The notes beneath the pieces are model-generated. The model had not been told where the DNA came from. It was given only the letters and a program-made list of their open reading frames with translations, and did no database searches. The position numbers and the translations under genes are program-made. Of a DNA stretch of 64,000 bases, positions 1 through 64,000 are shown piece after piece (the first letter of the stretch is position 1; every line of letters starts with the position of its first letter). This DNA comes from Polynucleobacter sp. MWH-UH19D (GTDB lineage Bacteria; Pseudomonadota; Gammaproteobacteria; Burkholderiales; Burkholderiaceae). Location of the stretch: assembly GCF_040409795.1 (NCBI RefSeq), contig NZ_CP099571.1, forward strand, positions 1,302,001 through 1,366,000. The letters are read 5' to 3'.

Positions 1-177
1 TCTGGCACCCGTCGTGAAGAGCTCTTGGTTAAACCTGAGAACCTCCAGAAGATCTGGGTATTGCGCAAATTGCTGGCCGACATGGACGATATCGAGGCTA
101 TGAATTTCATCGTTGATAAGCTTAAGTCCACCAAAAACAATGGCGAATTCTTCGACCTGATGCGTCGCGGAGGCTAA
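1..177 (+). CDS. rho: Transcription termination factor Rho, C-terminal end (partial)
   Basis: The reading frame is open from base 1 and ends at TAA 175-177, giving the last 58 residues of Rho, the RNA-dependent ATPase that ends transcription at Rho-dependent sites. The tail (SGTRREELL near its start, LRKLLADMD in the middle, FDLMRRGG at the end) is the highly conserved C-terminal end of the RecA-like hexamerisation and ATPase domain. The start lies outside the window. It is followed by a hairpin terminator and then rpmE2, an order I know from related betaproteobacteria. Confidence 0.95.
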
Positions 178-211
178 TTTAAGCCATCTTTGTGGTGGTT
201 TTAGGTTTAAA

Positions 212-233
212 AGGGGCTTTTTAGCCTCTTTTT
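212..233 (+). terminator. Intrinsic terminator after rho
   Basis: A 7-bp stem (AGGGGCT 212-218 with AGCCTCT 223-229, one G-U pair) encloses a short T loop and is followed by a T run at 229-233. It sits 35 bases after the rho stop codon. Confidence 0.75.
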
Positions 234-363
234 ACTTGGTCAGACAGCGCTTTCTTATTGATTTCATGGCATAATTTCGCTTTTGCTGCACCTTAACTGC
301 TTTTAACTTGGGAAAGTATTTAAGTTCATGAACTTAAACGGCTACCCGCTGATAGGACCTCAT

Positions 364-711
364 ATGAAACCTGGCATTCACCCCGAATATCGCGAAATCG
401 TCTTTTTGGACGTTTCCAATAACTTCAGCTTTAAGACTCGCTCCACAATGGCTACTAAAGAGACCATTAAGTGGGAAGATGGCAATGAATATCCATTGGC
501 CAAGATCGAGACTTCCTCTGAATCACACCCTTTCTACACTGGCACCCAAAAAATCATGGATACCGCTGGTCGTGTTGAGAAATTCCGTCAGAAGTTCGGT
601 AGCAAAGCGGTTGCTAAAGCTACTGGTGATGGCGCTGCTAAAACAGCTGAGAAAAAAGCTGCTGCAGCAGAAGCAAAAGCTGCTGAGAAGTCATCTAAGA
701 AGAAGGCTTAA
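364..711 (+). CDS. rpmE2: 50S ribosomal protein L31 type B
   Basis: Ribosomal protein L31 of the zinc-free type B (C-minus) class. The core ([10 protein letters not shown] at the start, [25 protein letters not shown]) is diagnostic and the protein has no cysteines, so no zinc ribbon. I chose ATG 364 over the in-frame ATG 328 because AGGA at 354-357 lies 6 bases before it and the family begins with MKxGIHP. The protein is 115 residues, longer than the roughly 85-90 usual for the family, because of a C-terminal tail of about 30 residues made almost only of Ala, Lys and Glu. Type B paralogues often replace the zinc form under zinc limitation; whether a zinc-type copy exists elsewhere cannot be seen here. 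Confidence 0.93.
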
Positions 712-763
712 TACACCTCCTCATCGCAGGGTATGGCAATGCCTTTCTCTGCGAGATAATCAA

Positions 764-791
764 GGCAGCGTTTGCTGCCTTTTTTATTTTT
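764..791 (+). terminator. Intrinsic terminator after rpmE2
   Basis: Perfect 6-bp stem GGCAGC (764-769) and GCTGCC (774-779), loop GTTT, then a T-rich tract to 791. It lies about 50 bases after the rpmE2 stop. Confidence 0.85.
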
Positions 792-860
792 CCGTAGTTT
801 GCTTTTGCATTTTGTTTTATTAATTTGCTGTATTGATACTGTTTCACCCGATTAGAGTTC

Positions 861-2579
861 ATGGTCAAACTAACCGCCGCCGCTACTAGATCAATTCCGC
901 GCATTATTATTTTTGCGCTGACACTGGTTTATGGATTTGCTGGCCTCTTTTTTCGTGATCCCTGGAAAAATGAGGATGCAATTGGGTTTGGTGGCATGTG
1001 GACTTTGTTTCGCGGCAACTCTCTTGACTGGGTTGTTCCACATCTTGCTGGTCGCGATGTTTCATTGGGGGCGCCACTACCCTATTGGATGGGTGCCACA
1101 CTCATTAAATTATTTAGTCAATTTATTGGCGCAGCCAATGCAGCGCGCTTGTACTCAGCGATTTGCTTTTTCGCTGCAGCACTTGCCATTTGGTACGCCA
1201 CCTATCTACTTGGTCGTCGTCGTGAAGTGCAACCCATGGCATTAGCCGTTGGTGGTCAGCCAGACATGAAGAGCTACGGCATGACCCTGGCCGATGGCGC
1301 ATTGCTCATCTTCTTAGCTTGCGTTGGTCTTGCGCAGCGCGCTCATGAAACAACGCCGATGATGGCGCAATTGATGGGTATCAGCATTGTCTTATATGGC
1401 ACCGTGCGCGGTCTTGATAAACCATGGCAAGGTGGCTTATGGACTGGCTTAGGCATTGCGATCGTCGCACTCTCCAGCAATCTCACCTTAAGTTTGATCG
1501 TTGTTACATCCACCATCATTGCAGTGATTGCGAGCAATGCAAAGTTACGTTTTCGCTGGACACTCACTAGTACCGCATTGGGTCTCATTGGTTTTGCACT
1601 CTGGCCTATCATTTGGTATCTAGCTGATCTTCCTTCTGAATGGCGTCACATTGCAGAAGAAGGTTGGCGCAATGCACCTGAGATGCGCTCAAGACCTTCC
1701 ATCGAATCCCTAGGTTTTTTAAGTGTGAACTTCTGGGCATATGCATGGCCCGTATGGCCTCTCGCAGTGATTTCCTTAGCGCACTGGGGACGTGTTAAAG
1801 CAGCAGGCGCATGGCGCGCACCCCATCTATGCATTCCACTCAGCATATTTATTGGCAGCTTAATTTACGTATTGTTTCGACTTGAGGCAAATGAGCACGA
1901 CCTCATGATCATGATCCCGAGCCTATCAATTATTGCGGCATTTAGCTTACCCATCTTAAAGCGTAGTGTCATTAGCTTCATTGATTGGTTCGCAATGTTT
2001 AGCTTTACCTTAATCGCTTTGGCTATTTGGATCATTTGGCTTGCAAAAGTCACGGGCTTCCCAGAATCTACCGCTACGAATATCACGCGACTCCTTCCTG
2101 GTTTTGAAAGTCAATTTAATTGGCTCGCATTTATAGTGGCCTTGGCCATTACTGGCGTCTGGCTCTCGGTAGTCCGCTGGAGGACCTCTCGCGCCCCTAA
2201 AGAAATCTGGCGCTGTCTGATTATTTCTGCATCTGGCACTACATTGATGTGGGTTTTATTAATGACCTTATGGTTACCAACCATCAATTACGCCAAGACC
2301 TATCGACAAGTCTCTGCTCGCTTAGTACAAGTAGTACCCTCTGGTGGTGGGTGTATCGATACCACCAATATTGGCCCCGCCCAACTTGCATCATTTGATT
2401 ACTTCACCAAACTCGCTTTGCGTGATGATCCTAATTGCCCATGGATGCTCACTCATAATCAATCTGAAGCGCAAGCCTATGCTCAACTCAATAATAAAAA
2501 ATTGCATTTGTTATGGGAAGATCGTCGTGCCGCAGACAGGGATGAGCGCCTACGTCTATATGAAGTGATTCCGGAGTAA
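861..2579 (+). CDS. GT-C fold (ArnT/PMT-like) membrane glycosyltransferase
   Basis: A 572-residue polytopic inner-membrane protein with about ten to twelve hydrophobic helices and a short soluble C-terminal domain after roughly residue 480. After the first helix comes RDPWKNEDA (residues 32-40), an acidic periplasmic loop in the position where ArnT/PMT-type GT-C enzymes carry their catalytic aspartate or glutamate. Such enzymes transfer a sugar from a polyprenyl-phosphate donor to lipid or protein on the periplasmic side; the substrate here is unknown. Only a weak ribosome site precedes ATG 861. The MATE-family gene follows after 3 bases, so the two are probably co-transcribed. Family assignment is fairly sure, exact role is not. 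Confidence 0.7.
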   Translation: MVKLTAAATRSIPRIIIFALTLVYGFAGLFFRDPWKNEDAIGFGGMWTLFRGNSLDWVVPHLAGRDVSLGAPLPYWMGATLIKLFSQFIGAANAARLYSAICFFAAALAIWYATYLLGRRREVQPMALAVGGQPDMKSYGMTLADGALLIFLACVGLAQRAHETTPMMAQLMGISIVLYGTVRGLDKPWQGGLWTGLGIAIVALSSNLTLSLIVVTSTIIAVIASNAKLRFRWTLTSTALGLIGFALWPIIWYLADLPSEWRHIAEEGWRNAPEMRSRPSIESLGFLSVNFWAYAWPVWPLAVISLAHWGRVKAAGAWRAPHLCIPLSIFIGSLIYVLFRLEANEHDLMIMIPSLSIIAAFSLPILKRSVISFIDWFAMFSFTLIALAIWIIWLAKVTGFPESTATNITRLLPGFESQFNWLAFIVALAITGVWLSVVRWRTSRAPKEIWRCLIISASGTTLMWVLLMTLWLPTINYAKTYRQVSARLVQVVPSGGGCIDTTNIGPAQLASFDYFTKLALRDDPNCPWMLTHNQSEAQAYAQLNNKKLHLLWEDRRAADRDERLRLYEVIPE

Positions 2580-2582
2580 TCG

Positions 2583-3974
2583 TTGCTGCACTTTAAGGTA
2601 TCGCGCCTACGCGAGGACATCCCCGCTCTATTAAAACTCGCTGGTCCACTACTCATTGGTCAATTAGCCGTAATTGCATTTGGTGTTTTAGATACCGCTA
2701 TGACTGCGCGTTACTCTGCTGATGACTTAGCAGCACTAGCAATGGCATCGGCGATATTTATTAGCATCTATGTAGGCCTAACAGGCGTTGTCTCAGCGCT
2801 TGCTCCAATTGCTGGACAACTATTTGGCGCCAAACGTCATCAAGAGATTGGTGAAGAGGTGCGCCAAGCCACTTGGCTTGCTATGGGCTTAACTATTATT
2901 GGTTGTTTGATTTTGCTCAATGCAGATCAACTGCTAGCAATCTCACAAGTAGCGCCCGATATCGAAGCAAAAGCCAAGCTCTATCTAAACATTTTGGCCA
3001 TTGGTTTACCTGCCAGCATGGGCATGCGCGTTTTAATGGCTTTACATAACGCAGTTTCTCGCCCAACTGTAATTACTGTCGTGCAATTGATTGGCTTAGC
3101 CCTCAAGCTACCATTAAATCTTCTCTTCATTTATGGAGGCTTCGGCATTGCAGGCATGGGCGGACCCGGATGTGCAGTAGCAACAGTCATCATCAACTGG
3201 TCTTGGCTATTAATGACCCTAGGCTTTGTGCTCTACGATCGCTTTTATCGACCCTTTCAGATTTTTGCGCACTTTAGCATGCCCGATTGGCATCGCATTT
3301 GGACTCTATTGAAGTTGGGGACTCCGATCGGATTTAGCTACCTCATTGAGGTCACATCATTCACCTTCATGTCCCTATTTATTGCGCGCTTAGGAACTAC
3401 AGCCTTAGCGGGCCATCAAATCGTCGCTAATATGGGGACAGTTATTTATATGGTTCCGCTCTCATTGTCGATTGCAACCATGACTTTGGTGTCTCAATCC
3501 ATTGGCGCCGACCAACCAGAACGCGCTGAGGAGATTGGCTGGTCATCGGTATTTTTCACTACTGGCACCTGTATTTTGATTGGGGTTGCAGTTTGGTTTT
3601 TTCGTATGCAGTTACTGGATTTATACGATCCACCGGAAGCGGTCAGAGTATTTTCGATTCCACTTTTTTTATTTATCGCCTTTTATCAAGTCTTTGATGC
3701 TTTACAAGTAACGGCGGCTTTTATTCTGCGCGCATATCGCATTGCGTTTTGGCCCATGGTGATCTACGCAGGTTCGCTGTGGGGCGTTGGGCTTGGTGGC
3801 GGATATCTAATGGGCTTTAATGTTCTAGGATTTACACCAGAATTTTTGCAAGGTGCCAATGGATTTTGGGCTGGCAACAGCATCAGCCTAGGACTAGCTG
3901 CCTGCTTGTTACTCTATCTATTTAGAAAAACGGCGGAACGTTATGAAAAAACGCATCCGCCTGTTGAGGTTTAA
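2583..3974 (+). CDS. MATE family multidrug/cation antiporter (NorM-like)
   Basis: A 463-residue, twelve-helix inner-membrane exporter of the MATE family, which extrudes cationic drugs or metabolites using a Na+ or H+ gradient. Recognisable pieces are PLLIGQLA in helix 1, the GVLDTAMTA segment, and the repeat of the same architecture in the second half (GTPIGFSYL, LAGHQIVANMG). The start is TTG 2583: GGAG at 2573-2576 gives a 6-base spacing and there is no ATG near the N-terminus of the fold. That ribosome site lies inside the end of the preceding glycosyltransferase gene, which suggests translational coupling. Confidence 0.88.
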   Translation: MLHFKVSRLREDIPALLKLAGPLLIGQLAVIAFGVLDTAMTARYSADDLAALAMASAIFISIYVGLTGVVSALAPIAGQLFGAKRHQEIGEEVRQATWLAMGLTIIGCLILLNADQLLAISQVAPDIEAKAKLYLNILAIGLPASMGMRVLMALHNAVSRPTVITVVQLIGLALKLPLNLLFIYGGFGIAGMGGPGCAVATVIINWSWLLMTLGFVLYDRFYRPFQIFAHFSMPDWHRIWTLLKLGTPIGFSYLIEVTSFTFMSLFIARLGTTALAGHQIVANMGTVIYMVPLSLSIATMTLVSQSIGADQPERAEEIGWSSVFFTTGTCILIGVAVWFFRMQLLDLYDPPEAVRVFSIPLFLFIAFYQVFDALQVTAAFILRAYRIAFWPMVIYAGSLWGVGLGGGYLMGFNVLGFTPEFLQGANGFWAGNSISLGLAACLLLYLFRKTAERYEKTHPPVEV

Positions 3975-3988
3975 GTTAAATTAACTTA

Positions 3989-4450
3989 CTAGCGATAGCT
4001 AGGACCCGATACGGGCGATGGGTAACTGGGTACTTGATTACCTTTGGAATACATGCACTGCTGATAAGCAATGTTGTACTGTGTCTGTGCTTGATTCTGC
4101 TTACCAGCAGAGTTCATCGCACCCATAGCAGCTCCGCCCAATAGGCCAACGCCTGCACCAGTACCAATATTTTGACTGCTGCCACCCTGAATTACTGCGC
4201 CTGCAGCAGCGCCAAGAGCAGCACCAATTGCAGCACTAGTAGCTCCTTCTTTTAAGGCGGCATTACTAGTGTCTTTTACTGCATTCGCAGCAAAATCACG
4301 ACATACTTGATCTTCTTGCTGGAATACTTCAAATGGCTTTCCTTCACGCGGCATAATCGCAATAGTTGGTCCAGTTGGCGCAGAAACGCACGCACTCAAA
4401 ACACCAGTAGCAACAGTAAGCAAAATAGCTACGCGAGTCATTCTTGTCAT
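3989..4450 (-). CDS. Glycine-zipper lipoprotein
   Basis: A 153-residue envelope protein. The N-terminus is a lipoprotein signal with the lipobox LSAC (Cys at about residue 21). The middle (about 68-112) is a glycine zipper rich in GAALGAAAGA-like segments of the kind found in SlyB/YMGG-type outer-membrane lipoproteins. A conserved-looking YNIAYQQCMYSKG follows near the C-terminus. ATG 4450 or the in-frame ATG 4441 could be used. It is convergent with the MATE gene and upstream of it lies another small exported protein. Role unknown; such proteins usually sit in the outer membrane and affect envelope integrity. Confidence 0.75.
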   Translation of the reverse strand: MTRMTRVAILLTVATGVLSACVSAPTGPTIAIMPREGKPFEVFQQEDQVCRDFAANAVKDTSNAALKEGATSAAIGAALGAAAGAVIQGGSSQNIGTGAGVGLLGGAAMGAMNSAGKQNQAQTQYNIAYQQCMYSKGNQVPSYPSPVSGPSYR

Positions 4451-4506
4451 ATATTGGTAAATCCTAAATTAATTAAAAGTTGTTGTTGATACTTTTTGTC
4501 TTGCCA

Positions 4507-4956
4507 TTAATTTTGCGAGCGTGCATGAGGCGCACTACTTGTTGGCGGCGTTGCAGCTTGAGTCTGCCAACCAGTTGGGCACTCTTGAGCATATGGATAA
4601 TATTTGCCACTTGCAGCGCAGTAATACCAAACTGCAGGTTGTGGTTGCGCAGCCAAAACAACTGGTTGCGACGGTGGCGCATAAGTAATGACAGGGGGTG
4701 GCGCATACACAACTGGCGGAGCATAATATCCCGCATAAGGTCCGTAATAACCGCCAGCATATCCCCAATTACCTCGCCATCCTGGGCCCCAGCCATGGCC
4801 CCAGCCAGGTCCATAAGCTACAGGACGCCAACCGCCATAACCACCTCCAACAGAAACATTCCAAGCGACATTACCAGCTTGAGCTTGCACTGATGAGCAT
4901 GCTAAAACGGAAGCCAAAATTAGGCCTAAGACACTGAATTTATTGACTTGTTTCAT
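4507..4956 (-). CDS. Secreted Gly/Tyr/Pro-rich protein with YYCAASGKYYPY motif
   Basis: A 149-residue exported protein. A signal peptide (about residues 1-26, ending QAQA) is followed by a low-complexity region of Gly, Trp, Tyr and Pro (about 35-110) and a C-terminal module, WYYCAASGKYYPYAQECP, with two cysteines. I recognise this module from many short exported proteins of Burkholderiales and other proteobacteria, where no function has been assigned. The tail after it is Thr/Ser/Pro-rich. A surface or periplasmic structural role is a guess. Confidence 0.7.
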   Translation of the reverse strand: MKQVNKFSVLGLILASVLACSSVQAQAGNVAWNVSVGGGYGGWRPVAYGPGWGHGWGPGWRGNWGYAGGYYGPYAGYYAPPVVYAPPPVITYAPPSQPVVLAAQPQPAVWYYCAASGKYYPYAQECPTGWQTQAATPPTSSAPHARSQN

Positions 4957-5075
4957 GGTTGACCCCTTTTATATTTGGCCTTGATACGCCTTACATCTTC
5001 ATTCTAGTTTCTACTTGTCTTACTATCAATAACGCCTGGATCATCATTAGGCTGACAGGAAATAGCGTTATTTTT

Positions 5076-5100
5076 GCAATGAATTACTCTAATTCATTGC
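5076..5100. repeat. Perfect 11-bp inverted repeat over the stop of a Bug-protein gene
   Basis: GCAATGAATTA (5076-5086) and TAATTCATTGC (5090-5100) form a perfect hairpin with a 3-base loop. The minus-strand stop codon at 5094-5096 lies inside it. On the minus strand the hairpin is followed by A residues rather than T, so it is not a classical terminator; it may protect the mRNA 3' end. Confidence 0.5.
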
Positions 5101-6140
5101 TCCAACTTCGCACCTGATTGCTGGACCACCCTGCTCCATTTAGCGGATTCTTGCGCAATCAATTTTGAGAGATCTTTTGCGCTACTTGGGGCAGGATCTA
5201 AGCCTCCAGCAAGTAGGCGTTTTTTTACTTCTGGATCATTGAGTGCACGATACGTGAGTTGGTTTAACTGCTTCTGAATAGGCGACGGCAAATTAGCAGG
5301 CGCCATCAGCGAGAACCAGGAAACCGCCTCAAATCCTGACAAACCCTGCTCTGCAAAAGTGGGAATGTCTGGTGCCGCAGGAGAGCGTTTTAAGGTGGTA
5401 ACTCCCAAAGCTTGCACTTCGCCTGCTTTGATCAGGGATAGTGAGGAAGATAGGTTGTCAAACAGCATCGAGATTCGACCGCTGACTAAATCAGGCAAAG
5501 ATTGTGCGCGACCTTTATATGGAATATGCCGAATTTGTATACCTGCCATTTCTTTAAAAAGCTCACCCGACATATGTAATGAAGTCCCTACTCCCGATGA
5601 TCCGAAGGTGAGTTGATTGGGCTTTAACTTGGCAAGATCGATCAGCTCATGCAAATTATTAACGCCGAGCTTTTTATTTACCACCAAAACATTAGGGGTG
5701 CTCGCAAGAAAACTAATGGGTGTGAAATCCTTAATCGGATCAAACGACATCTTTTCATAGAGTGCGCCATTAATTGCATGAATACCTACCGTACCAATCA
5801 ATAGGGTATAGCCGTCAGGTTCACTCTTGGCAACGATTTCTGCGCCAATGTTGCCACCATAACCTGGACGGTTTTCAACCAAAACAGGAACGCCCAAACT
5901 TTGCTGCCAACTTTCCGCTAAAATACGCGCTAAGATATCAGGCGCACCACCTGGAGTAAAACTCACTACGATTCGAATATTTTGTTTAGGCCAACTAGCG
6001 CTCTTCAAAGTTTGCGACCAAGTCGTATTCGAACTTAGTAGCAAAGCAAGGCCAATCAAAAGAAAGAGAAAAAATGGGCGCTTAGCCACTTGAGGAAATT
6101 GCATTCTTAGCGAGCTCAGGTTAAACCTAAGCCAGTTCAA
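5094..6140 (-). CDS. Bug-family tricarboxylate-type substrate-binding protein (first of four)
   Basis: Periplasmic binding protein of the Bug/TctC family, which captures carboxylates for tripartite tricarboxylate transporters. It has a hydrophobic signal segment, the family motif FTPGGAPDILAR after the first strand, NRPGYGGNIGAE, and the usual ending (SGAKLEQ). The frame starts with TTG 6140 directly after the dsbB-like stop; the in-frame ATG 6104 gives a more standard signal peptide, so the protein is 336 or 348 residues. No TctA/TctB membrane genes are nearby. It lies directly downstream of the dsbB-like gene on the same strand and may be co-transcribed with it. Confidence 0.88.
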   Translation of the reverse strand: MNWLRFNLSSLRMQFPQVAKRPFFLFLLIGLALLLSSNTTWSQTLKSASWPKQNIRIVVSFTPGGAPDILARILAESWQQSLGVPVLVENRPGYGGNIGAEIVAKSEPDGYTLLIGTVGIHAINGALYEKMSFDPIKDFTPISFLASTPNVLVVNKKLGVNNLHELIDLAKLKPNQLTFGSSGVGTSLHMSGELFKEMAGIQIRHIPYKGRAQSLPDLVSGRISMLFDNLSSSLSLIKAGEVQALGVTTLKRSPAAPDIPTFAEQGLSGFEAVSWFSLMAPANLPSPIQKQLNQLTYRALNDPEVKKRLLAGGLDPAPSSAKDLSKLIAQESAKWSRVVQQSGAKLEQ

Positions 6141-6704
6141 TTAAAAACCAAAACGAGAACGTAACCAAAGCCAACCCTCGTAACGACTTGGATCATCGGC
6201 ACAGGCACCAACACCACACTCCAGCAGCGTAGACACAAGATTGCCAAACACAAGCAGAATGAAAGCGATAATTAGAATATTGGCAAACCAAGAGCGCGAA
6301 CGCACATCTCGATTTGGCAACATGAGCAAAATAGCCATGCCAGCTAACAAGCCCAAGTAACCAACAAAAGCCCAGGTATAAAAATGAAGCTCTAGAAAAG
6401 TTTTCCCGAAACCTTTATCGCCCGGAAGAATATGAAGAAAAACTTGACGCAAGGAAACCATCATCCCAACTAAACCACCGATGATGCCCCAACCATAGTG
6501 AGCAGAATGAGCACCACAACGAATATTTAATACCAGCGCAAATCCAATAATGACAAAACCAATGCGTTGCATCAAGCACAGTGGGCAAGGTAGCTCGCCA
6601 AAATAGAGCTGGTCGAAAAAGGCATAGGACAAGGCACCAACGACCGCCAATAAGGCTAGTTGATTACCAAGTGATGCCAATGAAGGAAAAGACTGTTTAC
6701 TCAT
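6141..6704 (-). CDS. DsbB-like disulfide bond formation protein, variant architecture
   Basis: A 187-residue inner-membrane protein of the DsbB family, which reoxidises DsbA-type oxidases and passes electrons to quinone. The first periplasmic loop has the CPLC pair (Cys40, Cys43) after helix 1, as in DsbB. The second periplasmic loop (about 94-106) contains no cysteine, although the second redox pair normally lies there. Instead a fifth hydrophobic helix (about 140-160) is followed by a tail holding Cys163 and Cys168 (LECGVGACADD), predicted periplasmic. The DUF5993 gene lies 6 bases upstream, and a Bug protein follows without a gap. The family call is firm; that the tail pair replaces the usual one is inference. 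Confidence 0.85.
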   Translation of the reverse strand: MSKQSFPSLASLGNQLALLAVVGALSYAFFDQLYFGELPCPLCLMQRIGFVIIGFALVLNIRCGAHSAHYGWGIIGGLVGMMVSLRQVFLHILPGDKGFGKTFLELHFYTWAFVGYLGLLAGMAILLMLPNRDVRSRSWFANILIIAFILLVFGNLVSTLLECGVGACADDPSRYEGWLWLRSRFGF

Positions 6705-6710
6705 GCGAAC

Positions 6711-6869
6711 TTAAAGACTGATATTCAGATGGCTATTCGCATGAAAACGGAACCACACTATGAGCACGGCAACGGTCACCGCAAGAACAGAAAGACCAGC
6801 AAGACGTTTCTCAAACCAAACCAGGATGAGACCAACAAAAGCTGTCAGAAAAGGCAGGAACATATACAT
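6711..6869 (-). CDS. DUF5993 small membrane protein
   Basis: A 52-residue protein read from ATG 6867-6869 to TAA 6711-6713. It has two short hydrophobic segments (FLPFLTAFVGLILVWF and GLSVLAVTVAVLIVWF) separated by the charged EKRLA, then a polar tail ending NISL. This matches my knowledge of the DUF5993 family, tiny proteins often next to DsbB-like genes. It ends 6 bases before the dsbB-like start, so the pair is almost certainly one transcript. A second possible start is ATG 6861-6863. Function is unknown; a subunit or assembly partner for the DsbB-like protein is a reasonable inference. Confidence 0.8.
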   Translation of the reverse strand: MYMFLPFLTAFVGLILVWFEKRLAGLSVLAVTVAVLIVWFRFHANSHLNISL

Positions 6870-6989
6870 AGGATAATTCTAGCGTAGTACCGTTTAGCGC
6901 CTAGCAAACAGTCAAACCAAACCTAGAAAAATGGTCTTTCAAAGTAGTCATTGTTTAGAATAACTCCATGAACGATAGCGTAAGTAAAA

Positions 6990-7760
6990 ATGCCACATCC
7001 CCCTTGCCTTAATCTTCAAATAGACGGGGCAATTGCTCGCATTACTTTCAATAATCCGGCCGCACGTAATGCTATGACCTGGCCCATGTACGAGGAACTC
7101 AAATCTATTTGTGGCGCCTTGGCCATCAATCCATCCATTCGGGTCGCCATCTTTAGAGGTGCTGGTGACAAAGCATTTGTATCAGGCAGCGACATTCAGC
7201 AATTTGTTGATCTAAAAAAAGATGAGGCTTACGAAGTGGCTGTAGACAACATCTTCAGCTCACTCCAGCAATTACCGATGCCGACTATTGCCCTGATTGA
7301 AGGTTTAGCCGTTGGCAGCGGTTTGCTGATTGCTACCGCTTGTGATTTCCGCATCTCCACACCTGATGCACGTTTTGGTATTCCTGTTGCGCGCACTTTG
7401 GGCAATTGCTTATCTCCCAGCAACCTCTCATGGATTAGCGCTCACCTAGGCATCCCGATAGTTAAAAAAATGCTTCTGACTAGCGAATTAATTAAAGCCC
7501 CAGAGTTACTTGCCTCGGGCTATCTTTATGAAACTGCTAATGCAGAAGAAATTACTCAAGCAGCGGATGCTCTTGCCCAAAAGCTCGCCACTCTAGCGCC
7601 TATTACTCAAAAGGCCAGCAAGCTAACCATAGCGCGCTTATTAGAAAGCAATCTTCCCGAATGTACTGATCTGATGCGCGAGACCTACAACAGCCTAGAC
7701 TTTAAAGAAGGCGTCAATGCTTTCCTAGAGGGTCGCCCACCGAAGTGGGCTGGCAAGTAA
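6990..7760 (+). CDS. Enoyl-CoA hydratase/isomerase family protein (crotonase)
   Basis: A 256-residue crotonase-fold protein acting on acyl-CoA thioesters. The two oxyanion-hole segments are present: AFVSGSDIQQF (about residues 62-72) and IEGLAVGSGLLIATACDFRI (about 104-123). In the following segment (RFGIPVARTLGN) I do not find the glutamates used by true enoyl-CoA hydratases, so the reaction may differ, for example isomerase or hydrolase. ATG 6990 has no clear ribosome site. It is divergent from the DUF5993/dsbB unit and convergent with the next gene. Confidence 0.8.
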   Translation: MPHPPCLNLQIDGAIARITFNNPAARNAMTWPMYEELKSICGALAINPSIRVAIFRGAGDKAFVSGSDIQQFVDLKKDEAYEVAVDNIFSSLQQLPMPTIALIEGLAVGSGLLIATACDFRISTPDARFGIPVARTLGNCLSPSNLSWISAHLGIPIVKKMLLTSELIKAPELLASGYLYETANAEEITQAADALAQKLATLAPITQKASKLTIARLLESNLPECTDLMRETYNSLDFKEGVNAFLEGRPPKWAGK

Positions 7761-7782
7761 TCTTTGACTTTAGTTCCTGCTT

Positions 7783-8862
7783 TTAGTTCTTGGCTTGATT
7801 TAAGAACTGAACAACTATAGTGACAAATAGATCGGGCACCTCAACGTGTGGGACATGACCAACGTTATCAATCGGCACTAGTTTCGCATTCGGAATGATG
7901 GCTTGAGCTTTTTTACCCAACTCTGGGAAGTTACCCAACGACTTCACCGCCTCTGGTGGAGCAAAGCGTCTTCCGAATACTGTACGGTCTTTTTGGCCAA
8001 TCACCAACAATACTGGCATTTTGAGCTCTGGCAAATCATTGACCACTGGTTTCTCAGCAATCATTTGGTAGGTTAATACCGATGTCATTGCATATGCAGG
8101 ATAGTCAGGACCCTTTTGTACACGAACATATACCTCCACAAACTTTTCATAAGCAGGTTGCCAATTTGGAAAATAGCTTTGCAAGAAACGGCGATAACTT
8201 GTCTCGGTTTGCGCCATTTCTAACTTTAATAAATTATCGTTTTGCTGTGACGGTATATCTTTGCTGTAATCCTCCAAACCTAAAGGATTTTCTAAGACCA
8301 GCTTTTGCACTGTTTGCGGATACAGGCGCGCAAACCGAACCCCAACCATACCGCCCATTGAGTTGGCAATCACAGAAACCCGCTGAATGCCCAATGATTT
8401 AAGCAAGGCTTTAGTATTTAAAGCCAAATCATCAAAGTGATATTGCACATTTGGCTTTGAGGATTTACCAAATCCAATTTGATCAGGTGCTATCACCCGA
8501 TAGCCCGCTTGCGTTAAGCCAGCAATTGTTGGCGCCCAGTAGTCGCTAGAAAAATTCTTTCCATGAAAAAGTAGCACCACACCCTTTTGCTTCCCTTGGG
8601 CGGCAACATCCATATAAATCATGCTAGCTGGCACACCCTGCAAGCTAGTCTTGAACTCCTTGGTTGGATATGGATATGGCCAAGCACTTAAACGTAAATC
8701 GAGTGGGGCAGCATTGGCATAAAGCGATGCCGTGGGAGACCCACCATTTGCACTGGTAGCTGAGTTTACTGATGGATTACTGGCGCAGGAAGTTAATAAT
8801 CCAATCAATACAGAAGCTGTGAATAACGTAGCAACTGTGGCAAGTACGCGAATCGTTTTCAT
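7783..8862 (-). CDS. Alpha/beta-hydrolase lipoprotein
   Basis: A 359-residue hydrolase with a lipoprotein signal (LLTSC lipobox, Cys near residue 26), so it is probably membrane-anchored in the periplasm. The catalytic triad is visible: nucleophile Ser in ANSMGG (about residue 168), Asp in IGQKDRT, and His in NVGHVPH near the C-terminus. LLFHGKNFSSDYW matches the usual oxyanion HG motif region. The substrate is unknown; esterase or lactonase is likely. It is the last gene of a three-gene minus-strand unit with the FAH hydrolase (18-base gap) and the SemiSWEET gene. Confidence 0.82.
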   Translation of the reverse strand: MKTIRVLATVATLFTASVLIGLLTSCASNPSVNSATSANGGSPTASLYANAAPLDLRLSAWPYPYPTKEFKTSLQGVPASMIYMDVAAQGKQKGVVLLFHGKNFSSDYWAPTIAGLTQAGYRVIAPDQIGFGKSSKPNVQYHFDDLALNTKALLKSLGIQRVSVIANSMGGMVGVRFARLYPQTVQKLVLENPLGLEDYSKDIPSQQNDNLLKLEMAQTETSYRRFLQSYFPNWQPAYEKFVEVYVRVQKGPDYPAYAMTSVLTYQMIAEKPVVNDLPELKMPVLLVIGQKDRTVFGRRFAPPEAVKSLGNFPELGKKAQAIIPNAKLVPIDNVGHVPHVEVPDLFVTIVVQFLNQAKN

Positions 8863-8880
8863 ATAAGCCCAGAAATTAAA

Positions 8881-9573
8881 TTACACAATTTTGGTTTTGA
8901 GGTTTTTTAAACCCTCAACACTACCCTCTAAAACATCACCCTTCTTCACAGGACCAACTCCAGCAGGCGTTCCTGAAAAAATTAAATCCCCTGGCTCTAG
9001 AGTAAATAAGGTCGAAAGATACGCAATGGTGTCAGGCACGTTCCAGATCAATTGATTTAAATCGCCTGACTGACGTTCTTCACCATTTACAAGTAATTTC
9101 ACGGCACCTTTACTTGGGTGACCACATTGAGTTACTGGGGTAATCTCACCGCAAGGTGCGGATTGATCAAATGCCTTGCCTGTATCCCAAGGGCGGCCCA
9201 TCTTCTTTGCCTCTCCTTGCAAATCGCGTCTTGTCATATCAAGGCCCACGCCATAACCATACACATGGTCCAGGGCCTTATCGGCCGAAATATTTGAACC
9301 ACCTTTACCAATTGCTACAACCATCTCAATTTCATGATGGACATCATTTGATAAATTGGGATAAGCCATATCCTTACCATCAGTAACGATCGAGTTTGCT
9401 GGCTTCATAAAAAAGAATGGCGGTTCGCGGTCGGGGTCATGCCCCATCTCTCTTGCATGATCCGCATAGTTACGGCCTACACAATAAATTCGGTTTACCG
9501 CAAAGCGACGACTATCGCCTGTCACAGGCAAAGAAATTTGCACTGGCGGATCTATTACAAATGCTGAACTCAT
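8881..9573 (-). CDS. Fumarylacetoacetate hydrolase family protein (fumarylpyruvate hydrolase-like)
   Basis: A 230-residue FAH-fold enzyme that hydrolyses C-C bonds in acylpyruvates or related 1,3-dicarbonyl acids. [15 protein letters not shown] near residue 30, the metal ligands HHEIEMVV (Glu-x-Glu) and DMTRRDLQ, and [10 protein letters not shown] are family hallmarks. Size and the opening motif resemble the fumarylpyruvate/maleylpyruvate hydrolases of gentisate degradation, but no gentisate genes are near. I chose ATG 9573 because GAGAGG lies 5 bases before it; an upstream start at 9588 has no such support. It lies between the SemiSWEET and lipoprotein hydrolase genes. Confidence 0.88.
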
Positions 9574-9590
9574 AAAAACCTCTCTCAATA

Positions 9591-9881
9591 TTATTTTTGT
9601 TGCTTTCTTTGTGTAGCAGTATGACGCAATTTCAACATCAAGATACTCAGCGCCAAAGCAAAGGTCATTGCATTAGCCAAAATCAATGGCCACTTCTCTA
9701 GAACCAAGCCATAAACTAGCCACAAACCCACCCCCGCTGTAAACAAAGAATACATCCCCAGAGATATTCCAGAAAGATCACGCGTTTTCCATGACCAAAT
9801 TGCTTGAGGTAAAAATGCAACTGTAGTCAAAAAGGCGGCGCAATAGCCAACAATCTCAATCTGGTAGGGCTCAAGGTTCAT
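9591..9881 (-). CDS. SemiSWEET family sugar transporter (PQ-loop)
   Basis: A 96-residue membrane protein with three helices forming one triple-helix bundle, the unit of bacterial SemiSWEET transporters that dimerise to move sugars. The diagnostic PQ motif is in [10 protein letters not shown] near residue 25, and a conserved Asn follows in the third helix (LANAMTF). It ends in a basic tail. It is the first gene of the minus-strand unit with the FAH and alpha/beta hydrolases, 17 bases upstream of the former. Confidence 0.85.
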
Positions 9882-9912
9882 GAATTTATTGTAATTTGCC
9901 TAGACCAGAACA

Positions 9913-10024
9913 TTAATGGCCACATGAGGAAATATTTTCGCCGGCACTTAGCGCTGCAATCAAATCATCCTGATTAATCTTATCTCCAATATTTATAGGA
10001 AATAAAGAGTGGCGAATAAAAAAA
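9913..10024 (-). other. Possible remnant of a coding region (no start codon)
   Basis: On the minus strand an open stretch directly follows the cytochrome c stop codon in the same frame and ends at TAA 9913-9915. It has no ATG, GTG or TTG start. The peptide reads like a protein C-terminus (HSLFPINIGDKINQDD, ending ISSCGH). It may be the leftover end of a lost gene; I cannot name the family, and chance is possible. Confidence 0.25.
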
Positions 10025-10420
10025 TTATTTCTTGTTCACTCCCGTTTTGCGAGCTTCAATCTCTTTGTTGATTGCTGCAATTGTTTTAGCGTCTGGCGAC
10101 TTCCAGTTACCACCAGAGTTATTCACCATATAAACAAGCGCATCGGAGAATCCCTCAATACTTAAATTAGGATTGCCCCCTTTTGGCGGCATACCACGTA
10201 CCCCAAAGTAAGCGTGGGCAGTCAAGGTAACTTGGCCTTCTGCGATTAATGGCGCCCACTTCGCCTTATCACCAAACTTAGGCGCATTTAGTACACCAGC
10301 GCCATGACAATTTGCACATACTTGCTTATAGGTATTCTCGCCAGATTGGGCAAATATACTGAATGACATAACGGAGGCAAGCAACCCAGTTACGATTGGC
10401 AATATCAATATCTTTTTCAT
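10025..10420 (-). CDS. Periplasmic cytochrome c (c5-like)
   Basis: A 131-residue monohaem class I cytochrome c. A signal peptide (to about residue 25, FAQS) is followed by the haem site CANCH and a methionine ligand candidate in GMPPKGG, the order expected for c5-type electron carriers. A Lys/Glu-rich helix ends the protein. ATG 10420 is preferred over 10432 because AAGG lies 5 bases upstream of it. It is on the same strand as, and downstream of, feoB with a 74-base gap that holds no clear terminator. Confidence 0.87.
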   Translation of the reverse strand: MKKILILPIVTGLLASVMSFSIFAQSGENTYKQVCANCHGAGVLNAPKFGDKAKWAPLIAEGQVTLTAHAYFGVRGMPPKGGNPNLSIEGFSDALVYMVNNSGGNWKSPDAKTIAAINKEIEARKTGVNKK

Positions 10421-10506
10421 TCGAACCTTCATATAGATCTATGTGAGTAAGAATGTATCGTAAATTACGGAAAATTGCTTTTAGGTGCCTACCCTAAGGA
10501 AAATGA

Positions 10507-12420
10507 CTAACCCAAACCAAAATAAATAGCTATGCGATAAGTAATGAAAGAAGCGATATACGCTAGTCCAAATAAGTAACTCAACATTACAGCCGGAACT
10601 TTCCAGCCACCAGTCTCTCGCTTCACAGCAGCAATCGTAGATAGGCACTGGGGTGCAAATACAAACCAAGCCAATAAGGAAAGTGCGGTAGCTAAAGACC
10701 AATCCCCTGAAATCAGGGGTATTAACGCTTCAGCAGCATCAGCACTAGAGCTAGATAAAGCATACACCGTAGCCAATGAACTCACCACCACTTCACGTGC
10801 AGCCATCCCCGGCACTAAGGCAATGCTAATTTGCCAATTAAAACCAATTGGCGAAAAGATGTTCGCTAGAGCTTCGCCCAGCATCCCCGCAAAACTATAT
10901 TGAATTGGTGGCAAGGTTGCACCTTCAGGCGGTAGCGGAAAGCTCGATAACACCCATAGTCCAATTGTCATCACTAAAATGACGCCACCAACTCGACGCA
11001 AAAAGATTTCAGCGCGTTGCCATAGGCTGATTGCTAGATTACCCAATCGAGGCAAGTGATAGCTGGGCAACTCCATCATCAATACATTGGTTCTAAACTG
11101 CTCGCTCGCAAAACGCTTCAATACCCAAGCAACTGCCATTGCCCCCAGGATTCCAGCGAGGTAAAGAAGGAATAAAACCAATCCCTGCAAATCAATATTC
11201 GCCCATAGCTTTTGTTGCGGAATAAATGCGGAGATCAACAACGCATACACTGGCAGACGCGCAGAGCAAGTCATCATTGGCGCTATCAAAATAGTTACCA
11301 AGCGATCCCGAGAATTAGAGATACTTCTCGTTGCCATGATTCCTGGAATGGCGCAGGCAAAACTAGATAGCAAAGGAATAAATGAACGGCCAGACAACCC
11401 TACCGACCCCATTACCCTATCTAACAGATAAGCCGCTCTTGGCAAGTAGCCAGACTCCTCAAGCAGCAGAATAAAGAAAAATAAAATCAAGATTTGTGGC
11501 AAGAAAATCACCACGCCACCAAGTCCCGCCAAAATACCATCAATCAACAAACTTCTAAGCCAGGTATCTGGAAGGAACTCGCTAATTTGACCGCCAAGAT
11601 ATTCAACAGAAGACTTAATTATTTCCATTGGCACTGTCGCCCAACTAAACACCGCTTGGAAAATAAAAAAGAGTAGCGCTACCAAAATAATGGGCCCCAA
11701 GACCGAGTGCAACAAGACAGAGTCCAAACGATCGCTCAAGCGATCAGGAATAATTTGATCGAGACCCAAATTCGTTAAGATCCGTTGAACTTGCACGTTA
11801 TCTGCCTCAGCATGAGCAATATGCGAGGCAACATTTTCTAGGGTGGCGTCACTAGTACCAGTGCGCAAATTATTTAGATTGCGCCAATCTAATTCTGCTA
11901 AGCATGACTTAATTTCATCAGCGCCATTTGCATGAATACCTACGCTTGTAACTACGGGCAGACCCAATTCTTTTGAAAGCGCTGCAGTATCAATATTCAA
12001 ACCTTGACGCTTAGCTACATCCAACATATTCAGAACAACTACGCAAGGTAAGCCCAAGCGCTTGGCAGCCAAAACTAAACGCAAATTACGACGCAAGTTC
12101 ATTGCGCTCAAGATGCACAACACTAAATCTGGGCGCTTCTCACCTTCCGCACGACCCATCAATACATTACAAGTGACACGCTCATCAAGCGATCTTGGAT
12201 ACAAGCTGTAAGCACCCGGCAAATCTAATATGCGAATATTTTTTCCGGAAGATAAAGTGAGACGCCCTTCCTTTCGCTCAACGGTAACGCCAGAGTAATT
12301 AGCAACTTTTTGTCGGCTACCAGTTAACAAGTTAAATAAGGCAGTCTTTCCACAATTCGGATTGCCCAATAGGGCGACCAGGGGCTCGCTAGGGAAAAAG
12401 TGGACAGTGGATTCAGTCAT
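10507..12420 (-). CDS. feoB: Ferrous iron transporter FeoB
   Basis: A 637-residue Fe(II) importer of the inner membrane. The N-terminal G-protein has G1 GNPNCGKT (residues 19-26), the G2 threonine in YSGVTVERKEG, G3 DLPGAYS and G4 NMLD. After a helical GDI region come the transmembrane core and the Gate motifs, including FACAIPGIMATR with the conserved cysteine. It overlaps feoA by 8 bases (12413-12420), so the two are translationally coupled. No feoC follows. Transcription very likely starts upstream of feoA under Fur control. Confidence 0.97.
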   Translation of the reverse strand: MTESTVHFFPSEPLVALLGNPNCGKTALFNLLTGSRQKVANYSGVTVERKEGRLTLSSGKNIRILDLPGAYSLYPRSLDERVTCNVLMGRAEGEKRPDLVLCILSAMNLRRNLRLVLAAKRLGLPCVVVLNMLDVAKRQGLNIDTAALSKELGLPVVTSVGIHANGADEIKSCLAELDWRNLNNLRTGTSDATLENVASHIAHAEADNVQVQRILTNLGLDQIIPDRLSDRLDSVLLHSVLGPIILVALLFFIFQAVFSWATVPMEIIKSSVEYLGGQISEFLPDTWLRSLLIDGILAGLGGVVIFLPQILILFFFILLLEESGYLPRAAYLLDRVMGSVGLSGRSFIPLLSSFACAIPGIMATRSISNSRDRLVTILIAPMMTCSARLPVYALLISAFIPQQKLWANIDLQGLVLFLLYLAGILGAMAVAWVLKRFASEQFRTNVLMMELPSYHLPRLGNLAISLWQRAEIFLRRVGGVILVMTIGLWVLSSFPLPPEGATLPPIQYSFAGMLGEALANIFSPIGFNWQISIALVPGMAAREVVVSSLATVYALSSSSADAAEALIPLISGDWSLATALSLLAWFVFAPQCLSTIAAVKRETGGWKVPAVMLSYLFGLAYIASFITYRIAIYFGLG

Positions 12421-12655
12421 TCACTGGCTCCACCTCAATCATGTGCACCTCGGAATAGCGCAAAGCAAATGTGGAAGCCCCTACTCGCACAAGATAGGGT
12501 CCTTTTTTTAATAAGCCTTTGCGCAATAAAGTAACCTGCTCTCCTGGCAAAAAACCAATATCTTCCAGTTGCCCCTTAATTTGAGGAGCGCCTTTGGGTG
12601 AATTGACTACGCTCACCCGATAAAGACTGCCTAAGCGTACTTGGTCTAAATTCAT
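12413..12655 (-). CDS. feoA: Ferrous iron transport protein FeoA
   Basis: An 80-residue SH3-like cytosolic protein required for FeoB activity. It has the family pattern LGSLYRV...QLEDIGFLPGEQV...GASTFALRYSEV. It is the first gene of feoAB. There is no strong ribosome site before ATG 12655. The upstream region carries a TATAAT box and Fur-type palindromes. Confidence 0.95.
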   Translation of the reverse strand: MNLDQVRLGSLYRVSVVNSPKGAPQIKGQLEDIGFLPGEQVTLLRKGLLKKGPYLVRVGASTFALRYSEVHMIEVEPVND

Positions 12656-12698
12656 GTAATTTATTCAATATGCTTGTTTGTGCCTGAAGTTTTGATTT

Positions 12699-12739
12699 GA
12701 TAGTCATTATAGCGATAAATGAGAATGACTATCATTCAT
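12699..12739. promoter_or_regulatory. Fur-type operator and feoAB promoter
   Basis: The feoA upstream region holds a perfect 10-bp inverted repeat, GATAGTCATT (12699-12708) and AATGACTATC (12724-12733). The right arm is itself part of AATGA-CTA-TCATT (12724-12736). The 19 bases at 12721-12739 match the GATAATGATAATCATTATC Fur consensus at 13 positions by eye. On the minus strand a perfect TATAAT (12706-12711) lies inside this element, so bound Fur would block feoAB. The TSS would be about 45 bases before feoA. The divergent gene at 12855 may share the region. Confidence 0.72.
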
Positions 12740-12854
12740 ACAAAAGAAGAGAAATTTAGACAAATAATGCGGTATTTTTAGTCAGCCAGCTTTGATCCAA
12801 AGCAAAAGCTGAGCTGCTAATGCATACTGACCAAAATCTTTTTATAGTTGAGAA

Positions 12855-13475
12855 ATGTACTTACCAAAACACTTCGCTGCTGATGATCAAGACTTGCTAG
12901 CGCAGCTCATCAAGGAGTACCCGCTTGCCACTCTTGTTGGCAGCCTCAATGATCAACTCGAGGTTAATCACTTGCCATTGATGCTCAGCTCCGATAAAAA
13001 GAAGTTGCATGGGCACATCGCTAGAATGAATCCGCTGATGAAGATTGCGCAGAGTTCAGAAACTGCGGTTACGGCAATCTTTCATGGCCCTAATGCTTAT
13101 GTCACTCCAGCATGGTACCCCTCTAAAAAGGAATCAGGAAAAGTTGTTCCAACCTGGAACTATGCGGTAGTTCATGCGCAAGGTCACATTAAACTCATTG
13201 AAGATGCGCTATGGCTCAGGAGTCATGTGTCGCAAATGACCAATATTCATGAGCCAACCTATCAATCAAACTGGAAGCTTGATGATGCTCCAGAAGACTA
13301 TGTGCAAACAATGCTCAAAGCAATTGTTGGAATCGAGATCGAGGTTGAGAGTTTGGTTGGCAAATTTAAGCTTAGCCAAAATCGCCCTCCAGAGGACTGC
13401 GATGCCGTTGTGAAAGAACTAGAGAAATCCCCGCAAGAAATGTTGCAAGCTATGCGTCAATATATGAAGCCGTAA
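12855..13475 (+). CDS. FMN-binding negative transcriptional regulator family protein (PaiB-like)
   Basis: A 206-residue protein of the PaiB family, a split-barrel flavin-binding fold. The opening MYLPKHFAADD and the segment HGPNAYVTPAWYPSK..VPTWNYAVVHAQG (about residues 77-110) are typical. In Bacillus the PaiB protein acts with PaiA in repressing sporulation and protease genes, but in proteobacteria its role is unknown and an enzymatic function is possible. It is divergent from feoAB, about 200 bases away, and convergent with modA. Confidence 0.85.
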   Translation: MYLPKHFAADDQDLLAQLIKEYPLATLVGSLNDQLEVNHLPLMLSSDKKKLHGHIARMNPLMKIAQSSETAVTAIFHGPNAYVTPAWYPSKKESGKVVPTWNYAVVHAQGHIKLIEDALWLRSHVSQMTNIHEPTYQSNWKLDDAPEDYVQTMLKAIVGIEIEVESLVGKFKLSQNRPPEDCDAVVKELEKSPQEMLQAMRQYMKP

Positions 13476-13486
13476 ATGAATTGCGA

Positions 13487-14242
13487 TTATGGTGTTGCAT
13501 AACCATATTTAACTAGGATTGCCTTAGCCTGAGTGGTCTGCATAAATTGATACAACTCCCTAGCCTCTTGTGAGGCCCCTCTCAAGAGAACCATTCTTTG
13601 TTTGATGGGCTCATAAAGTTTTGGGTTTAACAAAACAAAATTTGTCTCTTTGATCACCTCAGGCGACTTTGCCAAGGAAAGCGCAGTAAACCCAATCTCT
13701 GCGGCACCTGTGACAACGTAGGTTGTTGCAATACCGATATTATCGCCGTACACCAACTTATCCTTAGCCAGACCCCATAAGCCCTCAGACTTCAGAAATT
13801 GAACCGTCGCCCTACCATAAGGGGCTAACTCTGGTTTGGCGATAGCCACCTTATTTGCTTTAGCAATTATTTTTGCTAACTCCACTTTGTTATCAACCAA
13901 AACCACCCCAGATTGACTCTTCGCGATCAAAGCCAATTTACCTACGGCATACACTACTCCATCATCAATTGTCTTGCCGTTCTTGTAAAGCTCCAAAGGA
14001 AATTGCTCATCTGCAGCAATAAATAAACTAAATGGCGCGCCATTCATAATCTGTGCAGTGAAATTACCTGACGAACCATAAACCACCCTCATCTCTGACT
14101 TTCCTGCCAATTTGAACGCAGAGGCAATTTCAGCGAAAGCGTCTTTCATATTCGAAGCTACAGCAACTGTTGTGCTTTGGGCAAATGCTAGATTTACACA
14201 GAGCAAGAAAACCGCTAATAGAAAATTTGAAAAAGGACGCAT
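13487..14242 (-). CDS. modA: Molybdate-type ABC transporter substrate-binding protein ModA
   Basis: A 251-residue periplasmic oxyanion-binding protein. After the signal peptide (ending AFAQ) come the ligand-binding segments AVASNMKDAF, YGSSGNFTAQI and the later YVVTGAAEIGFTAL, as in ModA. ATG 14242 is chosen because AGGGC lies about 7 bases upstream; a start at 14263 would add an unlikely leader. No modB or modC is adjacent. The next gene upstream on the same strand is a ModE/PBP-like regulator, and two TupA-like proteins diverge beyond it, so it is part of a molybdate/tungstate locus. Confidence 0.87.
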   Translation of the reverse strand: MRPFSNFLLAVFLLCVNLAFAQSTTVAVASNMKDAFAEIASAFKLAGKSEMRVVYGSSGNFTAQIMNGAPFSLFIAADEQFPLELYKNGKTIDDGVVYAVGKLALIAKSQSGVVLVDNKVELAKIIAKANKVAIAKPELAPYGRATVQFLKSEGLWGLAKDKLVYGDNIGIATTYVVTGAAEIGFTALSLAKSPEVIKETNFVLLNPKLYEPIKQRMVLLRGASQEARELYQFMQTTQAKAILVKYGYATP

Positions 14243-14281
14243 AGTTAGCCCTATTCTAGTCAAACAACTCTTCTATAACCA

Positions 14282-15304
14282 CTATAGCCAGCTTTCAACT
14301 TGGCGATTTAGACTAATCGCTTTATAGCCCGGAATTTTGCTCGAATAACTACGAATTCTACGAACCAATTTCGATGATTCAGGATGAGCAAGCATCTCTT
14401 TATGCATTGCAATAAAAAATACCTCATCTTTCAGCGGCACAAAACCTAAGCCATTTTCTAAAGCAACATTTTTTACCCCAAGACCAACATCAGCCTTACC
14501 AGCCAATATCGCATTGGCAACTGCAGAGTGAGTAAATTCTTCATGAAGATAGCCATTGATTTCAGAAGGATCAATGCCTTGTTCGATCAAGGATGTATCA
14601 AGCAATAACCTTGTACCAGAGCTAATTTGGCGGTTAATGAAACGAATTTTAGGATTCAGCAAATCTTCAATTGCATGGATACGCAATGGATTCCCCCTCT
14701 TCACCATAAAACCTTGAGTACGCTTCATCACGGGGAAAATTTCAATACCGTGTTTGCGCAACCGCTCATGAATGACTCGCGAATTCTTTTCGTCTGATAC
14801 ATGGTAGCCGGCTATATGAGCATTGTTACTTAGCAATTGCTCTAAAGATTCTCCAGATCCAGCAATCTTTAAGCCAAATCCTTTTACTTCGGAAACAACC
14901 TTCTGAATAACCGAGTCACTACTGGAATAAAAACTCCAGCGAGCATTTTCTATTTTTTGATATTTCTTAATTTCTCTATGCAGAGTGTCTTCATAATTGA
15001 TTCCATGCTGCACATAAGCGCCCTGCAACTCTTCAATAAATTGACATAGGAATGAGCCAAATTCTGTTAATTTTGAGCCGTGCCCTTTGGTACGAACTAT
15101 CAAAGGTATACCTAGACTTGCCTCAACTTGATTCAACTTTCCCCAAACGCCGCGATAAGAAACTCCAGAGTTTTTGCTGGCCAAGACCAATGAGCTGCCA
15201 CCCCGAATATCTTTTAATAACCCTACTAGCCAGTAAAGATCAATAGCATCCTTTTCCGGTTCTCGAGCATTCAGAATGAGGGTTGGTCTAGCTTCTATTC
15301 GCAT
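14282..15304 (-). CDS. ModE-like winged-helix regulator with PBP-like sensor domain
   Basis: A 340-residue predicted transcription factor. Residues about 20-95 form a ModE/LysR-type winged helix (LYWLVGLLKDI, ASKNSGVSYRGVWGKLNQVE, IVRTKGHGSKLTEFG). Residues about 115-325 resemble the periplasmic-binding-like domain attached to such HTH regions (IAGYHVSD, INRQISSGTRLLLD, HSAVANAILAGKADVG), closely related to molybdate/tungstate-binding proteins. It lies between modA (same strand, 39 bases) and divergent tupA-like genes, so control of the locus by oxyanion level is a strong inference. A palindrome lies in the divergent region. Confidence 0.8.
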   Translation of the reverse strand: MRIEARPTLILNAREPEKDAIDLYWLVGLLKDIRGGSSLVLASKNSGVSYRGVWGKLNQVEASLGIPLIVRTKGHGSKLTEFGSFLCQFIEELQGAYVQHGINYEDTLHREIKKYQKIENARWSFYSSSDSVIQKVVSEVKGFGLKIAGSGESLEQLLSNNAHIAGYHVSDEKNSRVIHERLRKHGIEIFPVMKRTQGFMVKRGNPLRIHAIEDLLNPKIRFINRQISSGTRLLLDTSLIEQGIDPSEINGYLHEEFTHSAVANAILAGKADVGLGVKNVALENGLGFVPLKDEVFFIAMHKEMLAHPESSKLVRRIRSYSSKIPGYKAISLNRQVESWL

Positions 15305-15316
15305 ATGTAATTTTTT

Positions 15317-15343
15317 GCATATTCATTAAGTATTAATGTATGC
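15317..15343. promoter_or_regulatory. Candidate operator between the regulator and tupA-like genes
   Basis: CATTAA (15324-15329) and TTAATG (15333-15338) form a 6-bp inverted repeat with GTA between them. It is framed by GCATA (15317-15321) and TATGC (15339-15343), extending the dyad with a 2-base bulge. It lies 13-40 bases before the regulator start and about 50 bases before the tupA start, where an autoregulated operator is expected. Confidence 0.5.
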
Positions 15344-15391
15344 GATGATACAAATTTACTCAACCCCCATCGTATTTAAATGAGGTATTTC

Positions 15392-16216
15392 ATGAACAAA
15401 GCACTTAACTCGTTTTTCGTAAGTCTCTTACTTGTCACATCCACCCTCACTTCGAATGTCCAAGCCCAAGAAAAAAGCATTATTGTTTCCTCAACAACAT
15501 CTACTGAGCAATCCGGCTTGTTTGGCTATATCCTGCCAATCTTTAAGATGAAATCTGGCATTGATGTCAAAGTGGTCGCCGTTGGAACGGGTCAAGCACT
15601 TGATATCGGTCGGCGCGGTGATGCGGATGTCGTCTTTGTGCATGACAAACCCGCCGAGGAGCAGTTTGTTCAGGATGGCTACGCCACAAAACGCTATGAA
15701 GTCATGTACAACGACTTTATATTGATCGGACCTAAATCTGATCCAGCAAAAGTTGGCGGCGGCAAGGATATTCAGGCTGCCTTTCAAAAGATTGCAGCAG
15801 CTCAGGCACCCTTTGTCTCACGTGGAGATAAAAGCGGTACGCATGCTGCTGAACTCCGGTATTGGAAAGGCGCTGGTATTGCCGTTTCCCCAAGCCAGTC
15901 TTGGTATAAAGAAACTGGCTCAGGCATGGGTCCTGCTCTCAATACTGCCTCTGCTATGAATGGCTACATCCTTGCTGACAGAGGCACCTGGTTAAGCTTC
16001 AAGAATCGTGGGGATCTCACGATTCTTGTTCAAGGTGATCCCAAACTCTTCAATCAGTATGGTGTGATGCTGGTGAACCCAGCTAAGTTCCCTCATGTTA
16101 AGAAAGCAGAAGGGCAAGCATTTATTGATTGGCTAGTTTCCAAAAATGGTCAAGACGTCATTGCTAGCTATCAAATTGGTGGTGAACAACTCTTTTTCCC
16201 GAATGCGAAGAAATAA
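15392..16216 (+). CDS. tupA: Tungstate-type substrate-binding protein TupA
   Basis: A 274-residue periplasmic oxyanion-binding protein. After the signal peptide (ending VQAQ) it has the TupA ligand motif SSTTSTEQSGLF, then VGTGQALDIGRRGDADVVF, FVSRGDKSGTH and GSGMGPAL, all typical of TupA-type proteins that bind tungstate with very high affinity. ATG 15392 is chosen because GAGG at 15382-15385 is 6 bases upstream; the ATG at 15380 overlaps that site. It begins a three-gene unit with a second TupA-like protein 2 bases downstream and a TOBE protein. No tupB or tupC is next to it; a matching pair is at 55350-56745. Confidence 0.88.
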   Translation: MNKALNSFFVSLLLVTSTLTSNVQAQEKSIIVSSTTSTEQSGLFGYILPIFKMKSGIDVKVVAVGTGQALDIGRRGDADVVFVHDKPAEEQFVQDGYATKRYEVMYNDFILIGPKSDPAKVGGGKDIQAAFQKIAAAQAPFVSRGDKSGTHAAELRYWKGAGIAVSPSQSWYKETGSGMGPALNTASAMNGYILADRGTWLSFKNRGDLTILVQGDPKLFNQYGVMLVNPAKFPHVKKAEGQAFIDWLVSKNGQDVIASYQIGGEQLFFPNAKK

Positions 16217-16218
16217 TC

Positions 16219-17091
16219 ATGCGCCTGCTGAATATATGTAAAGCAACATCTCTAGGTGCATTGCTTATCAGTGGATGTTATATATCTATGGCGCAAAGCA
16301 ACCCAACTTCTCCAGAGGCCATTTATGGAAAGAGTGCTAAAAGCTTCACTCTCGCAACTGGTAGCCCTGGAGAGCTAGGTCTTCTACAAGCACTGGGTGA
16401 GGCTTTTGATAAAAAAGAGGGTGCTCGTTTAGTTTGGATCAAAGCAGGTAGCGGCGCCTCACTCAAGCTATTAAAAAATGCTCAGGTTGACATGATCATG
16501 GTGCACGCACCCGATGCCGTTAATAAAGCTATTGCTGAGGGTTGGGCCGTCAATAGAACATTAATTGGTTCGAACGAGTTTTATATTGTTGGACCAAAAA
16601 ATGATCCAGCTAGCATCAAAATAGCTTCAAGCGGCGCTGATGCGTATTTAAAAATCGCAAATACACAAAGTAAATTCATTTCTAGGGGCGACAACTCTGG
16701 GACTCACCAAAAAGAAATAGATATCTGGAAGAAGACTGGCATCACGCCTAACGGCTCATGGTATATCGTCACAAATGACTTCATGACTGCATCCCTCAAA
16801 AAGGCAAATGCAGAGGATGCGTACTTTATGACTGATAGCAGCACTTGGGTCGCCGAGAAAGATATTGCTCCAAATCTGCAAATTCTTTATCGAGGCGATC
16901 CATTTTTAGTCAATACTTATGATGCCCTAGCAGCTCCAGTTGGGGCAACCGCCAATCGAGATATTGCAGTGAAATTCATTCAATTCGTTTCGTCGAATGA
17001 AGGCCAAAAGATCATTCGGGACTACGGCAAATCAAAGCACAGAGAGCCTCTCTATAATGACGCTACATATGCCAAGCAATATGCTCACTAG
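16219..17091 (+). CDS. Second, divergent TupA-like binding protein
   Basis: A 290-residue paralogue-like neighbour of the preceding TupA. It shares the fold landmarks KAGSGASLKLLKNAQVDM, IVGPKNDPA, FISRGDNSGTH and the C-terminal layout, but the first ligand loop reads LATGSPGELGLL instead of the TTST motif. The N-terminus carries LLISGC, which fits a lipobox, so it may be a lipid-anchored protein. It starts 2 bases after tupA and is followed 8 bases later by the TOBE gene. Its ligand may be a different oxyanion. Confidence 0.78.
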   Translation: MRLLNICKATSLGALLISGCYISMAQSNPTSPEAIYGKSAKSFTLATGSPGELGLLQALGEAFDKKEGARLVWIKAGSGASLKLLKNAQVDMIMVHAPDAVNKAIAEGWAVNRTLIGSNEFYIVGPKNDPASIKIASSGADAYLKIANTQSKFISRGDNSGTHQKEIDIWKKTGITPNGSWYIVTNDFMTASLKKANAEDAYFMTDSSTWVAEKDIAPNLQILYRGDPFLVNTYDALAAPVGATANRDIAVKFIQFVSSNEGQKIIRDYGKSKHREPLYNDATYAKQYAH

Positions 17092-17099
17092 GGGAAATT

Positions 17100-17324
17100 A
17101 TGGAATTAAAAGTTAAGCTAAGCGCACGCAATACTCTGAGCGGTAAAGTGGTTGAGCTCAAAATGGGTCAAACTACCTCGCATGTGAAATTAGATATTGG
17201 AGGGGGCCATATTGTGACCGCCTCGATCACCAACGAAGCCGTCGGAGAACTCAATCTAAAGGTGGGAGATCAAGCATGGGCGGTTATTAAAGCCTCTGAC
17301 GTCATGGTGGCTAAAGAGGCTTAA
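17100..17324 (+). CDS. TOBE-domain molybdate/tungstate-binding protein (molbindin)
   Basis: A 74-residue single TOBE/Mop domain (SARNTLSGKVVELKMGQTTSHVKLDIGG, ASITNEAV, GDQAWAVIKASDVMVA). Such small proteins assemble into oligomers that store or buffer molybdate or tungstate in the cytoplasm; the same domain is the regulatory part of ModC and ModE. GGGGAAATT precedes ATG 17100. It closes the tupA unit and is followed by a strong hairpin terminator, so the unit ends here. Confidence 0.9.
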   Translation: MELKVKLSARNTLSGKVVELKMGQTTSHVKLDIGGGHIVTASITNEAVGELNLKVGDQAWAVIKASDVMVAKEA

Positions 17325-17341
17325 AAGTAGGCTCCTTAAAC

Positions 17342-17367
17342 AAAAAGCCCGCATTAGCGGGCTTTTT
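17342..17367. terminator. Bidirectional intrinsic terminator
   Basis: GCCCGC (17347-17352) and GCGGGC (17357-17362) form a perfect stem with loop ATTA, flanked by five A residues on the left and five T residues on the right. It can stop transcription from both the tupA unit and the convergent gene at 17406. Confidence 0.9.
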
Positions 17368-17405
17368 GTTTTGCCAGATTAATCCAGCAAATTTTATATA
17401 AGGAA

Positions 17406-17987
17406 TTACTTCTTCGGCGTTACAAAACCAATCGCAGTGTCGTCCACAAACTCAACCATTACATCATCGCCAGCTTTAAATTTCTCGAGACCAAGAACAC
17501 TGGAATCAACTTTCACTTTTTGCTTCTCGCCACTTGGCATTGTGAAAGTAACGATGCGAGTTTTTTGATCAATTGTGCTGATTTTTACGGTTGCATAAAT
17601 CGTGTCGGTAGTTTCTTCAAAAGGCTTTGCAGATCCTTTACCAGCTACCACAACAGAACGAACACCAGAAACGCCAGGCTTGGCATCTTTGCCAGCAGCA
17701 GTTAAACCAACTGCAATCGCTTGGGCATGCTCAACCAAGAATACGTCACCCTTCTTTACTTTATCCAAATCATTTACAGACTTGGCAACATTCATCTGCG
17801 CCAAATTACCATTCGCATCTTTCAATACAACAATGCGTTTTTTTGCGTCCACTGAATCTACCGTTGCACTAAGAACTACTACATCGGCAGCCAAAGGCAA
17901 CATTTTGGTAGGCAATTGAGCAGAGGCAGAGGTAGCAAAGGCAATACCAATAGCGGCAAATAGACCAGCAAGTAAAGATTTCTTCAA
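17406..17987 (-). CDS. Exported protein with an internal duplication, function unknown
   Basis: A 193-residue protein with a clear signal peptide (cut after ASA, residue 23). I do not recognise a named family. The mature part is a tandem duplication: residues about 36-95 and about 128-189 follow the same pattern (SATVDSVDAKKRIVVLKD against YATVKISTIDQKTRIVTFT, then KVKKGDVFLVEHAQAIAVG against KFKAGDDVMVEFVDDTAIGF). Each copy looks like a small beta-barrel of OB or SH3 type. No cysteines. It is monocistronic, between a terminator and a divergent acetyltransferase. Periplasmic binding or scaffold role is only a guess. Confidence 0.7.
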   Translation of the reverse strand: MKKSLLAGLFAAIGIAFATSASAQLPTKMLPLAADVVVLSATVDSVDAKKRIVVLKDANGNLAQMNVAKSVNDLDKVKKGDVFLVEHAQAIAVGLTAAGKDAKPGVSGVRSVVVAGKGSAKPFEETTDTIYATVKISTIDQKTRIVTFTMPSGEKQKVKVDSSVLGLEKFKAGDDVMVEFVDDTAIGFVTPKK

Positions 17988-18135
17988 AATAACTCCTAAA
18001 TGAATAAAGGGTTTAAGGGATTGACTTGGATATTCCAGAACGAATCGCTTACTTCATTGTAACCATAATCAATACGCCTCTAATTAGCTATTTCTTTGAT
18101 ACATTAGATAACCCCCCCACTACCAACATATACCC

Positions 18136-18567
18136 GTGAACATTCTGATTAGATCTTGGCAAGAAGCAGAAAAAGACGCCTTCAAGGTTAGGAGAGCGGT
18201 TTTTATTTTGGAGCAAGGCGTTCCAGAGGAGCTTGAGATTGATGAATTCGATTCATCTGCATTGCATGCTCTCGCCTACCATGACAATGTCTGCATTGGA
18301 ACTGCTCGATTGCATATGAGTTATGATGGATCTGGCCAAATTGGGCGTATGGCTGTGTTAGCAGGATTTCGCAATCGTGGGCTAGGTCTTCAAATCATGA
18401 ATGTTCTGATGGGGGTAGCCCAATCAAAAGGGCTTAGCTCCCTGATGCTGCACGCCCAAGTAGACGTCATTCCATTCTATGAAAAGCTGGGCTTCAGGGC
18501 AGAGGGTCCGATATATGACGAAGCTGGCATTCCACACCGTAATATGATGATGATATTGCCAACCTAG
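18136..18567 (+). CDS. GNAT family N-acetyltransferase
   Basis: A 143-residue acetyltransferase. The acetyl-CoA loop is IGRMAVLAGFRNRGLGLQIM (about residues 73-92) with RNRGLG as the P-loop-like motif, and the segment FILEQGVPEELEIDEFD near the N-terminus resembles the YjcF/ElaA-type subgroup. The start appears to be GTG 18136; no ATG fits. A run of seven C bases lies 17 bases upstream. The substrate is unknown. It begins a plus-strand unit with thioesterase, thiol dioxygenase and selD. Confidence 0.87.
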   Translation: MNILIRSWQEAEKDAFKVRRAVFILEQGVPEELEIDEFDSSALHALAYHDNVCIGTARLHMSYDGSGQIGRMAVLAGFRNRGLGLQIMNVLMGVAQSKGLSSLMLHAQVDVIPFYEKLGFRAEGPIYDEAGIPHRNMMMILPT

Positions 18568-18578
18568 ATTTACTGACT

Positions 18579-19013
18579 ATGACAGCCACCACTCATTCAA
18601 ACTCTTCTGCATTTACATATATTCATCGCGTTTGTTATTCCGATACTGATGCGGCAGGATTTGTTTATCACGGTCGCTATCTCGAAATTTTTGAGCGCAG
18701 TCGTGCTGAATGGCTTGCTCAGCGCGGCCAAAGCCCTACTAAGCTCATGAATGAATTTAACATCGTGATGCCAGTACGTGAGCTCACCATGAACTTCTAT
18801 AAACCTGGAAGACTAGACGATCTCTTGCACATTGATCAAGTCATTGAGCATCGCGGTCGTACGCAAGTGAGCGTAAAGCAAACTGCTCAACGCAAACTCT
18901 CTGATAGCAATGAAATGCAGGTGATTGCTAGTGCTACTTTGCATATTGTTTGTGTAGATACCAATACCCTCAAACCCAAAGCTTGGCCAGATTGGTTATT
19001 TAATGCTGAGTAA
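18579..19013 (+). CDS. Acyl-CoA thioesterase, hotdog fold (YbgC/FadM-like)
   Basis: A 144-residue 4HBT-type thioesterase. The catalytic region is CYSDTDAAGFVYHGRYLEIFERSR (about residues 19-42 in total, with Asp in SDTDAAG), followed by TMNFYKPGRLDDLL and a C-terminal strand set, as in YbgC and FadM. Such enzymes release acyl groups from CoA or ACP in the cytoplasm. It begins 11 bases after the acetyltransferase stop and lies in the same unit as the dioxygenase and selD. Confidence 0.87.
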   Translation: MTATTHSNSSAFTYIHRVCYSDTDAAGFVYHGRYLEIFERSRAEWLAQRGQSPTKLMNEFNIVMPVRELTMNFYKPGRLDDLLHIDQVIEHRGRTQVSVKQTAQRKLSDSNEMQVIASATLHIVCVDTNTLKPKAWPDWLFNAE

Positions 19014-19043
19014 GCTGGCGTCAATTAAGCTATGGAGAAAAAT

Positions 19044-19619
19044 ATGACTGATGGCAAGTTACTTACCTTTGTCAAAGAATTAAGCCAACTACTCAACCAA
19101 AATCCAAGTGAAGAAATTATTTTTACCAAAGGTAAAGGATTACTTCGGAATCTGATTGCTGTAGATGACTGGTTGCCAGTAGAATTTACAAAACCACATC
19201 CCCAGTACTACCAGCAATACCTTCTCTACGCAGATCCATTAGATCGCTTCTCAATTGTGAGTTTTGTATGGGGGCCTGGTCAGAAGACACCCATCCACAA
19301 TCACACAGTTTGGGGTATGGTTGGACAGTTGCGCGGAGAGGAAAAAGGCACGCCTTACTATCGCCAAGCAAATGGTACGTTTAAAGCAGGTGAATCTTCT
19401 ATTTGCCCTCCAGGCCATGTCGATACTGTCTCGCCAACCACTCACGATATTCACGTAGTGGAAAACAATCTTTCTGATCAGACCTCAATCAGTATTCATG
19501 TATACGGTGGCAATATCGGTAGAATTCAGCGCTTCGTTTTTGATCCGATTACAGGAGCAGAAAAATCGTTTGTATCGGGATACGCCAATACTCTCGTTCC
19601 AAATCTGTGGAACCCATAA
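19044..19619 (+). CDS. Thiol dioxygenase (cysteine / 3-mercaptopropionate dioxygenase family)
   Basis: A 191-residue cupin that adds O2 to a small thiol to make a sulfinic acid. The iron ligands are His85 and His87 in PIHNHTVWG and His137 in DIHVV. A YQQYLLY segment at about 56-62 resembles the glutamine-type subgroup, in which 3-mercaptopropionate is the preferred substrate, rather than the arginine-type cysteine dioxygenases; that is an inference. ATG 19044 is chosen since GGAG at 19034-19037 lies 6 bases before it. It is in the unit with thioesterase and selD. A tandem rhodanese at 23670 may take part in the same sulfur metabolism. Confidence 0.88.
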   Translation: MTDGKLLTFVKELSQLLNQNPSEEIIFTKGKGLLRNLIAVDDWLPVEFTKPHPQYYQQYLLYADPLDRFSIVSFVWGPGQKTPIHNHTVWGMVGQLRGEEKGTPYYRQANGTFKAGESSICPPGHVDTVSPTTHDIHVVENNLSDQTSISIHVYGGNIGRIQRFVFDPITGAEKSFVSGYANTLVPNLWNP

Positions 19620-19640
19620 TCCATCACTAAAATTACTCGT

Positions 19641-20711
19641 ATGACCACCATCAATAACACCAACCAATCAAATGAACCGCGCCTAACCTCCCTCTCGCAT
19701 GGGGGTGGCTGTGGTTGCAAAATCGCACCTAGCGTTCTTTCTGAGATTCTCAAGAATGTGCCGCAGTTGCCATTCCCTAAAGAACTCTTGATTGGCATTG
19801 AAACTTCAGATGATGCGGCCGTATATCAAGTTAATGACTCGCAAGCGATTGTTGCTACTACTGACTTTTTTATGCCGATCGTAGATGATCCATTTGATTT
19901 CGGAAAAATTGCTGCAACTAATGCTATCAGCGACATCTATGCCATGGGTGGCACCCCACTCTTTGCTCTTGCCTTGGTTGGTATGCCCATCAAGGTGCTA
20001 TCCAACACAACCATCGCCAAAATTTTGGAGGGCGGTGCTGAGGCCTGTCGCAGCGCGGGAATTCCAATTGCTGGCGGTCACACCATTGATTCGGTAGAGC
20101 CTATTTATGGACTAGTTGCTATTGGTATTGTGGATCCTAAACGCGTCAAAAGTAATGCGAAAGCGCAACCCGGAGATGTATTAATACTAGGCAAACCATT
20201 GGGCGTTGGTGTTTTGTCAGCAGCCCTCAAGAAAGATTTACTTGGACCAGATGGGTATCGTGAAATGATTTCAAACACCACGAAACTCAATTCTGCTGGC
20301 CCTGACTTGGCAAAAATCAATGGCGTACATGCCTTAACTGATGTCACAGGCTTTGGTTTAGCAGGACACACCCTAGAGTTGGCTCGGGCATCAAACTGCA
20401 CTGCTCACATTGACTGGAGTCAAGTACCCCTACTATCCAATGTTCAAAATCTAGCGGATGAAGGAATCATTACGGGGGCATCTGATCGCAATTGGCTTAG
20501 CTATGGCGATGAAGTTGCTATACCCGCGAATTTCACTACAGCGCAGCGCGCACTACTAACAGATCCCCAAACCAGTGGTGGCTTATTAGTGTCATGCAGC
20601 CCTGAGTCCGTTAAAGAAGTGCTGAATATTTTTAACCAACATCATTTTTTAGGCGCTCGCGTGATTGGTCAAATGAGCAAACGACAAGGCAAGCCTTTAG
20701 CTGTTTCGTAA
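19641..20711 (+). CDS. selD: Selenide, water dikinase
   Basis: A 356-residue enzyme that makes selenophosphate from selenide and ATP. The catalytic GGGCGCK (residues 21-27) has cysteine, not selenocysteine, at the key position (Cys24), followed by an AIRS-type fold with TSDDAAVY, NAISDIYAMGG, GGHTIDS and LTDVTGFGLAGH. Selenophosphate is used for selenoproteins and for tRNA 2-selenouridine. No selA, selB or mnmH is in the window, and the formate dehydrogenase at 59065 uses cysteine, so tRNA modification is the likelier local use. It starts 21 bases after the dioxygenase gene. Confidence 0.95.
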   Translation: MTTINNTNQSNEPRLTSLSHGGGCGCKIAPSVLSEILKNVPQLPFPKELLIGIETSDDAAVYQVNDSQAIVATTDFFMPIVDDPFDFGKIAATNAISDIYAMGGTPLFALALVGMPIKVLSNTTIAKILEGGAEACRSAGIPIAGGHTIDSVEPIYGLVAIGIVDPKRVKSNAKAQPGDVLILGKPLGVGVLSAALKKDLLGPDGYREMISNTTKLNSAGPDLAKINGVHALTDVTGFGLAGHTLELARASNCTAHIDWSQVPLLSNVQNLADEGIITGASDRNWLSYGDEVAIPANFTTAQRALLTDPQTSGGLLVSCSPESVKEVLNIFNQHHFLGARVIGQMSKRQGKPLAVS

Positions 20712-20723
20712 GCCAATCTTCTA

Positions 20724-21602
20724 TTAGTCTTTGAGATTAAACACACTCGAAAAATCGAGCTGACCATTACCTGCTTTGCTGTGAGCCTCATAAAGTTTCC
20801 GAGACAAATCTCCTAGTGGTACGCTCGCACCAAGATCTTGAGCATTCTCAATTGCCAAGCCCATATCTTTGAGCATGAGGTCCACCCCAAATCCGCCAGC
20901 ATAGCCTTTGGATGAGGGCACGTTTTCCATAACGCCAGGACAAGGGTTATATAACTCTAGCGCCCAATTACGCCCAGAACTTTTGGCCATGATGTCCGAG
21001 AGAACTTTTGGATCCATCCCATTTGCAATCCCCAAGCGCAAAGCCTCGCTAGTGCCCAGCATCTGAATACCCAAGAGCATGTTGTTACAAACCTTAACAG
21101 TCTGACCCGCACCATTACCACCCGCATGAAAAATATTTTTGCCCATCTTCTCCAATATTGGGCGTATACATTCCACTGCTGAACTTTCACCACCAACCAT
21201 AAATGTCAATGTTCCCGCTTGAGCGCCTGCGGTGCCACCAGAAACTGGCGCATCGACCATTACAAAACCTTTAGCCTTTGCCTCACTTGCAACTGCCTGC
21301 GCAACTTTTGGTGAAATCGTTGAACAATCAATCAAGATCGCTCTGGGATTGGCGTTAGCTAGCAAACCCTTGTCACCTAGATATAAGCCTTCCACGTGAC
21401 GTGAAGCAGGCAACATGCTAATCACAATATCTACTCCATCAGCGGCAGCATTGGCGCTAGTCGTCACTTTGCCTCCAGCTTGAGCAAACGCATCGATTTG
21501 GGCTTGCACTAGATCAAATCCGATTACCTCATAGCCCGCTTTTAGCAAATTGATTGCCATGGGTAACCCCATATTACCTAAGCCAATAAATCCGATTTTC
21601 AT
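20724..21602 (-). CDS. 3-hydroxyisobutyrate / 2-hydroxy-3-oxopropionate dehydrogenase family protein
   Basis: A 292-residue NAD(P)-dependent beta-hydroxyacid dehydrogenase. The Rossmann motif GFIGLGNMGLPMA is at the N-terminus, followed by the substrate loop DAPVSGGTAGAQAGTL, catalytic Lys in KVCNNMLLG and the FGVDLMLKDMGLA C-terminal helix. The family includes valine-pathway 3-hydroxyisobutyrate dehydrogenase and tartronate semialdehyde reductase of glycolate use. The fit is somewhat better with the former, but no valine genes lie beside it. It is convergent with selD and upstream on the same strand of nothing but a small cupin. Confidence 0.85.
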   Translation of the reverse strand: MKIGFIGLGNMGLPMAINLLKAGYEVIGFDLVQAQIDAFAQAGGKVTTSANAAADGVDIVISMLPASRHVEGLYLGDKGLLANANPRAILIDCSTISPKVAQAVASEAKAKGFVMVDAPVSGGTAGAQAGTLTFMVGGESSAVECIRPILEKMGKNIFHAGGNGAGQTVKVCNNMLLGIQMLGTSEALRLGIANGMDPKVLSDIMAKSSGRNWALELYNPCPGVMENVPSSKGYAGGFGVDLMLKDMGLAIENAQDLGASVPLGDLSRKLYEAHSKAGNGQLDFSSVFNLKD

Positions 21603-21609
21603 ATTGCTC

Positions 21610-21888
21610 CTAGTTTATTAATAACTTGCGCGATGCTAAATACTTAACCCCAAGCGGTCCGTAGGTCTCTGAGTGGGTTTGATTAAATTCGAGTGCAAAA
21701 ATATCGCCTACCCCATACCTTTTTGAGGCGCCTTGAATTTGGATTTCAATATAACCATCAATCACTAAAGCCTTTACTGCAAATGGGTGTGCGTGATCAG
21801 CAAGATGCCCATTGGGTGGTTGCTGAACTTCAACAGGCTCTGGATAACCCGACTGCGATAAGGCTTCCAAAAATTGTGTTTTATTCAT
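21610..21888 (-). CDS. Small cupin protein
   Basis: A 92-residue single-domain cupin of unknown role. The metal-site pattern is seen as HLADHAHPFAVKALVIDG and FNQTHSETYGPLG (about residues 29-46 and 68-80). ATG 21888 is preferred; upstream in-frame starts would run into the divergent gene promoter. It lies 7 bases before the dehydrogenase gene on the same strand, so the two are probably co-transcribed, and is divergent from the DUF1330 gene. Confidence 0.7.
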   Translation of the reverse strand: MNKTQFLEALSQSGYPEPVEVQQPPNGHLADHAHPFAVKALVIDGYIEIQIQGASKRYGVGDIFALEFNQTHSETYGPLGVKYLASRKLLIN

Positions 21889-21952
21889 GTTGAAACTATA
21901 GCGCGGATATACACTCTTTTCAGCATTCACTCTCTTTAGGAGATAAAACACC

Positions 21953-22246
21953 ATGACAGTCAAAGTAATCGGCCTCATTCAACTTACAGATGAGCTCGCT
22001 TTTGAGCAATATCGCTCGCAAGTCGGTAAAACAGTTGAACATTACAAGGGCAGCGTCGAGTATCGCGGGTCTCTAACGGAGATCTTTTGGAACGAGCTCA
22101 GTTGTGAAGCATTTAGCGCATATGTTGAGCTGAGTTTTCCATGCAAAGAAGATGCTAAAGCTTGGGCTCATAGCGCTGAATATCAAAGTCTTTTAGGGGT
22201 TCGCAATCAGGCAATGAGGTTAACCCTATTTGGAGTAGAAAATTGA
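21953..22246 (+). CDS. DUF1330 family protein
   Basis: A 97-residue protein of the DUF1330 dimeric alpha-beta barrel (ferredoxin-like) family. It shows the usual layout of a beta strand, the helix LAFEQYRSQVGKTVEHYKG and a second half with FPCKEDAKAWAHSAEYQSLL...RNQAMRLTLF. AGGAG at 21938-21942 is 10 bases before ATG 21953. The family has no settled function; related proteins are small-molecule mono-oxygenases or isomerases. Confidence 0.75.
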   Translation: MTVKVIGLIQLTDELAFEQYRSQVGKTVEHYKGSVEYRGSLTEIFWNELSCEAFSAYVELSFPCKEDAKAWAHSAEYQSLLGVRNQAMRLTLFGVEN

Positions 22247-22250
22247 CAAT

Positions 22251-22281
22251 AAAAAAGCCCAGCTTTGTGAGCCAGGCTTTT
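22251..22281 (-). terminator. Intrinsic terminator (minus strand)
   Basis: Read on the minus strand, AAGCCTGGCT and AGCTGGGCTT form a 10-bp stem with two G-U pairs and a CACAA loop, followed by six T residues. It ends the transcript of the small gene at 22301. On the plus strand two mismatches weaken it, although it also lies just after the DUF1330 gene. Confidence 0.8.
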
Positions 22282-22300
22282 CATCAATTGGGGGAAAGAA

Positions 22301-22489
22301 TTATTTCTTCGCTTCCATTGCCTCTTTAGCAGCAGTAATTTCTTTACGACGCTCTTTGCATGCACCTGCAATCTCTTGCAAGGCCTTACGGGCGCGTGCG
22401 GCAGATGCCTTAATACCTTTTTCAATGAACTTCTCGTTTTCAGCTTTGTATGTTTCAAAAGCGGCTAACAATGTATCGTGTTGTGACAT
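22301..22489 (-). CDS. Small helical Ala/Lys/Glu-rich protein
   Basis: A 62-residue soluble protein, almost certainly one long helical hairpin (LLAAFETYKAENEKFIEKGIKASAARARK at residues about 5-33, then a second helix rich in Lys and Glu). One cysteine is in EIAGACKER. I do not recognise a named family; small conserved proteins of this kind occur in Burkholderiales. ATG 22489 is chosen because GGAG lies 5 bases before it, within an upstream in-frame ATG at 22501. It is monocistronic with its own terminator. Confidence 0.6.
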   Translation of the reverse strand: MSQHDTLLAAFETYKAENEKFIEKGIKASAARARKALQEIAGACKERRKEITAAKEAMEAKK

Positions 22490-22649
22490 CTCGTCTCCCA
22501 TTAATCAAATAAATAGTCATTACTACAGCGAAATTAGTATATCCCCATAAAAAGTGGAAAAAAGGGTCATTTTTATCAGGGATAACTCTTAGAAGCACCA
22601 TATAAGCCAAAAATGTTCTAATAAGAAAAAACACTAGGAGACAGCAAAA

Positions 22650-23624
22650 ATGATCAGAAATTTACTGATATTAGCCTTCACCAGCTTGATTTCACTGATG
22701 GCGGTAGCTCAGACCACCTCATGGCCCGCCCCCAATCGTCCAATTACTTTTATTAACCCGTTTCCACCTGGTGGTGCGGTAGATGCTTTTGGTCGCCCAT
22801 TGGCAAAGCAGTTATCCGTTCAGCTAAATGACTCAATTGTGGTGGATAACCGAGGCGGAGCTGGTGGCACTGTAGGTGCTGCAGCTGCAGCAAAAATGAC
22901 GCCTGATGGATACACTTGGCTCCTAGGTGCAGTTCACCATTCGATTGCGCCAAGCATGTATCAAAATCTTTCTTATGACATTACTAAAGATTTTGAACCA
23001 ATCGCAATTATCGGTAGCGTTCCGCACGTAATTGTTGTCAACCCCACCAAGTTTCCTAAGAATGATTTGAAATCCATCATTGAGGAGATTCGTAAGTACC
23101 CTGGTAAATATAACTACGCCTCAACTGGCAATGGCACCTCTCAACACCTAACGGGCGAGCTATTCAAGATACAAAATAAGTTGTTTATCACGCATATCCC
23201 TTATCGCGGAACTGGGCCGGCTCTTCAAGACCTTGTTGCAGGCCAAGTGGATATGATGTTTGACACTCTTGCAGGTGCTGCACCCTTTATTAAAAGCGGT
23301 CAATTGATTGCGGTTGCTGTCGCGAGCAATCAACGTAGCCCAGCCTTTCCAAATGTTCCCACGGCACAAGAACTCGGCATCAGCAATTTCGTAGTCTCTA
23401 GTTGGTATGCCATGTGGGCTATCAAAGGCACCCCTAAAGAGATTGTCGACAAAATGAGTGCCGAAGTGCAAATTGCATTGGCCTCACCCGAGATCAAAGA
23501 GCGCTGGGCAGGAATGGGTGCGAGCGTCCCTAAAATGACGCGCAGTGAATTAAATACCTTCATCAACCAAGAAATCATTCGCTGGAGTGAAGTAGTCAAA
23601 AAATCAGGTGCTAAGCTCGATTAA
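22650..23624 (+). CDS. Bug-family tricarboxylate-type substrate-binding protein (second of four)
   Basis: A 324-residue Bug protein. The signal peptide ends at about residue 20 (VAQT), followed by INPFPPGGAVDAFGRPLA, DNRGGAGGTVGA and the C-terminal KKSGAKLD. The ligand is presumably a carboxylate, but the family also binds amino-acid derivatives and aromatic acids. AGGAGA lies before ATG 22650. The four-domain rhodanese begins 45 bases downstream on the same strand, suggesting co-transcription and perhaps a sulfur-containing organic acid as ligand (inference). No membrane subunits are adjacent. Confidence 0.9.
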   Translation: MIRNLLILAFTSLISLMAVAQTTSWPAPNRPITFINPFPPGGAVDAFGRPLAKQLSVQLNDSIVVDNRGGAGGTVGAAAAAKMTPDGYTWLLGAVHHSIAPSMYQNLSYDITKDFEPIAIIGSVPHVIVVNPTKFPKNDLKSIIEEIRKYPGKYNYASTGNGTSQHLTGELFKIQNKLFITHIPYRGTGPALQDLVAGQVDMMFDTLAGAAPFIKSGQLIAVAVASNQRSPAFPNVPTAQELGISNFVVSSWYAMWAIKGTPKEIVDKMSAEVQIALASPEIKERWAGMGASVPKMTRSELNTFINQEIIRWSEVVKKSGAKLD

Positions 23625-23669
23625 AAATATTATTTCGCTAATACAGAAAATAAGAGACACGAAAAATCA

Positions 23670-25259
23670 ATGCGCATTTCAACAAAAAACTACTCCTTTG
23701 TTCGCAATAAACTTTTAAATAAAGAAGAGATTGCATTTTTAGACGTCAGAGAAGAAGATCCCCATGCACGCGAGCACCCTCTATTCGCTGCTAACGTGCC
23801 ACTGTCTCGCATCGAAGTAGATGCCTATGGAAAGCTTCCTAAAAAGAACGTGCCAATTGTGACACTTGATGATGGCGAAGGCTTTGCCGAATTGGCGGCA
23901 AAACGCTTAGTTCATCTAGGCTTTACAGACGTCTCGGTATTTGAAGGGGGCATTCAGGGCTGGAAAGATGCTGGTGGAGAATTGTTCAAAGATGTAAATG
24001 TGCCCAGCAAATCCTTTGGCGAGCTCGTTGAATCAAAACGACATACGCCTTCACTATCCGCTCAAGAAGTTAAACAATTATTGGACAACAAAGAAGATGT
24101 GGTGGTTGTCGATGTTCGTCGCTTTGATGAATACAACACCATGAGTATTCCTACGGGGATCAGCGTCCCTGGCGCAGAACTAGTTCTCCGTTTACCCGAG
24201 TTAGCTCCTAACCCTAAGACAAAAGTCATCGTCAATTGCGCTGGCAGAACTCGTAGCATCATTGGCACACAGTCATTAATTAATGCAGGCATTCCAAATG
24301 AGGTTAACGCTTTGCGCAATGGCACGATTGGCTGGACACTTGCAGGTCAAGAACTAGACAAAGGTCAAAGTCGTAAATTTAGGGAAGTAAGCGACAGCAC
24401 TACCAATGAAGCAGCCGCCCGCGCCCGCAATGTAGCCGACCGCGCTGGTGTGAAACGAGTCAACCTCAATACTGTCCACGAATGGATGAAGCAAGCCGAT
24501 AGGACAACTTACTTTTTTGACACTCGCACGCCTGAAGAGTTTGAACACAGTCATTTACCCGGCTTTCGGTCTGTACCCGGTGGACAGCTCGTTCAAGAAA
24601 CCGAAATGGTTGCCCCCGTCAGAGGTGCACGCATCGTGCTTGTCGACCCCAGTGGCGGAGGCGTCCGCGCAAATATGCCAGCTTCTTGGTTGGCACAAAT
24701 GGCGTGGGAGGTTTATGTCTTAGACGATATCAAGGCATCCGATCTTACCGAGCAAGGAGTATGGAAAGCACCAATGCCACCGCTACCCAAAGCAGCAACA
24801 GTGGATGCAAATACGCTATCAAAGTGGCTCAAATTGGATAGCAACACGATTGTGGTTGATTTCAGCACCCACGCTAATTACATCAAAGGTCACATTCCGG
24901 GAAGTTGGTATGCATTGCGATCTCAGTTGCAAGACGCCTTAAGTAAATTACCCAAAGTAGATCGCTATGTATTAACAAGTAACCCTAGCGAACTGAGTAT
25001 TTTTGCAGCGCAAGAGTTTGAAACCCTTACCGATGCGGAGGTACTCGTCCTAGAGGGTGGTAATTCCGCCTGGATTAATGCAGGCTTTGAGATGGAAAAA
25101 GGAGCGAGCCACCTCGCATCACCCCCGCTTGATCGCTATAAACGTCCTTATGAGGGAACCAGTGTAGACCCAGCAGCAATGCAAGCATACTTAGACTGGG
25201 AATTTGGCTTGGTAGAACAACTGGGCAAGGACGGAACCCATCACTTCTGGGTCCTTTGA
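23670..25259 (+). CDS. Four-domain rhodanese-like sulfurtransferase
   Basis: A 529-residue protein made of four rhodanese domains (about residues 5-110, 125-235, 265-370 and 380-480) and a conserved-looking tail ending HHFWVL. Only the second domain has an active-site cysteine (Cys190, in NCAGRTRS); at the same place the others read LDDGEGF, DPSGGGV and SNPSELS. I see no other cysteine in the protein, so three domains must be structural or substrate-binding. It transfers sulfane sulfur to a thiophilic acceptor in the cytoplasm. It follows a Bug gene by 45 bases. Proteins of this layout occur near thiol dioxygenases in Burkholderiales, and one is 4 kb upstream here. Confidence 0.9.
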   Translation: MRISTKNYSFVRNKLLNKEEIAFLDVREEDPHAREHPLFAANVPLSRIEVDAYGKLPKKNVPIVTLDDGEGFAELAAKRLVHLGFTDVSVFEGGIQGWKDAGGELFKDVNVPSKSFGELVESKRHTPSLSAQEVKQLLDNKEDVVVVDVRRFDEYNTMSIPTGISVPGAELVLRLPELAPNPKTKVIVNCAGRTRSIIGTQSLINAGIPNEVNALRNGTIGWTLAGQELDKGQSRKFREVSDSTTNEAAARARNVADRAGVKRVNLNTVHEWMKQADRTTYFFDTRTPEEFEHSHLPGFRSVPGGQLVQETEMVAPVRGARIVLVDPSGGGVRANMPASWLAQMAWEVYVLDDIKASDLTEQGVWKAPMPPLPKAATVDANTLSKWLKLDSNTIVVDFSTHANYIKGHIPGSWYALRSQLQDALSKLPKVDRYVLTSNPSELSIFAAQEFETLTDAEVLVLEGGNSAWINAGFEMEKGASHLASPPLDRYKRPYEGTSVDPAAMQAYLDWEFGLVEQLGKDGTHHFWVL

Positions 25260-25299
25260 GTCCTTGCAACCAACTTGGTAATGAGTTGGCAATAGCTAG

Positions 25300-26349
25300 T
25301 TAAGCAATCTTATTGCGCAATACGCCTATCCCGGTGATATTTGTCTCCATAATGTCGCCAGGTTTCAAAAACTCTGGCGGCTTTCTACTAAAACCGACTC
25401 CAGAAGGAGTTCCGGTCGCAATGATATCCCCTGGCAACAAGGTCAAACTGCGAGAAAGCTCCGCAATGACTACAGGGATTTTGAAATACATTTGCTTATA
25501 GCTTGCGTTTTGCTTTTCAACGCCATTTACCCGACAGATAATGCGCGTGTCATCCAAATTAACACCGCCAGCCGTCACAATCCATGGACCCATCGGGCCA
25601 TGTCCATCCAAACTCTTTCCTTTAAACCATTGTCCAGAATGACGCTTTTGCTGCACATCGCGAGCAGTTGTGTCGTTATAGGCTGAATAGCCAAAGACGT
25701 GGTCCATGGCGTTTTCTTCAGAAATATTTTTTCCTTTTTTACCAATCACAACTGCCAGCTCCGCTTCCCAGTCGATCATGGTGGAATAGCTTCCATCATA
25801 AGGAATAGGATCATAAGGGCCATTCATAGTCTGCGTGCCTTTAGTAAATAACACGGGTACCTTGGGATACTCTTTAACCCCTTGATCGGCACGCCTTTCT
25901 TTACCTTCATCAAAATGATCCAAATAGTTCCAACCAACGCAATAAATATTGCTTTGAGGTTTTGGAATGGGTGACAATAAAAGTACCTGATTTACGTTCT
26001 GCGCTTGAGTTCCACGATTTTTAAATAATGCGGCAAGCTCTAAAAGTCCTTTATTGCCAGAACCAGCCAAGGAAATCATTGATGTTGGGTCAAATGAGAG
26101 TTGTAATTTTTGACGACTTGCTTCTGCAGGAATGTCTATCACTAGACCGTCGTTCGTCACCAAACCTAAGCGTGAAGTAGCGCCCATTCGCGGCAGATAA
26201 TTGGCTACCCTAAATCCTGCTTTACCTGTTAAGGGCTCAACCACAACTGGTGGCTGGCTATCTGCAGCAGCCAGAGCATTGGTCATCATCATGCCACTCA
26301 ATGCGGCAGTTGCACTAAGTTTCAGCGCATCTCTACGATTTGTATCCAC
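25300..26349 (-). CDS. Tat-exported fumarylacetoacetate hydrolase family protein
   Basis: A 349-residue FAH-fold protein with an N-terminal twin-arginine signal (NRRDALKLSATAALSG, then AAA before ADSQ). The catalytic domain starts at about 130 with IYCVGWNYLDHFDEG and carries the metal ligands DWEAELAVVIG, YNDTTARDVQ and ATGTPSGVGFSR. Tat export implies folding with its metal in the cytoplasm before transfer to the periplasm, which is uncommon for this family of mostly cytosolic enzymes. It is convergent with the rhodanese gene. Its substrate is unknown; the FAH homologue at 8881 lacks a signal. Confidence 0.85.
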   Translation of the reverse strand: MDTNRRDALKLSATAALSGMMMTNALAAADSQPPVVVEPLTGKAGFRVANYLPRMGATSRLGLVTNDGLVIDIPAEASRQKLQLSFDPTSMISLAGSGNKGLLELAALFKNRGTQAQNVNQVLLLSPIPKPQSNIYCVGWNYLDHFDEGKERRADQGVKEYPKVPVLFTKGTQTMNGPYDPIPYDGSYSTMIDWEAELAVVIGKKGKNISEENAMDHVFGYSAYNDTTARDVQQKRHSGQWFKGKSLDGHGPMGPWIVTAGGVNLDDTRIICRVNGVEKQNASYKQMYFKIPVVIAELSRSLTLLPGDIIATGTPSGVGFSRKPPEFLKPGDIMETNITGIGVLRNKIA

Positions 26350-26481
26350 AGCATCTCCTTCGTTTAGCTTTAATTTTTTATGGTTAACTATTGCGATTCA
26401 TTAAGCCTAAGCTCTGCGGTAAATCTTAATACCAAACTACAGTCTTGGGCATAAAAACTAAAACTTGGCTATTCTTGAGTC

Positions 26482-26799
26482 ATGCCCAATCAGAAACACC
26501 ACTCGATACTGCGCAGCCTAAGTTATACGGCTATGTTACTCAGCTTGATCGCCTGCGAGCGCGAGACCTATACGAGCTGGAACTGTCAATCAAGCAGTGA
26601 AACCAAAATTCCCATGGTGTTAAGAAAGGCACAGATGGAATTTCAGGGTCTAGAACTCAAATATTGTGGCAGCCTTGGAGACCAAAGTTACTTTGACCAA
26701 ACTTGCGCAAAATAAACCGAACAATCCAATACTGTTTTCTCCCCCAAAACTGGCGCACTACTGCGACAAGACAAAGCTTACCAATGTGTCGCCTTATAA
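26482..26799 (+). pseudogene. Small lipoprotein gene interrupted by an in-frame TAA
   Basis: From ATG 26482 the frame encodes a 77-residue protein with a lipoprotein-type signal (LLSLIACE, Cys at residue 25) and ends at TAA 26713-26715. The same frame stays open for another 27 codons, to TAA 26797-26799, and reads like the natural continuation (TEQSNTVFSPKTGALL, ending YQCVAL). The intact protein would be about 105 residues with cysteines in NCQ, YCG, TCA and QCV. One base change would restore it. I do not recognise the family. It is either a recent nonsense mutant, a truncated but still secreted protein, or a sequencing error. Confidence 0.55.
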
Positions 26800-26812
26800 A
26801 CCTTATCACTGA

Positions 26813-27049
26813 CTTTCATGGACGGCTCACAATAAAGTCAATCCCAAAAAATTACTGCTTAGCAAATGGACCGCAGCTCAACCAATTGCCAAGCAAAAGC
26901 ATTTTTTAGTAACTAAGGTCATTACACCAGAGGATCCTAAAGAGAAGATTGAGTTCGTAGAAATCGAAGCAATCTATAGTAAAAAAGTTCGTCAAATTGC
27001 ATGGCGCGAACTTATGAACAGCGAAGAATGGTCACAAGGGTGGAAATAA
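26813..27049 (+). pseudogene. TIGR02450-family Trp-rich protein without a usable start codon
   Basis: After an in-frame TGA at 26810 the frame is open to TAA 27047-27049 and reads NPKKLLLSKWTA, KHFLVTKVI, VEIEAIYSKKV, IAWRELMNSEEWSQGWK, which matches the small Trp-rich TIGR02450 family along its whole length of about 70 residues. No ATG, GTG or TTG occurs in frame before the conserved NPKK, nor until near the end. The ATG at 26818 is out of frame and gives only a 5-codon peptide. So the start has been lost or a rare start is used. The preceding lipoprotein gene is also broken, which supports local decay. Confidence 0.6.
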
Positions 27050-27051
27050 AA

Positions 27052-27087
27052 AAACCGCCTTAATACCAATGGCAATTAAGGCGGTTT
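27052..27087 (-). terminator. Intrinsic terminator for the phasin-like gene
   Basis: AAACCGCCTTAAT (27052-27064) pairs perfectly over 13 bases with ATTAAGGCGGTTT (27075-27087). On the minus strand the hairpin is followed by a seven-T run. It lies 34 bases past the phasin-like stop and also just after the Trp-rich gene on the other strand. Confidence 0.88.
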
Positions 27088-27120
27088 AGCTTGCAAGAAA
27101 TAGTCTAATTACTTAATGCC

Positions 27121-27651
27121 TTACTCATCGCCCTTTTTCTTGCTGCCAGCAGGTCTCTTGACCATACCTTCAATATTTTTTTCTGCTGCATCAGCCACTT
27201 CATTCACAATGCGGCGACCTTCTTTAAACATCTTTTGACCTGCTGCCGACATCTCATTTACTACTTTAGATAACTTATCAGCATGAACTGGCACCTTGCT
27301 CTCGGCATCCTCCAGCCAAGTTACTAGGGAGCTACGAACTTTTTCAAGATGTTTCTCTGTTTCATCCGCAGCGCCCTCCCCCAAATCCTTCAAAACAGCT
27401 TTCACCTTTTTTTGATAAGCGGCTGCGCGTTTAGCCGCCTCTTTAGCGGCCTCTTCTTGCAAACTTTTGAGTTTAGCTAGGTCATTTTTTGCTGCTGACT
27501 TTGCGCTATCTAAGGCATTTTTCATACCCCATTCAATTTCAGCCATATGGTGATCGCTGAGTTTCTTGGCCGCCTCTAATAGAGTATGGGAATAATCAAA
27601 TAATTCTTTGGCTTTTTCACGTTGCCATTTTTGTAAATCTTTTGCATCCAT
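27121..27651 (-). CDS. Phasin-like helical protein
   Basis: A 176-residue, almost fully helical cytosolic protein with amphipathic heptads (KWQREKAKELFDYSHTLLEAAKKL at the start, EEAAKEAAKRAAAYQKKVKAVL in the middle) and a Lys-rich tail. This pattern is like phasins, which coat polyhydroxyalkanoate granules, but also like other apolipoprotein-like helical proteins, so the name is tentative. ATG 27651 is chosen because GGAG lies 6 bases before it. A 3-hydroxybutyrate dehydrogenase at 49026 shows that the cell handles hydroxybutyrate. Confidence 0.55.
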   Translation of the reverse strand: MDAKDLQKWQREKAKELFDYSHTLLEAAKKLSDHHMAEIEWGMKNALDSAKSAAKNDLAKLKSLQEEAAKEAAKRAAAYQKKVKAVLKDLGEGAADETEKHLEKVRSSLVTWLEDAESKVPVHADKLSKVVNEMSAAGQKMFKEGRRIVNEVADAAEKNIEGMVKRPAGSKKKGDE

Positions 27652-27774
27652 GTTGAACTCCAATCATCCTGTGGTTAAGGGGTTTATGACAGCTTACCTA
27701 TCCACTCTATACCGAAATGGACAGGCTGCCAATGCCTTCAATATCCCACAAATTTAAGGCATTAAAATGACGTT

Positions 27775-28164
27775 ATGACTGCAAGAAAAAGCATTTACGA
27801 AACCATTGGGGGTGTCGACAAAATAGATGAATTAGTCGACCGGTTCTACGATTTAATGGCCTTAGAGCCCCAGTTTCAAGGAATTCGGTCCATGCACCCC
27901 CAGGATTTATCCACCTCGAGAGAAAAGTTAAAGTTTTTCCTAACTGGGTGGATGGGCGGCCCTGATATCTACTCACCCAAGTATGGACACCCCATGCTGC
28001 GCGCTAGGCATTTACCTTTCAAGATTGGCGTTCATGAGCGCGACCAATGGCTTGCTTGCATGTATCGCGCAATGGAAGATTGTGGCATTGAAGGCAATAT
28101 TGCAAAACAACTAGAAGAGTCATTCTTCAACACTGCAAATTGGATGCGCAATCAAGCACCCTAA
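27775..28164 (+). CDS. Truncated haemoglobin, group II
   Basis: A 129-residue globin of the 2-on-2 fold. The proximal His is in FKIGVHERDQW and the following Trp is the group II signature at G8; the start SIYETIGGVDKIDELVDRFYDLM and GWMGGPDIYSPKYGHPMLRARH are also typical. Such proteins bind O2 or NO and may detoxify NO or serve redox roles. Its stop overlaps that of the convergent Bug gene by two bases. Confidence 0.92.
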   Translation: MTARKSIYETIGGVDKIDELVDRFYDLMALEPQFQGIRSMHPQDLSTSREKLKFFLTGWMGGPDIYSPKYGHPMLRARHLPFKIGVHERDQWLACMYRAMEDCGIEGNIAKQLEESFFNTANWMRNQAP

Positions 28165-29156
28165 TCTAACTTTGCTCCTGCCTGCTTGACTGCTCTAGCC
28201 CACTTTGGCATTTCAGCAGCAAGATACTTGGTAAATTGCTCGGGATTTAAATAAGCTGGATCAGCACCTTGATCAATCATTCGCTTCTGTATCTCAGGGG
28301 ATTCTAAAGTTTCTTTAAATGCATGACTTAACTGGCTTGCCACTTCTGGTGGCGTTCCTTTAGGAGCAAGGATTCCATAAAACCCGACAACTTCCAGATT
28401 GGCTACGCCGGTTTCAGCTACTGTTGGCGTATTAGGTAGCGCGGCATTCCGTTTGGCACTGGTCACCGCCAACGCTTTTACCTTACCTTGTTTTGCATAG
28501 ATTGCTGCCTGAGGAACAGACTCCGCCATAAATTGCACATGCCCTGCAATTAAATCTGTAAATGCGGGCGCACTTCCTTTAAATGGAATATGCACCATGA
28601 AAATACCAGTTTCATTTTTTAACATCTCAGGGACAAGATGTGAAATACCGCCATTACCTGCAGAGCCATAATTCAATTTACCTGGATTAGCTTTTGCATA
28701 GGCAACAAATTCTTTTAAACTACTTACAGGAACATCCTTATTAACAATTAGCGCCAATGGTTGCTGGGCCGTTCTCGCAATCGGCTGAAAATCCTTTAAT
28801 GTTTCATAGGGTGATTTTGAATAGATTGCTGGATTAATTACCATGGTCCCTGTATTGGCCAGCAACACGGTATATCCATCTGCAGGAGCTTGCATTACAT
28901 ACTGAGCACCTACTGCGCCACCTGCACCAGCCTTGTAATCTACGATGACTGGCTGACCCAAAATAGATTGCAGCTTGTCAATCAATAAACGAATATGTGC
29001 ATCTAATGGCCCACCCGCAGGAAAACCAATAATGATCTTGATAGGTTTTTCGGGATATGCAGCGTGCACCCCATAGAATGGAATAGAGAGGCTAGTTACT
29101 AAAAACAATGTCCTGATAATTTGTATGGGCTTAAGCAACATAAAAGTAATCTGCAT
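28161..29156 (-). CDS. Bug-family tricarboxylate-type substrate-binding protein (third of four)
   Basis: A 331-residue Bug protein with a signal peptide ending near VHAAY, the motif GFPAGGPLDAHIRLL, DYKAGAGGAVGAQYV and the C-terminal KQAGAKLD. Starts at ATG 29156 or ATG 29141 are both possible; neither has a clear ribosome site. It is divergent from terC with little space, and its stop overlaps that of the globin gene. No membrane partners are nearby. Confidence 0.9.
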   Translation of the reverse strand: MQITFMLLKPIQIIRTLFLVTSLSIPFYGVHAAYPEKPIKIIIGFPAGGPLDAHIRLLIDKLQSILGQPVIVDYKAGAGGAVGAQYVMQAPADGYTVLLANTGTMVINPAIYSKSPYETLKDFQPIARTAQQPLALIVNKDVPVSSLKEFVAYAKANPGKLNYGSAGNGGISHLVPEMLKNETGIFMVHIPFKGSAPAFTDLIAGHVQFMAESVPQAAIYAKQGKVKALAVTSAKRNAALPNTPTVAETGVANLEVVGFYGILAPKGTPPEVASQLSHAFKETLESPEIQKRMIDQGADPAYLNPEQFTKYLAAEMPKWARAVKQAGAKLD

Positions 29157-29210
29157 TCAGTTAAGTTAGATACACTTCATCTTAATGCGACTTATGAAAA
29201 ATCAAAAATA

Positions 29211-29969
29211 ATGGAAAACGCCTTGCAACTATTGAGTGACCCCAATGCTTGGGTAGCATTTTTAACGCTTTCCGCGCTAGAAATTGTATTGGGCATAGAC
29301 AATATTATTTTCATTAGCGTTATTGCCAATCGCCTGCCAATTGAAATTCGGGAAAAAGTTCGTCGTTTTGGTCTACTTTTCGCCCTCGCAACTCGAGTCC
29401 TATTGCTACTCAGCTTGTCGTGGGTCATGAGCTTAACCGAACCGCTCATTACCATTTCAGAAAATCCAATTAGCGGAAGAGACCTGATCTTATTATTAGG
29501 CGGCTTCTTCCTCATTTGGAAAGCCTCTAAAGAAATCTATACCGAAGTAGAAGTTGGAGATCACGGCCTAGATGACATCACTGGAAATACGGACAATACA
29601 AACAAATCACTGTTCAGTTTATTTGTGGGCTCTATCGTACAAATTGGCTTGCTCGATATTATCTTTTCATTAGACAGTGTGATTACTGCTGTGGGCATGG
29701 TGGATCAAATTAGCATCATGATTACTGCGGTGATTTTCTCCATTGTCATTATGCTCATCGCAGCCAAACCAATTGGAGACTTTGTACATCGCCATCCTTC
29801 AATTAAAGTTTTAGCTTTATCGTTTTTAACGATAGTTGGAGTGGTGCTCATAGCTGAGGGCATGGGCATGCACATTCCTAAAGGCTATGTTTATGTAGCA
29901 ATGGGCTTTTCACTAGCGGTCGAGCTTCTCAATATTCGCTCAAGAGAAAAGAAAAAACGTAAAGCATGA
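29211..29969 (+). CDS. TerC family integral membrane protein
   Basis: A 252-residue protein with about seven helices. Family signatures are ALEIVLGIDNIIFISV (about residues 20-35), GGFFLIWKASKEIY and IIFSLDSVITAVGMV, where acidic residues lie inside helices 1 and 5. TerC-type proteins are linked to tellurite resistance and to metal (Mn/Ca) homeostasis at the translocon; this one most likely exports or handles Mn. ATG 29211 is chosen since residues before it are not hydrophobic or conserved. It is a single gene, convergent with the flavoprotein at 29995. Confidence 0.88.
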   Translation: MENALQLLSDPNAWVAFLTLSALEIVLGIDNIIFISVIANRLPIEIREKVRRFGLLFALATRVLLLLSLSWVMSLTEPLITISENPISGRDLILLLGGFFLIWKASKEIYTEVEVGDHGLDDITGNTDNTNKSLFSLFVGSIVQIGLLDIIFSLDSVITAVGMVDQISIMITAVIFSIVIMLIAAKPIGDFVHRHPSIKVLALSFLTIVGVVLIAEGMGMHIPKGYVYVAMGFSLAVELLNIRSREKKKRKA

Positions 29970-29994
29970 ACGTAAACGCTTTTTGAGAAAGTCT

Positions 29995-31212
29995 CTAAAG
30001 GGCTTTTGCGCAAGCATGGCCGCTAGCCCATGCCCACTGAAAATTGTGGCCGCCTAAATGACCAGTCACGTCAACACATTCGCCAATAAAATATAAGCCT
30101 TGATGCTTGCGCGACATCATGGTCTGACTATCTAAGTCTTTAGTACTGACGCCGCCCAACATTACCTCAGCCTTTTTCCAGCCCAAAGTGCCAGCTGGCT
30201 TTATTGACCAATCCGTTAAAAGATTCTTTAGTGCTTGACGATCCTTTTTGGATACTTCGGCCCACTTTCGCCCCATTAATCCACATTGCTCTGCAAAAGC
30301 TTTTGCAAGGCGCTGTGGCATTAGAGAAGCTAGCATAGTTTCCGTCAACTTCAAGCGCTGATCATGATCACCAAATAAGTCATCACAACGAATCGCTCCT
30401 GACTGATCAGAATTTGCAAGCCAATCAATTCGTATTGGCTCACCTTCAATCCAATAGCTACTTGCCTGCAAAATAGCAGGCCCTGAAAGTCCTTTATGGG
30501 TAATCAAGACATCTTCATGAAAACGACAACCACCATAGCGAATGCCTTTGAGCCCAGACTCAATACCGATGGAAACACTTAATCCGGCTAACTCTTGAAG
30601 ATAGTCAAATGCATCTGCAGTAAACGATAGCGGTACTAATGCAGGTCGAGGCTCAACCACAGCCAATTCAAATTGTTTTGCAATGTCTAATGAATAGGCA
30701 CTTGCTCCAATAGCAGGCACAGGCAATCCACCTGTTGCCATCACTAACGATTGAGCTTGCTCCATACCAGCACTGGTTTGTACTAACCAACCATTAGCCT
30801 CTTGAACAATCGACTTTACAGTTACCGGATGGCGGATGGTGACGTTACCGCGTGCACACTCGGCCATTAGCATTTCTACAATCTGCATTGCCGAATCATC
30901 ACAAAAAAGTTGTCCTTGATGTTTCTCGTGATAAGCAATTCGATATGAGTGAACCAGCTTAATGAATTCTGTAGCTGGATATCTGGCTAAAGCACTTTTA
31001 ACAAAATGAGGATTAAGCGATAAAAAATTCGCTGGGCCACTATGTAAATTCGTGAAATTACACCGACCGCCGCCACTAATACGAATCTTTTCACCCAGCG
31101 TAGAGGCGTGATCTAAAACTAAGACCTTTTTACCAAGTTGACCAGATACACCCGCACAAAACAAGCCTGCAGCCCCACCGCCAACGATGATGGCATCCCA
31201 TGCCTTACGCAT
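29995..31212 (-). CDS. HI0933/BaiN-like NAD(P)/FAD-dependent oxidoreductase
   Basis: A 405-residue flavoprotein. It has the dinucleotide motif IIVGGGAAGLFCA, the family-specific LGEKIRISGGGRCNFTN (about residues 40-56), VMATGGLPVPAIG and the C-terminal GGHNFQWAWASG. Members are related to aminoacetone oxidase and to BaiN bile-acid reductase, but in most bacteria the substrate is unknown. It starts from ATG 31212, 11 bases after the ion-channel-like gene on the same strand. Confidence 0.9.
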   Translation of the reverse strand: MRKAWDAIIVGGGAAGLFCAGVSGQLGKKVLVLDHASTLGEKIRISGGGRCNFTNLHSGPANFLSLNPHFVKSALARYPATEFIKLVHSYRIAYHEKHQGQLFCDDSAMQIVEMLMAECARGNVTIRHPVTVKSIVQEANGWLVQTSAGMEQAQSLVMATGGLPVPAIGASAYSLDIAKQFELAVVEPRPALVPLSFTADAFDYLQELAGLSVSIGIESGLKGIRYGGCRFHEDVLITHKGLSGPAILQASSYWIEGEPIRIDWLANSDQSGAIRCDDLFGDHDQRLKLTETMLASLMPQRLAKAFAEQCGLMGRKWAEVSKKDRQALKNLLTDWSIKPAGTLGWKKAEVMLGGVSTKDLDSQTMMSRKHQGLYFIGECVDVTGHLGGHNFQWAWASGHACAKAL

Positions 31213-31223
31213 CAGGGCATGCC

Positions 31224-31736
31224 CTACTCAATGCGGTCAATGATCTCAGGGGAAACATTGAGTTTTTTCATGTGCAGTCTTGTGTATGCCTGGCGAAAAT
31301 TTCTGGTCATCGAAATCATGACTGATGCAGTCCAGGCAAAAGAAAACATGCCGGAGAAAGCAATAATCACCGCCAACATTTTCCAACCATTTGGCAAGAT
31401 GTCTTCCATAAACCCCATAGCGGTATAAGTGCTGCCACTAAACAAAATACTTTGACCTAACTCTGGCAATAACTTGAAGCCATAAAGTGCAAAGCCCCAA
31501 AGCAGAATCTCTGCGATGTGCGTTAAAAATAAATAAAACACGCTGATGTAAAAACAAAGTCCAACCTCAGAATAACGCTTATCGGCAAGATAAATTAATG
31601 TTTTTACTTCATATCGTTTTGCAATCTGCAGCAATAGTGCCCCATGAAATACCATAATCACCAAAAGCATCACTCCACCTAAGAGGTATCCAGGCAGATC
31701 CATAGCGGTAGCAATGCTTGTATGAGTGGGATTCAT
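31224..31736 (-). CDS. Ion channel-like small membrane protein
   Basis: A 170-residue protein with about four hydrophobic helices. The segment ILFSGSTYTAMGFMEDI (about residues 96-112) followed by a final helix resembles the pore loop of two-helix potassium channels (Ion_trans_2), but the selectivity filter reads STYTAMGF in place of the TxGYG pattern, so K+ selectivity is doubtful. It lies 11 bases upstream of the HI0933-type flavoprotein on the same strand. Function is not established. Confidence 0.55.
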   Translation of the reverse strand: MNPTHTSIATAMDLPGYLLGGVMLLVIMVFHGALLLQIAKRYEVKTLIYLADKRYSEVGLCFYISVFYLFLTHIAEILLWGFALYGFKLLPELGQSILFSGSTYTAMGFMEDILPNGWKMLAVIIAFSGMFSFAWTASVMISMTRNFRQAYTRLHMKKLNVSPEIIDRIE

Positions 31737-31794
31737 AATGAGATAAAAAGTATTTTTAGTATTTTACCGAGCTGAGGGCATTAAATTGGACCGC

Positions 31795-32652
31795 TTAGAT
31801 CAATTGATACCAATCTGCAATGATCTTCCAGGCCTCTTGAGCAGTTTCTACAAAGCGAATGGCCTTCATATCCACTTCGTCTATAACGCCAAATTTCACC
31901 ATGGCTTCAAAGTTCACCATCTCATTCCAAAAAGATTTGCCGACCAGTATGACTGGGATGCTAACAACCTTCTTGGTTTGAATCAGGGTTAGCACTTCAA
32001 ACAACTCATCAAAAGAGCCAAAGCCTCCAGGGTAAGCTACGATCGCTCTAGCTCGCAACATAAAGTGCATCTTACGAAGAGCAAAGTAATGAAAGCGAAA
32101 ACTTAATCCCGGGCTAATATAAGGATTGGGGTGCTGCTCTCTAGGCAAGCTAATATTAAATCCAATTGTTTCATCCCCGGCCTCAAAAGCGCCACGATTG
32201 GCGGCTTCCATAATGCCGGGACCACCACCAGTGCAGATGTGTAATTTATTAGCACTCTCTTTTTGTGTTTTGTTATATGAGGCAACTATTGAACCGAACT
32301 CTCTAGCGGATTCATAGTATTGACTATGTAGCAAAGCCTTTTTTGCATCCGCAGTTTCCTGAGGGGTCTTTGCTTCACTTACTAAACTCTCCGCCTTCTC
32401 GCGACTCACAAATCGCGTAGAACCAAAGACAGTAATTGTGTGATCAATACCATGTTCTTTTAAAAGGATTTCTGGTTTGAGCAGTTCCAGTTCAAAACGA
32501 ATACCGATCGTTTCTCTACGCGACAAAAATGCTTCATCATTAAAAGCAAATTTATAAGAATCAACGGACTCTTGTTCAGAGACCTGGTCTTTATGCAGGT
32601 TCAGAAACTCAGTAATAGTCTGCGCATTGTTTATGGGGAGCTTAGGGCTCAT
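31795..32652 (-). CDS. LOG family protein (TIGR00730), long form
   Basis: A 285-residue Rossmann-fold protein of the LOG family, which includes cytokinin-activating nucleotide phosphoribohydrolases and the AMP nucleosidase-like PpnN proteins. The binding motifs are ICTGGGPGIMEAANRGA and YPGGFGSFDELFE; the second is a variant of the PGGxGTxxE consensus with Ser for Thr. About 75 extra residues precede the core, as in the longer TIGR00730 subgroup. The likely reaction is release of a base from a nucleoside 5'-monophosphate. It is a single gene. Confidence 0.85.
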   Translation of the reverse strand: MSPKLPINNAQTITEFLNLHKDQVSEQESVDSYKFAFNDEAFLSRRETIGIRFELELLKPEILLKEHGIDHTITVFGSTRFVSREKAESLVSEAKTPQETADAKKALLHSQYYESAREFGSIVASYNKTQKESANKLHICTGGGPGIMEAANRGAFEAGDETIGFNISLPREQHPNPYISPGLSFRFHYFALRKMHFMLRARAIVAYPGGFGSFDELFEVLTLIQTKKVVSIPVILVGKSFWNEMVNFEAMVKFGVIDEVDMKAIRFVETAQEAWKIIADWYQLI

Positions 32653-32824
32653 ATATAGCCTTCAATATAAATGTGATCCGATCTTACTATCTATGCATCA
32701 CAAAAATCAGTATTAATACCTAGTTTAGCCCAGTAAATCAAGGGCTAAGCGTCAACGAGCATTTACCACGACGCCAAGTAGAGTTAAGATGGATGCAATT
32801 TCAACCAAAACGAAGGAAACCCCC

Positions 32825-33031
32825 ATGAGCAATCGTTCACTCATCATTATGGTGCTTGTATTAATTGGTGCCACCGCCTACCTACTTTTAAAGGGTGATG
32901 GCGATATTGATATGGGCGGTGAAAAGCATGGTGCTGAAGCAACTCATGTGGAAGAGAAAAAAGATGCTTCCGCAGCTCCTGCTGCCCCTGCTGCTCCAGC
33001 AGCAGCCCCTGCCGCTGACGCTAAGAAGTAA
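32825..33031 (+). CDS. Small single-span membrane protein with Ala/Pro-rich tail
   Basis: A 68-residue protein with one N-terminal helix (SLIIMVLVLIGATAYLLL) and a polar tail of Glu, Lys, Ala and Pro that includes several APAAP repeats. No family is recognised. AAGGA at 32813-32817 is 7 bases before ATG 32825, so I prefer this start to the ATG at 32789. A strong terminator follows. It is probably an anchored linker-like protein of the inner membrane or periplasm. Confidence 0.6.
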   Translation: MSNRSLIIMVLVLIGATAYLLLKGDGDIDMGGEKHGAEATHVEEKKDASAAPAAPAAPAAAPAADAKK

Positions 33032-33047
33032 TATTCTTTCGCACACT

Positions 33048-33074
33048 AAAACCGCGGTTCGCCGCGGTTTTTTT
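33048..33074 (+). terminator. Intrinsic terminator with TTCG loop
   Basis: CCGCGG (33052-33057) and CCGCGG (33062-33067) form the stem around a stable TTCG tetraloop, with flanking A and T runs giving extra pairs and a seven-T tail to 33074. Confidence 0.92.
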
Positions 33075-33085
33075 ATCTTGATCGC

Positions 33086-33895
33086 ATGAAAAAATTTCTT
33101 TTTTACCTTGCACTCTATTCTTTTTCAACTTTTTGTTACTGCCAACCTACTCGCACCATGAACACAATCAACGCAAGCATGCTTTCCTCATTTGCACCAA
33201 CAGGGACTCTAAGGGTCGGCATTAATCTTGGCAACCCGATCCTGGCAGGTGAAAATAGTGCAACCCGCCAACTTCAAGGCATAACGATTGATATTGCCCA
33301 CGAAATTGGTCAACGCACTGGATTGCCTGTTGAGCTGATTCCATTTAAAACCGCTGGCAATACAGTGGATGCCGTAAAAACTGGAGATATTGATCTAGTC
33401 TTTGTTGCCATTGATCCAATTCGAGGCGCCGATATTAGCTATACACCCCCCTATATTCAGATTGAGGGAGCGTACATGGTAAAGGTGACCTCTCCAATTA
33501 CAGCAAATGAACAGGTTGATGTAGTAGGAAATGAAATCGTGGTTGGTAAAGGCAGTGCTTACGACCTTTTTCTAACTCGTGAAATAAAAAAAGCAAGTCT
33601 ATTGCGGGCTGCAAGCTCTCAAGCGGTAGTCGATGACTTCATGTCTGGCAAAGGGAATATAGCAGCGGGAGTAAAACAACAATTAGAGAGCGATGCAAAA
33701 CGGTATGCTGGATTGCGCATGCTGCCTGGACGCTTTATGGTAATTAATCAAGCAATTGGTATACCGAAAGCGCGGCCAGAATATGAAAGTACCACCGCTT
33801 ACTTAAGTGAAATCATCAGTCAGCTAAAGCAATCTGGATTTGTGGCGCAGGCAATGCAACGACACCAAATTGAAGGCGCTAAAGTAGCAGAATAG
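33086..33895 (+). CDS. Transporter substrate-binding domain protein (family 3 SBP)
   Basis: A 269-residue periplasmic binding protein of the polar amino acid (SBP family 3) type. A signal peptide (ending YCQP) is followed by GTLRVGINLGNPILAGEN, ITIDIAHEIGQRTGLPV, GDIDLVFVAIDPIRGADISYTPPY and the late GIPKARPEYES. No permease or ATPase genes adjoin it. The likely ligand is an amino acid or small organic cation; the window gives no further hint. Confidence 0.85.
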   Translation: MKKFLFYLALYSFSTFCYCQPTRTMNTINASMLSSFAPTGTLRVGINLGNPILAGENSATRQLQGITIDIAHEIGQRTGLPVELIPFKTAGNTVDAVKTGDIDLVFVAIDPIRGADISYTPPYIQIEGAYMVKVTSPITANEQVDVVGNEIVVGKGSAYDLFLTREIKKASLLRAASSQAVVDDFMSGKGNIAAGVKQQLESDAKRYAGLRMLPGRFMVINQAIGIPKARPEYESTTAYLSEIISQLKQSGFVAQAMQRHQIEGAKVAE

Positions 33896-33898
33896 AAA

Positions 33899-35314
33899 CT
33901 AGCATACGTACGAGTGGAGTCGCTCTGGAATAATCACATTCTTCCAGCTCAACTCTTCTCGGATACATTGGGCAAGCACTGAGGCTGACTCTGGCTCCCC
34001 ATGAACAACAAAAACAGTCTTTGGAGGCGACTTAAAGCCCTGCAACCAATCGAGCAAACCCGCCTGGTCAGCATGAGCTGAGAGTCCACCAATAGTGTGT
34101 ATTGAAGCTCTCACTGCAACCTCCTCACCAAACAACTTTACCTTAGCGACTTTATCAACCAGGCGTCTACCCAGACTTCCATATGCCTGAAAGCCAGTAA
34201 TGACTATGGCATTTTGAGCCCTAGGCAAGTTATTTGCTAAGTGGTGCACGATTCGCCCAGCATCACACATACCACTAGCTGAAATAATAATGGCGCCCCC
34301 CTTAATCTTATTGAGCGCCTTTGATTCTTCAACATCCGCAATAAACCGCAGGTCTACTGCACTAAGATTATTTTTGTACCAACTGAAGGTTGACTGCGAA
34401 TGCGAGTCTAATTGCGAGAAAAAATGTTCAGTTAACTGTGTTGCAGCGGTTGCCATAGGTGAGTCTACCCACACAGATAAGTGCGGCAGCAATCCTCTTC
34501 TCACTAAGTCGATCAGAATGAATAAAATTTCTTGGGTGCGACCTACCGCAAATGCAGGAATAATCACATTACCCTGATTGGCCATAGTTGTTTTGATTAC
34601 TTCAACAAATTCAGCTTCAGTTTCACCTAGGCCTCGATGTAATCGATCACCATAGGTTGACTCAATCACCACCACATCTGCCGCTGCTATCAAATCTGGA
34701 TCGGGCATTAACACCTTACCCTTCATACCAATATCACCCGAAAAAACACAACGTTTTTTCGGAAAACCATCTTCTTGAATATCAATCACAGCTATAGCAG
34801 ATCCTAATATATGACCTGCATTGCGGAACTGTAGATGAATTCCAGGCATGGGCTCACACTCCTGACCATACTCGAGCACTTCAATTTGTTTGAGCGCTAG
34901 ATCCACTTCTTCCCGCGAATACAAGGCTACTGGCAACTCTCCTCGCCACCTTCCCAATTTCATTTTTCGTTCTGCACGCTCTAAATCCGCCAATTGCAGA
35001 TGTGCACTATCGGGCAATAAAATTTTTAATAATTCATGGGTGGCTTTAGTACAGTAAATTGAGCCCTTAAAGCCTTGAGCACATAAGCGAGGCAATAGAC
35101 CGCTGTGATCAATATGAGCGTGCGTCAGCACCACAAAGTCCAAATCATTTGGCGGTATAGGCACTGGCTCTAAATTTTTATTGTCTGCCTCGTGCCCACC
35201 CTGAAACATTCCATAGTCCACCATGAAATGTCGCACACTACCAACAAGAGCAGTCTCAACCAACTGTCGAGAACCCGTCACTTCACCCGCTGCACCTAAA
35301 AACTGAATCTTCAT
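33899..35314 (-). CDS. Beta-CASP metallo-beta-lactamase-fold ribonuclease-like protein
   Basis: A 471-residue MBL-fold protein with a beta-CASP insertion and RNA-specificity domain. The zinc site is THAHIDHSG (about residues 63-71) and the later GHILGSA and SGDIG; motif A/B/C elements include ESTYGDR and the C-terminal GGLSAHADQ and VVHGEPES. Such proteins act as endo/exoribonucleases on RNA; close relatives are the YSH1-like MBL proteins of bacteria. It is convergent with the SBP gene and divergent from nnrD. Confidence 0.9.
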   Translation of the reverse strand: MKIQFLGAAGEVTGSRQLVETALVGSVRHFMVDYGMFQGGHEADNKNLEPVPIPPNDLDFVVLTHAHIDHSGLLPRLCAQGFKGSIYCTKATHELLKILLPDSAHLQLADLERAERKMKLGRWRGELPVALYSREEVDLALKQIEVLEYGQECEPMPGIHLQFRNAGHILGSAIAVIDIQEDGFPKKRCVFSGDIGMKGKVLMPDPDLIAAADVVVIESTYGDRLHRGLGETEAEFVEVIKTTMANQGNVIIPAFAVGRTQEILFILIDLVRRGLLPHLSVWVDSPMATAATQLTEHFFSQLDSHSQSTFSWYKNNLSAVDLRFIADVEESKALNKIKGGAIIISASGMCDAGRIVHHLANNLPRAQNAIVITGFQAYGSLGRRLVDKVAKVKLFGEEVAVRASIHTIGGLSAHADQAGLLDWLQGFKSPPKTVFVVHGEPESASVLAQCIREELSWKNVIIPERLHSYVC

Positions 35315-35384
35315 CTCCCCAGAATACTCTCTCTTACAATTAGCTCAAGCACTCATTCAAGACCATCATGCTGAAATAACTACT

Positions 35385-36266
35385 ATGACAGGTAAGCCAG
35401 ATACACTCAACGCATTAGGACTGATCTCGCGCCTACGCCGTGCACCCCATGAACATAAGGGCGATGCTGGCAAGGTCATTTTGGTTGGTGGTGCTGCTGG
35501 TATGGCCGGAGCCCTCTTGCTAGCAGGCAATGCATCCCTACATCTTGGGGCGGGCTGGACTATCCTCGAAATGTTTGACCCCGCTTCCGCACATGCCGAT
35601 TGCCAACAGCCTGAGCTCATGATTCGCTTAGTAAACCCAAATCCCATTGAGTCATTAAAGCAAAGTCAACCTGATGCACTTGCAATAGGTCCTGGACTTG
35701 GAAGATCTGACTTGGCAACAGAATGGCTCAAAGCCAGTCTTACACATAATGCTGCACTCGTGATTGATGCTGACGCATTAAACCTGATCGCAGATTCCAA
35801 AGAATTATTGCAAGCCTTGCAACTTCGCAACCAACACTATCCAAATCAAACTGTTTTAACACCCCACCCTGGAGAGGCGGCAAGACTCTTAGGCCAAACC
35901 ACAACTGATATTCAGTCAGATCGACTGGGTAGCGTTGAAAAGCTAGTCTCTCTGACCCAATCTATCGTCATTCTTAAAGGGCAACATACTTTAATTGCTG
36001 CACCAAATAAAGCACCCCTGCAATGCAAAGATGGCAATCCAGGCATGGGTATTGGCGGAATGGGTGACGTTTTAACAGGTAGCATTAGTGCCATTGCCGC
36101 TCAAGGAGTACGTCACAATATAAATCTATGGGAAGCAAGTTGTATCGCCGTTCAATTACATGCTAGTGCTGCGGATAAGCTAGTTCAAAAAGGAACTGGG
36201 CCAATTGGCCTGACTCCGTCCGAGACTATTCTGGAAATGCGAAGCATACTAAATAACCTGTTATAA
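35385..36266 (+). CDS. nnrD: ADP-dependent NAD(P)H-hydrate dehydratase, stand-alone domain
   Basis: A 293-residue ribokinase-fold enzyme that repairs hydrated NADH and NADPH. It shows HKGDAGKVILVGGAAGMAGA, AIGPGLGRSD, IDADALNL, LTPHPGEAARL and the GMGDVLTG motif near 225. In many bacteria the domain is fused behind the NnrE epimerase; here only the dehydratase part is present. A DMT transporter gene follows 6 bases later on the same strand. Confidence 0.92.
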   Translation: MTGKPDTLNALGLISRLRRAPHEHKGDAGKVILVGGAAGMAGALLLAGNASLHLGAGWTILEMFDPASAHADCQQPELMIRLVNPNPIESLKQSQPDALAIGPGLGRSDLATEWLKASLTHNAALVIDADALNLIADSKELLQALQLRNQHYPNQTVLTPHPGEAARLLGQTTTDIQSDRLGSVEKLVSLTQSIVILKGQHTLIAAPNKAPLQCKDGNPGMGIGGMGDVLTGSISAIAAQGVRHNINLWEASCIAVQLHASAADKLVQKGTGPIGLTPSETILEMRSILNNLL

Positions 36267-36272
36267 AGCAGC

Positions 36273-37250
36273 ATGCAATCAGCTAGTTCAGCACATCATC
36301 ACCAACGCCACCTCTATGGTATTTTGATGGCCGCTATTGGCGCCATGTTGTTCTCTGGCAAGGCGGTATTGGTAAAACTCGCCTTTGTCTATGGTGCAAA
36401 TGCGGAAACCTTGTTGGCCTTACGAATGCTAATGGCCTTTCCTCTATTTCTAGCGATCTTCTGGTGGGAAACTAGACGAAAGCCGATGAACCCCATTACT
36501 TGGCGTGATCGCGGAAAACTATTTTTCCTTGGTTTCTTGGGCTACTTTCTTTCAAGCTATGTAGACTTTTTAGGACTTCAATACATCTCCGTCGGTTTGG
36601 AGCGTATCGTCCTTTACCTTACACCCACTATCGTTTTATTAATTTCCTACTTTGGCTTGGGCAAATCAATTTCCCGCATGCAGTGGTACGCATTGGTAGT
36701 TGGTTACATTGGTGTATTCGTTGTATTTATTCAAGATGCTAGCTCTACAGGATTGCATGCATGGCTAGGAATGCTGCTGGTCTTTGGTAGTGCCTGCAGC
36801 TATGCCTTATATATGATTGGCTCTGGCGAAATGGTCAAACGTATTGGCAGCGTACGCTTAGTAGTCTATGCAAGCTCTGCCTCTATGGTCTTTAGCGTCA
36901 TTCAATCCACGCTTCATAACCCTAGCGCGATTTTTGAACAGGCTCAAGAAATCTATTGGCTCAGCCTTCTTAATGCAAGTTTGTGCACCGTAATTCCCAT
37001 GCTGTTAATTATGATTGCCATTAATCGGATAGGCTCACCTTTGGCTGCTCAAGCTGGCATACTCGGACCGGTATCGACGATTTTTTTAGGCTACTTTGTA
37101 TTGTCTGAACCGATTACCAGCATGCAGATCGGCGGCATGATTTTGGTTATCGCCGCAATGTGGTTACTAGTACGCAATGACTCGCCAATAAAAAAGTCGC
37201 CAAACTCTCAAAAGTCTGGCGACCTAGACGAGGTTGAACCGCTAAATTGA
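36273..37250 (+). CDS. DMT family transporter (EamA domains), 325 residues
   Basis: A ten-helix inner-membrane transporter made of two EamA repeats (helices 1-5 from YGILMAAIGAMLFSGKAV, and the second repeat from LGMLLVFGSACSYALYMIG). EamA proteins export amino acids or other metabolites, but the substrate is not readable. It starts 6 bases after nnrD, suggesting co-transcription. The last 25 residues are polar and acidic. Its stop is 1 base from that of the convergent Lys-rich gene. Confidence 0.85.
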   Translation: MQSASSAHHHQRHLYGILMAAIGAMLFSGKAVLVKLAFVYGANAETLLALRMLMAFPLFLAIFWWETRRKPMNPITWRDRGKLFFLGFLGYFLSSYVDFLGLQYISVGLERIVLYLTPTIVLLISYFGLGKSISRMQWYALVVGYIGVFVVFIQDASSTGLHAWLGMLLVFGSACSYALYMIGSGEMVKRIGSVRLVVYASSASMVFSVIQSTLHNPSAIFEQAQEIYWLSLLNASLCTVIPMLLIMIAINRIGSPLAAQAGILGPVSTIFLGYFVLSEPITSMQIGGMILVIAAMWLLVRNDSPIKKSPNSQKSGDLDEVEPLN

Positions 37251-37251
37251 A

Positions 37252-37521
37252 TTACTGAGCTGCAGCCTCAGCAGCATTGGTCTTTTTCTTAGACTTCTTC
37301 TTTGATTTCTTTTCTGCTTTCTTTGGTTGCTTAGCTTGCTTCTTAACTTTCTTGGCCTCTGCTTTGTCGCTTGGAGCGGCTATCGGCGCTGTAGCAGGAG
37401 AAGCGGAAGGAGCCACAGCTGGTGCTGGCGCAGGATCGGCGGCACAAACTGAAAGTGGCGACAAAATAATGCTAGCTGATACCAAAGATGCTAGGGTTAA
37501 GCGGGCGGTACGTCCAATCAT
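37252..37521 (-). CDS. Exported Ala/Pro/Lys-rich protein
   Basis: An 89-residue protein with a signal peptide (RLTLASLVSASIILSPLSVCAA), then an Ala/Pro linker (about 28-50) and a very basic Lys-rich C-terminus (KKVKKQAKQPKKAEKKSKKK). No family is recognised. ATG 37521 is supported by GGAG 6 bases upstream. A role in binding polyanions at the cell envelope is only a guess. Confidence 0.6.
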   Translation of the reverse strand: MIGRTARLTLASLVSASIILSPLSVCAADPAPAPAVAPSASPATAPIAAPSDKAEAKKVKKQAKQPKKAEKKSKKKSKKKTNAAEAAAQ

Positions 37522-37627
37522 GCGATTCTCCAACAAAATAGATGATGCTTCATGATAACCAAAGTTTAAATACAAATACCAAATCTGTGATTTATGCCAA
37601 GTCACTCTGGCCTATCTATGGGCAAAT

Positions 37628-37654
37628 AAAAAGGCCATCGATGATGGCCTTTTT
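37628..37654. terminator. Bidirectional intrinsic terminator
   Basis: AAAAAGGCCATC (37628-37639) pairs perfectly with GATGGCCTTTTT (37643-37654) around a 3-base loop; the A and T runs allow termination on either strand. It serves the aminotransferase gene ending at 37688. Confidence 0.9.
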
Positions 37655-37687
37655 ATATTGGACTTTGTCAGCTGTGCTTGCAATAAC

Positions 37688-38836
37688 TTATGCAGGCTGA
37701 GGTTGCGCTTCGGTGATCTTCTCCAAAGCTCCAGCAAGATGGTCGACAGTCCGATCCACATGACCAAGCTTCTCCAAACCAAACAAACCGATACGGAAAG
37801 TACGGAAATCAGGGCGCTCATCGCATTGCAATGGCACACCTGCCGCAGTCTGCAAACCCAATGCAATAAATTTTTTACCCGACTGAATATCTGGATCTGT
37901 GGTGTAGCTCACAACGACACCGGGGGCCTGGAAGCCTTTGGCTGAAACAGAATGGTAACCCTTAGACTCTAAAAGCTTACGCACTTTTTCACCCAACTCT
38001 ACTTGCTTCGCTTTTAAATGGGCAAAGCCGAGCGACTGAGTTTCCTTCATGACGTTACGTAATATCTTAAGCGCATCGGTAGGCATTGTGGTGTGATAAA
38101 CGTGACCACCTTTTTCATAAGCTTCCATGATTTGCAACCACTTCTTCAAATCCATAGAAAAGCTGCTACTTTGAGTTGCATCAATACGCTCACGTGCCCG
38201 CTCACCCAAAGCAATTAAAGCGCAGCAGGGAGAGCTACTCCAACCTTTTTGAGGCGCAGTAATCACAACGTCTACGTTGCAGGCTTTCATATCCACCCAC
38301 ATTGCACCAGAGGCAATGCAATCCAACACAAATAATCCATTTACAGAACGAACTGCCTCGCCCACTGCTTTAATGTAGTCATCTGGCAAGATAATTCCAG
38401 CAGATGTTTCAACGTGAGGTGCAAACACTACGGCCGGCTTTTCTTTTTTAATGAATGCAACAACTTCTTCAATAGGAGCCGGTGCAAATACGCCTTGAGC
38501 AGCATTCTCTAGCTGACGACCCTTGAGCACGGAGATATCACTAGTGATATGGTCTAACTCAAAAATTTGGGTCCAACGATAACTAAACCAACCATTGCGC
38601 AATACTAAGCATTTTTGATTGTTAGCAAATTGGCGCGCAACCGCTTCCATTCCAAAAGTACCGCTTCCTGGAACAATAACGGCTGAACTTGCGTTGTATG
38701 CATCTTTCAATACACTAGAGATATCAACCATCACACGCTTAAACTCTTCGGACATGTGATTCAATGAGCGGTCGGTATAGACTACTGAGAACTCTAGCAA
38801 TCCATCTGGATCAACATTGGGAAGTAAGCCTGGCAT
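37688..38836 (-). CDS. Class V PLP-dependent aminotransferase (serine-glyoxylate type)
   Basis: A 382-residue aminotransferase of fold type I, class V. The PLP lysine is in ITAPQKGWSSSP (about residue 199), with FVLDCIASGAMW before it as the cofactor-phosphate and Asp segment, and IVPGSGTFGMEAV near residue 53. The family includes serine-glyoxylate, alanine-glyoxylate and 2-aminoethylphosphonate aminotransferases. Serine-glyoxylate is favoured and would fit with the hydroxyacid oxidase at 42607 in glycolate use, but this is inference. It is monocistronic. Confidence 0.85.
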   Translation of the reverse strand: MPGLLPNVDPDGLLEFSVVYTDRSLNHMSEEFKRVMVDISSVLKDAYNASSAVIVPGSGTFGMEAVARQFANNQKCLVLRNGWFSYRWTQIFELDHITSDISVLKGRQLENAAQGVFAPAPIEEVVAFIKKEKPAVVFAPHVETSAGIILPDDYIKAVGEAVRSVNGLFVLDCIASGAMWVDMKACNVDVVITAPQKGWSSSPCCALIALGERARERIDATQSSSFSMDLKKWLQIMEAYEKGGHVYHTTMPTDALKILRNVMKETQSLGFAHLKAKQVELGEKVRKLLESKGYHSVSAKGFQAPGVVVSYTTDPDIQSGKKFIALGLQTAAGVPLQCDERPDFRTFRIGLFGLEKLGHVDRTVDHLAGALEKITEAQPQPA

Positions 38837-38972
38837 AGTAATTTCCTAGGAATTTCTGTGAATAGCCCTAAATGATACCGATTTACCCATTTATTGCACC
38901 GCAACCAAGACAATCTTGATTAATTTGTCGATTTTTAAGGGGTGAGTGCGCTAAAACTAGATGGGTCCTACT

Positions 38973-40115
38973 CTAATCAGCGCCAAACTGTAGGCTATTC
39001 TTTTGGCGTTTCTCAACAGCATTTTTTAGCAAAGCCGTCATTCGATAGAAGCCATGAGCAAACTTGCTATAGGGCATCGTTAGAAATAAAGCCATCACGA
39101 AACCCAAATGCAGAATCAAAAGTAAAGCCATTGCTGGGGTATCGCGATAAACCAATAAAGCTAGACCAGAAGCGCTAATTAAAAATAGTAGTGCAATAAA
39201 TGCTCTATCCATTGGCTTTTGACTAGCATCACCATGTGCGGAATTTCTTCGTAAATTCAAATACAGCAAACCCGCTGGACCAATTAATAAGCCGATGCCG
39301 CCTAAAATACCCAGCAGCACTGGCAAACTAGTCACACTATAAGGTGCATGCAAATGAAAAACATAGTGATAAACCGTCGCTACACTCGTCGCAGCAAAGC
39401 ACAGCATAAATCCATAAAAGGTGAAATGGTGGAAACGCTTTCTCCATAGAGAAAAAGCATCATCTTCGTTATTGCAACCCTCCCCATGCCCACCACCAAG
39501 ATATTTCAAAGTCAATACATCATGAGTGGCTTCGGCCACTGCATTACCTGAAATAGATCCAGGTGTGATCTCACACCAAAACCGTATTAATCCAATCGTT
39601 ATTGCCAGCAAAGAAAAACTAAATACTGCGCCAAACATCAAGGCTAAAGTATTGTGTGAAAAAACTGCATAGAAATTTCCGCCTGCGGATGCCGATGAAA
39701 GCGTGCCGTTTAATAAGGCGCTCAGTATCAAGAAAAAACAGATTGAAATGGCAGTCACCAAAGACAACAACAAACCATTCTTTTTATATAAGGAACCAAA
39801 TGTTTTTGGCCAAGCATAGGCCATGTACGTTTCTTTTCGAACCTGAGCCATTACTTGCGGAATATTGACACCAAACTCATGTGGCGGAGCATATTGGCAA
39901 GCATGCAGACAAGCGCCACAGTTGTGACATAAATTTGCCAAATAATTAACTACGCTTGGAGTAAATTCAATCCGCCTGGTCATTGCTGGAAATACCGCAC
40001 AAAAACCTTCGCAATACCGACAGGCATTACAGATCTGCAGCATACGATCTGCCTCGGATTCTGGAGTAGTCATTTGACCCTGGGCTTCTTTAATCAGCGC
40101 ATTAAGTGCTTGCAT
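38973..40115 (-). CDS. tcuB: Tricarballylate utilisation protein TcuB (Fe-S / cytochrome-type membrane protein)
   Basis: A 380-residue protein that passes electrons from TcuA to the quinone pool. Two ferredoxin-type clusters lie near the N-terminus ([11 protein letters not shown], about residues 30-40, and [11 protein letters not shown], about 65-75), followed by about six hydrophobic helices. ATG 40115 is chosen since GGAG lies 7 bases before it; a TTG at 40121 would leave only 1 base. It overlaps tcuA by 14 bases. A tcuC permease is not seen, although a DMT transporter precedes tcuA. Confidence 0.88.
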
Positions 40116-41523
40116 GTGCAAACTCCATTGGTTTTTTTGTTGCTGCTAGTGCAACTTGTGCAGCTTGCACTCCAGCAGCGCGACCAAAAACAGTGCCAAT
40201 TGCCATGCCGATACCAGCTGCGTAACCCTTGCCTAAAACATTGCCCGCCATCATCTCGCCAGCGACAAATAAATTTGAGCTAGGTACATTATTAAAGCGG
40301 ACGGCGGCAGTTTCATCCGTCTTTAAACCTAGATAGGTAAATGTTACGCCAGGGCGAACGGCGTATCCATAAAATGGTCCTTGATCAATCGGCAAAGCCC
40401 AATGCGTTTTCGCGGGCTCAATACCTTCCGTATGGCAATCATCCAAAATCGTATGATCAAAAGTACCTACCCTACAAGCTGCGTTGTAAGCCGAAATGGT
40501 TTTTACAAGAGCGCCAGAATCAAGACCCAATTTATTGGCTAATTCTTCAAGAGAATCGGCTTTCTCACCAGGAAAAACAGGAGGCATAAATCGTCCGAGC
40601 ACTTTTGAATCAATGATCGAGTAACCAATCTGACCCGGTTGTTGTGCTACCAACCTCCCCCAAAAAGCATAACGCTTAGGCCAAAAATCTTCACCTTCAT
40701 CTGAGAAACGTTGTCCATTTTTATTCACAACAATTCCAAATGAAACCGCATCAATACGAGTACAAATGCCGCCATCATATAGCGGGGCACGAGCATCAAT
40801 TGCAACCATATGAGCTTGCATTGGATCGCTAACTGAATCCGCACCCAACTCAATCAGCTGTTTCAGCAGTACACCTTGGTTATATCGTGTTCCACGAATT
40901 AAAAAGTTTTCCGCAGGAGATTCGCCATGGTTGTTTACGCCCCATGCCTCTTTAAGCCATTCGCGATTCGACTCAAATCCCCCAGCAGCCATCACGCATG
41001 TTTTTGCCTGAATACGTTCATTACCAACATACGCCGCAACAAATTTACCGTTTTGAATTTCTACAGAAGATACGGGCGACTCATATCGAATCTGCACACC
41101 TAATTTTTCTGCACTGCGATAGTAAGCATTAACCAATGCTTTACCGCCCCCCATAAAAAATGCATTGGTGCGTGAGAGATTTAAGGTGCCTGATAGTGGT
41201 GGCTGAAAACGAACGCCATGATGTTGCATCCACTGGCGACATTGCGATGAAGCGCGGATCACGTAACGAGCTAATTGCTCATCGGTATGGCCACTAGTGA
41301 CTTTTAAAACGTCCTGCCAATATTCTTCCTCAGGATAGGATTCCAGCATCACGTCTTCAGGATGATCGTGCATTGCACGAATATTGCGGGTGTGCGAAGA
41401 ATTGCCGCCACGCCACTCTTTTGGCGCAGCTTCCAAAAGCAGCACGCTAGCGCCAGCCTCCCTAGCCATCAAAGCAGCACAGAGAGCAGCATTACCGCCA
41501 CCAATTACTAGAACATCGACCAT
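40102..41523 (-). CDS. tcuA: FAD-dependent tricarballylate dehydrogenase TcuA
   Basis: A 473-residue flavoprotein of the fumarate reductase/succinate dehydrogenase fold. It has the FAD motif [17 protein letters not shown], the [13 protein letters not shown] segment, [10 protein letters not shown] and the C-terminal [21 protein letters not shown]. TcuA oxidises tricarballylate to cis-aconitate in Salmonella; related enzymes may act on other tricarboxylates such as citrate-like acids. It overlaps tcuB, so both are translated together. A DMT gene lies 62 bases upstream on the same strand. Confidence 0.9.
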
Positions 41524-41585
41524 GAAGCTTTTAGAGGAAAAGAAAATACTTTACTGTTTTTTTGACTTATTTACCTAGACCGAAA

Positions 41586-42500
41586 TCAATTCTGAAGAGA
41601 TCGACCCTTGGTTGAGGATACCCAGATACCCAGCACAATTAAAGCAAACGCAATCCCGTGGAAAAGTTGTGGCGGCTCACCCAACATGGCAGCAGATAAT
41701 AATGCGGTAAATAAAGGAATGAAGTTAGCAAAAAATGCAGCGGCAGTCGGGCCTGCGCCACTCACTCCTAGTCCCCAGCAACGATAAGCAATCAAAGATG
41801 GGCCAATTGCGACAAACAGAATTAGTGAACTAGTCCATAGATTGATCTCAAGATGAGCATGCCCCAGCGCAATTTCAAAGCCATCAAAAAAACTGGTCCA
41901 TAACAGACCTACCAATACCTGCGCCATCAAGAAATCAGCCCATGGCCAACGTTGTTCGGTGCTAGGACCTGGTCGACTTAGCATCCAACTGTAAAAAGCC
42001 CACAAAATTGTGGCCAACATAATTAATAAATCACCCGCCACCATTTGCATCGAAAGTAATGCAGATAAATCACCCCTGGTTAATACAATTGCCACACCGA
42101 TTAATGAAACAACTGCGCCTAACAATTGCAAAAGACTTGGCTTGACTTGATACCAGACCGCACCAATCAATAACATCCAAATTGGCATACTCGCGCCAAT
42201 AAGAGTGACATTAATTGCACTGGAGGTTTGCAAAGCTAAGTAGAGCAATACGTTATAGCTCCCAACCCCAAATAGCCCTAAGAGTACAAAACGTTTTTTG
42301 TTTTGCCACAAAGGGCTTTGGGGCTTAAATACTCGCCAACCAAAAGGCAATAACAGCAAAGCAGCCAAGCCCCAGCGCGCGGCACTGAGGGTAATCGGCG
42401 AAACACTACCCACCAAAAGACGTCCCGCAATGGCATTACCTGCCCACAGGGCTGTAGCAATTAGTAAATAGGCGGCGGTAGCAAAAGTCAGTTTAGGCAT
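41586..42500 (-). CDS. DMT family transporter (EamA domains), 304 residues
   Basis: A ten-helix EamA transporter with two repeats (ATALWAGNAIAGRLLVGSVSP in helix 1 and ILWAFYSWMLSRPG in the second half). It is first in the same-strand series DMT-tcuA-tcuB with a 62-base gap to tcuA. This may mean it moves a substrate or product of that pathway, but EamA proteins more often export amino acids, so the link is weak. Confidence 0.82.
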   Translation of the reverse strand: MPKLTFATAAYLLIATALWAGNAIAGRLLVGSVSPITLSAARWGLAALLLLPFGWRVFKPQSPLWQNKKRFVLLGLFGVGSYNVLLYLALQTSSAINVTLIGASMPIWMLLIGAVWYQVKPSLLQLLGAVVSLIGVAIVLTRGDLSALLSMQMVAGDLLIMLATILWAFYSWMLSRPGPSTEQRWPWADFLMAQVLVGLLWTSFFDGFEIALGHAHLEINLWTSSLILFVAIGPSLIAYRCWGLGVSGAGPTAAAFFANFIPLFTALLSAAMLGEPPQLFHGIAFALIVLGIWVSSTKGRSLQN

Positions 42501-42606
42501 TTAGGGTGGGTGGATTGGGTGCAACACAACATTTTAGAAACAATTCCCTGGTATTGCTAAGATAGAGCTAAATGAGAAGCATGCAAATACATTTGAAGGA
42601 TTGATT

Positions 42607-43752
42607 GTGCCAGTAATTACCAATATCGAAGACCTGCGGGTTCTTCACAAAAAACGTACTCCCAAGATGTTTTATGACTACGCAGACTCTGGATCTTGGA
42701 CTGAGTCTACTTATCGCGCCAACGAATCTGACTTTCAGAAAATTAAATTACGTCAACGTGTGGCCGTTGATATGACGAATCGAACAACCAAAACGAAAAT
42801 GGTTGGGCAAGATGTCGCTATGCCAGTAGCACTTGCGCCAACTGGACTCACCGGCATGCAACATGCGGATGGAGAAATTTTGGCTGCAAGAGCTGCGGAA
42901 AAATTTGGTGTGCCATTTTGTCTTTCAACAATGAGCATTTGCTCTATTGAGGATGTTGCGGAGCGCACTACAAAACCATTTTGGTTTCAGCTATATGTGA
43001 TGAAAGATCGTGGCTTCATTGAGCGCTTAATTGAACGTGCTAAAGCAGCAAAATGCTCTGCTCTCGTCTTAACTCTAGATCTGCAAATTCTTGGTCAACG
43101 CCATAAAGATCTGAAAAATGGTCTATCTGCTCCGCCAAAGTTAACCATTGCCAATATGATCAATATGGCTACCAAACCACGCTGGTGCCTAGGTATGGCG
43201 ATGACGCCACGCAGAACCTTTAGAAATATTGTTGGCCATGCCACAGGCGTAGGCAATATGTCATCACTCTCTTCCTGGACTGCTGAGCAATTTGATCCTG
43301 GCCTTAATTGGGGTGATGTGGAGTGGATTAAAAAACTCTGGGGTGGAAAACTCATCATCAAAGGCATCTTGGATGAAGATGATGCAAGATCGGCAGCCAA
43401 CTCTGGAGCGGATGCATTGATCGTCTCTAATCACGGTGGTCGCCAACTCGATGGTGCAGTCTCTAGTATTCAGGCACTGCCTGGAATTGTGGATGCAGTT
43501 GGTAAAGATATTGAAGTCTGGATGGATGGCGGTATCCGCTCAGGCCAAGATGTTCTTAAAGCCTGGGCACTAGGTGCTCGCGGCACGATGATCGGTCGAC
43601 CATTCCTGTATGGACTAGGAGCAATGGGTGAGGCCGGCGTAACAAAATGCCTTGAGCTCATTCATAATGAGTTGGATATCACCATGGCCTTTACTGGTCA
43701 TCGAGACATTCAGAACGTCACCAAAGACATTTTGTACCCAGGCACTTTCTAA
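42607..43752 (+). CDS. lldD: FMN-dependent alpha-hydroxyacid oxidase/dehydrogenase (LldD-like)
   Basis: A 381-residue TIM-barrel flavoenzyme that oxidises L-lactate or glycolate-like 2-hydroxyacids. The catalytic segment is SNHGGRQLDGA (about residue 275), with YDYADSGSWTE near the N-terminus and DGGIRSGQDVLKAWALGA and IGRPFLYGLG at the end. The start is GTG 42607: GAAGGA (42595-42600) lies 6 bases before it, whereas TTG 42601 has no spacing. L-lactate dehydrogenase is the default call; glycolate oxidase activity cannot be excluded. It is a single gene. Confidence 0.87.
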   Translation: MPVITNIEDLRVLHKKRTPKMFYDYADSGSWTESTYRANESDFQKIKLRQRVAVDMTNRTTKTKMVGQDVAMPVALAPTGLTGMQHADGEILAARAAEKFGVPFCLSTMSICSIEDVAERTTKPFWFQLYVMKDRGFIERLIERAKAAKCSALVLTLDLQILGQRHKDLKNGLSAPPKLTIANMINMATKPRWCLGMAMTPRRTFRNIVGHATGVGNMSSLSSWTAEQFDPGLNWGDVEWIKKLWGGKLIIKGILDEDDARSAANSGADALIVSNHGGRQLDGAVSSIQALPGIVDAVGKDIEVWMDGGIRSGQDVLKAWALGARGTMIGRPFLYGLGAMGEAGVTKCLELIHNELDITMAFTGHRDIQNVTKDILYPGTF

Positions 43753-43863
43753 AGCCACTAGAGCATTTAGCGCCTCGCCTTCAATCCCGCCGGGGGATGC
43801 CCTGCTTCGGCTGTTACAGGGTCAAAACCTCTCAATCAGGCCATGGCAATTCCCTAGTCTTGC

Positions 43864-43896
43864 TATTGTTAATGATATTGATTATCATTAACAATA
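43864..43896. promoter_or_regulatory. Strong Fur-box palindrome upstream of cytochrome b561
   Basis: TATTGTTAATGATA (43864-43877) and TATCATTAACAATA (43883-43896) form a perfect 14-bp inverted repeat with a 5-base centre, TTGAT. The inner part, AATGATATTGATTATCATT, closely resembles the Fur consensus GATAATGATAATCATTATC. It lies 27 bases before the ATG at 43923, so iron-dependent repression of the cytochrome b561 gene is a strong inference. Confidence 0.75.
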
Positions 43897-43922
43897 AGTG
43901 AACTTAAGTTATTTTTTTCAAT

Positions 43923-44465
43923 ATGACCAAAAGCAAATATCACCCTGCCTCCATCTTTCTTCATTGGCTCGTATTTATTTTGGTAATAGCAGCCTTTATT
44001 ACCATTGAATTAAAAAGCCAGTTTCCAAAGGGAAGTGAGCTCCGTGAGCTTTGTAAATCTATTCATGGTGTATTCGGTCAGTTGATTTTTTTGGCAATGA
44101 TTCTTCGTCTAGCCATCCGCAATATCTATGGTGTACCTGAGCCAACGAATCCCATCCCCTTATTTACCCGTCTAGCGAAAGCAATGCATTATTTGCTTTA
44201 CGCTCTGCTGCTAATTTCCCCTATTTTTGGCATTCTTTACTTCCAATATGCAGGCAAGGAAATTCATTTCTTTGGTCTAGTCTGGCCACAGTTTGTTACA
44301 CCAAACCCAGAAATGAAGAAAACTGTTGAGGGCATTCATGAGTTTTTAGGTAATTCGCTTTACTTCCTGATTGGGATTCATGCATTAGCGGGTTTATGGC
44401 AACATTACATCCTGAAAGATGATTCTCTGCGGAGAATGTTGAATAAAAGTAAATCGCTCGCGTAA
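43923..44465 (+). CDS. Cytochrome b561 family protein
   Basis: A 180-residue, four-helix di-haem membrane cytochrome. Candidate haem ligands are His in ASIFLHWLVF (helix 1), KSIHGVFGQL (helix 2), AMHYLLYALL (helix 3) and GIHALAGLWQHY (helix 4). Such proteins move electrons between quinol and a periplasmic partner, and many proteobacterial copies are linked to superoxide or iron reduction. A Fur-type palindrome lies just upstream. The next gene, a 59-residue membrane protein, starts 12 bases later. Confidence 0.88.
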   Translation: MTKSKYHPASIFLHWLVFILVIAAFITIELKSQFPKGSELRELCKSIHGVFGQLIFLAMILRLAIRNIYGVPEPTNPIPLFTRLAKAMHYLLYALLLISPIFGILYFQYAGKEIHFFGLVWPQFVTPNPEMKKTVEGIHEFLGNSLYFLIGIHALAGLWQHYILKDDSLRRMLNKSKSLA

Positions 44466-44477
44466 GGATTGATTCCG

Positions 44478-44657
44478 ATGAAACCACTCTCTAAAAAAGC
44501 CAAGATGGCTGTGGGTTGGACTGTATTAATGACTGTAGTGGGTACGGCAATGCTGCATCAATGGCAATTCTTTGCTATGGGTTTAGCATCCCTAGCGCTC
44601 CTACTAATCGCCAATCACTATGATCTCCTCAAAGATCCTGAGGATAAAAACAAATAA
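44478..44657 (+). CDS. Small two-span membrane protein
   Basis: A 59-residue protein with two hydrophobic segments (MAVGWTVLMTVVGTAMLHQW and FFAMGLASLALLLIANHY) and a charged tail (DPEDKNK). No family is recognised. AAGGA at 44464-44468 is 9 bases before ATG 44478, within the end of the cytochrome b561 gene, so the two are likely co-translated. It may be a partner of the cytochrome, but this is not shown. Confidence 0.55.
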   Translation: MKPLSKKAKMAVGWTVLMTVVGTAMLHQWQFFAMGLASLALLLIANHYDLLKDPEDKNK

Positions 44658-44694
44658 GCCCCGGGCAAAAGTAAGGGGTGTTTATTTCGGGCGT

Positions 44695-45624
44695 TTATTT
44701 CTCTTGCTTTGCTTTTTTCAAATGAGCACCAAACTGCTCACGAATGCATTTTGACAGCGCACTAAATTCAGCAAGATGAGCAGTCGAGGATCTTGCAACC
44801 AAGGCAATCACCCTTTTTGGTGCTGGTGCACTCATTGCCTTAGCAATGAGGTCTGTGTTTTTTAAAATACTGCTTTTCACTGCCATCTCTGGCAACAAGG
44901 CGATACCAAAACCGGACTCTACCATTTGCAATAAAGTTAATAGGCTAGTTGCCTCCATGCTTTCATCCTTGCGAATATCTACTTTCTTGCAAGCCTGCAA
45001 ACTATGCTCACGCAAGCAATGCCCTTCCTCAAGCAGCAAAAGTCTTTCTGCCATTTTTGCTGGAAGTGTGACCTCTTTTCCTTTAAGCGCAGGATCCCCT
45101 CGTCTAGCAACTAACCAAAAACCGTCATCAAATAATTCCTCCACAAGCAAACCGCTCACATCATAAGGTAAGGCGATGAGCGCAAAATCCAACTTATGGT
45201 CAGCGATTCTGGAAAGCAAGTTTGCGGTTAAATCCTCGCGCAAAGTAATCTTTAAATTTGGAAACCGATCACGCACTTCAGGCAATACAGCAGGCAGTAA
45301 GAATGGGGCGATAGTGGGAATCACGCCAAGTCTTATGGTAGCTGTCATTGGCTTACCAGAGGCGCCCGCATACTCCACTAAATCTTCAGAAGCAGTCAGA
45401 ATGGTTTTTGCACGTTCGAGCACCTCCATGCCCGCCGGAGTAATGGATACGTTTTGGCGATCACGCTCGACCAATTGAATTCCCAGTCCATCCTCTAACT
45501 CTTTTAAGCCCGCACTGAGGGTGGATTGACCAACAAAACAAACCTGGGCTGCTCTTGTGAAATTGAGTTCTTTTGCCAATGCAACGAGATAGGTCAATTG
45601 TTTTAGTGAAGGTAAATAAGCCAT
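44695..45624 (-). CDS. oxyR: Hydrogen-peroxide-responsive LysR regulator OxyR
   Basis: A 309-residue LysR-type activator. The winged helix is at residues about 5-65 (LKQLTYLVALAKELNFTRAAQ, STLSAGLKELE). The redox pair is Cys203 and Cys212 (GHCLREHSLQAC), spaced as Cys199 and Cys208 in E. coli OxyR, so oxidation by H2O2 should switch the protein. It is divergent from rubredoxin and rubredoxin reductase, whose promoter region lies between. This suggests that the rubredoxin unit is part of its regulon. Confidence 0.93.
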   Translation of the reverse strand: MAYLPSLKQLTYLVALAKELNFTRAAQVCFVGQSTLSAGLKELEDGLGIQLVERDRQNVSITPAGMEVLERAKTILTASEDLVEYAGASGKPMTATIRLGVIPTIAPFLLPAVLPEVRDRFPNLKITLREDLTANLLSRIADHKLDFALIALPYDVSGLLVEELFDDGFWLVARRGDPALKGKEVTLPAKMAERLLLLEEGHCLREHSLQACKKVDIRKDESMEATSLLTLLQMVESGFGIALLPEMAVKSSILKNTDLIAKAMSAPAPKRVIALVARSSTAHLAEFSALSKCIREQFGAHLKKAKQEK

Positions 45625-45634
45625 ACCACCCCCT

Positions 45635-45651
45635 TATCGAATATTTAGATA
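45635..45651. promoter_or_regulatory. Candidate LysR/OxyR half-site pair in the oxyR-rubA region
   Basis: TATC (45635-45638) and GATA (45648-45651) form a short dyad around an AT-rich centre, 11 bases before the oxyR start. It has the T-N11-A form of LysR sites (TCGAATATTTAGA) but fits the OxyR consensus poorly, so confidence is low. Confidence 0.3.
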
Positions 45652-45743
45652 AATATTAGCATTTCTATTTGCAGAATGATTGACACGATCCAACAAGGAA
45701 ATCCATCTCCACTTAAAATTACAGGAATAACAAAGGAATTCAC

Positions 45744-45911
45744 ATGAAATCATGGCAATGCATCGTATGCGGCTTTATATATGAAGAAGCAAAAGGTTTA
45801 CCAGAAGATGGAATTGCACCTGGCACAGCTTGGGCTGATATCCCTAAAGATTGGGAATGCCCAGATTGTGGCGTCTCAAAATCAGACTTTGAAATGGTTC
45901 AAATCGGCTAA
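45744..45911 (+). CDS. rubA: Rubredoxin
   Basis: A 55-residue rubredoxin, read from ATG 45744 to TAA 45909-45911, too short for many gene finders. The iron-binding cysteines are in CIVCG (Cys6, Cys9) and CPDCG (Cys39, Cys42), with the conserved [15 protein letters not shown] and DWECP segments between. AAGGA at 45733-45737 lies 6 bases before the start. The reductase gene follows 60 bases later, so the two form an electron-transfer chain; divergent oxyR suggests a role in handling peroxide or oxygen. Confidence 0.96.
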
Positions 45912-45971
45912 AACCATAACCCATCTTTTGAAACATTGATTTTTTAAATCAGGCATTAAGGGACCCACGTC

Positions 45972-47141
45972 ATGAATCAAAGCAAACCGGAATCCTCTTC
46001 CGCCATCATCATTATCGGCAGTGGCTTAGCTGGGTATACCTTGGTCCGCGAAATTCGGAAGATTGATAAGGCTATCCCTATCACCCTGATTACACGAGAG
46101 CCTGGTTACTTTTACTCCAAACCAATGCTCTCCACAGCATTTGCAAGCAAAAAAGAAGCTGCTCAACTGATCTCTACAGCAACCGAAGCAATGGCTACTC
46201 AACTTGAAATTTCCATACTGCCCCAAACCGATGTGAGCGCAATCGATGTCACCCAAAAACTAGTGGTCTCTAATAAAGGTGAGATTGCTTATGACAAACT
46301 TGTCTTGGCGCTAGGCGCAGATCAGATTCGCGTTCCACTGCAGGGCAATGCTGCCCATGAAGTAATGACCGTGAATGATCTTGAAGAGTACGCTCAATTT
46401 CGAAATGCAATTAGCAATAAAAAGAAAATTGCAATTCTTGGTGCTGGCTTGATCGGGTGTGAATTCGCTAATGATTTAACGCTTGGTGGCTTTGAAGTTG
46501 ATGTGATTGATCTTGCGCCGCATGCTTTAGGGCGCCTCATTCCTGAGACGGCTTCATCTACTTTGCAAGCGAAGCTAAGCCAAGCGGGAGTTCGGTGGCA
46601 CTTTAATACCACCGCACAATCGATTAACCGCACAGGCGATATTCTGGATGTTGCTTTGGCCAATGGATCTAATATCACTTGTGACTTTGTGCTTTCCGCA
46701 GTGGGATTAAAACCGAGAGTGGATTTAGCTCAAGCCAGCGGCATTAATACTGGTATTGGCATTCAAGTTAACCGTGAATTACAAACCAACCTCTCTGATA
46801 TTTACGCATTAGGTGATTGTGCTGAAGTGGAAGGTCTTGTTCTTCCATACGTCATGCCCATCATGCAAGCCGCTAGAGCGCTTGCCCAAACACTTACTGG
46901 ACAACCTACTGCTTTAAGCTACCCAGCGATGCCAGTGATGGTAAAAACACCGGCTCTACCTACCATCGTATCCCCTCCTGCTAAAGGCATGGATGGCCAA
47001 TGGAAAACTCAAGAAGTTGAAAATGGTTTAGAAGCTCGTTTTGAATCTGACGATGGAAAATTACTAGGATTTGTTTTGATGGGCTCGGCAACTACCCAGC
47101 GTGCAGCGCTTAGCAAAGAACTCCCCCCTATTCTTGCTTAA
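45972..47141 (+). CDS. rubB: Rubredoxin-NAD(P) reductase-type flavoprotein
   Basis: A 389-residue FAD/NAD oxidoreductase. The FAD motif IIGSGLAGYTLV is at residue 15, the NAD motif ILGAGLIGCEFANDL at about 155, and the second FAD motif IYALGDCAEV at about 278. The extended C-terminal domain fits rubredoxin reductases that pass electrons from NAD(P)H to rubredoxin. It lies downstream of the rubredoxin gene on the same strand. In alkane degraders such pairs serve hydroxylases; here no alkane genes are seen, and the oxyR neighbour points to stress defence. Confidence 0.87.
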   Translation: MNQSKPESSSAIIIIGSGLAGYTLVREIRKIDKAIPITLITREPGYFYSKPMLSTAFASKKEAAQLISTATEAMATQLEISILPQTDVSAIDVTQKLVVSNKGEIAYDKLVLALGADQIRVPLQGNAAHEVMTVNDLEEYAQFRNAISNKKKIAILGAGLIGCEFANDLTLGGFEVDVIDLAPHALGRLIPETASSTLQAKLSQAGVRWHFNTTAQSINRTGDILDVALANGSNITCDFVLSAVGLKPRVDLAQASGINTGIGIQVNRELQTNLSDIYALGDCAEVEGLVLPYVMPIMQAARALAQTLTGQPTALSYPAMPVMVKTPALPTIVSPPAKGMDGQWKTQEVENGLEARFESDDGKLLGFVLMGSATTQRAALSKELPPILA

Positions 47142-47177
47142 GTCTTTTTGATCTCATGTCGTAGAGATCAATGAAAT

Positions 47178-47204
47178 AATAAGGCCCGCTAAGCGGGCCT
47201 TATT
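47178..47204. terminator. Strong hairpin between convergent genes
   Basis: AATAAGGCCCGC (47178-47189) pairs perfectly with GCGGGCCTTATT (47193-47204) around a 3-base loop. Only short T runs flank it, but its position between the rubredoxin reductase and PuuD-like genes suggests termination on both strands. Confidence 0.75.
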
Positions 47205-47234
47205 AACGATCAATATAACAACCAATAAACTCGA

Positions 47235-47828
47235 TTAAGAAACAATCACAAACCAAGTAGTGTTATGAGATTGAGCAACCATCAAGAACAACATTGGCAC
47301 AGAAAGCAAGGTGTTCAAGCGTGAAGTCAACATGGCTACGCGAGCAGATTTAGCCTTTACATCCGCATCTACAGTAACGATGCCGAGAGCACGTTTCTGA
47401 TTTGGCCAAATAATGAACCAAACATTAAACGCCATTACTAATGCAATCCACATACCTAAGCCAATTGCACGAAATGGTGCTTGCAATGTAAAAGCTTGGT
47501 GGGCATAACCGCTCAATACAGCAATAATCAAGCCACTCAAAACAGTAAATAGAGCTGCATAACGGAACCAGAACAATGCTGTTGGGGCAATCACTTTGCC
47601 GATCGCTGGCTTTTGCTCATCAGGAATCTTTGGCATAGAAGGAATTTGCACAAAGTTAAAGTACCAAAGCAAACCAATCCACATAACACCAAACATTACG
47701 TGCAACCAACGAAATACAAATGGCAATTCAGCAGAGTTGAAGTTGCCGCCCAAAGCGAAAATAATCAATACGAGAAGCACAAAACCAGCAAGCACAGTGC
47801 GTCCCAATGAAGACAAGATTGAAGCCAT
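47235..47828 (-). CDS. Membrane protein related to the N-terminal domain of urate hydroxylase PuuD
   Basis: A 197-residue protein with about six hydrophobic helices. RWLHVMFGVMWIGLLWYFNFVQIPSMPKI (residues about 40-68 in all, with His and Trp in the middle) and FRAIGLGMWIALVMAFNVWFIIWPNQKR match the integral-membrane part of PuuD (Urate_ox_N). Full-length PuuD carries an additional C-terminal cytochrome c domain, absent here, and no purine genes are near. The function therefore may be different, possibly haem-linked electron transfer. Confidence 0.6.
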   Translation of the reverse strand: MASILSSLGRTVLAGFVLLVLIIFALGGNFNSAELPFVFRWLHVMFGVMWIGLLWYFNFVQIPSMPKIPDEQKPAIGKVIAPTALFWFRYAALFTVLSGLIIAVLSGYAHQAFTLQAPFRAIGLGMWIALVMAFNVWFIIWPNQKRALGIVTVDADVKAKSARVAMLTSRLNTLLSVPMLFLMVAQSHNTTWFVIVS

Positions 47829-48004
47829 GAATGGATCTCCTATATATAAAAATGCGTTCTAACTATAAACGATTCTTCTAATTTTGTTTGGCAGAGGAAA
47901 TTTTTGAAAATCTGCACCAAAATAGCAAGCTAGATAGTGACTTCAGCCATTTTCAAGGGCAAAATCTCTAAAAATTGACTAATTAAAACAACGAGACGCC
48001 GCTT

Positions 48005-48988
48005 ATGACCCAATCTAGATTATTGCGAGCAATTGGATGCCTATCCTTGCTTTGCATCGCACATATTTCCATTGACGCTTTCGCACAAGAATTCCCTCCA
48101 AAAAAGACCATCACGATTGTGGTTGGCTTTGCTCCAGGCGGCTCAGCTGATAGTGCGGCACGCGTTATTGCTAAAAAGCTTAGCGAAGATCTAGGTCAAA
48201 ATGTAATTGTTGATAACAAACCTGGTGCTGGTGGCAATATTGCTCACGCGTATACCGCGACTGCGCCCGCTGATGGCTCTGTGATTTTGTTTGGCTCTAT
48301 TGGCCCACTATCAATCGCGCCCCATCTCATGAAACTGCCATACGATCCCCAAAAAGATCTGGCACCGCTGACGATGGGCGTCACATTCCCAAATGTCTTA
48401 GTAGTCATTCCAGAACTTGGGGTTAAGAATTTCAAAGAATATGTTGCTCTAGCCAAAAAGAACCCGGGCAAAATTACTTATGCCTCAACAGGAAGCGGTT
48501 CTGCGTCTCACTTACAAGGTGAGCTCTTGAACGTACGTGCGGATATCGATACTGTGCACGTGCCATACAAGGGCGGCAGCCCTGCCATGGTTGATCTGTT
48601 GGGTGGCCGAGTTTCCTCATACTATTCAGCACTTGCGACAGCTGACCCCTACATTAAAAATGGCAAGCTCATTCCAATCGCTACAACTGGATTAAAGCGT
48701 GCGCCTACATTACCTAATGTACCTACGATTGCTGAATCAGGATATCCTGGTTTTGATGCAAGTAACTGGTACGCATTTGTTGCGCCAGGAAAAACGCCTG
48801 ATGTCATCTTAGAGAAATGGAACAAAGCTTTAGTAGCTGCACTCAAAGACAAAACAACCAACGCCCAACTGGCAGAACACGGCCTCACGCCAAACCCAGG
48901 CAGCAGAGAGGATCTGCAGAAATATATCGCCAGTCAATCTGCGATGTGGGGAAAAATTATTGCTGATAGAAAAATCACCGCTGAGTAA
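48005..48988 (+). CDS. Bug-family tricarboxylate-type substrate-binding protein (fourth of four)
   Basis: A 327-residue Bug protein. A signal peptide (ending AFAQ) is followed by VVGFAPGGSADSAARVIAK, DNKPGAGGNIAHAY, YKGGSPAMVDLLGG and a late KTPDVILEKWNKALV. The C-terminal end (IADRKITAE) differs from the SGAKLD ending of the others. No membrane partners adjoin it. It is convergent with bdhA, with a perfect hairpin between. Confidence 0.9.
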   Translation: MTQSRLLRAIGCLSLLCIAHISIDAFAQEFPPKKTITIVVGFAPGGSADSAARVIAKKLSEDLGQNVIVDNKPGAGGNIAHAYTATAPADGSVILFGSIGPLSIAPHLMKLPYDPQKDLAPLTMGVTFPNVLVVIPELGVKNFKEYVALAKKNPGKITYASTGSGSASHLQGELLNVRADIDTVHVPYKGGSPAMVDLLGGRVSSYYSALATADPYIKNGKLIPIATTGLKRAPTLPNVPTIAESGYPGFDASNWYAFVAPGKTPDVILEKWNKALVAALKDKTTNAQLAEHGLTPNPGSREDLQKYIASQSAMWGKIIADRKITAE

Positions 48989-49003
48989 ACACGCAGCGGT
49001 GAT
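48974..49003. terminator. Hairpin over the end of the fourth Bug gene
   Basis: ATCACCGCTG (48974-48983) pairs perfectly over 10 bases with CAGCGGTGAT (48994-49003), with the stop codon in the loop. No T run follows, so it may be a Rho-independent terminator of low strength or an mRNA end protector. Confidence 0.5.
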
Positions 49004-49025
49004 ATAAGTAAAGCTGAACAGTTCT

Positions 49026-49802
49026 TTATTGAGCTGTCCAGCCTCCATCCATATTCCACGCTACCCCTCTCACCTCTGATGCATCAGGTCCACATAAAAA
49101 TACCGCCAATGCTGCAAGCTGTTCTGGAGTAACAAACTGACCAGAAGGCTGCTTCTCAGATACCAAAGCAATCTTAGCGGCTTCATTTGAAATGCCTTCA
49201 CGCTCCGCACGGGCGTCAACTTGCTTTTGTACCAACGGTGTCAGTACCCAACCAGGGCAAATTGCGTTACAAGTAATACCAGTACGCGCATTTTCAAGAG
49301 CGGTTACTTTTGTTAAACCAATAATCCCGTGTTTAGCAGCAACATAAGCCGCTTTTTGTGTTGATGCAACCAAGCCATGCACTGATGCAATATTAATAAT
49401 ACGACCCCAGTTGCGTTTTTTCATACCAGGCAAAGCATGATGCGTTGTATGAAATGCCGAGCTTAAATTGATCGCAATGATTGCATCCCATTTATCCGTT
49501 GGAAATTCTTCAATACTTGCCGTGTGCTGAATACCAGCGTTATTCACCAGAATATCCAATGAACCAAAACGCTTTTCTGTCTGCTGAATGAGGTCTTTAA
49601 TTTCCGCGGGCTTACTCATATCGGCGCCGTGATAATCGACCTCTACTCCACACGCCTTGATCTTGGCAATTGCCTCATCTCTTTCACCAAAACCATTCGC
49701 CATAATGTTGGCGCCCTGCTTGGCCAACGCAATCGCCATTCCAAGACCAATGCCGCTTGTTGAACCTGTAACTAGCGCTGTTTTACCTTTTAAAGAAGAC
49801 AT
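49026..49802 (-). CDS. bdhA: 3-hydroxybutyrate dehydrogenase
   Basis: A 258-residue short-chain dehydrogenase that interconverts 3-hydroxybutyrate and acetoacetate. It has the cofactor motif TGSTSGIGLGMA, NNAGIQH, catalytic Ser and Tyr-x-x-x-Lys in NIASVHG and YVAAKHG, and the family-specific QKQVDARAEREGIS and SGQFVTPEQLA segments. It fits with storage or use of polyhydroxybutyrate, for which a phasin-like protein is at 27121. It is monocistronic or co-transcribed with the yqaA gene 41 bases upstream. Confidence 0.93.
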   Translation of the reverse strand: MSSLKGKTALVTGSTSGIGLGMAIALAKQGANIMANGFGERDEAIAKIKACGVEVDYHGADMSKPAEIKDLIQQTEKRFGSLDILVNNAGIQHTASIEEFPTDKWDAIIAINLSSAFHTTHHALPGMKKRNWGRIINIASVHGLVASTQKAAYVAAKHGIIGLTKVTALENARTGITCNAICPGWVLTPLVQKQVDARAEREGISNEAAKIALVSEKQPSGQFVTPEQLAALAVFLCGPDASEVRGVAWNMDGGWTAQ

Positions 49803-49843
49803 ATAAACTCTCTCAAGAAATTAAGTGAACAAAATAAACAATA

Positions 49844-50350
49844 TCAAATCAAATGCAGCCAATGGCCAAGTTGATGCCAAAAACTCTCAGGCACCAGTGT
49901 AAGCAACCAGGTCATGGTTAAATAACGCAACAATTTCCCAATAAACATATAAATTAAACAAGGCTTCCAAGCCAATTTAAGCCATCCTGCTGCCAAACAT
50001 AATGGATCCCCAAATCCAGGCAGCCAGGAAAGCAGCAAAATTTTTGGACCCCAATCTTCCAACCACGCTTTAAGCTTAGTATTTTTAGGCTCTCCAACGG
50101 ACTTCATCCCTTGACGCGCAATATATCCAAGCCACCAGTCGAGCATACCGCCCAGGGTGTTGCCAATAGTTGCCACCATGATGGCCACCCAAAACAACTG
50201 TGGGTTTAAGCTGATGTAACCAAATAAGATTGGCTCTGATCCAAGCGGTATTAAGGTTGCAGAAACAAAAGCGCTAATAAAGACAGCAGGTAAACCTACT
50301 GATGGCATGCCAAACCATGCAAAAAAGTGCTGAAGTGCTTGTTCTATCAA
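49844..50350 (-). CDS. YqaA family membrane protein (DedA/SNARE-associated superfamily)
   Basis: A 168-residue protein with about four to five hydrophobic segments. The region FISAFVSATLIPLGSEPILFGYI and the later GNTLGGMLDWWLGYIARQG with LSWLPGFGDPLCLAAGWLKL are characteristic of the YqaA branch of the DedA superfamily, thought to act in lipid flipping or membrane homeostasis. It lies upstream of bdhA on the same strand. Confidence 0.85.
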   Translation of the reverse strand: MIEQALQHFFAWFGMPSVGLPAVFISAFVSATLIPLGSEPILFGYISLNPQLFWVAIMVATIGNTLGGMLDWWLGYIARQGMKSVGEPKNTKLKAWLEDWGPKILLLSWLPGFGDPLCLAAGWLKLAWKPCLIYMFIGKLLRYLTMTWLLTLVPESFWHQLGHWLHLI

Positions 50351-50494
50351 GCAAAAACTCCGGATTTTTTCAAAACAAGGCCGCTTTCATATTGAATGAT
50401 CTCATTTTAAGCTCAAGCATGCTGAGGCATTCCTCCTGAATTTCAATTCTTGCTTAAACTAATGGTTTGCACTGAATAGCTATAGAACATCACC

Positions 50495-51664
50495 ATGAAT
50501 CACCCCATCCCCAAGCCAGATCAATATCAAGATATGCGTGAAGCGTTGCGCGACCTATGTGGCAGTTTTGATTCTGCATATTGGCAAAAAATTGATCACG
50601 AGCGTGACTATCCTGAGGCCTTTGTTGATGCGATGGCAAACGCGGGCTGGTTAGCAGCCTTGATTCCAGAAGAATATGGTGGCTCTGGTCTCGGTTTAGC
50701 TGAAGCCTCAGTCATCATGGAGGAAATTAACTTCTCCGGCGGTAATGCTGGTTCTTGCCATGGTCAGATGTACAACATGGGTACGTTATTACGCCATGGA
50801 TCTGAAACACAAAAGAAACTCTATCTCCCCAAAATTGCAACTGGCGAATTACGTCTACAAACCATGGCTGTTACTGAGCCAACTACAGGAACTGACACAA
50901 CCAAGCTTAAAACTACCGCTGTTAAAAAAAGTGATAAGTATGTTGTGAATGGTCAGAAGGTCTGGATCTCTCGTATTCAGCACTCTGACTTAATGATTCT
51001 CCTGGCAAGGACTACGCCACTTGCGGAAGTAACCAAAAAATCTGAAGGCATGTCAATTTTTATTGTTGATCTTAAAGAAGCAATCGGCAAAGGCATGACA
51101 ATTCAACCAATCGCTAATATGGTGAATCATGAAACTAATGAGGTCTTCTTTGATAACCTAGAGATTCCTGCGGAGAACTTAATTGGCGAAGAAGGCAAAG
51201 GCTTTAAATACATCCTTGATGGACTTAATGCTGAGCGTACTTTGATTGCTGCTGAATGTATTGGTGATGCCTACTGGTTTGTGGATAAAGCGCGCCGCTA
51301 TGCCAATGAGCGTGTAGTCTTTGATCGCCCGATTGGCAAAAACCAAGGCATACAGTTCCCGATTGCAGACTCTTATATCGAGACAGAAGCAGCTAACCTC
51401 ATGCGCTTTAAAGCTTGCAATCTCTTTGATGCAAAAGAGCCTTGTGGCGCCGAAGCCAATATGGCGAAGTATCTAGCGGCTAAAGCTTCATGGGAAGCTG
51501 CAAACGTCTGCATACAAACTCATGGTGGATTTGGATTTGCTAATGAGTATGATGTTGAGCGCAAGTTCCGCGAGACACGCCTCTATCAAGTAGCACCGAT
51601 CTCTACCAACCTCATCTACTCTTATGTGGCTGAGCATATCCTTGGTCTGCCAAGATCTTTCTAA
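50495..51664 (+). CDS. Acyl-CoA dehydrogenase
   Basis: A 389-residue FAD-dependent acyl-CoA dehydrogenase. Family features include LIPEEYGGSGLGLAEASV, MAVTEPTTGTDTTKLKTTAV (FAD and substrate loop), NGQKVWISRI and the C-terminal QTHGGFGFANEYDVERKFRE. The chain-length preference is not clear. A CaiB/BaiF CoA transferase gene follows 12 bases later, so the pair probably acts on the same acid as its CoA ester. No repressor is adjacent. Confidence 0.92.
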   Translation: MNHPIPKPDQYQDMREALRDLCGSFDSAYWQKIDHERDYPEAFVDAMANAGWLAALIPEEYGGSGLGLAEASVIMEEINFSGGNAGSCHGQMYNMGTLLRHGSETQKKLYLPKIATGELRLQTMAVTEPTTGTDTTKLKTTAVKKSDKYVVNGQKVWISRIQHSDLMILLARTTPLAEVTKKSEGMSIFIVDLKEAIGKGMTIQPIANMVNHETNEVFFDNLEIPAENLIGEEGKGFKYILDGLNAERTLIAAECIGDAYWFVDKARRYANERVVFDRPIGKNQGIQFPIADSYIETEAANLMRFKACNLFDAKEPCGAEANMAKYLAAKASWEAANVCIQTHGGFGFANEYDVERKFRETRLYQVAPISTNLIYSYVAEHILGLPRSF

Positions 51665-51676
51665 TCAATATTCAAT

Positions 51677-52861
51677 ATGAGCATTCGTCCACTAGATGGC
51701 ATTACAGTGATTGCTTTAGAGCATGTCATTGCAGCTCCTTTTTGCACAAGACAATTAGCTGATCTTGGAGCTCGTATTATCAAAATCGAGCGCCCAGGCG
51801 ATGGCGACTTTGCAAGAGGCTATGACACTCAAGTTGAAGGACTCTCCTCTCACTTTGTTTGGGTGAATCGATCCAAAGAAAGCATTACCCTTGACCTGAA
51901 ACAAGACTCTGCTTTAGCGGTGCTAAAAAGCTTACTCAAAACAGCTGATGTATTTATTCAAAATCTAGCGCCAGGTGCAGCAGCTCGTATGGGCCTCACT
52001 CCAGAAGCGCTCCAAAAAGAAAATCCCGGCCTGATTCTTTGTGCGATTTCTGGTTACGGTAATGATGGCCCTTATCGCGACAAAAAGGCATATGACCTGT
52101 TAATTCAGAGTGAAGCAGGATTCCTCTCTATTACGGGCACCCCCGAAACCCCAAGTAAAGCAGGAAACTCTATTGCTGATATCGCGGCTGGCATGTACGC
52201 CTATACCAATATTTTGGCCGCCCTCTTACAAAGAGGCAAAACAGGCAAAGGCACAGTGATTGATATCTCCATGCTAGAGGCCTTGAGTGAATGGATGAGT
52301 TTTCCAATGTATTACGCCTATAAAGGCGCCAATCCACCATCTAGAAATGGTGCATCACATGCCACCATTTACCCCTATGGCCCTTTTAAAGCTGGGGATG
52401 GAAAGACAGTAATGCTTGGCCTACAAAACGAGCGTGAGTGGGTACAGTTTTGCGAAATAGTTTTACAAAATCCAGATCTAGCAAAAGACGAGCGCTTCGA
52501 CAAAAACTATAAACGTAATGAGAAGCGCGCTGAATTATTGGAGATAATTAATGCATGTTTTCAAAAACTCACTGTGGAACAAGTAATCGCCAGATTAGAT
52601 AAAGCGCATATTGCTAATGCACGACTTAATGACATGGAAGGCCTTTGGAAGCATGAACAACTGAAGGCTCGTCAACGTTGGGCTGAAATAGGAACTCCAG
52701 CGGGCAAGATACCAGCCCTTTTACCTCCTGGTCTAAATGATAGCTACGACTATCGAATGGATCCCATTCCTGCGGTTGGTGAGCATACCGAATCCATTCT
52801 CAAAGAACTCGGTATGAGTGATGATGAGATCGCACACATGCGTGCAAACGGAGCCATTTAA
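51677..52861 (+). CDS. CaiB/BaiF family CoA transferase
   Basis: A 394-residue type III CoA transferase. Conserved features are GITVIALEHVIAAPFCTRQLADLGARIIKIERPGDGD (residues about 7-43 in all), NRSKESITLDLK, and KKAYDLLIQSEAG with the catalytic Asp. Such enzymes move CoA from one acyl-CoA to another organic acid. It is directly downstream of the acyl-CoA dehydrogenase. Its stop overlaps the stop of the convergent cls gene by 4 bases. Confidence 0.92.
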   Translation: MSIRPLDGITVIALEHVIAAPFCTRQLADLGARIIKIERPGDGDFARGYDTQVEGLSSHFVWVNRSKESITLDLKQDSALAVLKSLLKTADVFIQNLAPGAAARMGLTPEALQKENPGLILCAISGYGNDGPYRDKKAYDLLIQSEAGFLSITGTPETPSKAGNSIADIAAGMYAYTNILAALLQRGKTGKGTVIDISMLEALSEWMSFPMYYAYKGANPPSRNGASHATIYPYGPFKAGDGKTVMLGLQNEREWVQFCEIVLQNPDLAKDERFDKNYKRNEKRAELLEIINACFQKLTVEQVIARLDKAHIANARLNDMEGLWKHEQLKARQRWAEIGTPAGKIPALLPPGLNDSYDYRMDPIPAVGEHTESILKELGMSDDEIAHMRANGAI

Positions 52862-54333
52862 AGAAGCGGCGAAGCCAGATGTGCTGCGTTCTCAAGGTAG
52901 TGATGCCAACGTGGACGCTTTGCCCAAACCTTAGGATCAACCAAATCGGATTGTTGCAGATAGGTTTTGATGAGCTTTTCAAGCTTGGCACAGAAATCTT
53001 CGTTATACACAATAAGGCTGATCTCGAAATTCAAACGTAAGCTGCGCTGATCAAAATTTACCGATCCAAAAATTGCAATACGTTTATCAATTAGCAAACT
53101 CTTGGTGTGCAATAAACCCCCATGAAACTCTGCGATTTGAACGCCTGCGCCCATGAGGTCAGAATAAAAACTCTTGCTACTCCAAGCCACTAGCGTGGAA
53201 TCATTTAATTTTGGAACGATCAAGGTAACCTTAACCCCCCTGCCAGCAGCAGCCATTAAAGCCTGGATCAAGCCATCATCCGGACCAAAATAAGGAGTGG
53301 TGATTGTGAGCTCTTGGCGCGCATCCATGATGGATGAAAGCAATACTTGATACAAAATATCATCTCGATAAACTGGACCAGATGAGAATTCTTGCGCCAA
53401 TGCCGCACCCTCATGCGGAGATACGGGAGGCTCACGATCATTAAAATGCTTGATTCTAGGATTATCGACACTCCAGTCAAACGCAAAGGTAAGCTCAAAC
53501 TGAGCCGCTACAGGGCCTTCAATTCTGACCATCGCATCGACCCATTCACCAACGCCTGAATCTTGCTTAAAGGTGCGCGGATCAACCATGTTCATACTGC
53601 CAGTCCACACAACGACACCATCAATCACAAATATCTTGCGATGCAATCTCAAATCTGCTCGTCGGAATTGAAATCGTCCAAACTGAATCGGCAAAGCTTC
53701 CGTCACCTGAATGCCAGCACTTCGAAAACGGGCCGGCCATTGCGACTTAAACCAATCTTTACTACCCAGTGAATCCAGCAGAACACGGCATGCTACACCG
53801 CGCTTGGCAGCAGAGATTAATGCTTCACCTACCTTGTCCGCATCTCCACCTAAAGCCCAGATATAAAACTCAAGGTGTAGACTTTTTTTAGCCCGCTGAA
53901 TCTCATCAATAAATAATTGCAATATTTTTAAAGATTCTGTGTGCAACTCGATTTTATTTCCCGCAACAACAGGTGATCCATTACGGGACTCCGCAAGTAG
54001 ACTGAGTGCTTGCCCCTCAAATGGTAATTTTTTTCGATCTACCAAGTGTTGTTGGCGCATTTCTTGAGTAATCTTTTCATACTCATGATTCATGCGAACA
54101 ATTTTGCGGGTTAACTTGCGACCAACAGGGCGCTCGCCTATCAAAATATAAAGAGAAATACCAATGAGTGGCACCAAAATAACAATGAGGAACCAAGCAA
54201 AGGCAACTCCTACAGGTCTTCTAGCCGAGATGAGATAAACGCCAAATAAAACAACAATGCTGGCATGTAAGACTGGGATCCAGATTAATGAAAAACCAAA
54301 AACCGATCCAAAGATATATGACAGTATGTTCAT
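52858..54333 (-). CDS. cls: Cardiolipin synthase
   Basis: A 491-residue phospholipase D-type enzyme that makes cardiolipin from phosphatidylglycerol. An N-terminal PLDc_N membrane anchor (two helices, residues about 1-65, ending in LYILIGERPVGRK) resembles ClsA. Two catalytic HKD motifs are present: HRKIFVIDGVVVWTGSMN and HTKSLLIDKRIAIFGSVN. It overlaps the EEP gene by 4 bases (ATGA type), forming a coupled unit with it and a BFD-like ferredoxin. Confidence 0.92.
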   Translation of the reverse strand: MNILSYIFGSVFGFSLIWIPVLHASIVVLFGVYLISARRPVGVAFAWFLIVILVPLIGISLYILIGERPVGRKLTRKIVRMNHEYEKITQEMRQQHLVDRKKLPFEGQALSLLAESRNGSPVVAGNKIELHTESLKILQLFIDEIQRAKKSLHLEFYIWALGGDADKVGEALISAAKRGVACRVLLDSLGSKDWFKSQWPARFRSAGIQVTEALPIQFGRFQFRRADLRLHRKIFVIDGVVVWTGSMNMVDPRTFKQDSGVGEWVDAMVRIEGPVAAQFELTFAFDWSVDNPRIKHFNDREPPVSPHEGAALAQEFSSGPVYRDDILYQVLLSSIMDARQELTITTPYFGPDDGLIQALMAAAGRGVKVTLIVPKLNDSTLVAWSSKSFYSDLMGAGVQIAEFHGGLLHTKSLLIDKRIAIFGSVNFDQRSLRLNFEISLIVYNEDFCAKLEKLIKTYLQQSDLVDPKVWAKRPRWHHYLENAAHLASPLL

Positions 54334-55082
54334 TCCAATTCCAGTTCAGCAGCAATACCTAGATGATCCGATAACTTAAGCCATTCATGCAAAATTTCTC
54401 CTGAATGAATTTTAAGTCCACGCACATAAATTCGATCCATCGGCAAAATCGGCTTCATACTCGGGAATGTTCTTGCAGGAGCGCCCGTTAGCACTTCAAA
54501 AACCTCATTAAATCCTGCATCGCGCATCGGAAACCCTACTCGATTACGCCAGTCATTGAAGTCACCCGCCACAATGGTCGGCGCACCATCGGTCAATTCT
54601 TCGATATAACGAATAATTTCTGCAGTCTGTCGCGCTCTACCTCGCTCAAATAAAGCTAAGTGCACACAAAAGCAATGGATAGCCGGTCCAAGTTCATCAA
54701 ATTGAATCATGCTATGCAATAAACCGCGTCTTTCAAAACGATATGCAGAAATATCGTAGTTATTTCCTTTGAATAATGGACGTTTAGAGAGAATTGCATT
54801 GCCGTGATGGCCATCAGGGTACTCGACATTTTTTCCATAATGCCAGTCATGCCAAAAATCCTCTGACAAAAAATTGGTTAATTCTGTCATTGGCCACTGA
54901 GCAAAGCGACGAATTCTTCCACGATGCTCTTGCTGCAATTCCTGCAAGAACAAAATATCGGGATGATGGCTGCGCATTTTTTGACGCAGTTGATGGATTG
55001 TTGAATGACGATGCAAGGGAGATAAGCCCTTGTGAACATTCATGCTCATCACTGTAAAGCGGGTTCCTTTAGCTGGACTCAC
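54330..55082 (-). CDS. Endonuclease/exonuclease/phosphatase family protein (YbhP-like)
   Basis: A 250-residue EEP-fold hydrolase. Catalytic segments are VMSMNVHKGL, FLQELQQE, GDFNDWRNRVGF and SDHLGIAAEL at the end, as in YbhP of E. coli, whose gene neighbours clsB. It probably cleaves a phosphodiester, perhaps in lipids. The start is GTG 55082, which shares its first base with the ferredoxin stop codon (TAGTG), and its end overlaps cls; the three genes are coupled. Confidence 0.87.
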   Translation of the reverse strand: MSPAKGTRFTVMSMNVHKGLSPLHRHSTIHQLRQKMRSHHPDILFLQELQQEHRGRIRRFAQWPMTELTNFLSEDFWHDWHYGKNVEYPDGHHGNAILSKRPLFKGNNYDISAYRFERRGLLHSMIQFDELGPAIHCFCVHLALFERGRARQTAEIIRYIEELTDGAPTIVAGDFNDWRNRVGFPMRDAGFNEVFEVLTGAPARTFPSMKPILPMDRIYVRGLKIHSGEILHEWLKLSDHLGIAAELELE

Positions 55083-55282
55083 TAAGACTGTCCCGCAGCA
55101 TTTTGGCGCCGTATGCGCGCCATATAAATTTCACTTTCAACGAGATCCTGGCATTGCATGCATTTATTGCAAATCGAAGCTTGCTCCCTCAGCTCATCAA
55201 TAGAACTAATCGGGTTAGCGTCTAAATACTCACGCAATTCAATATCAAAGACCTCATTACAGAGGCAAACTATTTCAGCCAT
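55082..55282 (-). CDS. BFD-like [2Fe-2S] ferredoxin domain protein
   Basis: A 66-residue protein with the BFD-type cysteine pattern: CLC at residues 6-8 and CNKCMQC at 38-44. BFD domains hold a [2Fe-2S] cluster; in bacterioferritin-associated ferredoxin they release stored iron. Here it heads a coupled operon with an EEP hydrolase and cardiolipin synthase, an unusual context. It may sense iron or redox state, but that is inference. Confidence 0.78.
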   Translation of the reverse strand: MAEIVCLCNEVFDIELREYLDANPISSIDELREQASICNKCMQCQDLVESEIYMARIRRQNAAGQS

Positions 55283-55330
55283 AAGTTCTAAATAAGGGAA
55301 TTCAGTCTCATTTCAGTCATTTTGCCATTG

Positions 55331-55347
55331 GCTTGATAGAATCAAGC
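55331..55347. promoter_or_regulatory. Inverted repeat directly before tupB
   Basis: GCTTGAT (55331-55337) and ATCAAGC (55341-55347) form a perfect 7-bp dyad around AGA, ending 2 bases before ATG 55350. As DNA it could be an operator, and as RNA a hairpin that covers the ribosome site. The dyad at 15317-15343 in the tupA locus also has a 3-base centre but different arms. Confidence 0.45.
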
Positions 55348-55349
55348 GC

Positions 55350-56045
55350 ATGTTCACCGCCTTTCATGATGCTTTCACACTACTAGCACGCCTCGATAGC
55401 GGTGTCATTGGCATTGTCTTGGTTTCTCTTCAGGTTAGTTTAAGCGCCCTTCTATTTGGCGCACTCATCGGGGTACCAATCGGAGCCCTGCTAGCTACCG
55501 AGGAATTTAAGGGCAAAAAGGCGATTATCGTGACCCTCAACACGCTCATGGGGGTTCCCACGGTTATTGTCGGGGTGGTGGTGTATCTAATGCTTTCCCG
55601 CTCAGGCCCCCTGGGAGCCTGGGGATGGCTTTTTACTGCAAAGGGTATGACCCTTGCTCAAACCTTGCTAACCACCCCCTTAATTGCTGCCCTTAGCCGA
55701 CAAATCCTTGAAGACTCCTGGAAGATTCATCGGGACTCATTTTTAAGCCTTCGCCTACCGCTATTTTCTCGTTATAAGTGGCTTATTTGGGATTGCCGTT
55801 TTTCATTAACAATCGCTATTTTGGCTGGTCTTGCCAGAGCAATATCTGAAGTCGGCGCAGTCATGATTGTGGGTGGCAATATTGATCACTCCACCAGAAC
55901 GATGACTACCGCTATCGCCCTAGAAACTAGTAAGGGTGATTTGCCGCTAGCCTTGGCATTAGGAATCATCCTATTAACCATTGTTCTTCTAGCCAATTTA
56001 TTTACTTTTGCCGTGCGCCAGATAGTGGAGCGTCGTTATGGTTAA
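55350..56045 (+). CDS. tupB: Tungstate-type ABC transporter permease TupB
   Basis: A 231-residue inner-membrane permease with about six helices. The EAA-type loop is around LEDSWKIHRDSFLSLRL, and SEVGAVMIVGGNIDHSTRTMTTAI is typical of the TupB/WtpB/ModB group with its conserved GG-N region. It overlaps tupC by 8 bases. It lies next to the convergent formate dehydrogenase operon, an enzyme that needs Mo or W, while the matching binding proteins are at 13487-17324. Confidence 0.87.
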   Translation: MFTAFHDAFTLLARLDSGVIGIVLVSLQVSLSALLFGALIGVPIGALLATEEFKGKKAIIVTLNTLMGVPTVIVGVVVYLMLSRSGPLGAWGWLFTAKGMTLAQTLLTTPLIAALSRQILEDSWKIHRDSFLSLRLPLFSRYKWLIWDCRFSLTIAILAGLARAISEVGAVMIVGGNIDHSTRTMTTAIALETSKGDLPLALALGIILLTIVLLANLFTFAVRQIVERRYG

Positions 56046-56745
56046 TCACAAGGAACAGTTTGGGCGATTCATCGAGCTCAAAGATATTACCGTCGCAAGG
56101 AATGGTCGCACCATTTTGAATATTCCACATGCTCTCATCCCAGCAGATCGAATTACGGCCTGCATTGGGCCCAACGGGGCTGGAAAAACTACTCTACTAA
56201 AGCTACTCGCCGGACTCATTCAACCTGATACTGGCACCGTTCAATTTTCATTTGCTAGCAAAACCGCTTTAGTACTTCACCATAACCCAATGATCAAGGC
56301 ATCAGCGCGCACTAACATCAGCTTAGCAAAAGAGGTTGATGCCACCATTACCGATCAAGCTATTGATGTCGCTTTGAAGCAGATTGGACTCAGCGAATTA
56401 GCACAAAATCCTGCACATAAGCTCTCAGCGGGCGAACGTCAAAAACTCTGCCTTGCTAGGGCTATGTTACAAAAACCAAATTTGCTACTACTAGATGAGC
56501 CAACGGCAAATCTTGACCCTAGCTCCACCGATCAAGTAGAGGGGATGATTCGCAAATTTAATATTGAAGGCGCGGATGTTCTCTTCTCCTCCCACCAACT
56601 TGCACAAGTACAAAGGTTGGCTCAATACATTCTCTTTATCGATCAAGGTGAGATAAAAGAAAAGGGACCCTCTGGCCCCTTCTTTTCAAATCCGCAAACT
56701 ACTTCGGCTAAACGCTACTTACATCAAGAATTAATTCTTGAATAA
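56038..56745 (+). CDS. tupC: Tungstate-type ABC transporter ATPase TupC
   Basis: A 235-residue ABC ATPase. Walker A is GPNGAGKTTLL (about residues 42-52), the signature LSAGERQKLCLARAML, Walker B LLLLDEPTANLDP and the switch His in SSHQLAQV. It lacks the C-terminal TOBE domain of ModC, as expected for TupC; a free TOBE protein is at 17100. It overlaps tupB and its 3' end is convergent with the fdh operon. Confidence 0.87.
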   Translation: MVNHKEQFGRFIELKDITVARNGRTILNIPHALIPADRITACIGPNGAGKTTLLKLLAGLIQPDTGTVQFSFASKTALVLHHNPMIKASARTNISLAKEVDATITDQAIDVALKQIGLSELAQNPAHKLSAGERQKLCLARAMLQKPNLLLLDEPTANLDPSSTDQVEGMIRKFNIEGADVLFSSHQLAQVQRLAQYILFIDQGEIKEKGPSGPFFSNPQTTSAKRYLHQELILE

Positions 56746-56756
56746 TCCTCGAATAA

Positions 56757-57026
56757 CTATTTCGCTGCTGGCGTAGCAGCAACAGGCGCTACAAAAGGTG
56801 GAGGAGCAACACAGGCTGCTGGAGCAGGAGTCCCAGCAACCCTAAATCGATCAGCTACTCGATTTTGCGCCTGACACAGTTGATACGCAGAGACTTTATC
56901 TCCATAAGCAGCTTTCGCCTTGGTCAAGGCCGCAGCTTCAGCTTGCTCTGGCGTTAATGGAGGCAAAGCAGCAAAAGCTGTTGCGCCAACCAATGCACCG
57001 AATGCAAAAGCAATGATTTTTTTCAT
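56757..57026 (-). CDS. Small exported protein at the end of the fdh operon
   Basis: An 89-residue protein with a signal peptide (AFAFGALVGATAFAA), a helical segment with two cysteines (YQLCQAQNRVADRF and PAACVAPPP) and a Pro/Ala-rich tail. No family is recognised, but it lies only 9 bases after fdhC on the same strand, so it is likely co-expressed with formate dehydrogenase. A periplasmic role with that enzyme is plausible but unproven. Confidence 0.6.
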   Translation of the reverse strand: MKKIIAFAFGALVGATAFAALPPLTPEQAEAAALTKAKAAYGDKVSAYQLCQAQNRVADRFRVAGTPAPAACVAPPPFVAPVAATPAAK

Positions 57027-57035
57027 AGCCTATCC

Positions 57036-58091
57036 TTATTTATTCACCTTGTTATACCAAAGCTCATGATGCTCCTTAGCCCAAGTAGCATCCACGTAAC
57101 CAGTTTTCATGCCGTCGATTGAACCTTGCGAGCCAATCGTACCAATGTAGATGTGCCCCATTGCCATCGCAGTCATCAAAATTGCTGCACTACTGTGAAT
57201 AATATTGGCGATTTGCATCGTGCCACGGGTATATTCAATACTCATAAACGGAACGATCATATCAAGCACAAATCCAGACGCTGAGATTACCAAACCTAAG
57301 AAAGTCATCCCGAACCAGAACCAGAATTTCTCTCCAAAATTAAAGAAGCCTGCTGGAATATGTTTGCCAGAGAAAATGCCACCGAAACCCATAATCCAAT
57401 CGACATCTCCTTTGCTAGGTATATTTTTATGAGCAAAGAGTAAAAAGAAGATCACGATACAGATCGTAAATAACGGGCCAGTAAAGTTATGGATATTCTT
57501 GCAAAGCGCTAAAAATGATCCATAAGCCACCCCACCCATCAATGGCATTGCAAAATACTTGCCATAGAGAATTAAGAGGCCCGTAAACGCAAGCGCCAAG
57601 AAGCTAAATGCCATCAGCCAATGCACAAGACGATCAAAAGCACTAAATCGCTTAATTTTTACGCCTGACAATGGCTCATGCAATTTCATTGGACCTTTTA
57701 AGGTGTAGGTTGCAATAATTCCAAAGAATGCAATCGCTAATAACCAACCACCATATACAGTAATGACCCCATTACGAATCAGGCGCCACTCTTGACCTGA
57801 ACGCTGAATCAGAACACTCGACTCCTTGTCTGGAATGCTGACGTAGTTATAGGGATCGCTATTAGCTGTTGTAAAGATAGATGGGTTTGCGGGTTGTGAT
57901 TGCGCTTGAGTTCCGCTCGCTAAAGCATTTGGATTTGCAGGCACCGAGGATGGCGGGATATCCACACCACTTGGTGATGGCAATGGCGCCATCGGCGCAC
58001 GTTCCGCAAAGGCAACACCGCTAACCACCGTGAGCGATAAACCTAAAGTCACCACCAAAGTGCCTAGTAATTTAGAAAATGATCGTTTCAT
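57036..58091 (-). CDS. fdhC: Formate dehydrogenase gamma subunit (cytochrome b556)
   Basis: A 351-residue membrane cytochrome b that passes electrons from formate to quinone. The core (about residues 150-340) has SAFDRLVHWLMAFSFLALAFTG and NIHNFTGPLF with haem His, and IANIIHSSAAILMTAMAMGHIYIGT. An N-terminal extension of about 120 residues carries a signal peptide (ending AFAE) and a periplasmic Pro/Ser-rich domain. It lies 56 bases after the lipoprotein gene in the fdh operon. Confidence 0.92.
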   Translation of the reverse strand: MKRSFSKLLGTLVVTLGLSLTVVSGVAFAERAPMAPLPSPSGVDIPPSSVPANPNALASGTQAQSQPANPSIFTTANSDPYNYVSIPDKESSVLIQRSGQEWRLIRNGVITVYGGWLLAIAFFGIIATYTLKGPMKLHEPLSGVKIKRFSAFDRLVHWLMAFSFLALAFTGLLILYGKYFAMPLMGGVAYGSFLALCKNIHNFTGPLFTICIVIFFLLFAHKNIPSKGDVDWIMGFGGIFSGKHIPAGFFNFGEKFWFWFGMTFLGLVISASGFVLDMIVPFMSIEYTRGTMQIANIIHSSAAILMTAMAMGHIYIGTIGSQGSIDGMKTGYVDATWAKEHHELWYNKVNK

Positions 58092-58147
58092 AAAAAATGT
58101 CCTTGAACGTTATCGACGTTATCGTTTTATTTATTGTTTTCTGATGA

Positions 58148-58381
58148 TCACTTAATACGACTGTATTCGTTTTGACCTTGAGTACGCTTATCAATCGACT
58201 CAGTCCAGCTAGCTTGATTGCCGGGCGTCCAGCCTTTTGTCACGAAACCATTATTAGCGCCCATATATGGAGCAACATCGGGGCGCTTGGCTGCCTTAGC
58301 GGCAATCTCAGGCGGCTCGGAACAAGCAGTCAATAGTCCAGCAGCAATACAAAGACCTAGGATTTTGTAATAGGCTTTCAT
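58148..58381 (-). CDS. Small lipoprotein of the fdh operon
   Basis: A 77-residue protein with a lipoprotein signal (GLLTACSEP, Cys at residue 20) and a short polar domain (GFVTKGWTPGNQASW, RTQGQNEYSR). No family name is known to me. Its start shares a base with the fdhB stop (TAATG), so it is translated with fdhB. It may anchor or stabilise the periplasmic FdhAB part at the membrane. Confidence 0.7.
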   Translation of the reverse strand: MKAYYKILGLCIAAGLLTACSEPPEIAAKAAKRPDVAPYMGANNGFVTKGWTPGNQASWTESIDKRTQGQNEYSRIK

Positions 58382-59037
58382 TATTTAGCTCCCGGAATTT
58401 TTGCTGCAGGCGTTGGAGTTGGTGCTGGCGTATCTGGACCACCGTAAGCAGTAGTCCAACCAAATGCTTTAGAGCCAGGATATTTGCCATTCTTCTCGCG
58501 AGTCTTCACGCGATTATTGAAAATATCGGTGATCACATCACTATCGCCACCAATCAATGCTTTGGTAGAACACATTTCAGCACACAAAGGTAACTTACCT
58601 TCTGCCAAACGGTTGCGGCCATACTTTTCAAACTCTGCAACACTTCCATTCTCTTCTGGTCCACCACTACAGAATGTGCACTTATCCATTTTGCTACGAG
58701 AACCAAAGGCGCCCTTACTTAAGAACTGAGGCGCACCAAATGGACAGGCAAATGAACAGTAGCCACAGCCGATGCAAATATCTTTGTCATGGAGCACCAC
58801 GCCTTCATCGGTGCGGTAGAAACAATCCACTGGACAAACCGCCATACAAGGCGCATCGGTACAGTGCATACAAGCTACTGATACTGACTTTTCTTGTCCA
58901 ATGATGCCGTCATTTACTGTGACCACGCGTCGTCTATTGACGCCCCAAGGCACTTCATTGTCATTCTTACATGCAGTAACACAGCCATTGCACTCAATAC
59001 AACGCTCTGTATCGCAGATAAATTTCATTCTTGCCAT
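58381..59037 (-). CDS. fdhB: Formate dehydrogenase beta subunit (iron-sulfur)
   Basis: A 218-residue ferredoxin-type protein with four [4Fe-4S] cysteine groups: CIECNGCVTAC, CMHCTDAPCMAVCP, CIGCGYCSFACP and the CTFC...CAEMC pair. It carries electrons from FdhA to the cytochrome b subunit. In contrast to E. coli FdnH it has no C-terminal membrane helix; the end is a Pro/Ala-rich tail. AGGAG lies 6 bases before the start. It is coupled with the lipoprotein gene. Confidence 0.94.
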   Translation of the reverse strand: MARMKFICDTERCIECNGCVTACKNDNEVPWGVNRRRVVTVNDGIIGQEKSVSVACMHCTDAPCMAVCPVDCFYRTDEGVVLHDKDICIGCGYCSFACPFGAPQFLSKGAFGSRSKMDKCTFCSGGPEENGSVAEFEKYGRNRLAEGKLPLCAEMCSTKALIGGDSDVITDIFNNRVKTREKNGKYPGSKAFGWTTAYGGPDTPAPTPTPAAKIPGAK

Positions 59038-59064
59038 TGTGTTCTCCTGACTCTATCTTTTAAC

Positions 59065-62043
59065 TTAGGCAAATTTTTCGATTTGGCACATGGTTGTTTT
59101 GGTCTCTTGCATCATCGTGACCTGGTCATAACCATACGTAGTAGCAGTATTCACAGCCTCACCCAATACAACAGGGGCAGCACCTTCTGGGTAATACTTA
59201 CGCAGATCATTTCCTTGCCACCAACCAGCAAAGTGGAATGGGACCCATGCAGTTCCTTGATCAACACGCTGCGTTACGAGTGCACGCACTTTGATCTTGG
59301 CGCCTGTTGGAGACTTAACCCATACATAATCCCAGTTCTTAATGCCACGATCAGCAGCAGCCTTAGGATTGATCTCCACAAAGTTCTCTTGTTGAAGCTC
59401 TGCAAGCCATGGATTTGAACGAGTCTCGTCACCACCACCCTCATACTCAACTAAACGACCTGAGGTCAGGATGATTGGGAACTTCTCATATAACTTCTGG
59501 TTCAAGTTTTGATCTTGAACAGTCTTATAGAGAGTTGGCAAGCGCCAGAAGTTCTTCTTATCCGCTGAAGTAGGATACTTGCGCATCATTGCCGCATTAG
59601 TACTGTAAAGCGCCTCACGGTGAATTGGAACTGGATCTGGGAAGTTCCAAACCACTGCGCGCGCTTTGGCATTTCCAAAAGGATGGCAACCATTTTTCAT
59701 GACAACCCGCTGAATACCGCCAGACAAGTCTGTTTTCCAGTTCTTACCTTCGGCTAATTTCTTCTCGTCTTCGGTTAATTGATCCCACCAGCCCAACTTC
59801 TTAACTAAGACATGGTCAAACTCTGGGTAACCAGTCGTAATCGCGGAACCTTTGGAATATGAACCATCAGCAGCCAATAAGCTCACGCCATCACGCTCAA
59901 CACCAAAGTTAGCGCGGAAATTGCCACCACCTTCCATCACGCTCTTGCTAGTGTCATAGAGGTTTGGAGAGCCTGGGTGCTTGATTGCGGCAGTACCATA
60001 GCAAGGCCATGGCAATCCGTAGTAATCACCAGTTGTATCGTATCCAGTAACTGGGTCAACTCCACCACGAGACTTCAGAGTCCTTGGATCAAAAACACCA
60101 ACCATTCGCATGTGTGCTTTCAAGCGCTCTGGTGTTTGACCGGTGTATCCAATTGTCCAAACTGAGCGATTGATCTCGCGCAAGATATCTTCAATTTGCG
60201 GCTCTCTCCATTGCTTACCAGCAAACTTGGAATTGAGCATCTTGTAGTTCTTAGACAACTCTTCACCAAAACCTAAACGATCAGCAAAGGCTTGCATGAT
60301 CACATGATCAGGCACGGATTCAAATAAAGGATCAATTACTTTTTCACGCCACTGCAGAGAACGGTTTGATGCAGTTGCTGATCCCACTGTTTCAAATTGC
60401 GTCGCGGCTGGCAATAAGTAAACATTGCGATTCTTATTAACGGTATCCCCTTCTGCTGCAGGCATTGCTGCCATCGCAGCAGTTGCACTTGGATATGGAT
60501 CAACCACCACCAATAAATCCAACTTGTTCATCGCGCGCTTCATATCCAAACCACGAGTTTGCGAGTTAGGCGCATGACCCCAGAAGAAAACACCCTTCAC
60601 ATTTGTCTGCTGATCAATCATGTCATTCTTCTCGAGAACGGCATCAACCCAGCGTGAAACGGTGGTACCAGATTTTTCCATCATGTCTGGGGCGTAACGA
60701 CCTTTGATCCAGTCATAGTCAACACCCCAAACTGTTGCATAGTGCTTCCATGAACCCGCGGCCAAACCGTAGTAACCAGGCAATGAGTCAGGATTAGGTC
60801 CTACGTCTGTTGCGCCCTGCACGTTATCGTGACCACGGAAGATGTTTGTACCGCCACCAGATTTACCAACGTTACCTAAAGCTAATTGCAAGATACAAGA
60901 TGCACGCACCATGGAATTACCGATAGTGTGTTGAGTTTGTCCCATACACCAGACAATCGTGCTTGGACGATTCTTTGCCATGGTTTCGGCAACTTTATAC
61001 ATTTGTGCTTCAGGAACACCACAAGCCTCTTCTACAGCGGCAGGGGTCCACTTCTCCATAACCTCTTTACGAATTTCTTCCATTCCATAAACGCGGTCAT
61101 TGATGTACTTCTTATCTTCCCAGCCATTTTTAAAGATGTGATAAAGCACACCAAACAAGAATGGAATATCTGTACCAGAGCGAATGCGTACATACTGATC
61201 AGACTTTGCCGCAGTCCGGGTGTAACGTGGATCAACCACAATTACCTTGCAACCATTTTCCTTAGCATGCAATAAGCTCAACATCGATACAGGGTGAGCT
61301 TCCGCAGCATTGGAACCAATATACAAAGCAGCTTTGGCATTCATCATGTCGTTATAGCTGTTTGTCATGGCGCCGTAGCCCCAAGTATTTGCTACACCAG
61401 CAACCGTAGTTGAGTGGCAGATACGAGCCTGGTGATCTGTATTGTTTGTTCCAAAGAAAGAGACCCACTTACGTAGTAAGTAGGCCTGTTCATTGTTATG
61501 CTTTGAAGATCCAATAAAGAACATTGCATCTGGTGAGTACTTCTCACGAATGCCCTTCATCTGAGCAGTAATTTCAGTAAGTGCTTGGTCCCATGAGATG
61601 CGCTGGTACTTACCATCCACCAACTTCATTGGATAACGCAAGCGGTAGTCACCGTGACCATGTTCACGAAGTGCCGCGCCCTTGGCACAATGAGCACCCA
61701 TGTTAATTGGGGAATCAAAAACCGGATCTTGACGAACCCACACACCATTCTCAACTGTCGCATCTACTGCGCAGCCCACTGAACAGTGAGTGCAAATGGA
61801 GCGCTTAACCTCAATCTTGCCCTTGCCGTCCAACATAGCTTTACTTGGCTCGGCTGCAGCTTTTTGCACCAGACTTAATTGACTAGCAGCAATACCTGCA
61901 CCAACTCCGATTCCGGAACGCTTTAAAAAGGTTCGACGATCCATCGTTGGCACGGCTGCCTTGAGACCGCGAGACAAGCTACCAATTAAACGAGATGTAG
62001 ATCGACTGCTTTGTGGTGTATTGGATTTACGAGTCAGACTCAT
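59065..62043 (-). CDS. fdhA: Formate dehydrogenase alpha subunit (Mo/W-bis-MGD)
   Basis: A 992-residue molybdopterin enzyme that oxidises formate to CO2. A twin-arginine signal (RRTFLKRSG, Arg36-Arg37, within an N-terminal extension) shows periplasmic export. One [4Fe-4S] cluster is bound by Cys84, Cys87, Cys91 and Cys119 (CTHCSVGC). The active-site metal ligand is Cys209 (ARICHSTTVAG), not selenocysteine. The start ATG 62043 has AGGGA about 7 bases upstream. The operon also holds beta and gamma subunits, a TorD-like chaperone and a Tat small protein. The W/Mo importer genes lie next to it. Confidence 0.96.
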   Translation of the reverse strand: MSLTRKSNTPQSSRSTSRLIGSLSRGLKAAVPTMDRRTFLKRSGIGVGAGIAASQLSLVQKAAAEPSKAMLDGKGKIEVKRSICTHCSVGCAVDATVENGVWVRQDPVFDSPINMGAHCAKGAALREHGHGDYRLRYPMKLVDGKYQRISWDQALTEITAQMKGIREKYSPDAMFFIGSSKHNNEQAYLLRKWVSFFGTNNTDHQARICHSTTVAGVANTWGYGAMTNSYNDMMNAKAALYIGSNAAEAHPVSMLSLLHAKENGCKVIVVDPRYTRTAAKSDQYVRIRSGTDIPFLFGVLYHIFKNGWEDKKYINDRVYGMEEIRKEVMEKWTPAAVEEACGVPEAQMYKVAETMAKNRPSTIVWCMGQTQHTIGNSMVRASCILQLALGNVGKSGGGTNIFRGHDNVQGATDVGPNPDSLPGYYGLAAGSWKHYATVWGVDYDWIKGRYAPDMMEKSGTTVSRWVDAVLEKNDMIDQQTNVKGVFFWGHAPNSQTRGLDMKRAMNKLDLLVVVDPYPSATAAMAAMPAAEGDTVNKNRNVYLLPAATQFETVGSATASNRSLQWREKVIDPLFESVPDHVIMQAFADRLGFGEELSKNYKMLNSKFAGKQWREPQIEDILREINRSVWTIGYTGQTPERLKAHMRMVGVFDPRTLKSRGGVDPVTGYDTTGDYYGLPWPCYGTAAIKHPGSPNLYDTSKSVMEGGGNFRANFGVERDGVSLLAADGSYSKGSAITTGYPEFDHVLVKKLGWWDQLTEDEKKLAEGKNWKTDLSGGIQRVVMKNGCHPFGNAKARAVVWNFPDPVPIHREALYSTNAAMMRKYPTSADKKNFWRLPTLYKTVQDQNLNQKLYEKFPIILTSGRLVEYEGGGDETRSNPWLAELQQENFVEINPKAAADRGIKNWDYVWVKSPTGAKIKVRALVTQRVDQGTAWVPFHFAGWWQGNDLRKYYPEGAAPVVLGEAVNTATTYGYDQVTMMQETKTTMCQIEKFA

Positions 62044-62103
62044 GTTTGATCCCTAAGAAATTTTTATCTGCAGAAAATAATTAACGTTTACAAAACCATT
62101 GAG

Positions 62104-62325
62104 TTAAATCAGGGTGCTTGCGTAATATTTGCGCATATGCTCAGTTATGGTTTTGGTCTCCTCCGTAACTTTTGCGCCACCTGCTAGTTCTTGAGTAATT
62201 GCTTTACCAACAGATGTTTGGGAAGCCACTGCGACAGTGCCTACTGCTGCGCCTGCACCAATAAAGAACATTCGACGAGAAGTTTTTGGTTGTTCGCTTG
62301 AGGCAACTTTAGTTTTAGTGCTCAT
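62104..62325 (-). CDS. Formate dehydrogenase region Tat-target small protein
   Basis: A 73-residue protein with a twin-arginine signal (SRRMFFIGAGAAVG) and a short helix-rich end (EHMRKYYASTLI). It matches the family known as formate dehydrogenase region TAT target (TIGR02811), always near fdh genes. ATG 62325 is chosen because GGAG lies 6 bases upstream in an AAGGAG site. Role unknown; probably exported with or assembled into the periplasmic dehydrogenase. It lies 60 bases before fdhA. Confidence 0.85.
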   Translation of the reverse strand: MSTKTKVASSEQPKTSRRMFFIGAGAAVGTVAVASQTSVGKAITQELAGGAKVTEETKTITEHMRKYYASTLI

Positions 62326-62440
62326 GGCATGCTCCTTTGTAATTTTTCTTGATTGCAATCAAGTTTAATCACTTATTGCACTTTTGACATATTAGTTTCA
62401 AAAATAGTGGGTAAGGCTTTCCCCATATTGCAGCGCAGCA

Positions 62441-63091
62441 TTAAATCATGTCAAAACTTTGGCCTTCGATATCTAGAAATTCTCTAGTCAGAATGGCAAC
62501 TGGATGGTAAAGATGCATCTCGGGAAGATCTTGTATTGCATCGCACAATTCCCCATACCAAGGACGAATATGTTCGTTGAAAAAAACCCTTTGATTTGTA
62601 AGGTTAGATATTTCGACGTCATCCCCCGCAATCAAGTAGCGCATGACTTCGCATAGCGCAGAAATATGATCTTCGGTTTCGGTCACCTCTTCAGCGGCCT
62701 CAAGCCCAAACTCTTCAAGTGCCTTGCGAATATTGACCAAAGGCCTTTCATTGAGATGACCGGCCATATAAAACGACCCATTTAAAACAATGTTTGGCTT
62801 GCCCACACTAATAAAGTTCAAGTCAAACTCATCATGCCAAGCTTTTGCAGAGTTATTCTTCGCCACCTCAACCACATCCATCCATGCTTTGGCTAGTGGG
62901 GCATCATTAGATGCATCTTGCTGATCAGCGGTTGCGGCAATTTGATCTAAAAATTCTTGATCTGGCGGAAGATGAAAAAAGCGCGCAATCAATCCATAGA
63001 GATCGGCTCGCGCCAAATCCTCTGGTAACCCAACATCACCAACTTCAGTTGTTAATGGCTTATTTACCTTTTGCGCACTCTGATCCGTCAT
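62441..63091 (-). CDS. TorD-like molecular chaperone for formate dehydrogenase
   Basis: A 216-residue all-helical protein of the TorD/DmsD family that guards molybdoenzymes before Tat export. Typical segments are DLARADLYGLIARFFHLPPDQEFL near the start, FDLNFISVGKPN, SFYMAGHLNERPL and the C-terminal EHIRPWYGELCDAIQ. It overlaps the ferredoxin gene by 4 bases (63088-63091) and precedes the Tat small protein gene. FdhA is the likely client. Confidence 0.87.
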   Translation of the reverse strand: MTDQSAQKVNKPLTTEVGDVGLPEDLARADLYGLIARFFHLPPDQEFLDQIAATADQQDASNDAPLAKAWMDVVEVAKNNSAKAWHDEFDLNFISVGKPNIVLNGSFYMAGHLNERPLVNIRKALEEFGLEAAEEVTETEDHISALCEVMRYLIAGDDVEISNLTNQRVFFNEHIRPWYGELCDAIQDLPEMHLYHPVAILTREFLDIEGQSFDMI

Positions 63092-64000
63092 AACTCTTTC
63101 TTAACCATATCGACTACGCGGCAATCGCCGCACATTTTTAAGCGATCCATCGCTGCGCCGCTAAATGCGCTATGCGCACCTAGTTTTGCCAGCATGAGGT
63201 CAACCATTTTTGCAGTTCCAAATGGTTTACCACAGCTAATGCAATGAAAAGCCTGGGTCTCATTTAGGGTTTGCTTTTGTTTACGCTGTTCCACACTCTG
63301 TAAGCGCGGATCCAAGGTCAATGCGCTCTCGGGACATGTTTGCACACAGATGCCACATTGAACACACTGCTTTTCAATAAAGGAGAGTATTGGCTCATCA
63401 ACGTTATCAAGAAGCGCACCCTCTGGGCAACTACCAACGCATGACATGCACAAGGTACACGCATCTCGATTAATCTTTAACCCACCTAATAAAGAATTTT
63501 TGGGGAGAGATGCGCCCGCCTCAGGCAAACGTGTCTTTGCCTGTTTTTGCAAATACTCTAAAACCGCCTCCAAAGTTTCTCTCTTTTGGTTAGATAAACC
63601 GAAACTAGCCGGAGAACAGATTGGCTTTAATGAGCCACGCTGACGCAGATCGCCCATTGCTTTGGATATTGGAGACAAATCTTCTTGCGAATCAGTCAAT
63701 AACAATTGAATACGATCATCAAATCCATAGGCATTCAAAATAGCATTAGCGAGTTTCACTTGATTGGTTAGCGCTTCACGATAAGCAGGATCTTCATCGC
63801 CACTTAGCAACAAAATCACCTCTGCAAAACCATAAGAGAGTGCACCAAGCCACAACTCTAAACCCGTTGAAGCAATGTGTTCGATGCCGTAAGGCACTAC
63901 AAAGGCAGGCAGACCCTCAAACCGTTTTGGCAAGACATGAGCAGACCGACCTAAGCTTTGAATCAGTTGGCCGCCTACTTTATGGTTGTGCAATAGCAAA
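63088..64000 (-). CDS. 4Fe-4S ferredoxin-type protein (partial, start outside window)
   Basis: At least 303 residues; the frame is open to the window edge, so the N-terminus is missing. Two [4Fe-4S] motifs, CTLCMSCVGSCP and CVQCGICVQTCP, lie at about residues 187-230 of the visible part, followed by a zinc-ribbon-like CISCGKPFG with CGDCR near the end. The first part is a Rossmann-like region (EVILLLSGDEDPAYREAL). It is the upstream neighbour of the TorD-like gene and I recall such proteins from fdh loci of Burkholderiales; an electron-transfer or maturation role is inferred. Confidence 0.8.
   Translation of the reverse strand, partial: LLLHNHKVGGQLIQSLGRSAHVLPKRFEGLPAFVVPYGIEHIASTGLELWLGALSYGFAEVILLLSGDEDPAYREALTNQVKLANAILNAYGFDDRIQLLLTDSQEDLSPISKAMGDLRQRGSLKPICSPASFGLSNQKRETLEAVLEYLQKQAKTRLPEAGASLPKNSLLGGLKINRDACTLCMSCVGSCPEGALLDNVDEPILSFIEKQCVQCGICVQTCPESALTLDPRLQSVEQRKQKQTLNETQAFHCISCGKPFGTAKMVDLMLAKLGAHSAFSGAAMDRLKMCGDCRVVDMVKKEL

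Follow-up and report, generated by a model that had tools for sequence, protein, structure and literature searches.

Uptake of molybdate and tungstate in Polynucleobacter sp. MWH-UH19D appears, on the balance of the sequence evidence, to be decentralised: genes for capture and storage and a likely switch lie together, and the pumps ModBC and TupBC are encoded elsewhere. The capture locus occupies positions 13487-17324 of the window, the stretch of 64,000 nucleotides analysed in this study. Two divergent units flank one conserved palindrome there. The minus-strand unit consists of the gene of a regulator, called Reg (14282..15304), which combines a ModE/LysR-type helix-turn-helix with a PBP-like sensor domain, and modA (13487..14263), encoding the molybdate-binding protein of an ABC importer (TIGR01256, 172.6 bits, cut-off 62.5; PF13531). 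The plus-strand unit consists of tupA1 (15380..16216) for the tungstate-binding protein TupA (PF12849, 154.8 bits), tupA2 (16219..17091) for a further TupA-like binding protein, which belongs to a subfamily of its own (PF12849, 103.6 bits), and mop (17100..17324) for a 74-aa TOBE protein. A sequence-only reading had described this cluster as lacking a permease and an ATPase. Profile matches recovered all five genes, and no ABC permease or ATPase was found among the ORFs of at least 90 aa between 10507 and 17987. The protein at 17406-17987 was rejected as the TOBE protein, having no TOBE match; that protein is encoded at 17100-17324. From the start codons, the likely start of modA is the ATG at 14242, which is followed by a signal-like peptide, and the nearest solved chains of the product are ModA (7t4z, E 1e-29). 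A promoter and terminator scan of the locus gave nothing beyond shuffled sequences, and no Rfam family, the Moco RNA riboswitch included, exceeded its threshold in the window or the surroundings of modBC. Since the same neighbourhood recurs across the genus, the locus is not due to chance, and it was rejected that it is an artefact or a one-off.

Both pumps lie at a distance. It had been stated that the only matching tupBC pair of the window is about 38 kb away beside formate dehydrogenase, and this proved correct: the pair is at 55350-56745 and no other such pump was found in the window. The permease gene tupB (55350..56045, plus strand) exceeds the cut-off of NF038017 (227.1 bits, cut-off 100) and stays below that of the TupB equivalog NF041773 (162.1 vs 320 bits). 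It overlaps by 8 bases with tupC (56038..56745, plus strand), encoding the ATPase of the TupB importer (PF00005, 96.4 bits). A search of the genome revealed modBC at C1:813526-815306, about 0.5 Mb from the capture locus, with no modA adjoining. ModB is over its curated cut-off in the genome scan (about 206.6-206.9 bits vs 182.6). Its ATPase, whose gene overlaps modB by one base, is below the ModC model TIGR02142 (181.2 bits, cut-off 285) and has no TOBE match in the profile scan. Thus modBC does exist outside the window, but a complete modABC does not, its modA being the window's copy; modA and modBC are not in one operon but 500 kb apart. Only one ModA in the genome is over the cut-off. A weak second match (C1:1930565, 51.9 bits) was discarded; the next gene reads by eye as a TSUP/sulfite-exporter-type permease, not a Mo system.

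Is this separation common among relatives? Of 61 genomes, 51 were treated as good, the other 10 being less than 90% complete or more than 5% contaminated. Presence counts in the position table include broken copies; a second TupA1 copy of G001 (C10:49553) and second fragments of split genes in drafts were left out. TupA1 and TupB are both present in 50 of the 51 good genomes (broken in G017) and both missing from one, and their genes are neighbours in only 7 of the 51. In other words, tupB has no adjoining tupA1 in 43 of the 50 good genomes having both, which goes against one refutation named in the sequence-only reading, namely a tupBC of relatives that always comes with its own tupA. The two genes are 23-58 kb apart in 16 of the 17 single-contig genomes having both; therefore the split is no assembly artefact. 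A tree of TupBC was built from 58 of the 61 genomes (G009, G017, and G032 have no intact TupB). Forty-six rows, none with tupA1 beside tupB, form one supported clade, so the split is old; no tupA1 was found in 3 of these rows. The fewest changes of the tupA1/tupB arrangement on this tree number two. The presumed PstS (PF12849) and a Pst-type permease served as a control: among the matches listed, both appear for 16 genomes, and in all 16 they are encoded no more than about 2.3 kb apart. The co-decay in G017 was not used as evidence, many genes being broken in both stretches read there. In summary, separation of receptor and pump is a common arrangement among the related species sampled. The capture locus does not always include modA, which is found at most 5 kb from Reg in 25 of the 51 good genomes.

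The putative switch comprises the palindrome and Reg. The operator-like palindrome ATATGYAA-N4-TTRCATAT (15303..15322) lies between the divergent units, whose intergenic region measures 75 bp, and overlaps the start codon of Reg; no other site in the window is free of mismatches. A second exact palindrome occurs in the genome at C1:393816. Of the 43 genus genomes in which the divergent Reg/tupA1 intergenic region is readable, 40 contain the 16-base core, and outside the genus TATGYA-N6-TRCATA occurs with 0-1 mismatch at 7 of 8 Reg loci. The best sites in front of tupB, modB, and fdh in this genome have 4 mismatches, which is the commonest background value (429 of 733 stretches of 220 bp), and a wider regulon at tupBC, modBC, or fdh was rejected. 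Since the palindrome is present at Reg/tupA1 and was not found in front of these three, the control exerted by one switch may fall on capture and storage and not on the pumps, which could be under the control of other factors. A genome-wide search with the core pattern was too loose to use, because it gave 225 places per strand at 2 or fewer mismatches vs 149 for the reversed control. One place with a single mismatch lies inside modC (C1:814332), probably by chance.

Reg is encoded on the same strand as modA and 39 bases before the likely ATG of the latter. HTH_1 (25.3 bits, cut-off 26.6) is its sole DNA-binding Pfam domain at E ≤ 0.001, and the DNA-binding class is approximate because Reg reaches only 29.9 of the 98.5 bits that the curated ModE repressor model TIGR00637 requires. 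The PBP-like sensor domain is well over its cut-off (PF12727, 177.9 bits, cut-off 27), as in the TaoR family; a TaoR-like HTH_17 domain was not found in the Pfam scan, nor a TOBE match in the profile scan. Tied Z values were obtained when residues 120-335 of a structural model (pLDDT 84) were aligned to ModA-like 4kd5 (16.2), TupA 5my5 (15.6), and LysR effector domains (about 15), so that these scores do not separate the ModA/TupA type from the LysR type. All 50 genomes that have both Reg and tupA1 carry them side by side; the two genes are divergent in 48 and co-oriented in G001 and G043. A Reg match is absent from 7 of the 51 good genomes.

The two TupA-like proteins differ in the ligand pocket. 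In the accessible part of a TupA study, the pocket residues are H59, R118, T124, and D170, and a TTTS motif is tied to ligand binding (PMC5517513). These four residues are kept in 49 of 49 TupA1 sequences, the window copy included, and in 81 of 81 TupA2 sequences, all being stretches matched by tblastn and not whole genes. TupA1 matches 3lr1 (E 7e-71) and, with 242 bits against NF041772 (equivalog cut-off 400), is only TupA-like by a strict rule. It has STTS for TTTS in the window; the first residue is S in 38 and T in 11 of the 49 sequences, and the other three are kept. In TupA2, the TTTS region is replaced by ATGSPGE in 81 of 81 sequences from several phyla. TupA2 scores 140.1 bits against NF041772, below the same cut-off, and a general family scan labels it only PBP_like_2. 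Its model (pLDDT 89) aligns to TupA 5my5 over 242 residues (Z 29.4, rmsd 2.2). As judged from these motifs, TupA2 is a distinct TupA-like subfamily (LATGSPGE, DSS).

Mop is a single TOBE domain of about 70 aa over the molbindin cut-off (TIGR00638 Mop, 78.9 bits, cut-off 55; PF03459, 65.8 bits) and matches 1h9j (E 7e-20) and the Tub chain 9beb (E 1e-15). It is likely a cytoplasmic molybdate/tungstate store. The fdh genes for the gamma, beta, and alpha subunits of formate dehydrogenase (57036..62043, minus strand) lie beside tupBC. TIGR01583 and FDH3_beta NF038355 are over cut-off, and the alpha subunit is below that of TIGR01591 (473.9 bits, cut-off 666). The enzyme is a candidate tungsten user. 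Of the 46 genomes in the split clade, 35 have fdh no more than 8 kb from tupB; of the 8 genomes with tupA beside tupB, none does. An alpha-subunit match is present in 52 of the 61 genomes, and 2 of the 9 without it also lack TupB. Formate dehydrogenase was rejected as the reason for Tup, the association being too weak: G015, G016, G047, and G048, all good genomes, have Tup without an alpha-subunit match.

A more specific reading is put forward tentatively. One oxyanion-sensing switch would set the receptors of two ABC importers and the store, not the pumping, and TupA2 would be a widespread second class that gives TupBC another preference, e.g., molybdate over tungstate. In the main explanation, which is favoured on balance, the PBP-like domain of Reg would sense cytoplasmic molybdate or tungstate, and once enough metal is present Reg would bind the palindrome and repress both divergent units. 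ModA would dock on ModBC, and both TupA1 and TupA2 on TupBC. TupA2, with its changed lobe-A loop, would widen or shift the range of oxyanions delivered to TupBC, and Mop would keep any excess in reserve for Mo/W enzymes, formate dehydrogenase among them. In this way the cell could tune the amount of oxyanion caught and stored, with the Reg switch leaving the pumps alone. The selectable Mo/W importer proposed earlier, with differing oxyanion preferences, would be compatible with the changed TupA2 pocket, which fits the idea and does not show it.

Does TupA2 feed TupBC at all? It may instead form a separate cassette with Mop, acting as a periplasmic oxyanion buffer or sensor or as a receptor for another importer such as ModBC, a possibility that I consider rather doubtful. 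TupA2 is patchy (22 of the 61 genomes), mop follows tupA2 directly in 20 of the 22 and in 27 of 28 loci of a second, overlapping set, and the joined pair lies far from the tup genes in several genomes. Outside the genus, 27 of 52 TupA2 loci have neither TupA1 nor TupB in the stretch examined, some stretches being short. Their only recurrent neighbour is one generic group, in 5 loci; one of the 27, L241, has ModA-, ModB-, and ModC-like genes just upstream. Given this patchiness and these 27 loci, there may also be roles of TupA2 that involve different partners or do not require TupBC. In contrast, 19 of the 52 loci encode TupA2, TupA1, and TupB on the same strand, and in every one of the 19 an ATPase gene adjoins TupB. 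By their titles these belong to betaproteobacteria, Nitrospirota, and Desulfobacterota, and the order of the genes is not the same in all of them. The combination of two binding proteins with a single TupBC is thus recurrent, and TupA1 and TupA2 probably share TupBC.

According to the sequence-only reading, ModA, TupA1, and TupA2 may be interchangeable receptors of a single pump, TupBC. The three binding proteins do flank one operator-like site, and tupBC is the only such pump found in the window. However, ModBC exists in the genome, ModA is not of the same family as TupA, and 50 of the 51 good genomes have both ModA and ModB, the last one having neither. Their genes are neighbours in only 8 of these 51, and modA adjoins modB in 9 of 57 genomes of the sample. 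Co-occurrence alone does not prove which permease a binding protein docks on. Nevertheless, since ModBC is present and ModA and ModB co-occur, two pumps are more plausible than one for all: ModA most likely feeds ModBC and TupA1 most likely feeds TupBC. The notion of one transporter for several binding proteins is thus improbable for ModA and holds up for the two TupA-like proteins. It is very improbable that TupA2 is a non-binding relic kept by linkage: it lacks TTTS and is broken in G017 and G001, but the replacement motif and the pocket are invariant, the identity to the window copy of 68-82% within the genus indicates strong constraint, and the broken copy in G017, where fdh and tupB decay as well, says little.

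The TupABC tungstate importer is reportedly the subject of papers on Campylobacter jejuni and Eubacterium acidaminophilum. As in TupABC of Desulfovibrio alaskensis, the TupA1 pocket is kept here and TupB and TupC homologues are present; in contrast, the binding protein and the pump are 38 kb apart, TupA1 has STTS, and the operon contains a second, altered TupA. In other organisms, too, tup genes lie beside genes of tungsten use, according to the available part of PMC13197769. With ModABC and ModE, the locus shares ModA and ModB over curated cut-offs and a regulator with a ModE-like helix-turn-helix linked to modA. It differs in that modA is 0.5 Mb from modBC and in that the regulator has a PBP-like domain and no TOBE match, TOBE being found in the free Mop. 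The accessible parts of PMC11980592 and PMC10102598 describe the TaoR family as tup-linked regulators of tungstoenzymes and Mo/W transport with a helix-turn-helix and a PBP-like domain. Reg likewise is tup-linked and joins a DNA-binding domain to a PBP-like sensor, but its helix-turn-helix is LysR/ModE-like, whereas that of TaoR-like proteins is HTH_17 in the part of PMC11980592 seen. The same part of that paper presents Tub of Eubacterium limosum as a tungstate/molybdate store. The 74-aa protein resembles such Tub/Mop stores; here, however, mop is encoded right behind tupA1 and tupA2, and the metal is putative.

A search of the paper collection used found none joining Polynucleobacter and tungstate, and none on a two-receptor tup operon among the best-ranked matches listed. 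The results show an old, stable separation of receptor and pump across much of a small-genome freshwater genus, in which the receptor genes have retained a common operator-like site. They also set apart a TupA-like subfamily whose members are encoded in tungstate operons of several phyla. With one pump probably used by both receptors, exchanging the receptors alone could serve as a test of Mo/W discrimination. Several receptors per ABC importer are a known kind of system, of which HisJ/LAO is an example and with which 'Homes for the orphans' (Thomas 2010) is said to deal. The present arrangement is a variant of it. One permease with more than one receptor and orphan receptors encoded away from the pump are common to both; the difference is that here a single operator-like site lies between genes for receptors of two different importers and for a cytoplasmic store, with both pumps elsewhere.

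In the 1.95-Mb single-contig genome of Polynucleobacter sp. MWH-UH19D, of which the window spans C1:1302001-1366000, the locus consists of two units diverging from a 75-bp intergenic region. On the minus strand, Reg (14282-15304), a regulator with a PBP-like sensor domain, and modA run leftward; the likely modA ATG at 14242 lies 39 bases from the Reg stop. On the plus strand, tupA1 (15380-16216), tupA2 (16219-17091), and mop (17100-17324; encoding a 74-aa TOBE protein) run rightward with gaps of 2 and 8 bases. As the sequence-only reading had stated, neither a permease nor an ATPase is found among the ORFs of at least 90 aa between or adjoining these genes. TupBC, the tungstate-type permease and ATPase, are encoded at 55350-56745, adjoining formate dehydrogenase (FDH). 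A genome search for modBC did detect a pair at C1:813526-815306; it has no modA beside it, and the window ModA is the only one above the family cut-off in this genome. The family scores of TupA1, TupA2, TupB, ModC, and the ModE domain are under strict cut-offs. The FDH gene reads open without a stop, presumably with Cys at the Sec position. A gene at 19641-20711, which I take to be selD-like from its SLSHGGGCGCK motif, lies 2.3 kb downstream of mop.

Is the separation of receptors and pumps common in the genus? I searched 61 genomes (this one and 60 others) for TupB, PF12849, ModA, Reg, TupA2, ModB, and the FDH alpha subunit, and tabulated the positions. Matches to TupA1 were found in 56 genomes and to Reg in 51, and ModA exceeds the cut-off in 57. 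TupB occurs in 59, with one copy broken, and TupA2 in 22, with two copies broken. The TupA1 and TupB genes adjoin each other in 8 genomes, share a contig at a distance in 32, and sit on separate contigs in 16; for ModA and ModB, the corresponding figures among 57 genomes are 9, 23, and 25. Among the 51 good genomes (at least 90% complete, at most 5% contaminated), 50 have both TupA1 and TupB (neighbours in 7), and 50 have both ModA and ModB (neighbours in 8); G032 lacks both members of the former pair and G041 both of the latter. Draft-assembly breaks were ruled out as the cause of the split, because the single-contig genomes with both members of a pair show it as well: TupA1 and TupB are 23-58 kb apart in 16 of 17, and ModA and ModB 134-628 kb apart in 17 of 18. 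As a control, with names assigned from size and neighbourhood, the distance from a PstS-size PF12849 protein to a Pst-type permease match is at most about 2.3 kb in 16 of 16 genomes among the matches listed; the permease matches of G009 and G042 have no such protein among the matches listed. Several genomes have a second tandem PBP_like_2 pair (G024:C1:1110462 and 1111307; G033:C1:728356 and 729231; G016:C1:510039 and 510933; also G008 C6, G026, and G038), which by position is neither PstS nor TupA1/TupA2. G017 has stops or frame breaks in tupB, tupA2, Reg, modB, and fdh (loci L104 and L131) and resembles a genome under reduction.

In a tree of TupB plus TupC from 58 genomes, tupA1 beside tupB is limited to one clade of 7 and G015. 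In a clade of 46 (support 100/96), this adjacency occurs in none, and tupA1 was not found in 3. The adjacency requires a minimum of two changes on this tree, whose deep order is unsure, with long branches for G046, G015, G054, G016, and G043. An FDH alpha gene lies less than 8 kb from tupB in 35 of the 46 split genomes, versus none of the 8 with tupA1 beside tupB, 7 of which have FDH alpha. In G050, G001, and G037, FDH is near a tupA1 or Reg instead of tupB (G050:C12:240842-248043; G001:C10:43037-50233; G037:C47:6-7193). These three genomes form a clade in which the distance is about 3.5 kb and tupB lies on a different contig, opposite to the window, where fdh is paired with tupBC.

TupA2 forms a distinct subfamily. 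Identity to the window copy is 68-82% within the genus (alignment of 20) and 55-68% at 52 loci of other bacteria, titled as Rhodocyclaceae and other betaproteobacteria, Nitrospirota, and Desulfobacterota. These loci come from the best 80 of 110 relatives ranked by TupA2 similarity, so that divergent members are missed. In a family sample of 299 genomes, TupA2 occurs at E <=1e-45 in 9, all of this genus. The window TupA2 and its 28 closest loci (L178-L205), 6 of them titled only Burkholderiaceae or beta proteobacterium, form a single clade (SH-aLRT 99). The predicted model has the TupA fold (5my5, Z 29.4). A His, Arg, Thr, and Asp and a TTTS region are linked to oxyanion binding in TupA (PMC5517513). 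The four pocket residues are present in 81 of 81 TupA2 and 49 of 49 TupA1 sequences. In contrast, the S/T-T-T-S of TupA1 is replaced by A-T-G-S-P-G-E, and the D-R-G/A of nearly all TupA1 by D-S-S, in 81 of 81 TupA2; the search patterns QVDMIMV and GSNEFYIV exclude the compared columns.

The 52 outside loci fall into three groups: TupA2, TupA1, and TupB share a strand in 19, TupA1-TupA2 occurs with TupB not in reach in 6, and neither TupA1 nor TupB is present in the examined stretch in 27. Among the 19, the 8 betaproteobacterial loci are arranged as tupB-tupC-tupA1-tupA2, and 7 of the 11 others as tupA2-tupA1-tupB-ATPase. Two Nitrospirota-titled operons (L208:2379-7994 and L224:7084-11379) have three receptors, TupA1-like, TupA2, and TupA1-like, followed by tupB and tupC. 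In a Desulfobacterales locus (L241:6417-8819), ModA-, ModB-, and ModC-like genes lie directly upstream of TupA2, which hints at a Mod-type pump as the possible partner of TupA2 in this case. In the genus, mop directly follows tupA2 in 20 of 22 surveyed genomes (not in G001, where tupA2 is broken, or in G043) and in 27 of 28 loci of a second, overlapping set (exception, L202), even where the pair is away from tupA1. At the window site, between tupA1 and the gene at 17406, relatives have tupA2-mop, mop alone (G002, G026, G030, G058, and G040, the last at a contig end), or neither, with conserved flanks. G014 has two minus-strand genes there (L355, G014:C1:1375000-1381000, at 1520-3114), by eye thioesterase-like and iron-type alcohol-dehydrogenase-like; thus, the site exchanges cargo.

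Reg adjoins TupA1 in 50 of 50 genomes that have both, divergently in 48 and on the same strand in G001 and G043; it is broken in G023 (G023:C1:310173-311201). The Reg/tupA1 intergenic region contains the palindrome ATATGYAA-N4-TTRCATAT at 15303-15322, the sole zero-mismatch site in the window; its 18-base form has one further exact place in the genome, C1:393816-393833. Of the 43 genus genomes in which a divergent intergenic region could be read, 40 keep the 16-base core and the remaining 3 are one base off; the core also occurs in 20 of 21 loci of a second set overlapping these genomes. Outside the genus, where Reg shares 32-34% identity with the window copy, TATGYA-N6-TRCATA was found with 0-1 mismatch in 7 of 8 intergenic regions beside a divergent Reg, upstream of tupB or tupA1; the eighth, L214, has no match to the core. 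In the genome of the window, no site upstream of tupB, modB, or fdh comes closer to the pattern than 4 mismatches, which is also the most frequent value in the background. Reg has a strong PBP_like domain match and weak matches to a ModE/LysR-type HTH, and its model from residue 120 aligns with ModA, TupA, and LysR effector domains at tied Z of 15-16. Analogy with ModE and TaoR suggests both a repressor role for Reg and its putative ligand.

Gene content, gene linkage, the palindrome, and the distance between receptor and pump genes are seen directly in the sequences; the mechanism that follows is a proposal. Linkage of receptor and pump genes would not be needed, since the receptors would meet the pumps in the periplasm. 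ModA would serve ModBC, TupA1 and TupA2 would serve TupBC, and Mop may store the incoming oxyanion; when cytoplasmic oxyanion is plentiful, Reg would turn down both divergent units. The sequence-only reading suggested that one transporter may serve several binding proteins as a selectable Mo/W importer. A single shared importer may hold at best for TupA1 and TupA2, and probably does not for ModA. Counting against the proposed scheme are the TupA2 genes of Desulfobacterota, often without tup genes nearby, the presence of modA near Reg in only 25 of the 51 good genomes, the lack of a Reg match in 7 of the 51, and the sub-cut-off scores.

That one ABC importer can use several receptors is an established idea, associated with Thomas 2010. 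It is also generally known that tup genes can adjoin genes for tungsten use (PMC13197769), and a tungstate store of the TOBE type has been described (PMC11980592). A count of ModABC, WtpABC, and TupABC over genomes does not treat orphan receptors in its accessible passages (PMC6147048). A literature search found, among its top-ranked results, no account of the TupA2 subfamily or of a Mo/W locus that encodes receptors of two importers but no pump.
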